In this document: positions 1-64,000 of the stretch, piece by piece | Position numbering within the stretch: position 1 is the stretch's first letter | Layout: each line of letters begins with the position of its first letter | The notes under the pieces: model-generated | What the model saw: only the letters and a program-made list of their open reading frames with translations | Told to the model about the DNA's origin: nothing | Databases searched by the model: none | Program-made: the position numbers and the translations under genes | NCBI GenBank assembly: GCA_027604185.1 | Contig: JADGKB010000019.1 | Span: 62,001-126,000 of the forward strand | Length of the DNA: 64,000 nt | Reading direction: 5' to 3' | DNA from: Boothiomyces macroporosus | Lineage: Eukaryota; Chytridiomycota; Chytridiomycetes; Rhizophydiales; Terramycetaceae

Positions 1-898
1 TGCTTGATACTGGTACTCGCCAGCATTATTTTCATTGCAGATTTCCTATCCCAGCTTGTAAATGATTTTAATATAGCTTGTTGTTCCAATCCTCATCCAT
101 TCGTGGCAGCGAATATTCCATTTCCTGTTAGGAAGGCTAATTTTGCTCTTGTCTGGATTCTACTGGATAGATTCATCATCTGTACAAATCAAGAAGCTGC
201 TCAAGCCTAATCCAGTTGGGAATGGTAGAACATTGATTATTGCAAACCATTCATCTTACTTGGATATCTTGTACTTTAATTTTCGGTAAGAAATAGTTTA
301 CAAGCTTCTCTCCAATCTTTTTGCAAGTATCAAAGGAAGGGAAAGTTAGGGGAGTTTCTGGTTGGCAGATGCTTGGAGAATGCTCTCAAGTTTTGGATTT
401 CACAGATGGGATGACATTAAAGGAATATTTGAAGGAAGATCGTACCAATTTGCCTCTGGTAATATTCCCAGAAGTAATCAGTTTGTAATTTAGGGAACAA
501 CTTCAAATGGAAGAGGGGTGTTGCAGTTTCTCCCTGTCTTTGAAGAATTCAATCCTCAGGAATTCAATCTATGTGTGCAAGTCGTTGGTTTGAAGTATGA
601 ATGGAGTGAGTTCTGTCCTTGCTACACTACAGGACACATGCTCAATCATTATTGGAGGGTCTTGAACCAGTTTTCAAACTCCTTAAAAGTACTGTACTTG
701 GATCCCTCCCAAATTGGATTATCTAGTGATGCAAAGCAAGTTTACAACAAATCTGAAGGGTTGATTGGCTCACAGCTTTCCATGTATTTGGCTCAAACAT
801 TGCGAACAAGAAAAGTTGGTAAGAGTGCGCATGATAAAGTAACCTTTTTGGACTACTTTAATGAAAGAGAAAATCCCAAATACCTAAAGACTAAATAA
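1..898 (+). CDS. Lysophospholipid acyltransferase (PlsC/LPLAT), 5' partial
   Basis: Membrane acyltransferase that would transfer an acyl chain to a lysophospholipid or glycerol-3-phosphate derivative. After removing three mini-introns (58-76, 286-304, 474-493) one frame runs from base 1 to the TAA at 896-898, about 279 visible residues. Two family motifs appear: NHSSYLD (the catalytic NHxxxxD box) and, restored only by splicing the third intron, EGTTSNGR (the EGTxxxR box). Hydrophobic stretches lie near the visible N-terminus, as expected for an ER membrane enzyme. No ATG precedes the frame, so the start lies left of the window. The exact substrate (LPA, LPC or other) cannot be told. It converges on the LYAR-like gene with only 12 bp between stops. 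Confidence 0.85.
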
Positions 899-910
899 AA
901 TATGATTCTA

Positions 911-1606
911 TTAAATATTGATTTTAAGAGTTTCATCAACGAAGGATAAAGTCAAGATTTGGTCCAAGTTCACTTTGACATCCTTCTTTGACAGCTTCTT
1001 TTCGACTAATTCTTTGAATTCAGCCAAAGTCAATTCTGATTTCAAACGATTAATTCGAAATTTACCTTTTTCAATATAGATTTAACAGCTTTCTTTACCG
1101 CGTCTGATCCATCATCAGATTCCTTTTCAACCTTGGTTTTCTTTTCTGGTGATTCAGCTTTCTCTGACTTTCTCTTCTTTGATTTTTCTTTGGCAGGTTC
1201 AACTGTTTCTTTGACAGGTTCTTGCACTGGTTCTTGAGCCGTCTTTTTCTTTATTTGATCAATCAATGATTCAGACTTTATTGGCTTGGCGACATTTTCA
1301 GATTTGGTTTCTGGCTGAGCTTTTGGTTGATCCTTCTTTTTATTTTCAGTTTTCTAAAGTTGGAAAATAATTACCTTGCCCTTGTATAATGCACCTTGAT
1401 ACTTTTCAGCTTCTGAAATACAGGAATTGTGTTTCTTGTAGTCCTGTCCTTGGAATGAAGTTGAGCAGTCTGGATAAAACTATTGTTACCGATACAAGAG
1501 AATGTTGATCCGCATCTGTTATAATGTTGATCCAACTTTGGTTTCTTGATTGTTTCTTGGCAATAATCGCTGTATTAGCTATCCCATACCACACGAACGA
1601 TACCAT
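911..1606 (-). CDS. LYAR: LYAR-like nucleolar C2HC zinc-finger protein
   Basis: Start ATG at 1604-1606. Removing introns of 20, 20 and 21 nt gives an N-terminal LYAR-type zinc finger: MVSFVCDYC, then QHYNRC, FSCIDC, and a second unit DYKKHNSCISEAEKYQG, matching the conserved 'ISE.EKYQG' tail of LYAR fingers. The middle is a long Lys/Glu/Pro-rich region with a run like KKRKSEKAE, typical of nucleolar proteins. LYAR proteins act in rRNA processing and chromatin. The final exon is uncertain: the conserved-looking C-terminal frame (ELTLAEFKELVEKKL, ending at 911) is not joined by any GT-AG mini-intron; otherwise the protein ends at a TGA at 1042. Divergent from eL38 across 101 bp. Confidence 0.8.
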
Positions 1607-1707
1607 TTGTTCTAAAAACAAAAAGAATTATAAAACGAATTTGATTGGATGAAAATTTTCCGTTGAGAGAAAAAGAAAAAATAAAAGTCAAAAATTTACT
1701 TTTTCAA

Positions 1708-1936
1708 ATGGTAACTGACAATTAATCCATAGCCAAAGGAAATCAAGGAAATCAAGGAATTCTTATCCACTGCTCGCCGTGCTGATGCCAAGGCAATCAG
1801 AATTCAAAAGACTGCTCAAAAGAGCAAGTTCAAGCTCAGATGCTCAAAGTACCTTTACACTCTTGTTGTCACTGATGCTCAAAAAGCAGAAAAGTTGGTT
1901 GCCTCCCTTCCACCTTCCCTTTTGACCAAGGCCTAA
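1708..1936 (+). CDS. RPL38: 60S ribosomal protein L38 (eL38)
   Basis: The ATG (1708-1710) is followed at once by a 22-nt intron (1711-1732); exon 2 then gives [12 protein letters not shown] and continues through [23 protein letters not shown] and SLPPSLL to a stop at 1934-1936, 68 residues, against 70 in other eukaryotes. An intron right behind the start codon is a common place for introns in ribosomal protein genes. It is a structural protein of the large ribosomal subunit. It shares a 101-bp divergent promoter with the LYAR-like gene, so both ribosome-biogenesis genes may be co-expressed (inference). Confidence 0.95.
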
Positions 1937-2109
1937 TTTCATGTTGCGAATATAATATTGGTATACAATGACTTTGTTTATGTTAAATATGGACTGAAGA
2001 CGCAAGTCTTTAGGAATCAAAGTCATGAGAGGGCAGTATGTATGTATTGTGCTTGATTGACAGTTTTTATGAGACTTAATTATATACACTGAGGTTTATT
2101 TTACATGAG

Positions 2110-2997
2110 TCAACTAGTAATAACTTGGATTGGCGCTTTGAGCGTGTAAGTATTTCCATCCGCTACAACTATGCCTACAGATAGGGAGTGCTTGATATTG
2201 ATGTAGCTGCCATTGACGTCTGATTCTACAAACCCATTCAGGCGAAAGATTTCCAGAGGCATCATGACAGTTCCATCTTGGTATTCAAACTCATTGTGGG
2301 ACAATTGTGTAGTAAATAGAGCCCTTTCCTCTTTTTGAACCACATTCATATATGGATCCCAACTAGATCGTCTGTATTTGACTTTGACTGCAGCTTCTTC
2401 AATCAAAGAATAGGTCACGCTTTGGATTCTTTGAGATCCAACGATAATTAATTTTGGCCTGAACGGGCTGATCAAGAACTGTAGGTCATCTTCTGTATGA
2501 AGGAGTAATGCTCTAGATCCTTCAATTGAAAAAAGCAGGTTGGAAGATTCAGCAAACATGCGATAATTAGACAATACTTTATCCGCAAAGTTAGCTGGTA
2601 TAATGACATTGAGTTTCAACGTACAGATATTTGTTTTGTTAAAGTAAAACTCTGCACGGTATGTTATGCAGCCATTGACTAATTTAACAGAGTTGAGGAA
2701 CCCTTCAGGCGATACTCTTTGGTGATATTCGGTTGTTTCATTCATGTTTGGTTCAAGTTGATATTCTTGCGATACGAATACATGATCTTCAGCCTTCTTG
2801 TTGAAAATAGTTTCGGTGCCAATGATCTTTACAGCAATAGGGCCTTTGGTGTTTGATTTGATTGTGAAATGAAAGTAGCTAGAGTCTTTCCTTGCAGCCA
2901 CGATTTCAGGGATGATAGTAAGGGAGATCAGAGTGTTTCCAGAGATGTAGGTGTGTCTGCAGGCGTTTGACAGGTTTGTTTGCGAGTTTACGGTCAT
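2110..2997 (-). CDS. Arrestin-like (arrestin/VPS26 fold) protein
   Basis: Uninterrupted 295-residue frame from ATG at 2995-2997. The pattern resembles arrestin-domain proteins: an N-terminal beta-rich half (SYFHFTIKSNTKGPIAVKI, then TYRAEFYFN) and a C-terminal half ending in SYINIKHSLSVGIVVADG followed by a final 'PI.V' strand, like the 'I.H.L.V.I ... PI.I' end of arrestin C domains. No transmembrane segment or signal peptide. Arrestin-like proteins usually act as trafficking adaptors. I see no PPxY motif for ubiquitin-ligase binding. The assignment rests on pattern only. Downstream of it lies the 3' end of eL38; upstream is a 380-bp spacer before the velvet cluster. Confidence 0.45.
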   Translation of the reverse strand: MTVNSQTNLSNACRHTYISGNTLISLTIIPEIVAARKDSSYFHFTIKSNTKGPIAVKIIGTETIFNKKAEDHVFVSQEYQLEPNMNETTEYHQRVSPEGFLNSVKLVNGCITYRAEFYFNKTNICTLKLNVIIPANFADKVLSNYRMFAESSNLLFSIEGSRALLLHTEDDLQFLISPFRPKLIIVGSQRIQSVTYSLIEEAAVKVKYRRSSWDPYMNVVQKEERALFTTQLSHNEFEYQDGTVMMPLEIFRLNGFVESDVNGSYINIKHSLSVGIVVADGNTYTLKAPIQVITS

Positions 2998-3377
2998 TTT
3001 TAGCCAGTAAGAGGAAAACGTTTTTCAAATTTCACCATAAGCGGTTGAGTCAGCATCAGGTGAGCACGCCACAAGGTGCTACAGGACAACCAGCAACAAA
3101 ATAAAGCAAAGGAAATGAATTATTTGGTACCACGTAAATGTGGAGCTCCCAGAGAGGATTTCGTCTAATCAACTTTGATATTTTCGATCGCAATTGATTG
3201 GAGTTTTAATTTCAAGTTGGTCAAAAGCGGATACCATCTCTTTCAAAACTCGATCGACCTGCCCAGGAAAGCAATGAAACCCCGATAGCTGGAACAATGT
3301 AAAAAAATGAAATAACCGGGTCGAGATGATGGATATACTTTATTAAATCATTCCAAACTAATTTAGCACAAATATCT
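2998..3377. other. Intergenic spacer, no gene recognised
   Basis: About 380 bp between the start of the arrestin-like gene and the end of velvet gene 1. I tried both strands, allowing 20-nt introns, and found no convincing coding frame; the longest ATG-led frame is under 20 codons. It presumably holds the promoter of the arrestin-like gene. Confidence 0.4.
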
Positions 3378-3950
3378 CTAGGAATTTCTTTTCTGTTTAA
3401 ATTCTACACCCTGTAGCTCAAACGCTTTTGACAGTTTCGTGTGGACATTTTCCTTTTTATATTCGTTCAGTTTATAAATATTAAATAATTCCGTGTTTAG
3501 CTCATCGGCTAGTATTTCTGGTTGGGTTATATTGATTAAATGGCATTTAAATCTATAGCATCCTGGTGTTTTTATGTATAGATCATTAAATATAAAAAAT
3601 ATCTTTGCTCTGCCATCCTCTGGATCGACTAGTACCTTTCCCTCGACAGTGGTTTGTCCCAACAAGTTTTCCTGGTATTGACGGTGTGCTGACCTGCTAG
3701 CTATTAACGTTTGCTGAACGTTATTATCTTCTCCAATCAAGACGATGTTACACAAAAATCTATAGTAACAAAGCTGAATTAAAAATTAATTACCTCGTCC
3801 TTTCTCGACTCGTTTTCAACTTCAACTTGAAATATTGGTATAGGCGCACTAAATTAAAAAAAGATACATATGACTCTTTATATACGGTCTTGTCAATCCG
3901 CATTCTCTTCCTCGTAATGGCTGCTGTCTTATGGAGAAGCGATATCCCAT
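3378..3950 (-). CDS. Velvet-domain protein 1
   Basis: Start ATG at 3948-3950; two mini-introns (19 and 20 nt) give a 177-residue protein that is almost entirely one velvet domain. N-terminal signature: FSIRQQPLRGRECGL (velvet 'R.QP...R.CG'), then the middle block around SAHRQYQENLLG and LVDPEDGRAKIFFIFNDLYIKTPGCYRF, corresponding to the velvet 'F.F.DL.I...G.YR..F.L' core, and a C-terminal tail with SKAFELQGVEF. Velvet proteins are NF-kappaB-like fungal DNA-binding regulators of development and secondary metabolism, usually working as dimers. First of four tandem same-strand paralogs; the shared gene structure indicates local duplication. Confidence 0.8.
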
Positions 3951-4072
3951 TTCGTTGGAAGCGAATTGTCAATCGAGGTGAATTTTTTCTGGCTCCCTAT
4001 ATGGCCATGAGCGGATCCACCATTCCCGGAATTTCAACCATGTAGCTCAACACCATAGTTATCCTGAATCAA

Positions 4073-4393
4073 TTACAAGATGAACTGATAACGAAAGAGT
4101 CCATAGAGACGCAAAATAAAAAAATTATTTGGTATTTTAAAGTGGAAAGATATCTTCAAGTATTTTCGTTGGTAAACTAAATTGAAATGAATTTGATCGA
4201 TCTTTAGATTATACCTGCTATGATTTAGTGGATCTGCTGTTGAAACACGAATCATGCTAGCAATTGTTTTCAAATTTTCTTGAGGATCCTCGCCCTCTTT
4301 AAAGATTATTGTTCTTACTGTTATTACTTTATATCCTTCTTGAAATTGGGTCAGTGAAGACAGGGGACAAACTGCAAATGTGAATTGCAGCAA
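4073..4393 (-). other. Unassigned open frame between velvet genes 1 and 2
   Basis: A 106-codon frame with no in-frame ATG at its 5' end; the only plausible internal start gives MIRVSTADPLNHSRYNL. The first half looks protein-like (EGEDPQENLKTIASMIRVS), but the last 30 residues look like translated noncoding DNA. It may be a relic or an exon whose partners I could not place. It shares no visible motif with the velvet neighbours. The remaining sequence of the 3951-4527 spacer shows nothing else. Confidence 0.2.
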
Positions 4394-4527
4394 ATTGAAA
4401 GGCAGTTATTGTTTAATGTTAGGCCAACCACAGCAAGAACGCTAAAATCTTGGAATCGCCTTTATTAATAGTATACTACGATCCAGTTATTAAATTTACT
4501 GATAAATGGTAAGGAACCACCCTGTTA

Positions 4528-5100
4528 CTACCAATTTTTCAATTTCTTTGGATTTATTTCGTAGCCTTGTAATCTGAAAGAATCTGTCAAGATACACGTT
4601 AAAGGAGTTTTTTTGAATCCATTTAACTTTTGTATCGGTACTGGATCAGTTATAACCTGAGAGCAAGTGATAAATTCCTGATTACAGTCAATCAAATTAC
4701 ACTGGAATCTGTAGTAGCCTGGTGTTTTAATATGTATATCATTATAGATGAAAAATATTTTTTGCTTTCCGTCTTCTGGATCTACTAGAACATTTCCTTT
4801 TTCCAGAGTATTTCCTACCAGATGTTCCTGATACTTTCTATGTGCTGAAACACTTCCCAATAGGGTATGCTGTAAAGATCCATCTTCGCCTAGAAGCACT
4901 ATCATGCAATAATAACTTAAAGATTTCAACTATGTTAGTTATATTTACTTTTTCCTTGTCGACTGGCAAGTCCAGCTGTAAAATTAGCACGGGAGAACTA
5001 TCATCAATTACATTTACATTAGGCTTTTTATGTAGGGTTTAGTTAAACCACATTCTCTTCCTTCTGTTGGTAGTTGTCTGACTGTAAAGCCGGGATACAT
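4528..5100 (-). CDS. Velvet-domain protein 2
   Basis: Start ATG at 5098-5100, giving MYPGFTVRQLPTEGRECGL. Introns of 20 and 19 nt are removed to reach YIKSLISPVLILQLDL and then the core with LLGSVSAHRKYQEHLVG, LVDPEDGKQKIFFIYND and IKTPGYYRFQC. 177 residues, the same length and intron positions as velvet 1. The C-terminal motif LTDSFRLQGYEI corresponds to the 'L...F..QG..I' end of velvet domains. Very close to velvet 3 in sequence, so likely a recent duplicate. No nuclear localisation signal beyond a short basic tail. Confidence 0.82.
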
Positions 5101-6058
5101 CTTGGATATTGCGAAAACTATCAAAAAATTAGACTGCTCAAATTCCGTTCCTATGTGATTTTTATCTCAACAACCACAAAGTGTTTCAGATCCTTTAAAT
5201 CAATCCTGTCGCAATTTACAGGGCCTTATATCCAAACCTGTCTATCTGGCCTCGATTATCAAAATCATAATTAATCATCTGTCACGGTGTAATCGGCCTT
5301 TACGGATTAAAAGTTGCCTTTATATAAATCTTGGAGTTTCATTTGTTTTCATGTGTTGGTTTTACAAATACTGGTGGTGGAGCAATACCCGCCGATTTTG
5401 ATCCTTGTGGCGGGAATGGTGGGTTAAGTGAAAGAAAAATAACCAAAAAGGGATTGGAAAAAGCAGAACAGTTTCAATTTAATAGCTGTGTTCCATATTA
5501 AGATTTAAATAATAAATCCAAAGCCTTGACAGTTCGGAAATAGACACTATTAGAATTATATTTTCTCAAATTTAAGGCTAACAATTATTTTTAAAAACAG
5601 ATCAAGTAAATGATTAGCAAGCTATTTCACATACTGTCATACAGTTTTAGAGTATTGATGGTGCAGGAATAGTCACGCGGGGTATCTTTCAATGATCAAA
5701 ATGAGTGTTTATGACCTTGATTGCAGTCAATTAATGAGCAGCAAAAAGATATTTCTTCCAAGATCAAGCCCTGGATGGAATATTGCGCTTACAATGTGGA
5801 CAAGGTTTTTATAGATGGCTGATTTATTAGTCGACAGGTGTTCAAATCACTCGATAACTGATTATAAACATTTATTCGGTAATGAGAATTGCGGTTTAAA
5901 GATAAAGCTTCAAGCAGAGTCTTCACATTCAAAATCATGGTCAGAATGGAAACTTTGATCAATAGTTGTTGATGTTTTTGGATTCAAATTTAATAATTTG
6001 ATAGATATTCAAGCAAATTTGGACTAGCTGGTTATTCAAAATTAATTTCTGTTTATAT
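5101..6058. other. Long spacer between velvet genes 2 and 3
   Basis: About 960 bp with no frame I can support on either strand, even allowing 20-nt introns. This is much longer than the usual 12-150 bp spacers in this window. It may be promoter sequence of velvet gene 2 or a decayed duplicate. Confidence 0.4.
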
Positions 6059-6628
6059 TTACTTACAAATCTTTGTGTGAAATTCGTATCCCTGGATCTT
6101 GAAGGATTCAACCAGCATACTAGAATAGTTTTCCTTTTTATAGCCATTAAGCCTTTGGATTTGGAACAAGTCTGTTTTTAAACAATTACTTAAAATCTGG
6201 CTATAATTAAAATCTAAAAGGTAGCATAAAAATCGATAGTCTCCAGGAGTCTTGATGTGATAATCATTAAATATGAAATATATCTTTGCTTTCCCATCTT
6301 CAGGATCGACTAAAACCACACCTTTCGTTATGGTTTCTCCCAGTAAATGTTGTTGAAATTTTACATGAGCAGAAACACTTCCAATGAGAGTGTGCTGAAT
6401 TGCGTCATCTTCACCGATTAGTATCACTTTGCAGTAATAATTTAGATGCTGCAACTAGAATCAGAATTAGATACTTGTTCTTTTTCTTTTGACAAATCGA
6501 GCTGAAGGATTAATTCAGGCAGGCTATCGTAAGACTACAGTTTACATTAAACTTTTGATATAAGGTCTCGTTAGTCCACACTCTCGGCCTTTTCGAGGCT
6601 GCTGTCTTATTGTAAAGTTGCCATACAT
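6059..6628 (-). CDS. Velvet-domain protein 3
   Basis: Start ATG at 6626-6628 (MYGNFTIRQQPRKGREC). Removing introns of 22 and 20 nt gives 175 residues: a velvet N-terminal block, SLILPELILQLDLSKEKEQ, then GSVSAHVKFQQHLLGET, LVDPEDGKAKIYFIFND and IKTPGDYRFLCYLLDF, and a C-terminal ESFKIQGYEF. Same architecture and intron placement as velvet 1 and 2. Probably a nuclear regulator; partner unknown. Its 5' spacer is 555 bp long. Confidence 0.82.
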
Positions 6629-7183
6629 GATTCAAGGTCGGCTTTTACAATTTATGGAGCGAAAAAAGGGATACCAATTTTTCTAAATTTATGGTAGAAG
6701 TACTTGCATAATGAGTGAAAGGACATTCATTATCGTGATCGCATTTAATACCGAGCAGCTTTATCTGCATCTGATCTATTTTATTGATTGTCTTTACCTG
6801 CCCAGAATTTGAATGAGTTATGACTCATTATTGTTCAGCGGATAAATATTCACTCAAAGGATCCACACAAACAAGTATCAGAAACCTCTTTATAAAATCT
6901 TGCTATTAGTTACCATTGATTGCGCTACATTATAGTATGTGGATTTGGTTTATTGAAACACTTTTGCTGATTAATAGAAAATATATTGTTCCATACTATC
7001 AAGCGAGGTGAAGATCCAAAGAGAAGCATTTTCAATGAGATACACGCATAAATACACACGTATATGCTAAAGTAGAAGAGAATCCACCAAATACCATATT
7101 TGACACCTTCAAATCAATCAGTATCCATAAAAAAGCATCTTTTAGTTTATTGTGTCACGGCATCAACTCTACTCTCTGTACAT
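6629..7183. other. Spacer between velvet genes 3 and 4
   Basis: About 555 bp with no recognisable gene; AT-rich, no convincing frame on either strand. Confidence 0.4.
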
Positions 7184-7745
7184 TCAATCCAGTTCTTTTA
7201 GTTTTCTATTTTTCATGTTCACCCCTTGCTTTTCAAATGATCTGGTAATAATAGAGTTGTCTGCGCTTTTTTTAAAATCATGTAGGGAATAGATTTCAAA
7301 ATCATTGGTATTCACAACTATAGGAGGCACGTTCAAACTACATTAGTAATATTTACTCGTTCATATTGAAAACACTACATTCGAAATTATACGTTCCAGG
7401 GGATTTGATATATATCTCTGGGAATACAAAATATATCTGTGGAGTCTGAGTAATGGGATCGGTCAGTATCTGCCCATGCATTGTACTTGGTCCAAAGATA
7501 TTTGTGTTATACCTTCGCAACGAGTGTACAGAGTTAATCAGGACAGTCTGGAATCCTTCTGAGCCTTTTAGTGTCAAATGGCACACTAAATTGTACGACG
7601 ATAGCTGTTCAATGGTCTTTCCCTCTAGAAATTGTACTTGAATAACTAATACTGGTAATAAACATGTTTTAAAGAATGGCTTTGTTAGTCCACATTCTCT
7701 TCCTGTCTTTGGCTGCTGAATTATCTTTACGGTATATTCATACAT
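7184..7745 (-). CDS. Velvet-domain protein 4 (most divergent copy)
   Basis: Start ATG at 7743-7745 (MYEYTVKIIQQPKTGREC). It lacks both introns of the other three copies in the N-terminal half: the frame runs straight through GLTKPFFKTCLLPVLVIQVQF. A single 19-nt intron near 7350 joins the core (QIYFVFPEIYIKSPGTYNF) to a C-terminal exon with FEIYSLHDFKK and TRSFEKQGVNM. 180 residues. The core 'FVFPEIYIKSPGTY' is the closest of the four to the classical velvet pattern 'FVFPDL.I...G.Y', so this may be the founder copy (inference). Confidence 0.8.
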
Positions 7746-8524
7746 GCTATTTAGATATTCTTGAGTATTTGATTTTTTCAATGGTTATATATCAAATTTG
7801 TTATTACTCATCATGAGTAATAATTATGGCACATACGCATACCAGCCAGAATGATCCAGGTGGCTGACGTGGAAAAACTTTTTCAAAAATTGGTTAGATA
7901 GACAAAATTATACTAAAATACGTGCCAATTGATTTGGCTTGGTAGTGGACAGCGATCCGCATTCAATGCTGATTAATCTGCACCTTGAATTTCAAAATTC
8001 TATGCATCTTTGAAAAAGTTCTTTATCCACTGGAAAAATTTTCCGGAACAAGGATATTGGTGACTAGGTGTGAGCGGGGGATAAACTGTTTACACAATTA
8101 CCAACTATCACGCAAGCGGATGTCAATCCCCACTTTGTTGGATTTAATTCTAAAAATATTTACCGATTAGCTTACTTGAATGATCGAGAATGGTAGATGC
8201 AGTTTTTTGGCAGAATGTAATCAATTGATTACACCCTCCTTTGCTGGTGCAACGCGCATGAAAATTTCTTTGGGTCAGTACTTGCCTCATTTTATTTCAC
8301 TATTGTACCCAAGGTATTGTCGATGTTATTAATACAGGCTGATCACATGGTCAGAGAGACACTCCAAATTCACATTTGTAGAAATTACAAGGCAATTCAA
8401 TTAGATAAAGAAGGGTGCTCGCGAGATCATTAACCTTTCAGTATACAATTCCAAGGTGCACAAAATGGTAGCGATATCAAAAATGCAAAGAAAAATTGAC
8501 AGTTTAGTGTTTATTCCACATTGA
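7746..8524. other. Spacer between velvet gene 4 and the CBS-like gene
   Basis: About 780 bp without a supportable gene; the longest frame on the + strand (7985-8170) has no family signal and no mini-intron-linked partner. Confidence 0.4.
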
Positions 8525-9659
8525 TTAGTACCCTCGTTTGATTAGGAATCGTAAAACATCAACTTTTGTAACAACTGCCAAAGGGAATTTTGCAGATTCA
8601 TCAGTCACAAATAATGCATGATGCTTATCAAACAGTTTTTCCAAGTCTTGCAACGGCGTATAAGGCGTAACTAACACATAATCTTCCGTCTTTGGAAATT
8701 TATACATATGGGCAGATACCAAATCATTCAGGTCAGCACTCTTTGTTTTTAAGATTTCAGTAGAGATTAAACCAATAATCCTTCTCTTTGAGTTTGTAAC
8801 TGGCAATTGTGAAAAGTCTCTTGCGCTCATTGTATCTAACGCTTGCTTTACTGTAGAATTAGAGAAAATGCTAGTAGCTTCTGGTAATTGCAAGTCTTCT
8901 ACGCATGCGCCTCTGTATTTGGATGCTAAATCAATAGATTCAATCATATCATGTTCGGCAAGCCATTCATCACTACATTAGCTCAACAAATACTTTAACA
9001 ATGTTTTGGAATAAGAAGTCGCACAATCCCCAAGGACACAGAGCTTCTTTCCAACGATAGATTTGGCTGCGTACACTACTGCTCCAGCTTGGACACCGAT
9101 TTGTACTTGGGTTTCTCTGATTGTCTTTCTTGCCTGCATGAAGGCGTTCTTTTCTGATACATAAACCAAGTCCGATTTTGATTCAGTGTCTCCAATCATT
9201 ACTCCAATTACTTGCTTATTCGGAAGCGATCGTTTAAGGCTCAATAATTCATCCTCTGAGTCCACATGGTAAATCAAAACTTCAAAATCGTTACCGAATG
9301 ATTTAACAATCTCTAAATAGTAGCTGAAATCAAATGGCTTCACAATCAATTGAGAATTGGTTTCCTTTGCAACTTTCTTTGCTTCGGCAACTGAATCAAT
9401 TGTGTGGATGATTTCAGCACCCAGCGCTTTCAACCATTGAATTTGTTCATTCGGAGCATTATTTAATGTGACGATAACTTTGCTCTGTCCGTATGAAGAA
9501 CCGACTAGGCCTACTTCAGTGGTAGCGATTTTCCCAAACTTTTTACAAATCAAGGCATATATATTATCATTTTGATGTCTGGTAGGACCATTGAATTCAG
9601 TTTGCGCCGCTATATATTACCATTTAATTACTCGTAGATTCATCAAGTTGGAACTTCAT
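8525..9659 (-). CDS. Cystathionine beta-synthase-like pseudoenzyme with CBS domain pair
   Basis: Start ATG at 9657-9659; a 22-nt intron (9610-9631) and a 21-nt intron near 8965 give 363 residues. The N-terminal two thirds follow a fold-type II PLP enzyme of the CBS family: FNGPTRHQND aligns where CBS has its lysine motif 'FN.GGSVKDR', NEQIQWLKALGAEIIHT matches 'EK...L.ALGAEI.RT', and NDEWLAEHDMIE matches the 'SDEWL...' linker before the regulatory domain. A CBS-domain pair follows (about residues 235-363). The PLP-binding lysine position is occupied by RHQN and the glycine-rich SGNTG loop is not conserved, so catalysis is unlikely. The about 75 residues normally ahead of the lysine are absent. 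A regulatory role is inference. Confidence 0.7.
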
Positions 9660-9779
9660 TTTTTGATTTCACAAATTGGGCAAGAAATATCATATCACTG
9701 ATGCTTACATAATCAAACATAAAAATGAGATCCCACAGAGCTGATCCAAATTTTAAAAATATCGGGTTAGCTCGAATTC

Positions 9780-11446
9780 ATGCAGATCGTCCGATTATAG
9801 TAAGCTGATATTACAATGACAGCGAAAGACCAGAATGGCAAGTGGCCCTTGCAAATTTATTAAATGAAAAATCAGTCGTTCGTGGGCGAGACTGGACGAA
9901 AGCAAATTGCCAATCTCAAGAATATATTTTAGTCCAGAGTTCGTTTCTAATGCGGATCCTTACTAGTTTATTCAGTAATCCTGCTCCGTTTATCTTCACC
10001 TATTTTTGTGTTACACCAAACGAATCAGGTGCTGATTCCCAAGCCACAAGTAATATTCAGGGTTGGCCGAAATATTTTGAGATATTTTTGAAAATGACCA
10101 CCATTACATACATAACAAATGAGATATATACAAACGACAAGCACGGAAATGATAAACTAGTTCAAGCGATTCAGCAAATCACAAACTACTGTAATTGTTC
10201 TGCAGACTTGCACACCCACTGCTTGGTGGATTGTGGTCAACCAAACCCAATACCTCTCAAGATATATTACTTTCGGAATCTCAGACAAGATTTCCTATGC
10301 GGATATGGACCGTCATCAATGGGAATACTAAAGAGGAACACAGTGACAAATGAACTGTACGATAAATCACAACAGCATCCAAACGCTCTAAAGACACTGT
10401 GCAAGCTCTCATGGCTGGTTTGCTTGGATTGCAAAACATGTTTCAAACTACCAACAAAGTTTGAAGAGCATGAAATGACTTGTAAACATTCTTCCTCAAA
10501 AGGATATATTGGAAATATTTCACATCCGGAATCAAACAGTAATTTTCTTTAATCTTAGTAGACACAATGAAACAGGAACCTATTATCACAATCAAATCAA
10601 CTGACAAGAATTACATTACTGAAAAAGTTGTCACCAATGATAAACTGGGGAGCATGGAACTTAGTACTATCCTATCCAGATATGAAGAATCCAGCTATTG
10701 CACCACTTGCCCTGAAAGATCGCTGCACTCTCACTGTTTTGTGAAAACAGAGAATGAATATCCAATCGAGCTAACAATATTCTTCATAAATAGCTTGGAA
10801 ACAGACTTTTTGGATGGATACGGCCCGTCCTCTGTGTATATTTTAAAGCGAAACAATGTGACTGGTAAATTATTTGATTCCAATATTCATACGCCGAATT
10901 ACTTGAAGACCCTATGTAAAGTACCCTGGCTTGTATGCACCACTTGCAAATCGTCATTTAAATTGCCTACAAAGTTCGAAGAGCACGAAAGACAGTGTAA
11001 AAACGATCACGGCATGGTAATTTTCATTAAACAAAGGCGGTGGATGAATCTGAGCAATCTCTAGACTCCATAGATAACGGAAACGGAATATTGCAGTGGT
11101 CCAATGATATAGATGATTCAAACCGGGTATTGGAGAAAGTTGTTTATCTCCAACGAAGCGATCACATAGTAAACTGCTTCAACATTCTGAACGCATTTAT
11201 CCAAGAACTTGTCGATTTCTCAATGGAAAAGTCTGATATTTCAAAGTACGATACCATCCTTGAGTCTATTCTTGAAGATCATCAGTCCATGGTATCTTTA
11301 ATTAATTATAGAAATTGAATTCGTTTGTGTTGGTAAAGTTGCTGGCAGATAGGTTAATGATGGATGGCATTCAAGACACTGATATATTAATATGTAAAAC
11401 AGCGCTACGGAACGCCCTCATATTCGTTATGGGCGAAGATGTATAA
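9780..11446 (+). CDS. Protein with two tandem copies of an unrecognised Cys/His domain
   Basis: Start ATG at 9780-9782. Four mini-introns (23, 20, 20, 20 nt) fuse what look like two separate frames into one 527-residue protein; the intron at about 10541-10560 has the typical TTTAATCTTAG end and joins the copies in frame. Each copy carries C.C/CxxC, H.HC, the phrase GYGPSS followed by ILKRN, then LKTLCK..WLVC..CK..FKLPTKFEEHE..CK, i.e. a CxxC-x12-H-x4-C finger. A helical C-terminal region follows the second copy. I do not know the family. Nucleic-acid binding is plausible from the finger, but not shown. Convergent with hydrolase A, 17 bp apart. Confidence 0.7.
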
Positions 11447-11463
11447 GGCGCAATAAAAAGATA

Positions 11464-12788
11464 TTATATATTATGAGATCCATCTTTCAAGTAACTTCCA
11501 TTAAAGTCATATAGCTTGTATTCACTGGTTTTTGGTGAGTCCATGATCCATTTTGCAATTCTGGATATCGCAGCCTTCGCCCCTTGGGCAAACTTTAAGA
11601 TTTGGAATGTATGGACATGAGATTCATAGGTTTCCAACACAACTTTGTTTCCAGAATCTTTGGAAACCTTTTTAGCAAAAGCGACAACTTCATCGTGGAG
11701 TTTTTCAGCAGTTCCTACTTGGATCAGGAATGGAGGAAAGTTTGAAAAATCAGTAGCCCATATAGGACTGACATATGGTAAATCGAGGAATTCATTAGCA
11801 GCATAAAAGTGCTTTCTATCCAACAATCTAGGGTCCTTTGGCATATCTGGTAAATAATCAATTCCGTGATTGGCTTGGAAACTAGGGAAAGAATGAGTAA
11901 GGTCGACCTATATAAAGCTCTATTTACCCATGGGCTGAGACAAACTGCACCTGCTGGCACCTTAATTCCCATATCACGCAATACAAGAATAGTTGAAAGC
12001 ACCAAAGAACCTCCTATCATTAATACTAGTCACCTGCACTATCGCCCATTAATATGATTTTGCTAGCATCAAATTTTTCAAGCAAATGAATATACGCAGA
12101 GACACAGTCAATTAACGGACATGGATAGGGGTTTTGCGGGGCCAGTCTGTAAGAAATTGTAAATGCTGCGGCGTCCGTATTTTGTGTGTAGTCGTATGCA
12201 TTCCTTCTGTACATTGGGGCTGATCCTAACACAAATGCTCCACTATGGTGAATTGAAAGTTACCCATGAATTAGCAACAGAACTTTATCAAATGGTTTCC
12301 GTTGCTTGTGAATGAATGGATACATCTCTGGATCTGTATCTTCCTGTCTGTATATCCATTCTCCATATACTTTTTCCTGTATCTCATCTGCTACATCCGG
12401 CCATTCACCTGGAGCCCTTTGCTTCAGGAACTCTACTACATTCGAGCTTCTACTAAAGTATTCTTCAACGTAAAAAGCATCCTTTGGTAAAGCGGATGGT
12501 CTGGCGGTAGAAGTTTGAATTTCCTTGACATTGTCCATTTTTCCCATTACATGCAACAGCTGAATTAACAAATATTACCGTCGATACAGCAACGTGATAC
12601 CCCAATGTCCAATCCTTTAGTTTTGGCCCTAGAGTAAAGTATCTTGCTGACGACTTTACAATAGGAGGTATGAACAGCGCAGAAACCATTCCCGCTCTTT
12701 TAAGGGGAGTAGGCGGTTTGTATTCATAATCGTAACGTTTGTGGTATGGGATCGAACTGTAATCAAACGCTTGCTCTATTTTGGCCAT
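11464..12788 (-). CDS. Hormone-sensitive-lipase-like alpha/beta hydrolase A
   Basis: Carboxylesterase/lipase of the alpha/beta hydrolase fold-3 (HSL) family. Start ATG at 12786-12788; four mini-introns removed gives 414 residues. HGG oxyanion motif is restored by splicing (LLLIHGGAFVLGS), nucleophile elbow GDSAGG likewise, acid residue region VGTAEKLHDE, and catalytic His in ESHVHTFQ. YRLAPQNPYP is the usual 'YRLAPE.P.P' block. The N-terminal about 130 residues are specific to this local family. Three such paralogs lie on the minus strand between 11.4 and 19.2 kb. Substrate unknown: short-chain acyl or sterol esters are possible. Confidence 0.85.
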
Positions 12789-12865
12789 GAGGTTAAACTT
12801 TTTTCCGTCCACTTTTGTACAAATGGAACACAAAGATAGATAATTGAAAAATTAATCGAATTTTA

Positions 12866-13864
12866 TTACAAAAAGTAATCTGGAGTTCTGCGTGATACCT
12901 GCGGTTCTGTTCGCGGAGCAGCATCAAATTGCACCCTATGTTAGTATGCGTGTTTACAGCTTGCGTTTGCGATGCTCATCAACTTGCATAATTGCAGCTT
13001 GATTTCCACACCTATAGCAATAATTTGGTGCCGAAAATATAGTTACAACCCTTCCGCTGTGTTGCCAATAGTATCCATCCATTACTAGTTGGTGCGCTCT
13101 AGCGATTAACGACAATCCATTGTTTTGAAGGAAAGCTTCGGATATATCTTCTCCAAATGTGTAACCGGCTCCCCTTGGCGATATTCCCCAGCCATATCTC
13201 TCATCTGGATCTGACCAGCACAAATCTACGTTAATAAATTGATACCTGCCATTGGACCTTCTCCTGGGAGCTCCTGGAACCTATCAAGAGAGCGAATGTG
13301 ATCCAATGTATCAAGAGAAGGCGATAATCCTCCGTGCATACAAATAATCTACAGTGAACAGCATGTTACCTCGTTTTCAACAAGAGCAGTCAGCGGCAGA
13401 CAGTCAAAAACATCAGTGAAATATTTCCAGACATTTGCGCTTCCATATTTTCGTAAGCATTCATCATAGAATCCATATACCTGAGATATTTGGCGAGTTT
13501 CGTGGTTTCCTCTAAGGATCGCTATTCTCTTTGGAAAGCGCACTTTAAGCGCAATTATTAAAGATACAGTTTCTACGGAATAATAACCTCTGTCAACGTA
13601 ATCGCCCATGAATACATAGTTTGTGTCTGGCAGCTGCCCGCCCACGTTGAAGAGTTCCGTTAAATCATGGAACTGGCCATGTATGTCCCCACAAATCGTT
13701 ACTGGTGCACTTACCTTTTGCACTACTTTATCTTTAACAAGAATCTCAACCGCCTATTATCAACACCCGCTTACCATACTGCACAGTTGCTTAATTTCCT
13801 CTTCGAGAAGAGGCTTACATTTCTTTAATTGCTCAATCCAGTTCTCTAAGCTTCCAACACTCAT
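12866..13864 (-). CDS. PPP2C: Protein phosphatase 2A catalytic subunit, copy 1
   Basis: Start ATG at 13862-13864; introns of 21, 21, 20 and 22 nt give 304 residues (PP2Ac is normally 309). Metal-binding phosphoesterase motifs are complete: GDIHGQ, GDYVDRG, GNHETRQ, HGG ([11 protein letters not shown]) and [11 protein letters not shown]. The C-terminus is RRTPDYFL, the site of carboxymethylation and regulatory-subunit control, so this is true PP2Ac rather than PP4 or PP6. Dephosphorylates Ser/Thr in a complex with A and B subunits. A second PP2Ac lies at 21365-22481; copy 1 has slightly less conserved residues around HRKRKLVQFDAAP. Confidence 0.95.
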
Positions 13865-14019
13865 TTTCGGTAAACCTGATGATTCACAGGAATTAAAGGG
13901 CAATCGGATTTATGTCGGAACCACAATACCGCGAATTATCCCAATTGAAAAAGGAAATTGTGATTTAACAACAAAAAGTAGCCAAAGTAGAAATTAAGGA
14001 TATATTACGTAATATCAAT

Positions 14020-16295
14020 TTAAAATCCTTTCTTTTTCTGCTTGGTGATGTGTGCACGCAATACTCTTTGTTTTTCCATCAAAGAACGAGATTTCTTACC
14101 CTTTACTGCACGCTTATGAACCAACATCGTCATTGGTTTATTCTTTTTGGCTTTTTCCTAAAATGAATCAATATTTACCCTGTTGGTGGTGGATGAACGG
14201 TCGTCTTTTCCTCTCTTTGAACCGTATGCTCTCCCTTCACGTCCTTCCTTAATAGACTCCATTCTAGCTGCATAATCATCCTTCTTTTTGGTAAATGCCA
14301 TAATCTTGGAGGCATCCACAATGTCGCGATCTTCATCCTCTTCAATCATGACTTTGTTGGAGCGACCAAGCATCTTGTCCATTTCTTTTTGCTCTTTACG
14401 TTCTCTAATCTTGGCAAAGTCCTCGTCGGTAAATATCTTTGTTGCTGCGATACTAACTTTTTGTTTTTTCTTTGGAGGAGTCATTTCATTATCTTCTGCC
14501 TCTTCCTCTTCTTCTGATTGCTCTCCATCCTCAGAATCTTGCTCTCCATCCTCGGAATCTTGCTCTCCATCCTCGGAATCTTGCTCTTCTCCCACAACTT
14601 CTGCATTATCCCAATCAAGCTCAGAGTCGTCATCATTATCGTTTTCTTCCTCCTCGTCTTCCCAACCTTCATCTTCTTCCTCGTTTGGAACAAGTTCTGG
14701 TATTTCTTCTTCATCACTTTGAGCACCTTCAAATTCGTCACTGTCCATTTCGAGTAGTTCTGCATCTTCAACGTCTCCCAAAACTTTAACTTCACCATAC
14801 TTTTGTATCTTAAAGTCCTTCATGCTCATTGAAGCAATCTTTCCTCTATCCTTCTTCTTTAGCATTTCAGGATTGTACTCTCTAAAGAGTGATAACAAAG
14901 CTCTAGCTGCTGCCATAGGACCTTTTTCCTTGTGATTTTTGTAGTCTTCCAATAAACTCTTGAGAAGCTCTTCAGGCATAGCTAAGGGACACCTACTGCA
15001 AATTTCACGCAGTGCATTCAGCCCAGCTGTTACAACTTCGGATGCGCAGTTACTCCAAACAAAGTTGTCAGCTACTGCTCTGACTACCGATTCCATCGCA
15101 TCGGGAGGAACAAGTTCATGTGAAGCTTGAGCTAGGTAAGCAAGAATTTGAGTGACATTTTTTTGATGTGGTTTGATGTACGAGATCATGAAATCGTAGA
15201 ATCCCAAAGTCAAGAGTTTGTGCACACCGATAAGCCTTGAAATCAAATTCATCATTTCCAGTCTCAACTCAAAGTTGAAGATATTCTTGGAGGTAACTTG
15301 CTTTAAACGTGAAAACAAGTTGTCGGCAAACCCTTGGGGATCATTCAACAAATGCAAAGCTGAAAAGTTGAATATTTCGGCCCTATTCTTTTGTCTTTCT
15401 TTCTAAATTAATTAAATGAGAACCCTTCTGACTAGCGCTTGAGCTTTTTCAATTTGTCTTTGTCTGGACTTTCTCTTCTTGTTTACAATATTTGCTTGCT
15501 TCATTCTTAATAAATCAGGAACATCCTCATCATCCTCTTCATCGTACTTGTTGTCATTCGTCCCCAGAAAGAAGTGGAGAGCTGGGGCAACTAGTTTTGG
15601 GATTTGAGATAAACAGGCTTCCGCTACCACATTGACTGTTTTTGCATCATTCCAGACGTTTTTGTGATATAACTCAATCATGACTTCAAGGGATTTCTTT
15701 GCTGCAATCTGATGTCAAATTATCGCTACCTCACTCGGGTCTTGGAGCATCTTGTACATGAAGTTTTGCATAGTCTTGTTCAACTTGTTGTTTTTTGATT
15801 TCGCATTCGCATTCTTGATATCGCTGACAATATGAGAGTGCAGCAAGGCCCTAAGATTCTTGTCCTTGCATCTGAATAACGTGAAAAATAAGCTAAGCAA
15901 ACTATGGTCAATAAAAATCACCTTGACTGAGTGATTAAATCTCTGTTGCGCATTAAAATTAGAGCTTGGACCATGGTTTTTCGCAGCTCTGGAGCCATTA
16001 GCTGATAATGATTTGATAGTAAATCTATAATATGTTGCGGGAAATCTTTACACTGCTTTGGATAGCAAATCGCCACCTATCATTAGCAAGCAATTACAGC
16101 AGAGATAAACATTATCTGCTCTCCAAATGCATTAGACTCTGTGTCTGGCTTCAAATTGAAAATCGCCATGGAAGATTCAAAATGCCTGTACTGGGTCATG
16201 AACTCTTCGGTGTATGATTTCGGGTCCCGTTTGATCAAGTTCTGTAGCTGAGCTAAATTTGAAGTAAGTAATTCGCTTTTATTTCTCTTCACCAT
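14020..16295 (-). CDS. SDA1: SDA1 homolog, 60S ribosome biogenesis
   Basis: Start ATG at 16293-16295; five introns of 20-21 nt yield 723 residues. SDA1/SDAD1 signatures: the N-terminal [44 protein letters not shown] with [14 protein letters not shown], then a long acidic stretch (14,500-14,800; repeats of EDGEQDS) and a basic tail ([25 protein letters not shown]). Nucleolar factor needed for maturation and export of pre-60S particles. The acidic run includes a threefold repeated EDGEQDS unit. Its ATG is 31 bp from the end of hydrolase B, and its stop 155 bp from PP2Ac-1. Confidence 0.92.
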
Positions 16296-16326
16296 GTTGG
16301 TTTTACAAAAAGAAAAAAAAATAAAA

Positions 16327-17567
16327 TTAGCAAGAGACCACATTCCCTTCGAAATCCAAATCAATGCGGCAACTATTGAGCTTACCGTCAACAGTTCCCA
16401 TTACCATATCGACCCAGTTCGCCATACTTGATTAATTTTAAATTACCGTTTGAATGATTCTTTTGCACCTGGGCAGTAATCCAAGAATTGGAATACATGG
16501 ACATGGTCATTGTATACTTCAAAAGTAACAGAGGATTTTGAATCGGCAGAGATTTTTGCAACAAATTCAACTATGCAATCAAGTAATCTCTCGCCTCCCC
16601 CAGCTTGGATGAGTAGAGGAGGAAGTCTGGTGAAGTCTTTAGCAAAGCTAGGGCTAACATAAGGCTCTTTCAGTAAATAGTTTGGGGCGTAATAGCGAAG
16701 TCGTCCATCTCCGCGAGAGTCGATTGGCAAATCAGGCAGAAAGTCTGTGTCAATATTATCTTTCCAACTAGGAAAATCATGCGTCAAATCCATCTAATGT
16801 TAAAACGATTTACATATGGACTAATCATCATAGCACCTGCTGGCATTGGTAATCCCATATCGCGAATAACGAGCAAAGTTGATGCAACTAGATTTCCGCC
16901 TGCATTAATTAATATTACCAGCCGAATCTCCAATAAAAATAATTTGCGATGGGTCACTATTTTCAATCAATGCCAAGTATCCCGAAACCAAGTCAATGAT
17001 TGGGATTGGGTAAGGGTTTTGAGGTGCAAGTCTATAATTTACCACAAATGATTTAGCATTGCAAGACTTGGCTGCTTGATACGCAGTTCTTCTGTACATG
17101 TTGCTAGATCCCAAGAAGTGGCCACCGCCATGAATGAAATACAAGATTCGATTAGTTTCAGTTGATTTTGGATGAATCCAATCTCCGCAAATATCAACTA
17201 TTGATTCGCTATGAGGAACCCATTCGCCAGGAGCATTTTTCTTTATGAATTCTATTACATTTTTGTTGCTAGGGAATGATTGTGAAATCTGAACTGCATC
17301 CCACGGTACGATATTTGGAATTGAAGTCACCCGTTGCCCCTCTACTATATTTGGTGTGTCTCCTTTCATTATTTCTCCAAATATAATTTTAAAGAACCTT
17401 ACTCCCAGGTAGTACGATAGAGTCCAGCGTTTAACAGGAGGTCCAAAAACCAAATAGATGAATATTGATCTGATCGAATCTGGAACTATTTTGATTATCA
17501 ATCTGAGAATGAACAGAAATATCCTGGGCTTTGCATCGAATCTTTTGTTGAATGGTATCACAGACAT
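16327..17567 (-). CDS. Hormone-sensitive-lipase-like alpha/beta hydrolase B
   Basis: Start ATG at 17565-17567 (MSVIPFNKRF), with a TATA-like TATATATAAG about 26-35 bp upstream. Three mini-introns removed gives 393 residues. Motifs: YFIHGGGHFLGS, GDSAGG (created by splicing), AGGGERLLD and the His in YNDHVHVFQF. The 3' exon extends past an intron near 16430 to end in DLDFEGNVV, matching the ends of paralogs A and C. A hydrophobic stretch near residues 15-40 suggests membrane association. Same family, strand and gene structure as A and C. Confidence 0.85.
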
Positions 17568-17767
17568 TTGGCTGGGGATTTCTACATCGGCCTTATATAT
17601 ATCCGTGCCACATGTGCGGGGAAACAAAAAATGATCAGGTTAATGGGATATTATTGATTATCACCATTAAGCCCGTAAGTACGCGATCGCGAACGGCACG
17701 TCTAGGATATTCTCTTGCACGATATAGCCGTCATGAGTAAACCCAACTGTAATTGTTACATTTTTAT

Positions 17768-19151
17768 TCACAATTTACTTGATCCAACAAAATTGCCGTT
17801 AAAATCCAAGTCATTGCGCTGTTTCTCATCTAATACACCTTTTGCAGCTCTAACTTTCTTTATCCATTCGCCAATTCTACCGTAGGCTACTTTTGCTCCC
17901 TTGCTGAACCTCATTATTCCTTGGAATACATGCAAATGAGCTTCAAATACCTCCAAGGTAATTGATGTGTTTGACTTTGCTAATCGTCCAGAAAAAACAA
18001 CGATTTCATCGAATAACTGCTCGGCAGAACCAGCATGTATCAACAAAGGGGGCAAATTGTCTAAATTCTCTTCCCAAAATGGACTAACGTACGGGATTTT
18101 TAGATGTTCATCTGGTGCATAATAATGCACTCTACTCTCTAAGCGAGGATCTGGAGGGGGTGTAGGTAGAATATCATACTTTGCATTTTCATGGAAGCTT
18201 GGACATGAATGTGTGAGATCCAGCCAAGGACTCAAGCAAACACCGCCAGCTGGTGATTCTATTCCCATATCTCGCAAAACCAAAAGTGTAGATATAACTA
18301 GCCCACCGCCTAATATTACATTTAATTACCAGCAGAATCACCAATGAGTACAATGTTTTTAGGGTCATACTTTTCAAGCAAATGCAAGTACCCTGAAACT
18401 GCGTCGATAACAGCACATGGATATGGATTCTGTGGTGCAAGTCGATAGTTTAGAGCTGAATGTAAATTAACACTTACAGTACACTGATGATTCTGATTTC
18501 TTTGCGTAAATATATGCAAACGGACGGTACATCAAAGCAGAGCCCATTACATAAGCTCCCCCATGTAACAGATACACAACTTTGTCATTCTGCGATTTTG
18601 GCACTGTAACCCACTCTCCATAGATTTCTGTCACTTGCTCGGCCGGTTTGGGCCATTCTCCCGGCGCTCGATCTTTGATGAAATTAATAACCTTTTCATT
18701 TGTCATGATTGACTCTTCCTTCACTTTGGCATTCAATGGTAAATATCCTGCGATTGAGCTAATCTTTTGAGCACCAGCGATATTTGGAATTTCGTCGCTT
18801 GCCAGATTTTTCATGGACCTTTTAACCTATTGTAAATTTGAAAGTACAGTGTTGGCTGTGACATAATATGCAAGATTCCACTGTTCCAAAGTTGGTCCCT
18901 CCTTGTAATATTTTGCTACTGTCAAAGCTTAATATACCTGTAGATGAAACTACTGATGGGATTGCTGCTGAGAGAATCTTTCTTACTGCCCTGGTTTTGC
19001 TGTCTTTGGTGTCTTCAAAGCGCTCATGGAACGGAGTTTCCTCATTCAACATTTGAGAAAAGCTTTTTGCAAAGTTCTGAGCTTGCTTATGGCGCCTAAA
19101 TTTCGCACAAGGCCATGCAATTTTCAGGGTTCTAAGAACGAGGTGAAACAT
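17768..19151 (-). CDS. Hormone-sensitive-lipase-like alpha/beta hydrolase C
   Basis: Start ATG at 19149-19151; four mini-introns (19-22 nt) removed gives 433 residues. The first intron corrects the frame to SSTVAKYYKEGPTLEQWNLA, which lines up with the region before the HGG motif in A and B. Catalytic motifs: YLLHGGAYVMGS, GDSAGG, AGSAEQLFDE and EAHLHVFQG. C-terminus NDLDFNGNFV. Closest to hydrolase A. It and B are direct neighbours; A is separated from them by PP2Ac-1 and SDA1. Confidence 0.85.
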
Positions 19152-19365
19152 GAAAAAAATACCAAGCGAAATCCATTATAAAAATAGCACTTGAAATACT
19201 GCAGGGTTTCGGATCGCTGCTATGATTGGTGCAGAAGCTGATACCAATGATAAGCGCAATAATGCAAATTTTTAATCTTATCATGGACAACTAAAGCAGA
19301 TTGACAAAATGAGTCATATCGTTTCATCATCAGCACACAACTCTGTTTTATAGGTTGGAGTGAGA

Positions 19366-19371
19366 ACGCGT
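19366..19371 (+). promoter_or_regulatory. ACGCGT box upstream of SPAG16
   Basis: ACGCGT ends 10 bp before the SPAG16 start codon. It matches the MluI cell-cycle box bound by MBF-type factors in fungi. The same hexamer precedes several other genes here; function is inferred. Confidence 0.4.
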
Positions 19372-19381
19372 TTTTACAAAA

Positions 19382-21306
19382 ATGAATGCGGTTCCTCCAC
19401 TGCCAAACAAATTGGCTAAATTGAATCCTAAAAAAGCAATATCAAAGGAAAACAGTCTGGCAGATATCGGCCCAAAGGCATATATTCTGGAAGGTATTTC
19501 TCTTTACAACTAGATGTCCAAATACAAGCCCAGGATTCAGACGATGACTTGGAATTTGAAGAAATACCAGTCGAGCCATTTGATGAAATGTCAGATTCTG
19601 ACGTAGAAGAATCGCTGGAGCAAGCAGTTCGAAATATGCACGAAAAAGGAATCTACAGTATGGACACTATTAATCTAGATAATTTGGACAAAGCAGAAAA
19701 CGGGGAAAAGAATGAGGTAGAGTTAGTCAAGGACCCAGAAGTAATCGATGACTATATCCGCAACTACCTGTCTAGCAAAGGGCTTTTGAAATCTTTAGAT
19801 GCCTTTCAAAACGAGTGGTACGAATTTCAACAGACAGGAAAAATTGCCACAGAAGATATAATACTAGTTCCAAATATATATCAGCAAAACCAAGAGCTTT
19901 CAAAATCTGTGTCAAAGTTGCGCGTGGAAGTCGATATACACAAAGATATTGCTTTGAAAGCTAGGGCAACCTATGACAAACTCCGAAAAGAGCGAGATTT
20001 TCATAGAATGCATCACAAAAGAGTGGTCCAGGAAAAGACAAAGTTGATTGCAGATATCAAAAAACTAAAGAAGCACTACGAGCATTATGAGCCTGCTCTT
20101 ACACAGCTGAAAAACAAGTATGAGATTGCCATGAAAGAAAAAATGCTGGCTAAATTAGAAAGGGATCGATTAGCTAGCAAAGTGGCGAATTTGGAGTCTA
20201 CAATAAAGAATTTGGAGAAAAATGGAAGAGAACCAAGCGGTAATTATACTTGATGTTAGCGAAAAAGAAAAAGGATGCAAACAGTTTCAAAGATACTACC
20301 AAATTACCAGCGGAAGATCGTGAAAACCCGTACGTTGATATGGAATTACCAACCATCAAACCTGAGCGAATGCGGCCACACCAGCACATCCAAGGGCACT
20401 CACTAACAATTAGCTCAATGAAATTTCATCCAAAGAAACCTATTTTAGCTACTGTTTCAGACGATAAAACTTGGAAATTATGGTCGTTCCCTAATGGAGA
20501 ATTAATGTTAAGTGGCCAAGGCCATACCGACTGGCTAGCAGATTGTGATTTTCATCCCAAAGGGCATTTACTTGCAACAGCTTCTGGGGATTCCACGATA
20601 AAGATTTGGGACTTTGCCAAAGGAATTGCTACCCACACATTTACCGATCACACTCAAGCAGTTTGGAGTTGTGCCTTCCACGACCTGGGCAATCATTTAG
20701 TTAGTGGTTCAATGGATCACACTGCAAAGCTATGGGACCTCACTGTGTAATTGGGATTTAAAAATAGAGGAAAATGTAAGCAAAGTTTTAGAGGCCATGC
20801 CGACTCTGTTAATCATGTCGGGTTTCAACCATTCACCAATTTACTATTTACATGTTCCAAGGATAAAACAATTTCGTTTTGGGATGCAAGAACCGCCATT
20901 TGCTCTCAAACATTCTTTGGCCATATGAATACGATTAATCATGGAGCATTCAACCTCAGAGTACTGAATACTAAACATAGGGAACATCGTTTGCAAGCTG
21001 TGATGCGGATGGAGTGGTAAAGATATGGGATTTACGTATGACTCAAGAATTAGAGTCTGTTAATGTCGGTCCTCAGTCAGCAAACAAGCTTTCGTTTGAT
21101 CCTTCCGCTGCTTATATTGGAGTTACAAGTAACAACGGAACAGTAAAGTTCATTAGCACTGTCGATACGCAAAAGATTCGTGAAATTAAAATCAACGATG
21201 ATTCCACTCAGGCTATTCTGTTTGATAACTCTGGTGAATATATGATTGTTTCTGGCAATGGTAAGTTGTTTTAATTGTAGATGGTAGTTTCCATATATTC
21301 CAATAA
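19382..21306 (+). CDS. SPAG16: SPAG16/PF20 homolog, axonemal central-apparatus WD40 protein
   Basis: Start ATG at 19382; five introns of 20-21 nt give 607 residues. The N-terminal part has the LisH-like VIDDYIRNYLSSKGLLKSL and the PF20-specific coiled coil HRMHHKRVVQEKTKLIADIK...KKHYEHYEPALTQLKNKYE. The C-terminal half is a seven-blade WD40 propeller (HSLTISSMKFHP, KTWKLW, GHTDWLADCDF, STIKIWD, HTAKLWD, KTISFWD, GVVKIWD). PF20 sits on the C1-C2 bridge of motile axonemes, so the organism very likely swims with a 9+2 flagellum at some stage. Converges on PP2Ac-2 with 58 bp between stops. Confidence 0.93.
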
Positions 21307-21364
21307 AGATTTGTTGTTATAAGTATTCAAACCTTCATTCTCATTGAAACAGTTCAACATTTTA

Positions 21365-22481
<1,117 letters not shown>

Positions 22482-22541
22482 TTTGAGATTGCGTAAAATC
22501 TTTTTTCGCGCACCAGACGAAAAGTAAAATCAAGAATATAT

Positions 22542-24084
22542 TTAAAGGGTTTTTTCGTGCAGGTCTTTCAGTTGCTTGTCCTTTACAATCTTTGCCCGCC
22601 AGAAGCGGCCAGAGTAAGTTGTTTTGGCGTTCTTGAAAGACTCTTTAGCCAGACCAAGGACACCCTTGCGATCAACTATAGGAGGAAGGGTCTTTTCTTT
22701 GCGCCCATTACCAATCTGGGGGACTTTTGTAGCACTGCTAGCATCGGATTCAACATAAGAATAGCTATCTAGATACAGATGCGCTCGGTTGTTATAGTCT
22801 AAATTCTGATTGTGTGTCAAGATTGCTGGTATCTCTGAGGGATCTGACTTGAGCTTGTACCTGCTAGATCTGAACGACCCAGGCTTTTTTTGGTCTGTTG
22901 GAGGTGTAATAGCTGTGATACCTTCAGAAAATAGGTCGTTTAGGGTTTCATTCTGGGTCAATTCGTTCAAATTGAGTTCGTTTTTTATAATGCCCCCAGA
23001 GTCTGCATCGTTTCTAAAACCAACAGGTTCTGAATGTGATACCATACCATCAACTTCAGTCATAGTGTCTTTGTAAGTTGCATTGGTTGTTGGAGAAATG
23101 GATCTCTCTAGGTGGGATTCAAACTCCAATTCTGTTTCTATTGGACTATCAAGAGATACGCTATCCTCCTCGTGCAAGATAGCATTATCAACTATCTTGT
23201 CAAACGGAATTAATATTTCGGGTTCTGTTTTAACTAGTTCGGCACAAGTGGTGGCAATGTCTGAACTTTTACACTCCTCTTTTGATTCTGCTTTCTGTTT
23301 ATTGCTTAATACTGGTACATTCTTTCCGTTTTTGGTCTTTTTCTGGAGTTTAGGTATTGGCGGAAGTACGCCGGATTTACCTGTCAATACAGTGCTATTC
23401 CTTAGTATTGCTTGCAAATCTTTGGTTTCGACAGACACGCCTGCCAAATTCATTACTCTTTTCAACAAGTCAATTTCTACTTTGAGGTTATCAATTTCTG
23501 ATGCTTTCTTCTTTTTATCTTCTATTACTTTTTCCATCATTAGTTGGTATTTCCTTTTTTCTTTTTGAACAAGAATGTAAATTGAATCTGATTTACTATC
23601 AGGTTGTTCTTCAGTCATAGTTTCCTTGGTTTCTACTTTGATTCTATCGGCTTGTTTTGAGAGAGTATCAACCGAGTCCAAATTAACTGTTGAAAGCGTT
23701 TGCGATGGAAGTTGTGCAAAGGAGCATTGAATAAGCGTTGCCAACGAGTTTTGCAGTGATAGCGGTAATGGTGAAGTAATTTTGACAGGAACAGTCTCTA
23801 TGGCAGCTTCTTTTTGTGGTAAGGAGCGTTCTGAATTATCGAGAGCAATCTTTAACATCATTTCTCATTAGCTAATAATTACCAGAGCATATATTGGTGA
23901 GGCGGGATATTTCAGAATGAAGTTCTCTTATTGACTCTCCATGATCCCTTTGCAGTCGCTCGATGGTTTTCTCCAGGTATAGAATTCGAGATTTTTCATT
24001 GTCGTTGATTCTTTGCTTGATAACAGTTGGCTTCATTTGGGGATTTGAGCTGTGAAGTACGCTTCTAGCAAGTATGGCTGCCAT
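22542..24084 (-). CDS. CCDC92/CCDC74-like coiled-coil protein
   Basis: Start ATG at 24082-24084 (MAAILARSVL); one 19-nt intron removed gives 507 residues. The N-terminal segment EKSRILYLEKTIERLQRDH followed by RELHSEISRLT matches the conserved CCDC92/CCDC74 N-terminal coiled coil ('LE..I.FLQ.EH..TL..LH.EI..L'). The rest is mostly disordered and acidic, with a second coiled coil (about residues 150-190) and a basic C-terminus (SGRFWRAKIVKD). CCDC92 proteins are centriole/ciliary-base associated in animals. No membrane or signal sequence. The call rests on the N-terminal block only. Confidence 0.55.
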
Positions 24085-24376
24085 TTTGTAAAGTGTACTG
24101 AGTGACGTGCCATTGTCAAAAGTGAATGCAGCCACTTGACAAATGGATATTGACTCAATACTCACAGCATTTCATGGGGGCCAACGATAGTCATTCTCCT
24201 TTCGTGAATCGGTTGTAACTGGGATGGCTGGTCCACTGCTCCGCGTTGGTATCTATCGCTCTTCAGAGCCCATTTGAATTCAAAGACATCGGATTAAGCT
24301 CATATTGCTGAATATGATATATTTCGAATTTCAGAGATCACCCTGGAAAAACTAAAAAGTTTCTCCATCATTTGAA

Positions 24377-27273
24377 ATGCTCCGTCTCACCAGGCAACTC
24401 CAGCGAAATATTAAATTATCCCAGCTTCAACGGGTGAGATTCTATTCGGACTCCAAGGATAAAAAGAAGGGAATTAAATCAGAAGACAAGGAGGATGAAT
24501 TGGACAGCAGCGAACAAAACCTTGAAAACAAGGAGGATGAAAAAATTGTGCCAAAGGATAATTCAGCAGTAGAGAGTGAATCTCCTGAAGAATCCTCATC
24601 TAATGATAAACCAGAAAGGAAGGATAATGAAAAGGAAGACGAGATTGCTGTGAAAAAGAAACCTTCAGAAAGGAAAAGAAACAACCCAAAGATATTGGCA
24701 AAATTAAACCTCAAGAATCCCAAGGATAATGTGCCAGAAAAAGTTTCCAAATTGCTGGCTATCCCGTTGACAAGGCGACCATTATTTCCTGGTTTCTACA
24801 AATCTCTATATATCAAGGATCCCAAAGTAATACTGGCCATACAGGAACTGGTAAATAACGGACAGCCGTATATTGGAATATTTCTCGCAAAGGATGAAAA
24901 TTCAGAAAAGGATGTAGCTGATTCCTTGAATGATGTTGAAAAGATTGGTGTTTTCTGTCAAATAACAAACACATATCAAACTGGACCAGATAATTCAAGT
25001 TTGACAGTTGTGGTTTATCCACACCGACGGATTAGAATAACCGATATTTCCGTCGGAAAGGAAGCGGATAATACGGAAGAGTCTAGCCCAGTCAAAATTG
25101 ACCCATCAAATTCAATCCTGGATAGGCTGAATAAATTAAGCCTTCCGGTAGCTACAGTGGAAAATCTGATTAATCAGCCTTACAACTCGGAAAATAGGCT
25201 GATTAAGGCTACTACTTCAGAAATTATTAATGTCATGAAAGAAATTTCACAATCTAACCCTCTTCTTAGGGACCAAATAATTACAGTTTCTGTGCAAACT
25301 GGAAACCTACTCCTGGATCCTTCAAAGCTGGCTGACTTTGCTGCCGCCATCTCCTCTGGAGAGCCAAGCGAACTTCAAGCTGTCCTTGAAAGTCTAGTAG
25401 TTGAAGAGAGATTACACAAAGCCTTGGTCATCCTAAAGAAGGAACTGGCCAATGCTCACTTGCAGCAAGAAATTTCAAAGGAAGTTGACCGTAAAATTAA
25501 TCGCAAAAATCAAGAATACTTTTTAATGGAGCAATTGAAAGGGATTAAAAAAGAATTGGGTCTTGAAAGCGACGGCAAAGAGAAAATGATTCAAATATTC
25601 AAAGAGAAAGCCGCGAAACTAAAGATGCCAGAGCAAGTGAAAAAAGTATTCGATGAAGTAAATTTACACTAACATTTAGGAAATGTATAAATTACAAGGA
25701 TTGGAGCCCCAAGCATCGGAATTCAATGTCACCAGAAATTATCTAGACTGGCTAACTCAAATTCCATGGGGCCAGCACAGCAACGAAAACTTTGATGTAA
25801 AGACAGCCGAGGTGGTACTAGATGAAGATCATTATGGACTGAAGGATGTCAAAGACAGAATTTTGGAATTTATCGCTGTAGGAAACCTTCGTGGATCTGT
25901 AGAAGGAAAAATTATCACTTTGGTGGGCCCGCCTGGTGTTGGTAAGCAACTCATTAAGTAAAGGTAAAACCTCGGTGGGAAAATCAATTGCTAGAGCATT
26001 GGGGAGAGAATTCTATCGATTTTCAGTTGGTGGACTGACGGATGTTGCGGAAATCAAAGGGCATAGAAGAACTTATGTTGGAGCTATGCCAGGTAAAGTC
26101 ATTCAAGCATTGAAGAAAGTCAAGACAGAAAATCCATTAATTATGATTGACGAAATTGACAAACTGGGAAGAGGCCATCAAGGCGATCCTGCCAGTGCTT
26201 TGCTCGAGCTGTTAGATCCAGAGCAGAACAATTCATTCTTGGATCATTATATGGATGTACCTATTGATTTGTCACATGTATTATTCGTTTGCACAGCAAA
26301 TTCCCTTGAAACTATCCCTGGGCCATTGTTGGATAGAATGGAGGTGATTTCACTCTCTGGATATGTAGCTGAAGAAAAGGTAGCGATCGCTTCAAAATAC
26401 TTGTCTCCACAGAGTGTAGAAGCATCTGGTTTAAAGGATTATAAAGTGACTTTACAGGAAGACACAATCATGGCTTTGATAAGAAACTACTGTAGAGAAA
26501 ACGGAGTCCGTAACTTGAAGAAGCACATTGACAAAATCTATAGGAAGGCTGCTTTCAAGATTGTTAATGAGAAGCTATCGAAAGATGATGTTTTGAATAT
26601 TACACCTGAAAACTTGAAGGACTATGTTGGTTCCCCAATTTATACCTCAGATAGGATGTATGCTACGACGCCTCCGGGCGTAATTATGGGATTGGCTTGG
26701 ACTCAAATGGGTAACTTGATGACTGATTTTAGGCGGCTCATCGTTGTTTATTGAATCCGTGCTAGAGTCAACTCTAAAGGACGACGGGAAGCCTTCATTC
26801 CATCGAACCGGCCAAATGGGTGATGTAATGAAAGAAAGCAGCACCATTGCCTATACATATGCCAAGGCTTTTATGGCTAAAAAATTCCCAGAGAACAGAT
26901 TCTTTGATCATGCAAACATTCATATGCATGTTCCAGAAGGGGCAACACCAAAGGATGGTACTTTTGCTTGACGTTAGGTCCTTCAGCTGGCTCTACAATG
27001 ACTACCTCATTATTATCACTCGCTCTTGATACACCAGCGATACCAGATGTTGCAATGACGGGAGAAATTACTTTAACTGGAAAAATCCTGAAAATAGGAG
27101 GGGTTAAAGAAAAGTCTATTGCAGCGAAAAGATCAGGTGTAAAAACAATTATATTCCCAGCCCAAAACAAAAGTGACTGGGATGAGCTACCTGAGTATTT
27201 GAAAGAAAATCTAACACCACATTTTGTTGAGTGGTATGATGAAATTTTTGCAATAGTATTTCCAAACAAGTAG
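24377..27273 (+). CDS. LONP1: Mitochondrial Lon protease
   Basis: ATP-dependent AAA+ serine protease of the mitochondrial matrix. Four introns (22, 22, 22, 20 nt) removed gives 936 residues. Arg-rich N-terminus [20 protein letters not shown] is a mitochondrial targeting peptide; a Lys/Glu-rich spacer follows; the Lon N-domain starts near residue 120 ([16 protein letters not shown]). Walker [14 protein letters not shown] is restored by splicing, Walker B is [11 protein letters not shown], and the protease domain has the catalytic Ser in PKDGPSAGS (also restored by splicing) and Lys in GGVKEK. Convergent with the BEACH gene, 28 bp apart. Confidence 0.97.
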
Positions 27274-27301
27274 TAACCGATATTCAGCGTCAAAGCTTAT
27301 A

Positions 27302-30300
27302 TTAAATAAAGAATGAATCCAACTTGGCTGGCAACACCTTTCCTTCTTGTGAAAGCGCATTTAACTTTGTTGAACATTTGTTGCACACACGCCAGTTTTT
27401 GTCCATGGATGTTATACATTGGGAGCACAATGATCCACCACAGCACTTGCAGTTCGATTTCCTTCCTAGAACGGCGAATTTGGCGGAGCAAGAATAGCAA
27501 GAATCTGACGCACTAAAATGTATATCGGTACCACTTCCATCTGGTAGCATCCACCCATATACTAATCCATGAGTATCACCGCTAATTAACAGTCTTGCCA
27601 AAGGTGGGAAATACAAGTAATTCACAGGGTTGGAATAGTTTAGCTGATGTGCCAAGTTCAATCGCCACTCCCCTTGCACGAAGTCTTTTCTCCATATCAT
27701 TATTTTTCCAGACTCGTGGCCAGAGAAAATCAAATCGGTATCAAAGTTCTCTGATGCTTTTCCTTCATACGGTATACAAGTGAGAGCTTTATCTCCTAAA
27801 GGAGAATCAGCAGATTCTAGAGAAATACACTTTGACAATATTAGTGCTCCATTGACATCCCATAATTTACACACGCGGCCGTCACAGGAAATTATATCTC
27901 CAGTATTTTCATTAATGGATAGAATACGAATGGGGGAGTTGTGCCCGGTCAAACTTTGAATGTATTGATGGTGATTCAATTCCCATATGATTGCGGTGTT
28001 GTCTTCAGAACCAGAGACTATAATGCTGAACGACCTTGACACTGCTATTGTACATATCTTATTTTTATGACCTCTTAGACATGCAGCCAGTTCCATGGAA
28101 GGCTTCTTGCCGTTTATGTATGACCACACGCACACTGTAGTATCTTCACCACCAGTTACGAGAGTGTCTTGGTCAACAAAAACGGCGTGTGTTATTTGCC
28201 CTACATGCAAACTTTCAAATACTATAATTGGTTTGGGCGAATCATTTGCTACTACTCTGATACTATAATCGCTGTTTCCCCATTCGATATACCTGTTGTA
28301 TGACGGCGGAATAAACACTTTGCTAGCACCAGTCGTCAAAATTTGTCCACCATACAGTTTGATGTCTGAAGGAGCACACCCATTCATATCTTTTAAAGGA
28401 GCAGCACTTTGAATTAATGCAGTGTAATTCTTTTCCATTCTATACAACTGCTCTGAGGGGTCATTTCCTCTGGGTGGGTGTGGTTTCTTGAACAGTTGAC
28501 GAGGAGTTTGCCCAAAATTGTGGATAATACTGATGGTAGCCTGTTTCTCAATTGGATCTTCGATTTTGTCTATGTCAACCGCACCTTCATAGGAAAGATA
28601 GTGGAAGACATTCAATGCTTTTGCAGCTTCTTCACCCTGTTGTTTGTACCCAAAGATCAAATCAATCCATTTGTGCAAGTTGTTGCTAACATATTCTGAC
28701 TCAAGAGCCTTTCTATGGATTTTAATAAACATTCTTGGATTATTTTTTGCCCACTTTGGAAGAATTACATTGTCAATGTGATCACCCGTTTGCTTGACAC
28801 CAAAATTGAAATTATTGAGGTTTTCTAAAAATTGTGGCAGATAGTAAAACTCTGGTATCAATTCCCTGACATCCGTAGTATTCAATTTAGACGCTGATAG
28901 CCATGACTGTGGTATTGAATGGAAAATTCTATCAGGATGATCAAAATGGCCACCCTGTAACTTTAGGTATTGTTGGGTGAACGGCTCAATTCGAATTAAA
29001 AAGTTGCAAACAATCATCGAGGAGCTATAATGAGTGCCATAATGGCATGCCGGTATTGAATCATCCCATATAGCAAATCTTTCTGCAAATTGCTCCGCGC
29101 GAAACGAAGACTGACCACCCATTGGAAGTGACAGATCCCTATATGATGTACTGCTTTCTAAATCAATCTAAGTTAAACTTGAAACACCTCTTCGCACTCG
29201 TAATCAGCTAGCACCCAGGGAAATACCGGATATTGAGTCAAATCATTATAACTGCGACCGGCCAAGGTATTCAAATGCATCAAGTAAGCCAGATTGCTAA
29301 TGTCACGATTAATCCATTTTTGGGTCAATTCATTAAGTGGACTTCCGCCTCCGAAAATCGTTGCGGGTAACACAGAGCTTGTAGTAGCATTAGTTACACC
29401 TGCTACAGATTCTGTTTGATTCAGCTGTATCTTTCCTATCAAACGGTTATAGATCGAATCGCGGGCTTTGGTTGTCCAGAAAGTAAGGAAGAACGTCCGT
29501 CCATCTGTCAGGAACATTTCCAGAGCTACATTCCTGAAAAGGTACAACCTCTTGTGGACTTCCTTGATATCACCATACAAGCTATTTTAGACTAGTCTTA
29601 CCATTCGCGACAGTCATGAGTCTTGTGTTTTTCTGTTACTTGGACCTCTCCCTTTTTACGAACGGGTTCAATGATCATCAAATGATAAATGTTGCGTTTC
29701 TGTATTAGCAACAAGCTACCTCTGCCGGAACGTCATCTACTTCAACAATTTCTCCATCGTCCATTTTATAGTAATTGTCAACAATATAAATATACTGTTT
29801 GCAAATTAAAATTATACCCTCTGAAATTAACAATCAACTACCAATTAATTCTAATCCGATCAACCTAGCTCCATTGAATATCTCTACTATATGATCACCT
29901 GGTTGTAATAACCGTTGAATTTTGCCATTCTGAGTTTCCTCCATAGTTACATTTTCCCAGTCTTCCTCTTCTCCTTCTTTGTTTGTAGGAACCAAGCTTT
30001 CGGAAGAAATTAAATCCTTTTTCACTTCATCCTTTTCAGTTTCATTTTTTGGGAAAGTTTCGTCCTCTTCAGCATCCAACTCACCATCAGTTGAATACAT
30101 ATCGCTTATAGCGCTTGAAGCAGTGAGATTCACATCATCTGGTTCAGGTTCGTCCATAATCGTTAATGGAGGCAGTTCTGGTTTTGGCTGTGGTGTCTCT
30201 TGGGGAACTTCTGCCAATTGAGCATTGATCAAAGTAAAATTAGAATTACCTTTTCAGCTTTTGATTGATAGGCTACAAATACATCTTGGTTTCTTCTCAT

Positions 30301-33300
30301 CTTCTTTCGTATTCGCGCTTTAGCCTCTGTAAAATCTAATGTTATATGGTACAAACCAAGCTTCCACCGAATATTTTCATCATGATCTTGTCCCATGATA
30401 GCCTTTTCTCTTCCAAGTTGTTCCAGCATTGCTTTCCATTCAAATTCAATTGAAGTCTGCATTAGCGCGTAGTCTGTTCGGAATTTTTGCTTCTTTTCCA
30501 TTTCAGCTTTGAAAATTTCGTTGAGTGACACTTTTGATTTTTCCAAATATCTGACATAAACATGCTTATCAATATCCGTCTTTTTTAATATTTTCTTTAT
30601 AGCATGCTCTCTCTGTTTTTGCAAAATTGATATACCATCCAATGCGATCCTGGATTCCATAGCCTGATATTCCTCCCATGATTTGGAAATTTCTCCAAAT
30701 TGCAACTTCAATTCTTCATTTTTTTCCTTGAGCCAAGTAGTAAATGAATTTATTTCCTACCAATTAATTGTATATTACCGGTTCCAAGAGCTTTGAAAAC
30801 CCTTCTACTATCTCTTTATATTCTAATCCCCGTAATGATTTCAGAGCCGCAAATACCTGAGATGGTTTATGAAGCAACAGATATTTCCATATTGAACAGG
30901 CCATAGCCTGAATGTCCTCCGATACGCTGCAAAGACATTGGAAAAGATGCAGTAGCAGTAATTTGATGAATTCAAAATCAGTGTGGGGAGTCGACAAAAT
31001 CAGTTTTTGATAAAATTGAATCTTCAACAGTAAAATATTAAGCATTTCGAAATCGGCATAGTTGCCCAAAGCGCATTTCCCAAATATGTACAATATCATT
31101 CGATTGAGTTGCTTATTCAATACCGCCATGTTAGCATCCTGCTTTTTAGGTTCTTCATCGTTGCCCAGCAGCAGTTGGCATACCGTGATGTTGAAGTCTA
31201 GAACATTCAAGGCCTGAATAAACATCCCTTGATAGACTGAATCTACGAGCAGCGTGATAAATTTACCCAAATTCCCTAATACTTTTGGGTCCTGGAGTAA
31301 CGTGGATCGGTGTTGGATTCTGAGGTTGACATAATCCATCGAGCACAGTAAAATAAACTCTTGAAAGTGGATTCTACTGGAGTAGGATGATGAAGGAACA
31401 GTTTTTAGGATGTTTTCTAAGCCAGCTATTGATTTTGAATTCAAGATTGAATCCACTGACACACTCATTATCACCTCCAAAATCCCACTGATATTCTCCT
31501 TTATAGCTTCGCATTCATTTGCAATACTATGCTCATCCTCTGAGTTTAACGTAAGCATAAACTTGCTACGACTCCTTGATTTAGTGTTTCTACTAGTTAG
31601 TGGAAAAATACTTCAAGTCAGAGTCCGAAACTAGATTGAATGCGCTATCAGCCTTTTTCTGCAGTTTGTTTGAAGTTTCTAGTTTTAAAATCATAGGGTT
31701 GTGTTGTTGATCTAATGGTGGCCTAAATAGAGCAAATGCATCTTTAAATAGCTGAGAGGCCTTTTTTTCTTGTTCCAGCGTTACAGGTGAATCTGTGACA
31801 ATCAATTCAAAAAGTATTCCAACCAATGGAGATAATATCTCCTGTTTACTAATTTCCTCCTTCATCTGGTCAAATTGCTGACACATATGCATCATAAATC
31901 GCAAAGTTGTTTGAACAACCATAGATAATTGCTCGATACGTTCCATTTGATCAGCATGCTCTGACTTTGTGCGATCTAGAGCGTTGTAAGTCTTTACGAT
32001 ATTTCTAATTGCGGTGTTTGTGAGACACAATATAGTTGGAAGGATTTCAGAACAAAACTTTACATTTCTGACACTTTTTGGATTAAACTTGGCCATTAAA
32101 TCAGGGACTTCGTAATTTATAACCCAATTGCCATTGATTTCAGTTTGGAAAAATATTGCCCACAATGGAATATACAGCTCTATTAGGTAGTATCTGTTTT
32201 GCAGCAGCTTGTACAGTATTGTTAATGCTTCTCTAAACTTGGAGGTTGGGGAATCTGTAGTAACCCATATTTGATAAAATAATCGCAGTGAGGTAACTAC
32301 AGTTGTAGGGTTTAGTCTTGGAGAAAGCAGATACGTGATCCACCTTGTTGATAGCCCGCTGACTATATCTTCGCCATATCGAATACCTTCAGAAGTATCT
32401 GCAGTGATTTCAAGAAGCATATTGATAAGCTGATTTCTAATGGTTAAAACATTCGAGGTAGATGCATCATTCTCTTTGTTTGTCCTTACAACATGTGGTA
32501 GTGACTGAGGAGAAGTCTGGGCTCTTTGAAGCTCTGTGTAGTCATTTTCCTTTGGCAATGTGTTAAGAATAAAGGTTCCCAAAACTTTTACAATTTCGGG
32601 AGACCAGGCATATTTTGTAAAGATTTTAAGATATTGCATCAAATCCGGTAAAAGGCTGGTGTAAATAATTTGTGAATTAAGCATAATTAGGAAGCGTTTG
32701 ATAATAGCCATTCGATTTAAAGTGGAAATGTTTTTCTCCTTGTTGGTACTGTGAATAATTAAATCTGAAAGTTGATTGAGATAGTACTTTTGTACATCAA
32801 TTGATGTTCTCCAAAGATCAATGTCCAAAACAAGGTGTCGCAAGGCAGACGGATTATTCACCACCGCATCTTGAGAGTTTTCTAATGAACGGCCCACTAG
32901 ATTCATGATCACGTCCAAATGTGCGATACTAATCAACTCCTTTTTAGATTTTAATATAAAGGATAGCACCTCATACATTTTTCCTCGTTCCATTTCAGCT
33001 AAATTTCTCCAACTTCCAGACACACACTCAACCAAAATATTTAGTGTGCGATGCAACTCTTCAGACGACTACGTTAAATCCAACTTACAGTGCTATCTTC
33101 AATTAGCTTTAGTAAAATTGCACATCCACCCAAAGTCCATACCTCCTCAACTAGCCGTTTCGGACAAACTGGAATTACCGACCCTTCAATATATGCAAGT
33201 GCACTTTTTACATCAGCCTTCAATGCAGGCTTAGGATAAACTCCATTTATAACAACTTTTTGATTAAAATCGGTAATCTTTTTTCCCAAAGCTGAAGACA

Positions 33301-36300
33301 ATAGCTCGTTTTGCGTAAATCTCGACAGATTCGTAAAGCTGTTGTGAGCATGAAGGGAGAATAAGATCTTATCTTCTGGAATACCTAAAATATGAGAATT
33401 TGTTATTTTTGTTGGGGATAATGCGAATGAAGCAAGCTGGCTGAATATTGGGGAATGGGTCTCTTCTTCAATTAATTTGTGAGATTTGTTCTGTAACTTG
33501 TTATTTCCGACTAAATAGGTAGCCCATGATCCTTGCCAATTTCCTACATACTCAAATCCAATGTCATATATGATTGCGACTGTTTGGGCATCCAGCACGG
33601 CTTCTTCTATTAGGTATGTTGGTCCCAAGTTAAATATATTGCTGCAGGTTTCATTTGATAGAACGGAATAACCAATGTAGGTTGTAATAGCCCCGATAGT
33701 TCCTGGATGGCCAAGATAGCTGCACTTTTCTTGAACTACCAAATTTCCATTGATGTAAACATCAACTGAACTGGCGGATATAATTGGCTTATGATGAGCC
33801 ACTGCTAAATGTGTCCACCCCTTTTCTGCAAAGATTACGTTTTGGAACACGTTATTTGATTTAGCTGTTTTGATGCATAGGTACTTATCTTTATCGATTG
33901 ATATTTTTAATTTTTCTACATTGTATTGGTCTACGATCGAGATCAGATCAATCGAATTTTCCTTGTCCAACTTTTCAATTTTGACCCAACACAGGAACGT
34001 GTACCCAGTCTGTGGAGGGAAGGATCTTTCAAAATCTTTAAAAATAATCTTTCCTTTTGTAGAATTAACTGAATGGTCAAAGAGAAAGTAATTTGGCATC
34101 TTGCTGTGTTTAAGGGAGTGAAGAATTAGATCTAAAAGGAATCCCTTTACTGTATCACTACCTGGAGCATTGTTGGGAATAGGTGGAATAGAATTGGGAT
34201 TTGACTTTGATTTTTTAGACGTAAACAGACCATTTAATTCTCCAGACAAGATATTTGCAACGGCAACTCGAAGTGCGCTTTCTGACATTCCGTGCATCGA
34301 GATTTTCTTTACAAAATTCACCAGGAGATTTGAAACTCGATTTTCCGACTTGATTTCAAAGTTCAATGGTTCGTTAAATTTGCATATCCATCCAATAATT
34401 TGCTGAAGGACATTGCTTGAGCAAATCTGAATTAGATTTACCTTATTGGTAAAAGTCAGATTGTAAAAAATTTCCAGGATTGGAATTTGATACTTTGGAA
34501 TTCCTGGTAACAGAGTAAATATCGATGATACAAGTATTGTGTTGTGCATCACTGTATCTGAAGTAAAAGGCGCAGAAAAGCAATCCATTGAAGTGGTTGG
34601 ATTTCGAGTTATAGACTGGATTATCTCTGCACTTTCCAAACATATCGCTACGCACCCGGTAAAAATAAGTTCAACCGTGCTTTCTGACAATAGCATGTTG
34701 AAATCATACTCCAATTCGCCGGCTTTAGAAGCGTTTTCCTTTGAATTTGATATTGATGAATACATTAACAAAAACCATTGGGTTAGAAACTCTAGTTTTT
34801 GGATCGAGCCACAGTCGTATTTCGTCAACAGTGCTTCCTGTAATATTTTGTACCCATTCATACTTTTGAATTTGAATTGCAAGGAAGGAGAGTGTGCTAA
34901 AAAATCACCAAGAATTGAAAACAATATTGATTTGGACTTTATGTTTTCAGACTTTTGTACATATCGCAGGATTCCCATAAACTCTGGGGTCGCATCCACA
35001 TTCTCTGGCGACTGGTTAATTAAATGCTTAGGATTAAATTGAAATTTACCTTTAAAAGAAGCGTAATTCCTTCTTGAAACTCTGGCTCGCATAGAAGAGT
35101 GAAATAATTTTCCAGATTCTGCTCTCTAAATATCTGTAACCCCAAACTGGAACAAATTAAACCCGAATATAGTGTCATGAGCAGTATGAAATTTTCCTTG
35201 ATCGAGTCATCAATGGTAAACAGGGATTTCTGGTCCGGCTGGGCTACTGCTCTCACCAAGTCTGAAACAGTTGACAACAGTCCCAAATCCCTGAAAATAT
35301 TTTTCCAAACTGGAGCATTTTCTACCAGGTCTAGAAATAGTCTACAGATCTTTTGAACTGTTTTCGCAGAAGATTTCCCGTGTAAATGAACCATCAATAT
35401 TGAAATCTCCTTAAATGGTACGTATTGAATTGTTACCGAGATATGATACAAGATTGATAGACAAATATCCTGGGATTAAATCCATATACCTGTAATTCGC
35501 TATTCAACTTGTCGATATTTTCAACCAACTCGAAGAAAAGGCTCGATTCGCTTGAAATGATAAAGTAATTAATTGGATTAGATTCGACTAAATCCTGCAA
35601 CTGCTTCAACAGAGCCACCCGAACCGTTAAATCTTTATCTGGCCTGATTGAAAAGAGTGAGAATATTTTAATGCAATTTTTGTTTCTAAATTCCATAGCT
35701 AGGTTAATTTCAGACTCACATCCATTGGACTGTGGCATCATAAAGTCATCTCTTTGAAATGGCGAGTCGCGGTCAAGCTCTACCACTTGTTCCACTAAAC
35801 TACTGCTTCCTAGAGTACAAAGCTTTCCAAATGTTGAACATATACATTCATGAGTCTCTGCGTTGGAGAATTCTAGCAGGGTAGCTATCAATGTATAATT
35901 TTTTGAAATGTCAAATAATTTGAACAACTCTGGATATTTTGTAACAGTGGCTTCCAAAACGTCCACAATAATCTCCAAATATAGTGAAGCAATGTAAGGC
36001 TGCTTTCCTTGTGTCGATTCCTCAAGTAGATGGATCAAGGTATTAAATTTTCCAGATGTGTCCAACGACATCATCTGGTCCTGTGTAAATCTCTTGCTTT
36101 TTATAAAAGTTTTCAAAATTGATAGAACGCTAAGTCAACAAAAGCGTACTGGACTTTCCATAGTATGTCTGTCTCTCCAGTAAGCACATCAAACAAATCT
36201 TTGATGATCAGGTCATCTTTAGTATTCTTCTTAATCAATCCCTTGATAACATGGGTGAAATTGTTTCCGATTGTTGGGGTTATGTCTTTCGATTCTGCGA

Positions 36301-36858
36301 GTTCGCAGATAATTGCTACGCATTTTGATAGGGTCTTTGCTTGATCGAGAGTCGCGATTATCGATTCCTAGAATCAGCTAAATTATACATTATTGCTGCT
36401 TAGTAGAACCAGAATCGCATTGATACACAGCTGTACTATTGTGCCATCGACTGGGGATATGTTGGAGTAAAACACCATTGCCTTTAGCGTAATCTGAATG
36501 AATCCTTTGAATTCCAGTTGACTTGCTATTAAAAGAATCTACCTTTCAGCAATGTGCGTTCCATATCCGATGACTTTGTCGAGAATAGTGTCGATGTTTC
36601 TAAGCTTGTCCTAGCGTAAAATTCATAGTACTTCCTCCGTCTTGTTTGAATGATTGAATGTAATCATCAAGGACCTGAGATTTTCTTTTGGGCTGTGTTA
36701 CATTTTGCGTACCTTTGAGATTGGTTGCTCTGCGCCTTTGGTAACATTGAATTGCTGGCAAACATATTCCCAAAAAGCGATTGCGATTTGTTGCTCTGTT
36801 TGGGCTCTTCCTGATTATTCTGCATAAACCCAAACATATTTTTCATGTTGGAGTTCAT
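27302..36858 (-). CDS. WDFY3: ALFY/WDFY3-type BEACH-WD40-FYVE protein
   Basis: Start ATG at 36856-36858 (MNSNMKNMFGFM). Frames between here and 27302 join through many introns of about 20 nt into one protein of roughly 3,100 residues. Order: long helical armadillo-like region (36.8-34.3 kb); LamG/ConA-like domain (about 34.1-33.6 kb; GYTFLCWVKIEKL, GWTHLAVAHH); helical region; PH-BEACH (about 29.9-29.2 kb); BEACH (about 29.2-28.4 kb; YPVFPWVLADY, RDLSLPMGGQ, HNFGQTPRQLF); WD40 repeats (28.3-27.5 kb); C-terminal FYVE-like zinc finger. ALFY scaffolds selective autophagy of aggregates. The FYVE keeps eight cysteines but has GRKSNCKC in place of the basic RHHCR motif, so PI3P binding is doubtful. 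Confidence 0.9.
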
Positions 36859-36892
36859 TTTTTTCGAAAATAACGCGTTCGAATTTCAATTA
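36859..36892. promoter_or_regulatory. 34-bp bidirectional promoter with ACGCGT box
   Basis: Only 34 bp separate the start codons of the minus-strand BEACH gene and the plus-strand C2orf81-like gene. The spacer contains ACGCGT at 36873-36878, just inside an imperfect TTCGAA-type palindrome. No TATA box fits in it. Confidence 0.5.
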
Positions 36893-38101
36893 ATGGCAAC
36901 AAAGGATGACTGGACGTTCCTGATAGAGCAGGAAGAGGGGGAATTATTCGTCATACAATTGATAGAAGATATCATCTCTGATTCTCAGAAAGTACTATTT
37001 AAAAAGCATATTGATGTACAACTATTGCCTTATGCTGTCAATTTCGCAAAAACGTCGATTTTAAGTATGATAAATGTAGCTAATCTTAATAATAGTACCA
37101 TTTCTTTACGAGAGATCCTGGCGATAACGACCCTTCACTTTGGATTCCGGATTCAGGTACTTTCCGGTTAAATTAGAACCAAAGAGCATTTCTATTGATT
37201 CTTGGGCTAGAGCAGCCGTCCCAATCAAACCATTAGCTGCGCATTATAATAGAACTACAGAAAAAGACCTGGAAACTATTGTAAAAGAGTACTAGATAGC
37301 GTAACAATAGAATTGCTTTACCGACCTATAACCCCAAGAAAACTGAGCCAAAAAAGAAAACTAAACAGGAGGTGTCCATGGTTAAACCAATACATCCTCC
37401 AAAACTAAAGCCTCATCCTCCAAAAGACAAACCTGCAACCAGATTCAGTGAAGTTAAAATCCCTAGGACAGTTGAATCAGCAAATTCTGAATTAGACCGG
37501 GTAATTGCGGACGAAAATAAAAGACTGCTAGCTAGGATTAACGAGAAGAACGATCCAAAAGTCGATGTGACTTTTGATCAATCTGGGCGTTTGCTCGTGG
37601 TAAACAGTCTTCCAAATTGGAATGGAAATTCTGGGTATGGATTCATTTGATAGTAGTGTCAAGATTAAGATCGTTGGTAGCGAAAAAGCAAAAGAGGAAG
37701 TAAAAGAACCTCAAATACCGTTAGTTAAACGAGGAGCAGTGCGTAAACAAAAACAAAAGACTGCGATTTCTGCGCAAACGAATGTGGATGTAGCCAATGA
37801 CGGATATCAGGATGACCCCACCTTAAATACTCCTTTATTGGTATATTTCTCTCATATTAGGCCGACACGATGAAAGTTGCTCCTGGGGTTACACTAAAAG
37901 AAGGCGAGTCTGTCAGAGCACGTCCAGGAAAGGTAATCTAACGGCTAAGAGTAGAAAGATTCTATGCAACCAATTTATCCAGGAATTTCAAATGAAACGG
38001 AGCTATTTCAAACTACACAGATAGCAGTTCTGGAAGAAATTATCAATAATTCAAAGCCAATTTCAAATCAGAGCTCGATATTATTAGAAAAGGGTAGATG
38101 A
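36893..38101 (+). CDS. C2orf81-like protein
   Basis: Start ATG at 36893-36895. Six introns of 19-22 nt give 361 residues. The N-terminus DDWTFLIEQEEGELFVIQLI followed by LLPYAVNFAK, FFTRDPGDNDPSLW and SIDSWARAAVPIKP resembles vertebrate C2orf81, which has an N-terminal glutamate-rich helix, 'LPF.V..A...ML', 'F..RDEG' and a 'W...PVP' motif. The middle is Pro/Lys-rich (HPPKLKPHPPKDKP) and the C-terminal part has GVTLKEGESVR, also resembling that family. The family's function is unknown. Expressed from the 34-bp promoter shared with the BEACH gene. Recognition is from memory of the family pattern. Confidence 0.55.
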
Positions 38102-38141
38102 TCAATAAACTGTAATTTTTTTATCTGTTTATTTGATTCCG

Positions 38142-39923
38142 TCAATAGTAGGATTTTCCTTTAACGAAATTTGTCACAAATTTTGGTTTATCCATTATCG
38201 TATGGCCCAAATCAGGATCATCTCTGGTTTTGATTGCCTCACCAACCCTAACGATGAAATCAAACTTGGTCCAAATCAATGGGGTGTCCATAGTTGGATT
38301 TACACCAAAAAGAGCGACCAAAGTGCTGTTGGTCATAACCATAAAGAATACATGGTCTGTTACCAATCTAATCCCAGGATAAATTGGATTTTTACAGAGA
38401 AGCCATGGAATAGTTCCCATGAATGATAAAATCACCATGATCATTTGCAGTGCAAAGAATATAATGCCAATAGTGAACCCAGCCGTGCTCATTCGCAAAA
38501 CAATTGAATTCGTATCAATAATACTCTCCGTACATCTAGTTGAAGTGTGTGAATAGGATCTTTGCACCCCAGCCCGTCCGAGAATAGAGAATAGTGTTTC
38601 AACACCAGCAGAAAGTAGTGCAGGATTAACTGACTGCATGTTGCTAGAGGTCCACCACAATAAGGGATTAATTGAGCCTTTGAAAGTTTCAGGAAGCATA
38701 GTAGAGGTTTGAGCCCCTTCTAGAATTGCAACATAGGCTGCATACATCCACGAGATATCAGAAGTGCTCCCAACAGACAAAATATCTGCCTTTTTTGGAG
38801 CAATCGAGGCCGGAGTTCCATCAGTCATAAAGGTAATGCTAATAGACGCAGTTCGATGATCATAAGCAGTAGTTATGCAGATTGGATATCCAATTTGTGA
38901 AGGGTCAGTGAGAGTACACACATTAGTTCCAGTCAAAATTGTATAAATAATTATGGAACTTGTATTTTGGGTGACATAGTTTACCATTGCAGGATAGCTT
39001 CCAAGGCCAATTACTTGTGAAGACATGTTTGAAGCAATAGTGCTTGGAATGGTACCAACATTTGCAATATTGGAAGGGGAAGCAGTGTCTATACATTTGC
39101 ACGTTGTAGAAATACTAGTTACATACCCACTTCCAACAATAATGGTGCCATCATCTGCTGTGTCGATTAACTGTGGGGCTGTCACAAAAGTGCTATGTGG
39201 AACATCAACTTCAGATCTTAGAATCCCCATCGCTGAGCCAAAGCATAGTTCAGCAAACCCCATTTCCGCTTTAATTGATGGCCAGTATCGATCATACGGC
39301 TGCCCGTTTTGCGTGTAGATCAAGCAGCCGCGAGTCCCAGAGTATACGTAGTAATTTGATGAAGTAATCGTAGACGCGGAAAAGAGAGGTAAAACCAAAG
39401 TGAGACTCTGTATAATCCAAAGTATCGCCAATCTACGTAGAAAAGTTCTTGACGGACTACGAAATGAGAGTTTGCTTGCAAAAAAGAATTTCGAGAATAA
39501 ATCTGATTGGATAAATCCACAAGCAGCTAAACTGTAGCCCTGTGGTCGGGTAATCAGATATCCAATGTAGGCTGAAGCCCCTGAGTTCATTGCCTTTTGA
39601 GTGGCTAAATAGCAAATGAACATCCAAATCTCCAAAATGACTGTGGAAGATAATTGCAGTTCGCTCCCCAAAAATCCAATAACAAGCCCGTTCAAAGATA
39701 TCAGTTCTTGCAAGAATATCAACAGGACAATGTTGATTACCAGTGCTATCAATATCCATTTCATAAACGAAAGCTTGTTTTCCACCAACTCCTTACCCAG
39801 CTTGTTTGCTCCCTACATTAACACAAGTTACGGATGATGTGACACTGTGTTGCAAAGATTCATTATCGCTATTATTCTAGGATTAATATTGCCTACATCA
39901 GGATAAACTTTGGCGTTACTCAT
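38142..39923 (-). CDS. Multi-pass membrane protein with large non-cytosolic domain, unknown
   Basis: Start ATG at 39921-39923; introns of 20 and 19 nt near the 5' end give 580 residues. After a short soluble N-terminus there are three hydrophobic segments (MKWILIALVINIVLLIFL, then about residues 85-105, and LAILWIIQSLTLVLPLF), a Thr/Ser-rich domain of about 300 residues with several Cys, then two or three more segments (TAGFTIGIIFFALQMIMVIL; HVFFMVMTNSTLVALFG) and a short charged tail. It looks like a surface receptor or sensor, but no catalytic domain is visible. ACGCGT lies 27 bp upstream of the ATG (39950-39955). Confidence 0.7.
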
Positions 39924-39949
39924 GGAAAAAGGATGAAGTAGTACCATGT

Positions 39950-39955
39950 ACGCGT
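39950..39955 (-). promoter_or_regulatory. ACGCGT box upstream of the membrane-protein gene
   Basis: ACGCGT 27 bp before the start codon of the gene at 38142-39923; same hexamer as ahead of SPAG16 and the BEACH/C2orf81-like pair. Confidence 0.35.
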
Positions 39956-40074
39956 ATACTAATTATCCATCAGCCATATCTCTTTCGCGGACCAAACTAC
40001 CGTAATACCAGCAACCCATTAAAAACCAAACACACTTTGTAAGCTATAAGCTTTATTTGCAAATATTATAAAAA

Positions 40075-40420
40075 GGACAATATCTCTGCCCACTCTTGAT
40101 GAAATTGAGAGCTATGTTCATTCTTGATCGAGTGCAGCGTTTCCCTAGTATCGTCTTCCAAGTTTTCGTAATAATTTAACAGAAGCGTTTGATTTTCCTT
40201 TACCTTTTTCAAGAAATCTAGAATTTCGGATAGTATACATTCGTTCCTCCCGCCCCTACGATTTCTATGTCTTTGTAAAGTGTCTCTACGATTTGCGGTA
40301 TAGTCACAGCCTATTTAAACGATAGATACCTCTGCACTTGAATAACTGGCTGTCTTGGTCACTTTTCACGGTGAATTGAGGATCCATTTGATCAGAGTTT
40401 ATAACCATTGCGATATCCAT
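40075..40420 (-). CDS. Small zinc-finger-like protein (101 aa)
   Basis: Visible only after removing two mini-introns (19 and 21 nt). Start ATG at 40418-40420 (MDIAMVINSDQMD). The product has a single C2H2-like finger FKCRGCDYTANRRDTLQRH, where the usual second His is missing from the expected place (HRNRRGG follows), then a helical C-terminus ending in EWAEILSFL. Spliced length is a whole number of codons. No family recognised; DNA binding by one incomplete finger is doubtful. It lies between the membrane-protein gene and GPN3. Confidence 0.6.
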
Positions 40421-40590
40421 TTTATACTAGTTTTCTGGCCCTGAAAAGTGAGAAAAAATACCACTCAAATTTAGAGGCAAAAGTTTGTGCAAGCTAATAG
40501 AAAACTTGACAGCAAGAAAGACTTTAATTGGTGGGTCAAGCAAACTATTATTCGTCGGTGCAAGCTCATTTTTTTTCTTTTTTCACAGTA

Positions 40591-41438
40591 ATGGGAAAGA
40601 CTTGCCAATTGGTTATGGGACCAGCTGGTTCAGGAAAGAGCACTTATTGCAGTACTATGGTCACACACTGTCAGTCAATGAAGAGATCGATCCATTTGGT
40701 AAACCTAGATCCTGCAGCAGAGTATTTCGAGTATGAACCGACAATAGACATCAAGAATTTGATCACTTTGGAGGAAGTTATGCAGCAGCTTAATTATGGA
40801 CCAAACGGAGGTCTAATTTATTGTTTAGAGTATTTATTGGAAAATTTGGACTGGTTTGAAAATGAATTGCAGGATTACGATGATGACAATTTGATTATTG
40901 ACTGCCCGTATGGAATTACTAACTTTTAGTGGTCAAATTGAGTTGTACACACATAGTAATATCATGCGACAGTTGGTGGACTGTTTGCATAGGCTGGGAT
41001 ACCGAGTATGTGGAGTATATTTATTGGATTCTCAATTTGTACAAGACAGTGCCAAATTTTTCGCTGGAGTCATGTCGGCAATGTCAGCCATGCTTCAGCT
41101 GGGTAATTATTTAGTAATTTCAAGGTATTCCTCACCTGAATGTCATGACAAAGATGGACTTGATTGACGAAAATGATCCAGAGCTGGAGCGATTCTTTAG
41201 CGCAGATACATCGCTGTTACTTGAAGATGCAAATGCTTCTACCAGACCAGATTTTCATAATCTAAACCAAGCTTTGGTGAGATTGATTGACGAATACAGC
41301 ATGGTCAATCTAATCCCGTTGAACATCAAAGACGAAGACTCTATTCAATATCTCTTGTCTCACATTGACAACGCGATCCAATATGGAGAGGATTTAGAAC
41401 CAAAGGAAGTGGTTGATGAAATTGAAGACGATGAATAA
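40591..41438 (+). CDS. GPN3: GPN-loop GTPase 3
   Basis: Start ATG at 40591 (MGKTCQLVMGPAGSGKST). Two 22-nt introns removed gives 267 residues. Motifs: P-loop GPAGSGKS; HLVNLDPAAE (G2 region); YGPNGG (the GPN loop); DCPGQIEL (G3, restored by splicing); MTKMDLID (G4). GPN3 with GPN1 is required for assembly and nuclear import of RNA polymerase II. The upstream in-frame extension begins at a non-ATG codon and is not used. Confidence 0.95.
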
Positions 41439-41539
41439 AATGTATTTGAAATTGATTTTTGCTCGAATAATACACAACTCCATTCTGCCTAGTTTGATAG
41501 TCAAAGAATGTTCTAGTTTAACTTGTCCGAAAATCAAAA

Positions 41540-43912
41540 ATGGATCTCGAACAGCAAGAGCGAAGACTGAAACTTGAAGAATACAAAAGGAAAAAACTAC
41601 AGCAAAAGGAAACTATTTTGAAAGAATCGGGAATTGTAAACAAGACCGTGGTAAAGAAAGCGGAACAGAAAAAAAGAGTTGAACCAGCGCTAGCAAAGGC
41701 AGCAGTGCCAAATAAAACAAACTCAAATCTCACGAGATCTGTCAAGGCCCCAGCTGATCCTCCGAAAGTGAAGATTGGAGCTCCAAAGGCGGCTGTGAAA
41801 GTAACCAAGCCAACTGCAACTGCGATGGCAAAATATCCTAGGACGAATGTAGAAAGGAAAGACAACCCATCGGCCATTTCAAATAAACCGGTCACCGTCC
41901 GCGAAAAGAGGGAGCAACCACCTGCCATTTCAAGTAAACCGTCAAATGCACGATCTGTAAAAAATGTTGTAGAAACTAAACCAATCTTGAAAAAGCAACC
42001 TGGAAGAGCTACCGCGGGATCTACCAAAGCTAAATATGCTAAATCTGGACTTGCGAACGAATTGGCTCAAGATGAGGAGCGCTCTAGTATTGAACAGCAA
42101 AATGGACCTGAAAAAGACTCAAAGGAGCTGTTGAACCATGCAAGTAGCCCAAAAGATATTCCAGTTGCGGATGACAAGGAGAATGTGAATTCAATATTAC
42201 ATCCCAAGCACTCTGTTGAGGAACCTCTGAAAGACAAACTCACAGTGGAACTACAACCAACCAAAATACAAGAACAAAAATCAGAAATTTACAAACACAA
42301 AATTTCATTTGCCACTGATGCGGCATCTCCATTAAGGGCCCGTATTCAAAGGTTAAACACACCAAGGTTTGACAGAACTAGGATTATGGATTTAGATCAA
42401 TCTGTGAAAAAACTGGAAGAACATTTCAGAGAGATCAAGTTGGAAACTAAACCAAAAATTAAAGAGGAGGCTGTCCTACATTCTGACACTGTTAGGTTAG
42501 ATCGTACACCTCAAAACGCTATTCCTAAACCACCAGTGACGAGCAACGTAATATTTGATACCTACTCCCCCGCCGACTCGATTGATTCTGAAAATATTTT
42601 CGAAGATTCACCTTTAATGCATGTTCAAAATCGAACAGCAAACAGTTGGGACTTTAACGATTCACCTATCCTCGAACGTCAAAAATCACCTGCAAGAGAA
42701 TCCGCTTTCACACCGAAAAACACAAATACCAGCGATATTTTCAATGAAATATCTGCCCCGACTCCTGGGTCAACGGAAAGCATTTTTGATGAAAGCTCAA
42801 TCCCAACACAAACCCCAAGCAAAAATTATGAAATGTCTTTTTCTGAACATGTTCCGGATATGGATATTTCTGTAATGGATGATGAAGGAGACTTGAACCT
42901 TTCAGGCTATGAAGATGAGGACTATAAAGACATTGGGGGATTGGTACATGAAACGAAACTGCATTCTTTGGATATTTTAACCAGTGAAGTAATGGATAGC
43001 AACACTGAAATCAATGAAATTGTTCCAGGAGATGTTGAACACGAGTGGAACTTGAGTGATGCACTAAAGATGGCAGAGGTAAGCATTCGTTAACTTTGCA
43101 AAACAATGTAGATTATGCCAGACTAATCTTTGATAGACTTTTAAAGACTCCTACTCCAGATATATACATTGAGTATGCTCGGTATGAAGAAAAATGGCAA
43201 AATTATAGTAAAGTTGCCGATTTGTTTTTCCAAGCTGCTGATCTCTTTACTAGTGCTAAAGACTTGGAAATAATTGATGAGGCATACAGAGGATTTGAAA
43301 TTAGATTGGGGCAAGAGTACATGTACTACAATGCGGATGATATGCTGGAGTATTCTGTGGAGGAAATTGAAAACGATAAAGCTCCAGAAGGAGACAGTAT
43401 TCTTAAGGATTTGGACTTTGAGAGCTTTAACGAAAGCCCAGTGCAGGTAAAGAGAGAGAATGCTGTGGATTATAAAGTGTTAAAGAAGGACAGAAAAGAT
43501 GCTGTTAACGAAATAGTAAACTTGCTTGGTAGGGATTATTTAATCTAGGCGAACTCAAGATATCTAAACCAAAAAAGCCTGTCTATTCTTTTTCCAACAT
43601 TTCAAAGCCAGAGAAAAAACTCAAAATTGGTGTGCCTGTCAAACAAGAAGAGGCAAATATCACAATCTTGACTCCGATGAAAGTTAAGCCAAAATTGCAA
43701 AAGGAATATGGCACTGATACAGTAATTACTCCAGCCAGGAGGTCGAAAAGACTATTTGATGAGGGTGAATACCACTGTTCAGCCAACCCTGAAGACGAAG
43801 GGGCCAGCACAAAGGAAAAGATTCAGACACTGTTGAGTGAAAACGGATACGCATATGCTCCAAACAAGGTAGGATCTGATTAACAAAGAATATTGAATTT
43901 CGTTTAGAATAA
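41540..43912 (+). CDS. CKAP2-like spindle/microtubule-associated protein
   Basis: Start ATG at 41540; three introns (23, 20, 20 nt) give 769 residues. The N-terminus DLEQQERRLKLEEYKRKKLQ is a basic helix as in microtubule-associated proteins; a long Lys/Pro/Ser-rich disordered region follows. The C-terminal part has a helical repeat-like block (YARLIFDRLLKTPTPDIYIEYARYEEKW) and then VITPARRSKRL and NGYAYAPNK, resembling the 'TP.RRS.R' and 'Y.PN' blocks of vertebrate CKAP2/CKAP2L. Such proteins stabilise spindle microtubules. Resemblance is limited to short motifs. Confidence 0.5.
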
Positions 43913-43947
43913 TAAATTGATTTACACAGCAGCTTATATTTACACAA

Positions 43948-45382
43948 TCAAACAGCTTCCACCCTTGCAGCTAGAATTTTCAAGTTTTCCCGCCCGTAGA
44001 CGTTTCTTGGTGTTGGATACATCAAACCTACAATTAACTTGGCTCACCTTTCGCGCCTAATTCGTCACCATAGTTCTAAATTAGTAAATTCTTACAGTTT
44101 TATCTGCCAGACGTTTAGGTCCCATACCTTTTCTTCCTGTTGGGTCTCTAATTGTTGGAACGCCAAAGACATGTTCTTGACCAAACTGACCGAGAATACG
44201 ACTTTTCGCTGCACTGCTTCCTCCAATTTCATCTTCCGTAATCTTTTTTGAAATCTTAGAGTCTTCTAATGGACCTAGCTTTGGAACGATATGTCTTTGC
44301 AAATCCAAGTCATCGGTATGTTTCATGGTAATACCAGCAGGAGGACGTTTATCATTATCAATTTTAACATAGGTTGTAGTATAGTTTTTTGTTACATTTC
44401 CTAGTAAATCTGATACGTGGATATCTTTAATTGGATGTTTTACTCCAAAGGTATGGTTTGGTGGCAGATGCGCTAGCGTACTCTTCAATCTATATTAACT
44501 AGGCTTACGGGTCGAATACTTTTCCGATTTCTGGTTGATGTCGGTCAAGGAAAGCTGCTAATCCTGCGCTAATGATCTTTTGCTCCAGCTCCCTAAATTT
44601 AAATATCCAATACCTTCTTCTGTTTTCTTTCCAGTATAGAGCTTCTTTGACTTTTCCCCCATCGTTGGCTATTCTTTTCATTTCGACAGACTCTCTGTAT
44701 TCTGCTGGAGTCCAGTCTGCAGGATAATGCTTCTTTTGCTCTCCAGGACCGTAAGATCCATGTGATAGAATGTATCTCTGTTTTATTAGCGGGTCTTCTT
44801 CTGGTTTCTTTGGAGGATACATGATCTTTCCGACAGACTCGTCTTTAATAAAACATCAAATACCTAATTGAGTTACCTTTCCAAATCTAAATGAGTCGGT
44901 TTTTGTGAATTCTGGCAGTACGGCATCGTTTCCCGTTGACCTCCCCAGTATCTGATGCTCTTTTCTATGATAGGCACGTTCGCGATTATCCTCCATTTCC
45001 TATCGTTACCTCTGCTTACTTGTAACAGCGGGTTCAATCGATTAGGAGATAAAACATCCACAGCCTAAATCAGATTTTTGCTTACAGAGTCGACGGATTT
45101 CATTCTTACCCCATGTGTCAAATCTTTGATTTTTTCAATTTCATCCATCACATTTCCTCTTTGTCCATACTTTTCCAAACTACTAGCCACATACTTTTCT
45201 TTTGAATACTGGATTAGTTTCATTTACGTTTGTTTTGTAGTTCCAGTCAAAGCAAACCTTTGCGCAAAGGTTTTTATCAACATGCACACTCGTTCCCGCC
45301 TTAATTAGCGATAATTTACAGCTGGAACTTCTGGATGTGAATCAGGTCTTGGCCCCAAGAATCGCTTTGGTTTTAAAGACAT
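43948..45382 (-). CDS. EFHB: EFHB (CFAP21)-like axonemal protein
   Basis: Start ATG at 45380-45382; eight introns (19-21 nt) give 424 residues. The pattern matches EFHB: SHGSYGPGEQKKHYPADW, HTFGVKHP, GQEHVFGVPTIRDP and a C-terminal NYGDELGAKGLMYP. Vertebrate EFHB carries EF hands; I see no canonical EF-hand loop in this shorter protein. EFHB is a microtubule inner protein of the ciliary doublet B-tubule. Convergent with the CKAP2-like gene, 35 bp apart; only 56 bp separate its start from the end of CCDC112, so two ciliary genes lie head to tail. Confidence 0.85.
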
Positions 45383-45438
45383 TTGCTAAAAAAGTTGAAT
45401 TTCATGACATCATTAACTAAACGTAATCATAAAGTATA

Positions 45439-46771
45439 TTAGCGATTAATGTCTTTGGACCATGCAGGAATAGCTCTACCATGGCCATAGATGGGAATGT
45501 ATAGTAGATTATCCATACTGCTTGCTGAATTTTGCTTTTGGAGCATACTCGCGGTAGGCTTGAAGATTCTTTCTGGATCGTGTTTAATATTCACTTGCAC
45601 CTAGTGTTAGAGAGATTCAACTTTTTCTGTTAGCTTTGCTAGCCTTGCCAGCTTTTCACGCTCCTCTTCCTCCTTTTTCAGTCTAATAGATGCTCTCTTT
45701 TCCACATACCGATCTTGCAGCAGCTTTTGCTTCATTTTCATTAAGCGATGATTCACGCTAGTTTGTTTGACCACTGGAGGCGGTTCTTTTTTCTCCGTCT
45801 CTTCTTTGCGTTTCTGCAATAATTGTCGTTTATATTCCTGCTTTTCCTTTTCAATTTTTTTCTTTTCTAATTCTGCCTGCTTTAGCTTTTCTTTTAATTC
45901 ATTCTGCTTTCTTGATTCTTCATTCTTTGCCTTTCTCCAAAGTAGGACTTGGTATTTTTGCATTTCCCGCTCTTCTTGGGATTGGCTTTTATCAACCTTT
46001 TGAGTTTTCTCTTGTTTAGGTATCAGTTCATCTTTGGGTTTGTTTTTCCACAGTTGAATTGCGTCTTTGTTTGCCTTGTATTTTTCGTCGTACTCTCTAA
46101 ACCATTCATCGTGCGCTTGTGCTTCCTCATAGCTGACCAGTGGTAATTTCTTTGCACAGATTCGATACAACTTGTCGCCTTGATACTTTCTGGCTAATTT
46201 CACGAATGCTTGGTGGTTGGAAGTCTCCCAACCTCCTTCATGTCCGTATTTTCCTGCAAACTTTTGGAACTCCACAACTTCAGGCAATAAGTTGGAAGTA
46301 TGCTCGTTAATCTTTCCCAAGGTTGTTGGATTCTTTACCAGGGACACACTATCAGCTTTATCTATTCCTGACTGGATTGTTTTTATTTCTAACGACAGCA
46401 ATCTCTCTTGATCCAGCAAATCTTTCATTGAATCTCTTTGATGTTCTTTTAGAATGAGGATCTTGCATTCAATAGCTTCCATCATTTCCTTAATTGAGCC
46501 CAAATCTACTATTATCATAAAGTACAATTAGACCCAAGTTGTGGGTTCGCGACTACTTGCTGAAATTCTTTAATCGATCTTTGAATACTGTTCAACTGAG
46601 TGTTTTCTTCTGGATCTGTGTTAGATATTCTTACGATTCTCTCCTTTGATCAAATCAAAAGAAGGCGGAAGGATCCCAAGATCAATCAGCCGCTTAAAAA
46701 TTCCATTAATTTCTTTTTCTAGGAGTGTTACTCTTTAATAAACCAAGAAATTACTTTGGTGTGATGGTCAT
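45439..46771 (-). CDS. CCDC112: CCDC112-like centriolar-satellite coiled-coil protein
   Basis: Start ATG at 46769-46771. Four introns of 22, 19, 17 and 21 nt give 417 residues. A globular N-terminal half has LVKNPTTLGKI, EVVEFQKFAGKYGHEGGW and HDEWFREYDEKYKANKDAI; a long Lys/Glu coiled coil follows; and the C-terminal exon has DPERIFKPTASM and RAIPAWSKDI, matching the end of CCDC112 ('RDP.R...PT...RAIP.WR'). In animals CCDC112 is a centriolar-satellite protein promoting ciliogenesis. The 17-nt intron (about 46509-46525) is the shortest seen here. Confidence 0.82.
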
Positions 46772-46793
46772 ACAAACGCGAAAAACAAGTTGT

Positions 46794-47264
46794 TTATTCA
46801 AGGGATTTATCCTTGTGAAATATACAGTCTTGGGATATTGATTCATGTGAAGTACAATTACAATTAGGGGTTTGTAACCAGTAGCGATGGAACTCCGAGT
46901 TCATTTGAAACCCCCATATATTCTGAATTGCGTATTCAATCTTTTCAATTGCATTAGATATCAGCTTGCTGCTTTTTATCCTATCCTCGCTCTTGGGCAG
47001 CTCATTTATTACTGCTGCTAGCTTAAATACTCTTTCCATTGCAGTATGAAGTCCTACAAGGTTCTTGATTTGTGACTGAGATAGCTCGTTGCGTATCGCT
47101 AGAGCATATCCAATCATTTGCACTCTACCTTTATGGTCAAAGTAGCAACATGCCTTGGCAATATCATGCGTATATTTTGCGCCGTATTGCTGGCAGAACA
47201 GTTGATATTCAGGTGTCGTTGCTAGCTTCTGTAAATGTTGATCAATTTGGTTTATTTCTGGCAT
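46794..47264 (-). CDS. Hypothetical protein with C-terminal Cys/His cluster
   Basis: Uninterrupted 156-codon frame from ATG at 47262-47264 (MPEINQIDQHLQ). Mainly helical; the C-terminus has FHRYWLQTPNCNC and DCIFH, i.e. H-x9-CxC-x11-C-x2-H, a possible metal site. No family recognised with confidence. Its stop is 22 bp from the CCDC112 start on the same strand. The about 645 bp upstream to 47909 show no other gene. Confidence 0.55.
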   Translation of the reverse strand: MPEINQIDQHLQKLATTPEYQLFCQQYGAKYTHDIAKACCYFDHKGRVQMIGYALAIRNELSQSQIKNLVGLHTAMERVFKLAAVINELPKSEDRIKSSKLISNAIEKIEYAIQNIWGFQMNSEFHRYWLQTPNCNCTSHESISQDCIFHKDKSLE

Positions 47265-47909
47265 TTGCTCAAGTTTTTCGTCAAACTTCCATCGTAAATC
47301 TCTTCTGACTCATCTCAAACATGTGACATTGTACAATATTTGAGCATTTGACAGGTCATTTGAGAGGTGTATGGCGACAACTCATGCGCGGATGTAGCGA
47401 GATTATCTCATAAGCAAATATAACCGTTATAGTAGTAAGTTTAAATCTACAGAATTTATGCAACGTGGCGAGACCGTGAACAATTTCAACATCAATGCCG
47501 CTCTTCAATGAGACATATTTAGACTCCGAATTCATTATAGGCTAAAAGGTAGTGTCAGCTTGTGCTCTATCTGCTCATTCAAGAGAAAGGGCTAGCAGTT
47601 GGTTTTTCGGGTAATTCCTGGAAACTCTCACCAAGTGATTTCAGTTAGAGTAGTCTAAGGCTAATTTAATTCCTGAAAGCATTTGATAGTGAGGCCAAGC
47701 TCCTCTGTTGCCTTATGGATCATGATGGACCTTGCTCTCAAGTAAATAAAGTTTGGCGGAATAGTATTCTTTGATTTGTACAATGGATATATTGCTTCAC
47801 GTAAATATTGCATCCCTGCGGCGAGCAGATGTCACAATAATAATAGTGGACTGATCCAGTGTACTTACCAATGCACTCAGTTGATTGATAGATTTCCTAA
47901 TTGGAGACC
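47265..47909. other. Spacer, no gene recognised
   Basis: About 645 bp between the starts of the hypothetical gene (46794-47264) and the DHHC gene. No coding frame could be supported on either strand allowing mini-introns. It is the divergent promoter region of both genes. Confidence 0.4.
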
Positions 47910-48739
47910 ATGGATTTGCGGCTGACTTTTTCTTCCCCAGCAATGTATGTAACTCTGGTTTACTTGGGAGGTAACTATTCCTTAACCAGTAATTCTTTTA
48001 CCCGCATTGAGTTACTGTATGCTACTCCACCATTGGATTTCAAAATTTTCCCTGTTCATTTATGCGCTCACAGTTAGTTACACAGTCGTAAATCTATACA
48101 AAAGCGTTAATACAAACCCAGGATATGTGAAGCAGATGGAGTGTAAAACACCACTTACAGATGCGCTAATGGATGACTTGCTGTCGAAATACTGTCGGGA
48201 TTGCGATTCAGATAAACCATCCAGGGCACACCATTGCCGGAAATGCAGACGTTGTATTCATCGATTCGATCATCACTGTATTTGGATAAATAATTGTGTT
48301 GGATACTATAACCAAGGACATTTTATCCGGTTAATCTATGGTGCAACATTACTCTGCATTCAGTCACTGGTACTATTGGGATATGGTCTGATGCATTTAT
48401 TGCAAGCTGCTGAGGAGGACTATACATTTATTGAGGTACTCTATTCTAATTCAGGTTCTTTTGCTAGGCTCACTTTTAATTTTTCTCGTTCCTACCACAA
48501 CAATCCTCTCAATGCTTTGCTACAACCAAACTATACTTTTAATCAATAATCGAACGACTGTGGAGAACCTATCGTATATCGACGACAAAGAGATGGGAGT
48601 AGAGAAAAGTAATCCCTACGATTTGGGTTGGATTATCAATGTCAAGCAAATACTTGGTGATAATATATGGCTATGGATGGTTCCAAAAGATATGAAGCCA
48701 AAGGGAAACTATGAGTTGGCTGATCCATACTACTTTTAA
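47910..48739 (+). CDS. DHHC-type protein S-acyltransferase
   Basis: Start ATG at 47910-47912; two 19-nt introns give 263 residues. Topology: TM1-2 in the first about 65 residues, then YCRDCDSDKPSRAHHC, CRKCRRC and HRFDHHCIWINNCVG (Cys-rich DHHC domain with catalytic Cys), TM3-4 and a TTVENL motif (TTxE). NPGYV ahead of the Cys-rich domain is the DPG-like motif. Adds palmitate to cytosolic cysteines, probably at ER or Golgi. Short for the family. Converges on the ankyrin gene, 10 bp apart. Confidence 0.93.
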
Positions 48740-48749
48740 TATAAATAGT

Positions 48750-50375
48750 TTATTGCATTAAATCTCGTACTCTTGGATCACTTTTTAACAGCTCAACTAC
48801 TGCTTCGTGCCCATTTTCAAGCGCATTCTTTAGCGCTTCATTATTACCAGCAGTAGGATCAACTTTATCATTTTCTAATAATAGGTTTACAATATCATAA
48901 TGTCCAAGTTTGGCAGCAGTCTTGATTGAAAAGTTGTCTTGTGCCGATGCATCTACTCGTTCATCCTGTAATAGTAATCTCACTATTTCTATAAAATCAG
49001 GCTTGGCGCGATTGGCATAGTAGCCATATCTGTCTGTGAAACATTGCACTGCGTGTCTTATTGCATAGTTTAAATTGGCAGAGGGGTCTACTCTTTTGTC
49101 TGCCAGCAGTAGCTGGAAAATGTGCAGGTGACCTTCATTTGCAGCTGTTCTAATTGGTAAATTATCATCTGCTGCAATATCAACTCTATCATCATCAATA
49201 AGTAGTTTGACGATATCATAGTGTCCATGCCTGCATGCCCAAACTAAAGCAGCGTTATTTTGAGCCGCAGGGTTAACCCTTTGATCTTTGATGAGTAGTT
49301 CCACAATTTCAGTGTGGCCATTATGTGCTGCTGATTTAACAGCTTTATCATTTTCAGCAGACGGATCAACTTCAGGTAATTGTAGTAGATACCGCACCAA
49401 ATCTTCATACCCTTTATCTGCAGCATTTTTAATCAAAAAGTTGTTATTATCGTTTGCTTTTATCCTTCCATCTTTGAGTAATATTTCTAGAACATTTACT
49501 GAAATGGTGTTGGTGATCGCGACGTTGTTTAATGAAGGATCCACTCTACCGTCTTCTAGTAAAAGTTTCACAATTCCTGTATGGCCCTTGTTACATGCAA
49601 ATCGAAGAGCAAGATTGTTACTATCACACGGATCCACTCTGGGATCTTGAAGTAAAGTTTTCACAACCTGATATTTACCAGTTTGAGAAGCCAGTATGAC
49701 CGCTGCATTGTGCATAGTAGACGGATCTACTCTAGAATCTTTGAGGTACAGCTTTACTAATTCCAAATGCCCATATTTAGCTGCATTTCGGATACAGCAA
49801 TTGTAATTAACACCTGGATTAACTTGAGGGTTTTCAAGCAGAATTTTGGCGATTTCAGAGAACCCTCGGTCAGTAGCGATTCGAATTGCCATATTATCGT
49901 CGAATGTAACATCAACTGGAAAGTACTTTAGCATCTGACAGACTGCTGAACTAGACCCGCTTTCAACTATTTTCAAGAATATCCTGTTCAGCTCAACTTT
50001 ATCCACATTGTCAGTATTTTGAATCAAATCTATTGCTATCCAAGGGTGGAGTTTAATTTTCGGTTCCAGCAACTTTTTCAGTCCCAATAATTTTGTGTCG
50101 TTGACGATAGTCGGGTATTTTAACGACCTTTTGAATTGACAATAGTGACCATTCACCAAGCAAAACAGAAATGTATCCTGATTTATATCTTCTGATAGCA
50201 GTACCATATATTCGGAAGGATCTTTTGCCACTATCAATTCGCACGATTGGTAGTAGTATTTGAATCTGAAATGCGGCAGTGAGAAATCGCTTCTAATTGC
50301 GAATTTGATCTGCAGGAATTCCAGGTAATTTAAATGCTTTATGATTATGCCTAATTCGTTGAGTATTTTTTGCAT
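48750..50375 (-). CDS. Ankyrin-repeat protein
   Basis: A single exon of 541 codons from ATG at 50373-50375. About the first 165 residues are a non-repeat N-terminal domain; then about eleven ankyrin repeats of the type 'N.AI..A...GH..IVKLLL.D.RVDPS', ending at the stop at 48750. Repeats with RVDP signatures are common in expanded ankyrin families of amoebae, fungi and large viruses. No introns, unlike most neighbours. Its start codon is 55 bp from the left end of the mobile element. Confidence 0.9.
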   Translation of the reverse strand: MQKILNELGIIIKHLNYLEFLQIKFAIRSDFSLPHFRFKYYYQSCELIVAKDPSEYMVLLSEDINQDTFLFCLVNGHYCQFKRSLKYPTIVNDTKLLGLKKLLEPKIKLHPWIAIDLIQNTDNVDKVELNRIFLKIVESGSSSAVCQMLKYFPVDVTFDDNMAIRIATDRGFSEIAKILLENPQVNPGVNYNCCIRNAAKYGHLELVKLYLKDSRVDPSTMHNAAVILASQTGKYQVVKTLLQDPRVDPCDSNNLALRFACNKGHTGIVKLLLEDGRVDPSLNNVAITNTISVNVLEILLKDGRIKANDNNNFLIKNAADKGYEDLVRYLLQLPEVDPSAENDKAVKSAAHNGHTEIVELLIKDQRVNPAAQNNAALVWACRHGHYDIVKLLIDDDRVDIAADDNLPIRTAANEGHLHIFQLLLADKRVDPSANLNYAIRHAVQCFTDRYGYYANRAKPDFIEIVRLLLQDERVDASAQDNFSIKTAAKLGHYDIVNLLLENDKVDPTAGNNEALKNALENGHEAVVELLKSDPRVRDLMQ

Positions 50376-50430
50376 TTGGGATTAGGGGTGGAAAAAGTCT
50401 GGTGAGCTAAATTTTGGTTCCAATTAGAAT

Positions 50431-50480
50431 TGGGGGTTTCAAAACGCTAAAATTTTTTAGATGTACAACCAGAAAAATGT
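50431..50480 (+). repeat. Left terminal inverted repeat
   Basis: 50 bp starting TGGGGGTTTCAAAACG and ending CCAGAAAAATGT; pairs with 62729-62778 with four mismatches and no gap. Confidence 0.88.
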
Positions 50481-50690
50481 CAGCCACCATCCAAAATTTT
50501 TGATTGTTGCAAAAGGGCGTTCAAAACAGAATGAAAATTGTTTGTTATTGTCATGTGTAAAATCACATGACATCTTGATTTTGATTGGTCATTTTTTGTG
50601 TAACATCTGATGGTGAGGTATTTTTTTAGGTATAACTAATAAATATAGAAACACGTGATTTTTAACTATAAAGCTCATTAAAATTTCCAT

Positions 50691-51128
50691 ATGAAAAAAA
50701 ACATGGATAAAATTAAAAATTCTATCATAAGATTGACTGAAGAATATACTCCCCCAAATGACAGGCAAGGAATTTTATCTGGATTGCAAATATGGTTACG
50801 AAATTACACTCAAGAAATTTCACGAGTACCACCAACCTTTAACGAGATTAGCTTTACTCAACCTCGACCAATATCCGATCATTCAAATCTAGCACAATTT
50901 TCACAAATCCCTAACTTACCAATTCCATTACAAATTGGGTTTCCTAATATGAATGCTGAAATTTCTCAGATTAATAATGCTAGTGGGACCTTAGGTGTTA
51001 CAATAGAAACAATGCAAAGATGGTTAAGAGATTTCCAAAGATATGATCCTAGATTTGGTTATGTTAAACAATTTGAAATCACTCTTGGAAACAGAACTAC
51101 TCATGTAGTTTTCTTTAAATCTGAATAA
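50691..51128 (+). CDS. Cargo ORF, unknown (145 aa)
   Basis: Starts at ATG 50691 just inside the left end of the element. Soluble, with RQGILSGLQIWLRNYTQEI and a C-terminal GTLGVTIETMQRWLRDFQRY region that may be helical. No family recognised. CACGTG lies 33 bp upstream (50652-50657). Confidence 0.55.
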   Translation: MKKNMDKIKNSIIRLTEEYTPPNDRQGILSGLQIWLRNYTQEISRVPPTFNEISFTQPRPISDHSNLAQFSQIPNLPIPLQIGFPNMNAEISQINNASGTLGVTIETMQRWLRDFQRYDPRFGYVKQFEITLGNRTTHVVFFKSE

Positions 51129-51174
51129 ATCCAAATTTTGGTATTTAGTGTGTGATATTAAAATATGATTTATA

Positions 51175-51180
51175 ACGCGT
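51175..51180 (+). promoter_or_regulatory. ACGCGT box in the mobile element
   Basis: ACGCGT 39 bp upstream of the ATG at 51220, inside an AT-rich spacer. Confidence 0.3.
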
Positions 51181-51219
51181 TTAATGTTAAACTTTATTTG
51201 TATAATAAAATTATAAGAG

Positions 51220-51432
51220 ATGACAGGTCAGTATGATATGATGATTAATATTGTAGATGATAATATAACAGATGTATATTATAAGGACGGTATTAAATTA
51301 AATAAATTAAATAATGAGGATTTAGAAATAGAAAAGTTTCTATTAGATATAAATGACAACTCATACTTTGGGGGTATTCATTATGTGAATAACAAGTATA
51401 TACTTGTATATAAAAATATGACAAAAAAATAA
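51220..51432 (+). CDS. Cargo ORF, unknown (70 aa)
   Basis: Small acidic protein starting MTGQYDMMINIVDDN, very AT-rich. The stop codon lies within the left arm of a long perfect hairpin. No family recognised. Confidence 0.4.
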   Translation: MTGQYDMMINIVDDNITDVYYKDGIKLNKLNNEDLEIEKFLLDINDNSYFGGIHYVNNKYILVYKNMTKK

Positions 51433-51498
51433 TCGAATAAAGTTAAAATTCACGTGCAATATCACGTGAATTTTAACTTTATTCGATTATTTTTTTGT
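51421..51498. repeat. Perfect inverted repeat, 36-bp arms, 6-bp loop
   Basis: Arms 51421-51456 and 51463-51498 are exact reverse complements; the inner ends are CACGTG and the loop is CAATAT. It overlaps the end of the + ORF at 51220 and lies downstream of the − kinase-like gene, i.e. between convergent genes. Could act as a two-way terminator, or be two abutting terminal repeats. Confidence 0.85.
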
Positions 51499-51630
51499 GT
51501 AACATTGAAGTGTCAGTAAAGGAACCTACTAAGGATTTTAACCTGTTTCAAAAGCAGATGTATATGAATAGTTGCTTCTTTGGTAAATTATCTTTTGGGA
51601 ATTCAGTGATGTATTTATGTCCTTGTTTAT

Positions 51631-52575
51631 TCAATTGTTTAATATCTGTAACAAGCCACCTACACCATGAGGGAATTTATAACCATCATTTTTAAGGATA
51701 TTCCATAAACACTGTTTGCATTCATTAAGTGTTAATGGGTTTTGATTATTAATCAAAGAGATTATCTCCGGCGGAACGTCATTAACAAACAGATGATCGT
51801 CGATAAAATTGTTCAATCCTTCGCGGTCTCTTCCAAAATTGCTTATTGCTTCTTCATCAGTATTAGGAATATTGGCATCGTTGAAATCAATGAGAAACAA
51901 TTGTCTATCATTATCAATCATAACGTTTACGTTCCCTTCTGTACCCAAATCACTGATATCCTGGTGAAATACTCCACATATGTGCGAAGAAGCTAAAGCA
52001 AATATTAACGTTTTAAGCCACAAAGTGCGCTGATCGAAATCGAAATCAATGGCAATATCCCTACACAAGACCTGGCCGTCAATTCTTTTAAAAAACAGCC
52101 ATAGCAAGCATCGGTCACTGTCATAGGACCAACTTCTGAATTGACATAAGGGCATCCAGTCATATTGTCTTGTCCGAAAATTTGAATTAATTTCGGCAAT
52201 GGCATAATTCCGACGTTCCTGGTTATAAAGTCCAGGATAAACCTTCGCAACTAGTGCAATTGGGGCAAACCTATGTGTAGCATTAAAAACAGAGAAGGTT
52301 CCACCTTGTAAAGGGTTCGCAAGATCTATGTGAAAATGGTCTACAGGGGTAGGAACTCTATCGGCTATTATCGTTTCAGGACTTAAGTCCCTACGATATT
52401 GAACTAAAGCTTGGTAATAGTTGGCGATTTGATCGTCAGCATTTGGATCACCGTTTACTACTTTACCTTCCCAAATTGCATATGCACGCTTCTTAACTTC
52501 AATTTCAAAGTTTTCATCTTCAAAATCGGTACAAGGGTAAGGTTCTATTCGAGCATACTGAAATAAATCCATCAC
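51631..52575 (-). CDS. Cargo: protein-kinase-like protein
   Basis: 314 residues from ATG at 52573-52575. Kinase-like landmarks: ALVAKVY (a candidate VAxK lysine), then HQDISDLGTEGNVN (HxD catalytic loop with downstream Asn) and FLIDFNDANI, where the usual DFG reads DFN. The N-terminal part (DLFQYARIEPYPC) is specific. Because of the DFN motif it may be a pseudokinase or atypical kinase. No signal peptide or TM segment. Its 3' end faces the 51421-51498 hairpin. Confidence 0.55.
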   Translation of the reverse strand: MMDLFQYARIEPYPCTDFEDENFEIEVKKRAYAIWEGKVVNGDPNADDQIANYYQALVQYRRDLSPETIIADRVPTPVDHFHIDLANPLQGGTFSVFNATHRFAPIALVAKVYPGLYNQERRNYAIAEINSNFRTRQYDWMPLCQFRSWSYDSDRCLLWLFFKRIDGQVLCRDIAIDFDFDQRTLWLKTLIFALASSHICGVFHQDISDLGTEGNVNVMIDNDRQLFLIDFNDANIPNTDEEAISNFGRDREGLNNFIDDHLFVNDVPPEIISLINNQNPLTLNECKQCLWNILKNDGYKFPHGVGGLLQILNN

Positions 52576-52755
52576 GTTTCTTTTTTAACAGAGCAAATTG
52601 AAAAAATGGGCGTCTTGAAATGAGTGATCTCTGCGCCACACTATGTGACAGGCCACTCCTACGGCTACTCATTTCGCGTGTCACAGAAGTTAGCATTTTA
52701 TAAATCAATTAAAATTAGTTTAATTTAAAATATATTTCAATAAAAACATTTAATA

Positions 52756-53301
52756 ATGTTTCATTGGTTAACTTATCTTTATATTGATCAATTCATAAAA
52801 CATTGTAAAGATGATAATTTAATAAAAGCCAAAAAATTACTTAGATCTAATACTGTTTCCTATCTTAAATGGTTATATAAAGATTTTACATTAGTTGATT
52901 GTGAAAATTATTATTTGATTAAATATGCTGCTAGAAATGGGAAATTTGAATTATTTTCATTTCTATTTGATAACAATGCAAATATTCATATTAATAATGA
53001 TTACCCATTAAAACAGGCAATAGTGAATAATCACATGGAAATAGTCTATTTTATTCTAGATTATGCTAATAGAAATCAACAAAGTAGGATTGCGTTATTG
53101 TTATCAGCGCAATTAGGTAATTTTGAATTACTTAAACATATTATTGAAACAGGGATATCACCAGATATTGATGATTGTTCAGCTTTGAAATGGGCTATGA
53201 AAAATAAACATTATAACATTGTTAAATATCTAATTGAAATAGGTGCAAATCCAAAAGTTTTACAACAGGTTGATTATGTAACATTGATAAAGGATTTGTA
53301 A
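52756..53301 (+). CDS. Cargo: short ankyrin-like repeat protein
   Basis: 181 residues from ATG 52756. Degenerate ankyrin repeats: YYLIKYAARNGKFELFSFLF, YPLKQAIVNNHMEIVYFIL, SALKWAMKNKHYNIVKYLIE. Lys/Asn/Ile-rich and AT-rich, unlike the RVDP-type ankyrin gene just outside the element. Possibly an effector or interaction module. Confidence 0.65.
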   Translation: MFHWLTYLYIDQFIKHCKDDNLIKAKKLLRSNTVSYLKWLYKDFTLVDCENYYLIKYAARNGKFELFSFLFDNNANIHINNDYPLKQAIVNNHMEIVYFILDYANRNQQSRIALLLSAQLGNFELLKHIIETGISPDIDDCSALKWAMKNKHYNIVKYLIEIGANPKVLQQVDYVTLIKDL

Positions 53302-53339
53302 AAATAAAAAGTTGTATTAAAATTTATTTCACTGAAATA

Positions 53340-53345
53340 ACGCGT
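53340..53345 (+). promoter_or_regulatory. ACGCGT box in the mobile element
   Basis: ACGCGT, with TTTCGCG right behind it, 6 bp ahead of the ATG at 53352. Confidence 0.3.
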
Positions 53346-53351
53346 TTCGCG

Positions 53352-54308
53352 ATGGATGAATATACAATATTGACAACAAATAAGGGTGGAATTGCCGGAG
53401 CAATATTGCGAGAACAACATCAGAGAAAGGAAAAAGAAGAGCGTTCTTTATCTCTCTTAGAAGCAAAGATTAAACAATGTATTCGTATTAGAAATGGAAG
53501 GTTAGCCACAGGATATTTAATACATTATGAACATAATATGCGCGCCTTTAACAATAATTTCATAGTGTCTGATAGTTCAGTATGCGACGAAAATTGTACC
53601 CGAGAGTTATGTAAAGGGATACGTACAAAATTGTTACCAAATATACAAATTGATGCAGATGGTATTAAATCTTTGCATCTTAAAAAGTGGATTAGATTTG
53701 TATATTGGGCAGCATTTGGGATTTTCCTAATTATACCAGTCCTTGCTGCAGTCGCTGATTTTACACATTTCTTTCCCGCTCCAATAGCTACACTTATATC
53801 AACTGTACTTGCATTCTTTGTTGCCCAAGTGGCCGGTCAATTGTGTCCATATTGGTTCAAGAATGATCAGATAGTAGATTTGCTTAAAGAAAGGCTATTA
53901 TTTAGTAGTCTCGGGAGATACGCAAAATACGCAGGTTACTCTGAAGATGAGATTGTAAAATTATTATGGGCTAAAGATGGGAGACGTGGAGCTTTTATAG
54001 GAGAAAATGGCTATGGTTTCATGCAAAAAGAAAATGGAAAATTGGAATTAACAAATGGAGTACCTATAGATATGTTACGATTTCGTAGCTGGTATATATG
54101 TAGATCACAAAAAGGTAATCATGTTTTGGTAAGAGTTACACATGGAGGACTTATTAAAACAAGAGGACCTATTCTTGATGATGGACCAGAAGTATATTAT
54201 TGTACTGTAGTCAAACAAATCCCATTAATACTTCATACTAAATGGGAAATATATAGAATTTCCGATGAAGAAGCGTGGTTTGAAGTAGCTGAAGGTTATT
54301 TAGCTTAA
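53352..54308 (+). CDS. Cargo: two-TM protein of unknown function
   Basis: 318 residues from ATG 53352. N-terminal basic helix with REQHQRKEKEERSLSLLEAK, two adjacent membrane segments (FVYWAAFGIFLIIPVLAAVA and PIATLISTVLAFFVAQVAG), then a soluble C-terminal domain of about 140 residues with FIGENGYGFMQKENGK and RFRSWYICRSQKGNHVLVRV. No family recognised. Confidence 0.6.
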   Translation: MDEYTILTTNKGGIAGAILREQHQRKEKEERSLSLLEAKIKQCIRIRNGRLATGYLIHYEHNMRAFNNNFIVSDSSVCDENCTRELCKGIRTKLLPNIQIDADGIKSLHLKKWIRFVYWAAFGIFLIIPVLAAVADFTHFFPAPIATLISTVLAFFVAQVAGQLCPYWFKNDQIVDLLKERLLFSSLGRYAKYAGYSEDEIVKLLWAKDGRRGAFIGENGYGFMQKENGKLELTNGVPIDMLRFRSWYICRSQKGNHVLVRVTHGGLIKTRGPILDDGPEVYYCTVVKQIPLILHTKWEIYRISDEEAWFEVAEGYLA

Positions 54309-54466
54309 ACGTTTGGAAATCTTTATTTACAAAAGATGATATTTTTTGATTAAGAATAAAATATAAAAATATACGGAAATTTACTTAATGTTGTTTGGCT
54401 TTTAATATTGGTAGAATATTAATAGGTGTGGCTTTCGTGGAGTAAAACTTTTCTCAAAAAACAAAT

Positions 54467-55630
54467 ATGCCCAAAGTATCAACTAGAAAATTCACTCTCG
54501 AACAAATTGACAAACTTCTTTTTCATTTAATTTTATTCATGAATTCAAATGAAAATGATACTGAAATAGAGGAATTAATGGAACTCAAAGCTCACATTTT
54601 ATCATACAGATACTTTGGACCTTCTGTTTCAATTCCTAAATCCTTAGAACACAGGGTTTTACTTCTCACTTTACCAACTAATGAATTCCGACAAGCTTTT
54701 CGAATGAACAAGGATACTTTCAACTTTATTCTCAGCAGAATTGAAGACCATCATATTTTCAGGACCGATAACTATCATAAACAACAACCTGTTTGGGTCC
54801 AGTTATTACTTGCATTAGAAAGATTTGGATTTGATGGTAATGCTTGTTCTGTTGGTAAAGTTGCTAGGAATATGGGTATTGCAAATGGAACTGTAATTTT
54901 GTATACAAATCGTGTGATAGAAGCATTGATGTCATTAGAAACTACTTATATCAAATGGCCTTCTCCTGCTAGACGTAAAAGAACAAGTGACTATTTTGAA
55001 GCAAATCACAATTTCAAAGGATGTGTTGGTGTAGTTGATGGCACATTAGTCAATTTATGTCAGAAACCTTCTATTGATCCAGAGACTTATTGGTCAAGAA
55101 AACAAAGATATTCGATGAACGTCCAAATTGTATGTAATCATAAACGAGAAATAATTTATTATCAAGTAGGATATCCAGGTTCTTGTCATGATGCTATGTG
55201 TTTTGGAAATACTAATCTTTGTAAATACCCAGAAAGATATCTATCAAATGGAGAATACCTAATGGCAGATGGAGGATATTCATTAAGTCCAAATCTCTTG
55301 GTGCCATATAGAAATCCTCAAAGTGAAGAAGAATTGGAATTTAATGCGAAATTATCATCGGCAAGAATAATAGTGGAACATGTAATGGGATTATTGAAAG
55401 GGAGATGGAGTTCATTAAGAGGGCTTAGAGTACAATTACAAAAGAAAGAAGATACAGAAAGGATTAATAGATGGATAGTATCATGTTTAATACTGCATAA
55501 TATGGTGATGAAGTTTAGAGATAACTGGGAAGAAGAGAATACAGAAGATGAAGTAGATGATATAATAATAGAGAATATTGAGGAGACAGGAACAGAATTA
55601 AGAGAAAGGATAAGGGAAATGATATTGTAA
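54467..55630 (+). CDS. PIF/Harbinger (HARBI1-like) DDE transposase
   Basis: 387 residues from ATG 54467, no intron. An N-terminal helix-turn-helix-like region (ACSVGKVARNMGIANGTVIL) precedes a DDE_Tnp_4 domain: first Asp in GCVGVVDGTLVN, second Asp in GSCHDAMCFG, Glu in ARIIVEHVMGLLKGRW. The frame is intact and all three catalytic residues are present, so it may be active. Harbinger transposases need a Myb-like partner, supplied by the gene at 57569-58682. Confidence 0.9.
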   Translation: MPKVSTRKFTLEQIDKLLFHLILFMNSNENDTEIEELMELKAHILSYRYFGPSVSIPKSLEHRVLLLTLPTNEFRQAFRMNKDTFNFILSRIEDHHIFRTDNYHKQQPVWVQLLLALERFGFDGNACSVGKVARNMGIANGTVILYTNRVIEALMSLETTYIKWPSPARRKRTSDYFEANHNFKGCVGVVDGTLVNLCQKPSIDPETYWSRKQRYSMNVQIVCNHKREIIYYQVGYPGSCHDAMCFGNTNLCKYPERYLSNGEYLMADGGYSLSPNLLVPYRNPQSEEELEFNAKLSSARIIVEHVMGLLKGRWSSLRGLRVQLQKKEDTERINRWIVSCLILHNMVMKFRDNWEEENTEDEVDDIIIENIEETGTELRERIREMIL

Positions 55631-55778
55631 TAAATTTCAAAATTAACAAAATTTTATTTGTACTAAGAAATATTTGTTAACGTGTCACCAGCTTATTTTT
55701 ATTTGGTGTAACATGGCTCGAATGTTTTGTTTATTAAATAAACCAATCAAATTAAATTATAATGGTCTCGTGAATAAA

Positions 55779-55857
55779 ACGCGTTACTAATCAAAATAAA
55801 GATCAATCATATTACTAAAGCACGTGTTAGAATATTCTCGGCCAATGTGTATAAAAG
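55779..55857 (+). promoter_or_regulatory. Promoter-like cluster: ACGCGT, CACGTG, CCAAT, TATAAAAG
   Basis: Ahead of the protease ATG at 55889: ACGCGT at 55779-55784, CACGTG at 55821-55826, CCAAT at 55842-55846 and TATAAAAG at 55850-55857 (32 bp upstream). Function inferred from motif content. Confidence 0.45.
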
Positions 55858-55888
55858 GATTAGGTTTTCTACATGATCTAAAAAAAAC

Positions 55889-56527
55889 ATGAATCGTCAT
55901 CAATTAATGGAAAAAACTTGCTCTGTATGTTGTAAAAATGGAGAAGAAATAATTTCACTTGCATCTGGGTTTGTTATTCTCAACAAAGGTCAGTTTATAT
56001 TCATTACTGCAAGACATGTTTTAATGGACGCTAAAAAGTTGATGATTGAAAAGAAGTTTCAATCACCGTTATTTTTGGTTTGGCCAGAAAGAAAAATTGA
56101 AACTACTCTAGACTCTGAACCTTCAAATTGGAACTTGAATGAACAACTTGATTGTGCATGGTATAAACTTGAAAATATTGAAGGTTTTGATTGGGAAAGT
56201 ATTAGAATACCGGTAATGAATGAACTATCTTTTGGAGATAGAACTTTATGGCATTCTGGTTTTCCTCTAGGCGTGGGAAATGGTGCTTTTTCCAGACCTA
56301 CTATTGTAACCTCTTTTCGTGTTCATGAGCCTGGATTTTGTTTCACTGTTGACTCGGGAATGGGAGGATTCAGTGGTGGTCCAGTAGCAGTCTTATCAAT
56401 CGAACAAGGGATTGGTTTTACCTATGAGCATCCTACTTACGGTGTAATTGGTGTTCATACAAGTACGCTTACTAGAAATGCTGGAACTATGGGAAGATTT
56501 AGTTTGCTCTATAAAATATTGGAATAA
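55889..56527 (+). CDS. Cargo: trypsin-like serine protease
   Basis: 212 residues from ATG 55889. Chymotrypsin-fold triad by position: His in FITARHVLMD, Asp in EQLDCAWYKLE, Ser in GMGGFSGGPVAVL. No signal peptide, propeptide or TM segment, so probably cytosolic or nuclear. Cys-rich N-terminus (CSVCCKNG). The sequence resembles HtrA/viral-type small trypsin-like domains more than secreted trypsins. Confidence 0.8.
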   Translation: MNRHQLMEKTCSVCCKNGEEIISLASGFVILNKGQFIFITARHVLMDAKKLMIEKKFQSPLFLVWPERKIETTLDSEPSNWNLNEQLDCAWYKLENIEGFDWESIRIPVMNELSFGDRTLWHSGFPLGVGNGAFSRPTIVTSFRVHEPGFCFTVDSGMGGFSGGPVAVLSIEQGIGFTYEHPTYGVIGVHTSTLTRNAGTMGRFSLLYKILE

Positions 56528-56745
56528 ACTTGAAACCCCAAATTAGGGATTATTTTTGTGTTATTAGGTTTTAGATAAGAAAGTTCTTTCTTAATATGTT
56601 CAATATCAAGTTTTATTTGTTTTATGTCTTGAGAATGATTACATTTTATTACTCCATCTATAATTGACACTCCGATCTTGTTATCCATTATTATAATAGA
56701 GACAATAATAATTTTTTCCTTTTTAACACAAAAATATCCTGTCAT
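56509..56745 (-). CDS. Cargo ORF, small unknown (78 aa)
   Basis: ATG at 56743-56745; hydrophobic N-terminus (KKEKIIIVSIIIMDNKIG) and a helical middle (DIEHIKKELSYLK). Its 3' end overlaps the protease stop by 19 bp on the opposite strand. Weakly supported. Confidence 0.3.
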   Translation of the reverse strand: MTGYFCVKKEKIIIVSIIIMDNKIGVSIIDGVIKCNHSQDIKQIKLDIEHIKKELSYLKPNNTKIIPNLGFQVYSNIL

Positions 56746-56764
56746 ATATAAATACTTATAAAAT

Positions 56765-56935
56765 ATGGTCTGCAGTCATTGCAAAGATCCCACTCACAAT
56801 AAGACCACCTGTCCTGAACTGGCATTAGTATCAACAGGTCAGGCTAAAATAGGATATGTTGCTCAAGATAGAGAAAATAAGGATCATCCAGCTAATAAAG
56901 TTGGTGCCAAAGAAATAATAGATGCTAATAAGTAG
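56765..56935 (+). CDS. CCHC zinc-knuckle microprotein (56 aa)
   Basis: ATG 56765 to TAG at 56935. The N-terminus MVCSHCKDPTHNKTTC is a CxxCx4Hx4C zinc knuckle, normally used for single-stranded nucleic acid binding; the rest is hydrophilic (GYVAQDRENKDHP). Divergent from the small − ORF at 56509-56745, 19 bp apart. Not previously visible as a long frame. Confidence 0.55.
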   Translation: MVCSHCKDPTHNKTTCPELALVSTGQAKIGYVAQDRENKDHPANKVGAKEIIDANK

Positions 56936-57042
56936 TACATGCTCCATTTGGCAGAACGTTTTTGCTGAATATTCTACAAATTGATTAAATAAAAAATTAT
57001 AAAATTGAAAACTGATTTATAGATAATTATATTGAAAAAGAA

Positions 57043-57318
57043 ATGCTTCCTAGTGAACTCAATAGTGAAATTCCTAAATCTGTCTTACGTTTTATTTGGT
57101 CCACCAAAGTCCTAAAAGCTGGACTTGGCGTTCAATCTGAAACCGAAGTTAGAGATTGGTTCCATAATAATCCTCATATTCTTCACGAATTTGAAAAATT
57201 AAACCATCAATTACTTCTAGGTATCAAAGAACTTCAACAAAACGCTATCAATGGTTTGAAAAATGAAACAAGAGATGATAAATTATTCAATTCTAATAAA
57301 AGATTTAGAATTGAATAA
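57043..57318 (+). CDS. Cargo: small protein, intact paralog (91 aa)
   Basis: Starts MLPSELNSEIPKSVLRFIW; contains LGVQSETEVRDWFHNNPHI and GIKELQQNAINGL. Shares the pattern 'LGV..E.E.R.WF..N' with the frameshifted copy at 58810-59117. Function unknown. Confidence 0.6.
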   Translation: MLPSELNSEIPKSVLRFIWSTKVLKAGLGVQSETEVRDWFHNNPHILHEFEKLNHQLLLGIKELQQNAINGLKNETRDDKLFNSNKRFRIE

Positions 57319-57429
57319 TTTTTAAAAAGACCATTTCGGACAGATTTGTCCGATCCGTGATTTTATCCAAAAATAATTAGAGATTTATAGATAAAAATCA
57401 TTAGAATAAGCAAAATTTTTGTTTGTTTC

Positions 57430-57470
57430 ATAATAAATAGTCCTATTGTGAATATAGGACTATTTATTAT
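57430..57470. repeat. Inverted repeat, 17-bp arms
   Basis: Arms 57430-57446 and 57454-57470, perfect, around a 7-nt loop; between the convergent genes ending at 57318 and 57569. Confidence 0.7.
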
Positions 57471-57530
57471 AAAACATTTTATTATTTTTGTTACTATAAA
57501 AAATGGTATATGTTGAAACTAAGCTTCAAC

Positions 57531-57569
57531 AATTATATCTTCAGAGACTTTTTCGCTGAAGATATAATT
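57531..57569. repeat. Inverted repeat, 14-bp arms at a gene end
   Basis: Arms 57531-57544 and 57556-57569, directly at the 3' end of the Myb-like gene; likely transcript-end signal or hairpin (inference). Confidence 0.6.
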
Positions 57570-58682
57570 TACTTTAACAATTCAAGTAATTCCTTGATTT
57601 CTTCATGAGATTTCCCCTGAGATATCATCTCCTTAACCAATTGCATCTTGGATTGTTTCGCTTGAAATTCCATTTCTTCTCTTCGAAGTTTTATATTCGC
57701 ATCCAATTCTTTCTCTTTGATCTCAACTTCTTTATCCAATTTAGTTTTATGCAATTGCAATTCTTGTTGCTTGAATTCAACTTCCTTCTCTTTGATTTCA
57801 ACTTCTTTATCCAATCTTACTTTATGTAATTGTAACTCCTTTTGTTTAAATTCAACCTCTTGATGTTTGAATTCAACTTCCTTTTCAAATTTCTCTTTTT
57901 GCAGTTTAATTTCTACTTCCTTATATTCCTTCTCCATTACCCATTTCTCTTTTTGGCTAGTTATATATGATGTAGTGAAATCTGCTCTTCCATTCTTTCC
58001 TGAAGAGTTTGTTTTAGAATTATTTGGAGATTTTGAATTCGTTTGTTCCTTTTCATTAGAAGATGTTGTTTGCTTCTTCTTTGGACTTTCTACAATTTCA
58101 ATCTCCTCTGGCGTTTTTCTTTTGTTATTAACATTGATAGCTACATTATCAATTGGACTAATATGAACTGATCCCAATGAACTACTTAATTCATTTTCAT
58201 CAACTACTATCTACATATTAATAATTCTTTACATTGGTACTTCTTTCAGGAATTTGAATTGGTTCAACAGAGGTTTCCAAAATATTAAATGGATTAATAT
58301 TTTGACGTTGTCCAAATAATTCATTTAATTCCTTATAGAAAAAAGGACAGGCTTCTTCAATTTTTTCCATGTTTTCTTCGGTTTTGGACAATTCATTTGC
58401 TTTTTTGAATTTTCCAATTAACCAAAGATATTTTGCTTTTGCTTGATCTGCATCCAAGTCTGTATTATTCTTTTCATTGATTGCTTTAGCAAGTGAAGCA
58501 TATGCATCTTTCTTCTTTAACTTCTTTCCAGAAATAACAGGACTTCCGAATGCTGCTGCACCAGTAATGAGGAGGAAATTGTCTTTGATTTGGAGCCAAC
58601 GGACAATACTTTCTTGAATAGCAAGAGAAGTTTTGGTTTTAGGAGCCATTTTTGGAGAAGAAAAAAACTTGATCAGAAACAT
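57569..58682 (-). CDS. Myb/SANT-like DNA-binding protein, transposase partner
   Basis: Start ATG at 58680-58682, with an alternative in-frame Met (MAPKTKTSLAI) 11 codons later. A 22-nt intron near 58189-58210 with the host-type TTAATATGTAG end fuses two frames into 363 residues. The N-terminal about 110 residues form a Myb/SANT or MADF-like trihelix (ESIVRWLQIKDNFLLITG, DQAKAKYLWLIGKFKKA); the C-terminal half is a long coiled coil with repeats of EVEFKQ.ELQLHK. Harbinger elements typically encode such a protein to bind the ends and aid transposase nuclear import. Confidence 0.75.
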
Positions 58683-58809
58683 GAAACATTACAAACAGAT
58701 ATTCGTTAGATAGGTTATTTCACAAATGGTATACTTAATAATCATTAAAATCGGTCCGATTATAGTATTTTAATATAAATCGGTCCGATTTATATTATAA
58801 GTATATACT

Positions 58810-59117
58810 ATGATAGGAGGATATTTACCCAAGGAAACACCCAATTCAAAACTTAATAAAACCATATTAAGAACACTTTGGAATAACACTCTTGTTTCAA
58901 AGTCATTAGGTGTTAAGAATGAAGATGAGGCACGTGAATGGTTTAATAAGAATAAAGATGCTCATGTGAAGTTTGAAGAATGGAACAAGGAACTAGAAAG
59001 AAGATAAAAGAGTTACAAAGAAAGGCAGGTGATTACCTGTCTTCATTTAGAGAACCCAAGTCTCATAAGAGAAGTAATAAATCACGAATACCAAAAACAA
59101 AGAAATCTAAGATATAA
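58810..59117 (+). pseudogene. Frameshifted paralog of the 57043 gene
   Basis: The first frame (MIGGYLPKETPNSKLNK ... LGVKNEDEAREWFNKNK ... ERR) stops at 59005-59007. In the −1 frame the sequence continues KIKELQRKAGDYLSS ... TKKSKI, which matches GIKELQQNAINGL of the intact copy. The break is in an A/G-rich stretch near 58995-59008, with no mini-intron to explain it. Confidence 0.6.
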
Positions 59118-59568
59118 TTCTATGATAATCTGAAAATCTATCAAACCATATAAATTCATATGAAATTCTCATATTATCGTAAATCATTTGTTTTTCTATC
59201 TAAACTCCGAAATTTGGTCTAATTTCTTCAAAGTATATAATGGCACATGTTGAACTTCCTAATTCTTATTCTATTCTATTTTGTATTTTCTAAACCTTGT
59301 TTCCTGATCTAAGAGATCTGAAAAATTTTAGATCTTACATCTCGAAACTTTTATTTCGTCTTTTGTCATTTACATTTAAGGAAAATCTTTAGAAAACACA
59401 ACAGATATGTAAATATAGTTATATAAATGAATACTATCTAATAGAATGCATAAGAACAACATAGAATTACACGAAATGTTTATTTAATTGTTTATTACAC
59501 CAGTCGTGACTGACCTCATTCATTTAAATAGCGCGTTTTAACATCTTTCTCTTTCTAATTAAATACAA
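59118..59568. other. AT-rich spacer inside the element
   Basis: About 450 bp with no supportable frame. GCGCGT at 59531-59536 lies 33 bp ahead of the next gene, a one-base variant of the ACGCGT box. Confidence 0.4.
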
Positions 59569-61038
59569 ATGTTTCTCCTGTCTGTGTTATTCTTGTCTGC
59601 CGCTTGTTTCCATATTCTTATGGCTGTCAATGTAATGCAAAATGGTACTGCAGTCGCCACTGGTAATTGGACTTCTATTGGCCCTGTTACTAACTTGACC
59701 TCTGTCTCCAATTTAACTCTTATAGTTGGTTCCGCTAACTCGCAGAACTCCTCTGGACTTAACAAAAGAGATACTGTTTCCTACACCATTTATGGCGGTG
59801 GTTCTTACACCATCAATTTTAATGCTGCTACTTCTAATGTCAATTTTGCTCTCCAAAGTCCTGCTACTTACACTCTTGACTACTACTTTATGCTAACAAG
59901 CAATGTTGCTGCCTGTACACAAAACCTGTTCTATAGTTGTATATATTTCTCTGCCTGTTCATGTATTGGTGTTACAAGCTGTAATATTCAATGTTCTGTG
60001 GATACTAGTAAATCTTATTCTTTGGTTATAGGAAGTCCAAATTATCTGCAAACTACATCATCTGGGACATTGACAACTTATGTATGTGCATCAGGATATT
60101 ATGGTTCCTCTGGTAATTGTTTATCATGTTCAGCAGGAAGTTATTCTAAATCAGGTTCTTTATATTGTTCTACTTGTCCAGCCGGAAGTTATTCAAGTGC
60201 TGGCTCTTCTTATTGCTATACATGTTCTGCGGGAACCTATTCTTCTGCTGGGTCATCCTCATGTTCTACTTGTGCAGCTGGAACTTACTCTACAGCAGGA
60301 TCATCTTCATGTTCTAAATGTGCAGCTGGAAGTTATGCAATTGCAGGGTCATCTTCATGTACTAATTGTTTAGCCGGAACTTATTCTACAGCAGGTTCTA
60401 CTTCATGTTCAACTTGTGCGGCTGGAACTTACTCGTATCTTGGATCCAGTTCTTGTTCAACTTGTTCAGCTGGGACTTATTCTGGTTCAGGTTCTTATAG
60501 TTGTTTTAATTGTGATGCTGGAACTTACTCATCCACTGGTTCTTCAACTTGTTCTAATTGTCCAGCAGGTACTTATTCTACAACTCAAGGAGCTACATCA
60601 TCGAGTGTATGTAATACATGTCAAGCTGGAACATATTCTACAGATGGTTCATCATCATGTTCTACTTGTACTGCAGGAACCTATTCAGCAGCAGGAGCCT
60701 CTACTTGTTCTACTTGTCCTGCAGGAACTTCTTCACCTTTTGGAGCTTCATCATGTACTCAATGTTATGCAGGAACATACTCATCTGCAGGTGCTTCTTA
60801 CTGTCCTGGCTGTCCATATGGAACTACATCGACCGCAGGAGCTTCATATTGCTCTTCTACTAGTTCTACTGGATCTACTGGGTCTAATGGCAATACTGGA
60901 AATACTAATACAATTGGATCAAATGGAAATACTAATACAGCTGGATCTACAGGAAATACAAACAAACCAAGTGGGGCTATTAAGAACGCGTCATTTGGTT
61001 TAATTTGGGTATCAGGAGTAGTAATAATGATGTTCTAA
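59569..61038 (+). CDS. Cargo: Cys-rich GCC2/GCC3-repeat surface protein
   Basis: 489 residues from ATG 59569. Signal peptide MFLLSVLFLSAACFHILMA; an N-terminal domain with several Asn-glycosylation sites; about a dozen tandem repeats of roughly 24 residues of the type 'CSTCAAGTYSTAGSSS' (GCC2/GCC3 ephrin-receptor-like); a Ser/Thr/Gly/Asn-rich stalk; and a C-terminal hydrophobic tail (FGLIWVSGVVIMMF) without charged end, as in GPI-anchored proteins. Likely displayed on the cell surface. DNA-level repeats make the copy number prone to change. Confidence 0.85.
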   Translation: MFLLSVLFLSAACFHILMAVNVMQNGTAVATGNWTSIGPVTNLTSVSNLTLIVGSANSQNSSGLNKRDTVSYTIYGGGSYTINFNAATSNVNFALQSPATYTLDYYFMLTSNVAACTQNLFYSCIYFSACSCIGVTSCNIQCSVDTSKSYSLVIGSPNYLQTTSSGTLTTYVCASGYYGSSGNCLSCSAGSYSKSGSLYCSTCPAGSYSSAGSSYCYTCSAGTYSSAGSSSCSTCAAGTYSTAGSSSCSKCAAGSYAIAGSSSCTNCLAGTYSTAGSTSCSTCAAGTYSYLGSSSCSTCSAGTYSGSGSYSCFNCDAGTYSSTGSSTCSNCPAGTYSTTQGATSSSVCNTCQAGTYSTDGSSSCSTCTAGTYSAAGASTCSTCPAGTSSPFGASSCTQCYAGTYSSAGASYCPGCPYGTTSTAGASYCSSTSSTGSTGSNGNTGNTNTIGSNGNTNTAGSTGNTNKPSGAIKNASFGLIWVSGVVIMMF

Positions 61039-61156
61039 CGTGATAAGCATACCTTTCCCAATGGGTTTTAATGGTGCTTAATAAACTAACCTTTTTTACG
61101 TCGTATAATAATTTTGTTGCGTATAAAAATAATATAAAAATTATGTATTCTTATTA

Positions 61157-61333
61157 ATGATGACCGGTTTATTTACTATTAAAAGAAATAATTATAAAAA
61201 CAATTGTGACCTAATTTGTCCTTTAGAGTTAGCAACTTGTATGGAAGAACTTCCATACCCAAAAAGTATCAGATATTATGATAGAAGATGCCTTTATTAT
61301 AGAAAAGCATTAATAGTTCCTATGGTATCATAA
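61157..61333 (+). CDS. Cargo ORF, small basic Cys-containing protein (58 aa)
   Basis: ATG 61157 (MMTGLFTIKRNNYKNN) to TAA at 61333, with CDLICPLELATC and YYDRRCLYYRKA. No family recognised; support is codon continuity and position only. Confidence 0.35.
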   Translation: MMTGLFTIKRNNYKNNCDLICPLELATCMEELPYPKSIRYYDRRCLYYRKALIVPMVS

Positions 61334-61408
61334 CTACCACTTTGTCAGAATTTAAGTCATTCAAATAAAATTTTATAAAGCTTAGAAACTCTAAGTATAT
61401 CCTCAAGG

Positions 61409-61456
61409 TAATATGAGTAAACCTCTTAGGAATTCCTAAGAGGTTTACTCATATTA
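61409..61456. repeat. Perfect 48-bp palindrome
   Basis: Arms 61409-61432 and 61433-61456 with no loop; 15 bp downstream of the − nuclease-like gene's stop. Same placement as the hairpin at 51421-51498. Confidence 0.85.
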
Positions 61457-61471
61457 TATATTTTTTAATTT

Positions 61472-62467
61472 TTATTCTGTAGAAACCCTATCAAACCCAT
61501 CTTGATCTGATTGTTCAGACCCAAAATGTTTGGAAATAGCTTCAATGTTTTCATTAATTCTTTCATCGGATAGCTCTGTAGTTGAACATCTTGGAGATAT
61601 CAATTTCATAGAATTAAAGAACCAATATAACCACTTCCAAATTAGCTTCAACGATTTACTAGATTCCCAGGACTTTCCTTTTACTAACTTTATCTCAGAA
61701 CCTGATGAGTAAACTACACCTTTGATATCAATAGCATAAAATTTGAAGAATCTAGAGTTTGTGAGTATCGCAAAGACTGGTGTTTTCTTTCCAGCTTTTA
61801 ACCGATTCTTCAATAGACATCCTGCTTCTGTTATTACTTGTGCGACTGCCTGATCAGGCCATTCACGTTTTGCTTCTACAGCTATAATAAAAGAGTCTAT
61901 CTTTGATGCTGGTGAATCTTTAAACTGACCAGAACCGATCATATAATCTACAAATCCCCTATAGGAAACACCAGCTGTTTCACAAGAATTATTAACTTCT
62001 CCAAACGCGCGTAGTTTGCTTTTTTGTCCATTTGCATGTGAACGTAATGCACATGCAAATATTGCATCTATTTTAGATCTACACATAAATTCGTGATTGA
62101 AAACCCATACGCTTTCTAACATCTCCAAATAGTCACATAGTAATTTTGTTGGTACCAGATCTTTTCTTTCTTGTATTTCCATAGGTAAATGAAGAGTGGT
62201 TATATCTTCATATTCTTCTGTAACATACTGTAAATTAAGATGTAATCCATCATCTCTTTCACAATCCTTAAAAGTGGCTTTCGATAATTTAACCTTCTTT
62301 TTCTTTTTATTAATATTTTCCTTTTTTAATATTCCCTTTTCAGTTTCCTCAAGTTCATTTTCGATTTTTTGAAAATTGAAAATGTCAGTTGTTGTTACAG
62401 GTTCTTTTTTGATGTACTTCACAGAATTATCCTTTTTTGAGATTTTAATAACTTCTCCAGATGTCAT
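61472..62467 (-). CDS. Cargo: PD-(D/E)XK nuclease-like protein
   Basis: 331 residues from ATG at 62465-62467. A Lys-rich N-terminal third (KKKKVKLSKATF) is followed by a nuclease-like core: GFVDYMIGSG (candidate Asp), IDSFIIAVEAKRE (E-x-K) and DQAVAQVITEAG (Gln), the motif order of the PD-(D/E)XK superfamily. Similar domains occur in Crinkler-type effectors and in element-encoded proteins of fungi. No signal peptide. Could serve the element or attack other DNA; not determinable. Confidence 0.65.
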   Translation of the reverse strand: MTSGEVIKISKKDNSVKYIKKEPVTTTDIFNFQKIENELEETEKGILKKENINKKKKKVKLSKATFKDCERDDGLHLNLQYVTEEYEDITTLHLPMEIQERKDLVPTKLLCDYLEMLESVWVFNHEFMCRSKIDAIFACALRSHANGQKSKLRAFGEVNNSCETAGVSYRGFVDYMIGSGQFKDSPASKIDSFIIAVEAKREWPDQAVAQVITEAGCLLKNRLKAGKKTPVFAILTNSRFFKFYAIDIKGVVYSSGSEIKLVKGKSWESSKSLKLIWKWLYWFFNSMKLISPRCSTTELSDERINENIEAISKHFGSEQSDQDGFDRVSTE

Positions 62468-62474
62468 TGTTTAA

Positions 62475-62526
62475 TTTTTCAGGTTAATAAAAAAAATTTT
62501 TCAATTTTTTTTATTAACCTGAAAAA
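62475..62526. repeat. Inverted repeat, 24-bp arms
   Basis: Arms 62475-62498 and 62503-62526, perfect, 4-nt loop; starts 8 bp upstream of the nuclease-like gene's start codon, so here the hairpin is at a 5' rather than a 3' end. Confidence 0.8.
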
Positions 62527-62728
62527 AATCAACCAATAAAATCAAGACATCCTCTAACCTCCCACGTAACTATAACAATCAGTTTTCACTACCAACTTCC
62601 TAGTACAAATGAATATTTATATCAGAAAAATTCTTAAAATCATATGATATATCACGTGATTTTAAGTAATTTTGGTTGTTTTTCAACATCTGTTTGTATG
62701 TCAGTTTTTTGTTTCAGATTTCACATTC

Positions 62729-62778
62729 ACATTTTTCTGGATGTACATCTAAAAATTTTTTACGTTTTGAAACCCCCA
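62729..62778 (-). repeat. Right terminal inverted repeat
   Basis: Reverse complement of the left repeat at 46 of 50 positions; ends immediately before AAT and the TTA of the tryptophanyl-tRNA synthetase stop codon. Confidence 0.88.
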
Positions 62779-62781
62779 AAT

Positions 62782-64000
62782 TTATTCAATTTTCAATTCT
62801 TGCACTTGAGGAACACATGGTTTCATAGAAGCATCCTTTGGGATTGTTGGGTTCATGAATTGGTCGACCAATTCGTCAGTTACAGTAGCGCGTATCTAAG
62901 TTACATGAATAGTACCTCTTGAATACCCTTTACTAGTTCTTGTACGACAGCAATACATTTTTGCTTAAGTTGGCCGGTGCTCATTTCACCAGAACTATAT
63001 TGCTTTTCAATCAATGCAAGTTCTTCATCGTCTTCCAAAAAGAATTTGAGGTACTGGAAGGAAACATCAACCTCACAGTTTCCACCGTGTAATCTGTGCA
63101 GTTCAGCGGTATCTTGACCACCGCTGAATGCGTATTTGTTGATCTTGTTTTTGATTTGGTTTGGAGTGTCATTAATGAAGATGGCTGAGGTAGTAATAGA
63201 TGCAGACATCTTTGTACCTGGGCCTTGCAATGCTGGGAAGAACCTATCGTTAGACTGTTCTTGAGCAACAAATATAGTGAAACTTACTTTGCATGGATCA
63301 ACGAAGGCTTGTGGTACTTTAACTTTTGTGCAACTTCTCTAGTTAATCTGAAATATGGATCTTGATCGATTGCGCATGGAACTAGACATGGAATATTGGC
63401 AGTTCCAAAGATATGAGGGAATGAGTTAGAGAAAGATGGCGATGCTTGCACAGATACGAAATGCAATTTGCCGATATTGTCACTGTCATTAAATCCAAAG
63501 GTGGCCCTAGATTGGTTGGTAGTAATTGATTTGGCAACTTTGATGACATTCTTGTAGAATGGCCCACTAACATGAATCAATAATCACCTCATGTAATCCA
63601 AATCGGAAAAGATAAAAGTCTTTTTAGGATCAAATCCAAATGACATGATATCCTTTGCGTTTTCAATGGCGAATTTGTGAGCATCGTCGATTTTCAAGTC
63701 TGGGTTGAAGATAAACTTTTCATCATCAGTCAATTGGATCACTAATGCTGCACCAAAGACATCCTGCAGCCACTTGCAAAACAAGAACGGAATCATGTGG
63801 CCGACATGCATGCTTCCACTAGAAGGGCCTCTTCCAGTATACAAATAGAAGGGCTTTCCTTTTTCATATAAATCTAGAATCTTGTTGAACTCTCTGAAAT
63901 TAATACAATGCACCTGTGGGAGAAGAACAATCCTCTGCGTAAAAACACATGAGGTCTGACTCCAGTAAGTTTTTCCAATCTGTCTAGCATTGGCTGGTCG
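62782..64000 (-). CDS. WARS1: Tryptophanyl-tRNA synthetase (cytosolic), 5' partial
   Basis: Class I aminoacyl-tRNA synthetase charging tRNA-Trp. The gene enters from the right edge (visible start [16 protein letters not shown]) and ends at a TAA at 62782-62784. Motifs: [11 protein letters not shown] (HIGH-type), [22 protein letters not shown] (KMSKS-type) and C-terminal [13 protein letters not shown]. Introns: 20 and 21 nt, one of 44 nt (longer than the rest), and 20 nt before the last exon. The stop is 3 bp from the mobile element's right end, so the normal 3' flank of this essential gene has been displaced. Confidence 0.95.

Follow-up and report, generated by a model that had tools for sequence, protein, structure and literature searches.

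We report that a 12.3-kb segment of the 64,000-nucleotide stretch of Boothiomyces macroporosus DNA analyzed here (the window) is probably, at a rough probability of 0.8, a single autonomous or recently autonomous PIF/Harbinger DNA transposon that is bounded by 50-bp ends and has picked up accessory genes. Interpretation as a long-lived single element is favored because a second copy exists on contig C66 of the same genome, GC3 of the genes is low, and an AT-rich block matches the ends. The features are listed in Table 1.

The element is 12,348 bp long between the flanking AAT trinucleotides, and its terminal inverted repeats (TIRs) constitute the top inverted pair separated by 0.5–20 kb within the window (75 bits vs. 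39 for the next pair). With at most two mismatches, the TIR core GGGGGTTTCAAAACG occurs in the window solely at the two ends (0.05 occurrences expected from shuffling), and with at most one mismatch it is found at five places in the 15.2-Mb genome, compared to two for the reversed control. Two-breakpoint segmentation on GC alone yields an AT-rich block at positions 50326–62801 with a log-likelihood gain of 94.5; no other low-GC segment of the window gains more than 9.6. Both the TIRs spaced by 12.3 kb and the flanking AAT of the initial annotation are confirmed. The PIF/Harbinger superfamily prefers TWA as the target, from which the AAT flanks differ; the 3-bp repeat was seen at the single complete copy, i.e., one presumed target site duplication in all.

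In the genome search for TIRs proposed in the initial annotation, an 80-nt query matches the left end, the right end, and C66, and no second complete pair was identified. The empty-site alignment proposed there gave none in this genome, as the joined flanks (251 nt) match just their own two places. The element stands between an ankyrin-repeat gene and one for a class-I tRNA synthetase. At two more sites, C91:45940 and C17:144858, approximately 26 first base pairs resemble the TIR. Both were rejected as further copies: at the former, a 115-bp inverted repeat (74%) lies 30 bp inside and its arms are 1.9 kb apart, with the far end lacking the core, and the latter has no inverted partner within the 10 kb fetched.

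All 12 element frames, with the presumed partner counted as two, have GC3 lower than the minimum (0.333) over 17 non-overlapping ORFs of at least 200 aa from window positions 1–50400, outside the element. The kinase-like frame (0.324), the nearest to the host, falls only slightly below this minimum, and on other contigs there are genes outside the element with values (0.295–0.325) as low as those of the element frames. Could chance or unrelated inverted repeats simply flank ordinary host genes? The genome does contain other relatives of two cargo genes: C137, C98, and C66 carry nuclease-like genes, and a gene for a surface protein sits immediately beyond the C66 end. No matching pair of ends is present in the regions retrieved around them, a check that is incomplete for C98 and C137, where the genes lie near contig starts. 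Still, this explanation is very improbable for three reasons. Firstly, the same end adjoins the same transposase on C66. Secondly, segmentation that uses GC only recovers nearly the same borders. Finally, the cargo frames have low GC3.

Table 1. Features of the 12.3-kb element and its flanks (window positions).
Feature	Position	Strand	Evidence
Left flanking AAT, presumed 3-bp target site duplication	50428–50430		sequence
Left TIR	50431–50480	+	46/50 identical to right TIR
Subterminal TCATGTG	50551–50557	+	aligned with TCACGTG of right end and C66 left end, ~120 bp inside
CACGTG	50652–50657; others at 51451, 51463, 55821, 58931, 62653		motif scan
145-aa ORF, unknown	50691–51128	+	no Pfam match above cut-off
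78-bp hairpin, perfect 36-nt arms, two CACGTG inside	51421–51498		between convergent ORFs
Protein-kinase-like ORF (314 aa)	51631–52575	-	Pkinase E 0.026, below cut-off
Ankyrin-repeat ORF (181 aa)	52756–53301	+	Ank_2 E 2.1e-17
318-aa protein, two adjoining hydrophobic segments	53352–54308	+	hydropathy; 70% aa on C66
HARBI1-like DDE transposase, complete 387-aa ORF	54467–55630	+	DDE_Tnp_4 E 2.7e-38
Trypsin-like protease ORF (212 aa)	55889–56527	+	Trypsin_2 E 1.7e-4, below cut-off
Zinc-knuckle ORF (56 residues plus stop)	56765–56935	+	motif scan only
91-aa ORF, unknown	57043–57318	+	ORF listing
Hairpin, 17-nt arms	57280–57321		overlaps end of 91-aa ORF
Hairpin	57424–57476		between convergent ORFs
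Presumed second Harbinger ORF (Myb-like partner, charged coiled-coil-like tail)	57569–58682	-	55% to C29 ORF
Cys-rich surface-type protein (489 aa), N-terminal hydrophobic segment	59569–61038	+	Ephrin_rec_like E 5.9e-22; hydropathy
48-bp perfect palindrome	61409–61456		between convergent ORFs
Putative PD-(D/E)XK-like nuclease ORF (331 aa)	61472–62467	-	PADLOC PD_DExK E 2.8e-4
Hairpin, 24-nt perfect arms	62475–62526		sequence
Subterminal TCACGTGA	62652–62659		~120 bp from right end
Right TIR	62729–62778	-	46/50 identical to left TIR
Right flanking AAT	62779–62781		sequence

The transposase is complete, as originally annotated, and its catalytic triad (D191, D268, E304) is intact, being kept in all 12 aligned proteins (the window protein and 11 relatives, from a total of 56). 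The nearest relatives are metagenome proteins (62–74% identity), and named relatives include Puccinia proteins with at best 35% identity. Besides C66, the genome contains partial or distant matches on C32, C90, C97, C85, C204, C178, and C21. Translated comparison of the fetched surroundings of the first four detected the transposase and, on C90, the partner as well, but none of the cargo. Pattern-based scans of viral contig and genome contig collections, which find close relatives only, confirmed no transposase.

The C66 copy shares with the window element the left end (85% over 180 bp), the transposase (96% amino acid identity), and the adjacent gene encoding the 318-aa protein, these two genes being in the same order and on the same strand. 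The remaining contents differ, so that about 2.5 kb alone is common to the two known copies, both in this genome, and the similarity is lost on both sides. The right end of the C66 copy is beyond the contig, whose end falls in a 1.8-kb tandem duplication, and its transposase has a TAG close to the C-terminus. A GC change point is situated 55 bp from the C66 TIR, and four ORFs of this copy have GC3 of 0.19–0.23. The intact transposase is under purifying selection (window vs. C66: dN 0.020, dS 0.42 over 353 codons, NG86); the respective values for the 318-aa gene are dN 0.19 and dS 0.46 over 313 codons (NG86), and other methods produce dS of 0.29–0.68 for the transposase and 0.33–0.77 for the 318-aa gene. 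The similar dS values point to joint descent of these two genes. C66 also carries a 183-aa zinc-knuckle/protease ORF, the first of three over which the gene spreads; the window protease is not similar to this ORF, the one of the three that was compared (BLASTP E 0.69). As to whether cargo travels with the TIRs, a question raised in the initial annotation, the 318-aa gene is the one cargo gene present in both copies, and none of the others recurs in the C66 copy.

Approximately ten cargo genes had been proposed initially. We observe nine accessory ORFs, which brings the content of the element to about eleven genes. The Pfam scan (E 0.1) covered eleven element ORFs, with overlapping antisense or shifted ORFs and the zinc-knuckle ORF left out; the ankyrin ORF and the Cys-rich surface protein scored above the cut-off, the trypsin-like and kinase-like ORFs fell below it, and the nuclease-like ORF had no Pfam match. 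The kinase, protease, and nuclease labels, derived from weak hits, are therefore putative, and the zinc knuckle is assigned by motif. The kinase-like ORF additionally matches PADLOC PD-T4-6 (E 4.1e-5), and own-genome searches with the kinase-like and trypsin-like ORFs return only the queries themselves. For the 318-aa protein, we observed a weak SLATT match (E 0.027) and a single database match, Boothiomyces itself. The candidate nuclease motif is conserved among 19 relatives to a varying degree (D174 in 19, E198 in 13, K200 in 16); these relatives are mostly metagenome proteins, joined by single records from a chytrid and a liverwort, and by eye none of the 19 appears to share its longest contig, in most cases short, with a transposase relative.

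The presumed partner is split near position 58200 into two frames (58218–58682 and 57569–58177), which may reflect either a short intron or a frame break; the relative on C29 is a continuous 318-aa ORF. Its relative on C90 adjoins a transposase fragment, and the three other own-genome relatives (C29, C104, C208) are on contigs absent from the list of transposase matches. No Myb/SANT profile match was obtained at max_evalue 10, where HMMER filters drop most weak matches, and the best match among solved structures is weak (Taf250, E 0.056). Hence, the Myb-like partner of the initial annotation stands as a two-frame ORF with a transposase-adjacent relative, and its Myb-like character is presumed.

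CACGTG occurs 479 times in the 15.2-Mb genome, six times in the element (Poisson P 3e-6), and three times in 5.6 kb of the C66 copy (P 8e-4); these P values are optimistic, as the motif was chosen after being seen, and its enrichment in the element ranks fourth, not first, among 64 palindromes. None of the five window hairpins was found in the C66 copy. The 78-bp palindrome was rejected as a dispersed repeat, since the own-genome search matched its own place only. Rfam at the gathering threshold gave no matches at window positions 48000–64000.

The hairpins bear on two alternatives. Mimiviridae have hairpin-terminated transcripts, according to the available text of PMC4402537, and the hairpins at gene ends, between convergent genes, recall this arrangement; together with AT-richness and the ankyrin and kinase-like genes, it might suggest an integrated large DNA virus, or an element derived from one, that captured a Harbinger transposase. 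Such an origin is highly unlikely. Pfam finds neither viral replication genes nor capsid genes among the ORFs scanned, the relatives of the nuclease are of the provenance described above, and when the viral contig collection was scanned by pattern with four queries (transposase, kinase-like, nuclease, and ankyrin proteins), a search able to find close relatives only, nothing was confirmed. A viral origin as suggested by the hairpins thus received no support.

The second alternative, on which we would not bet but which carries real weight, is a nested composite: a short Harbinger (ends, transposase, partner, perhaps the 318-aa gene) that received successive insertions of mobile or host DNA. It is compatible with our preferred explanation but lessens its meaning, the cargo being accidental and possibly blocking mobility. 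The 2.5 kb common to both copies, with similarity lost on both sides, agrees with this scenario, as do the hairpins, all in parts absent from C66, which could be insertion scars, and the nearly host-like GC3 of the kinase-like frame. On the other hand, no second transposase was found by Pfam among the ORFs scanned, composition breaks at the element ends, the cargo frames are open, and the one palindrome tested matches its own place only.

Under the preferred reading of a single long-lived transposon, the transposase and the presumed partner would bind the ends, and TCAYGTG about 120 bp inside each end may be bound too. The 12.3-kb unit would have been excised and then inserted with a 3-bp duplication. 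The core, i.e., the transposase, the ends, and the 318-aa gene, would be kept together, and the load of other accessory genes, different in the two copies and drawn in part from families also present elsewhere in the host, would be changeable. Both the role of the partner and any benefit from the load are inferred. More speculatively, and with considerable doubt, one could envisage that large Harbinger elements form a class in chytrids, in which the core (ends, transposase, two-TM 318-aa protein) is fixed and the load consists of exchangeable conflict-type genes (kinase-like, proteases, PD-(D/E)XK nuclease, ankyrin, zinc knuckle, surface protein). Such elements would carry genes from lineage to lineage among early-branching fungi, and E-box-like CACGTG near both ends and before several genes would tie their expression to a host regulator.

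PIF/Harbinger TIRs are usually 25–50 bp long, and autonomous elements typically have two ORFs (PMC9179366). The window element has 50-bp TIRs (46 identical positions) repeated at the C66 left end and DDE_Tnp_4 with the catalytic triad, but not the two-ORF content; as two ORFs are typical rather than defining, the excess marks a variant. Nuwa, one of the lineages of this superfamily, encodes a transposase and a Myb/SANT protein and has a 3-bp target site duplication, as summarized in PMC12730594. Compared by features rather than by a tree, our element resembles PIF/Harbinger elements, Nuwa included, in the DDE_Tnp_4 triad and approximately 50-bp ends with GGGGG, may do so in the 3-bp flanking repeat, a presumed target site duplication, and in a probable second ORF, and is unlike Nuwa in its size, nine further ORFs, and a partner without a profile match.

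A cargo-bearing Harbinger, for which the initial annotation knew no name, is not unprecedented. The available description (PMC12730594) includes PHISTA from rust fungi, with a TET/JBP dioxygenase plus a third gene (about three genes in all), TA duplications, and no Myb protein; HarbingerS, with a SET methyltransferase; and IS3EU elements of another superfamily, with TET/JBP and alpha-kinase genes. As described, all are fungal or oomycete transposons with genes beyond the transposase, and PHISTA and HarbingerS already carry a few extra genes. Our element differs from PHISTA in its AAT flanks, and no TET/JBP or SET Pfam match was found among the ORFs scanned. An autonomous Harbinger with this many accessory genes was absent among the matches listed in open-access literature, and may be in print elsewhere.

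ToxhAT/ToxTA, a 14-kb TIR transposon carrying ToxA, is similar, as far as the cited text goes, in size, TIRs, passenger genes, and being a fungal class II element, but it is called non-autonomous and Tc1/mariner-like, has a TA duplication, and resides in Ascomycota (PMC12506042). Starships of Pezizomycotina, which reach ~700 kb and have a tyrosine-recombinase captain (DUF3435), share, in the accounts consulted, copy-specific cargo beside a conserved mobility gene (PMC12134995, PMC12506042). In contrast, the eleven window-element ORFs contain no DUF3435 captain (Pfam, E 0.1). Polintons/Mavericks possess capsid genes. They also encode a protein-primed PolB and a retroviral-like integrase (PMC6431247); the eleven ORFs had no Pfam match to PolB, integrase, or capsid. 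The window TIR provides a concrete end sequence for finding more elements, and composition-based detection (AT-rich block, low GC3, clustered CACGTG) is suggested as well. The large fungal gene carriers that we found in print, within the available text, are Starships (Pezizomycotina) and ToxhAT (PMC12506042); if a chytrid indeed has a cut-and-paste DDE element with numerous accessory genes, the gene-carrier idea would cover a further enzyme class and also early-branching fungi.

The window occupies positions 62001–126000 of contig C19 in the assembly (15.2 Mb, 216 contigs) of its host, a chytrid of the Rhizophydiales. The left neighbor of the Harbinger element, an ankyrin ORF of 541 aa, has its start codon 55 bp from the element end; the right one is an ORF with a Pfam match to tRNA-synt_1b, whose 3' end is 122 bp away. 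The two 50-bp ends have 46 bases in common, are flanked by AAT on either outer side, and form the top inverted match in the window at 0.5–20 kb spacing. An 80-nt end query matched three places in the whole genome, i.e., both ends of the element in the window and a site on contig C66. A 15-nt end core with at most one mismatch added places on C91 and C17; the reversed control also produced two matches genome-wide, and hence these places are not safe.

The borders are also visible in base composition. Maximum-likelihood GC segmentation of the 64 kb, in which the ends were not used, yielded an AT-rich block with a log-likelihood gain of 94.5 (placing the borders precisely at the TIRs gives 92.0), compared with 9.6 for the top low-GC segment elsewhere in the window. 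The GC content is 0.318 inside the ends vs. 0.383 in the remaining window, and the single composition change point on C66 is situated 55 bp from the TIR. Given the ends, the AAT flanks, the C66 match, and these borders, the TIR-bounded element proposed in the initial annotation is real.

Table. Coordinates and features of the element, its second copy, and other end-like structures
Feature	Position	Remarks
Element	50431–62778	12,348 bp
AT-rich block	50326–62801	GC segmentation
Presumed partner gene	57569–58682 (-)	two frames
29-bp repeat, two copies	58748–58807	contains AATCGGTCCGATT
Long near-perfect hairpins between convergent ORFs	51421–51498, 57424–57476, 61409–61456	three of five
Cargo ORF, 145 aa		no assigned family
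Cargo ORF, kinase-like		weak profile match
Cargo ORF, ankyrin		strong Pfam match
Cargo ORF, 318 aa, two-TM		common to C66 copy
Cargo ORF, trypsin-like protease		weak profile match
Cargo ORF, zinc knuckle		
Cargo ORF, 91 aa		no assigned family
Cargo ORF, Cys-rich surface protein		strong Pfam match
Cargo ORF, PD-(D/E)XK-like nuclease		weak profile match, D...ExK motif
End match, second copy	C66:73892	80-nt query
Tandem units	C66:77656–81300	contig end
Inverted ends, ~40 bp	C85:27962–32268 (L041:963–5269)	GGGG(G)T(T)TCAGACCT
MITE-like, ~770 bp	C32:60030–60797 (L038:2031–2798)	37-bp inverted ends starting GGGGGTTT

The inverted ends on C85 surround a transposase fragment and a 663-aa ORF, which appears galactose-oxidase-like; the 3-bp flanks do not match by eye, and this is possibly a further Harbinger end pair enclosing a host-type gene.

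The transposase matches DDE_Tnp_4, with the catalytic triad present in 12/12 aligned proteins. Its nearest relatives are unnamed metagenome proteins (62–74% identity); named ones include those of Circinella (39%) and Puccinia (35%). The coding sequence of the presumed partner is divided between two frames, which by eye would fit a very short intron or a frame break. A continuous homolog is encoded on C29, and a distant one adjoins a transposase fragment on C90. Profile searches yielded no Myb/SANT match for the partner, and thus "Myb-like" reflects the initial label and the gene position. The two 29-bp repeat copies directly upstream of the presumed partner gene are possible binding sites.

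Besides these two genes, the element contains nine cargo ORFs, among which strong Pfam support is limited to two. Searches against solved structures gave no useful match for the kinase-like, protease, and nuclease genes. The nuclease motif is conserved in aligned sequences (D 19/19, E 13/19, K 16/19). Database relatives of the nuclease number 19; most are unnamed metagenome proteins, alongside the chytrid Kappamyces and one liverwort record. In the own genome, nuclease relatives outside the element occur on C137, C98, and C66, and the kinase-like gene and the window protease match only themselves. Weak matches to bacterial defense-protein models (PD-T4-6, 4.1e-5; LmuA, 0.0017; SduA, 0.009; SLATT, 0.027) hint at conflict-type genes, too faintly for an assignment.

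Third-position GC (GC3) is 0.15–0.32 in 12/12 element frames (zinc knuckle, 0.25), vs. a mean of 0.378 (sd 0.029, minimum 0.333) in 17 mechanically chosen ORFs of window positions 1–50400. It is lower in the element than in outside relatives for the nuclease (0.238 vs. 0.325–0.396), the surface protein (0.188 vs. 0.299), and the partner (0.24–0.28 vs. 0.313 and 0.339). Hence most cargo seems to have had the same composition as the element for a long time, least clearly the kinase-like gene (0.324); the lowest GC3 of genes outside reaches 0.295.

On C66, a left-end stretch of 180 bp shows 85% identity to the window element. It is followed, in the same order and orientation, by the 318-aa gene (its C66-encoded product is listed as HK103_006285 of Boothiomyces macroporosus) and the transposase (83% nucleotide identity over 2.3 kb). 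Beyond the ends and these genes, no nucleotide-level similarity was found inside the two copies. The other C66 contents comprise two ORFs (224 and 95 aa) plus a gene of zinc-knuckle/protease-like type that extends across three ORFs; their Pfam matches are weak and below the cut-off. The C66 transposase carries a TAG close to its C-terminal end. The contig stops in two 1.82-kb tandem units, 99.6% identical, containing the transposase tail and the zinc-knuckle/protease-like gene, perhaps a recent duplication or an assembly effect; thus, this copy is known without its right end. Between copies, dN and dS (NG86) are 0.020 and 0.42 for the transposase (353 codons) and 0.19 and 0.46 for the 318-aa gene (313 codons), suggesting joint descent, with strong constraint on the transposase and faster change in its companion. 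Copies that are this divergent and both AT-rich would fit either separate arrivals or an old duplication. Of the claim that the element carries cargo, presence within the TIRs stands, while travel with the element is supported by the sequence comparison for the 318-aa gene only.

Five strong hairpins (score at least 16, loop at most 12) are located in the 12.3-kb element; the remaining 51.7 kb of the window has none. They were likewise lacking from C66 (33.3 kb, with the element copy there) and from eight further regions (87.1 kb), which with the rest of the window makes ~172 kb of other sampled DNA, and from all 40 Markov-simulated versions of the element. CACGTG is under-represented genome-wide (479 in 15.2 Mb vs. 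1301 for the reversed pattern) and, in a 164.7-kb sample outside both copies, is the most depleted of 64 6-bp palindromes (1 observed, 13.9 expected). The window element has six occurrences, and the C66 copy three within 5.6 kb; in the window element the motif ranks fourth of 64 by enrichment behind CGCGCG, GCGCGC, and ACGCGT. Two of the six share one palindrome; scored as one, P is 5e-5 for this motif picked post hoc. TCAYGTG is found ~120 bp inward from all three known ends and may be a binding site.

Typical Harbinger features are described in PMC9179366. Transposition efficacy is stated to drop with cargo above 6 kb (PMC6431247, whose main text lacks the word Harbinger), and a 14-kb TIR element with ToxA has been described (PMC12506042). 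The open-access literature searched yielded no autonomous Harbinger with about nine accessory ORFs, although one may exist in print. Members of the Harbinger superfamily that carry TET/JBP and third genes are described in PMC12730594, which also cites HarbingerS with SET.
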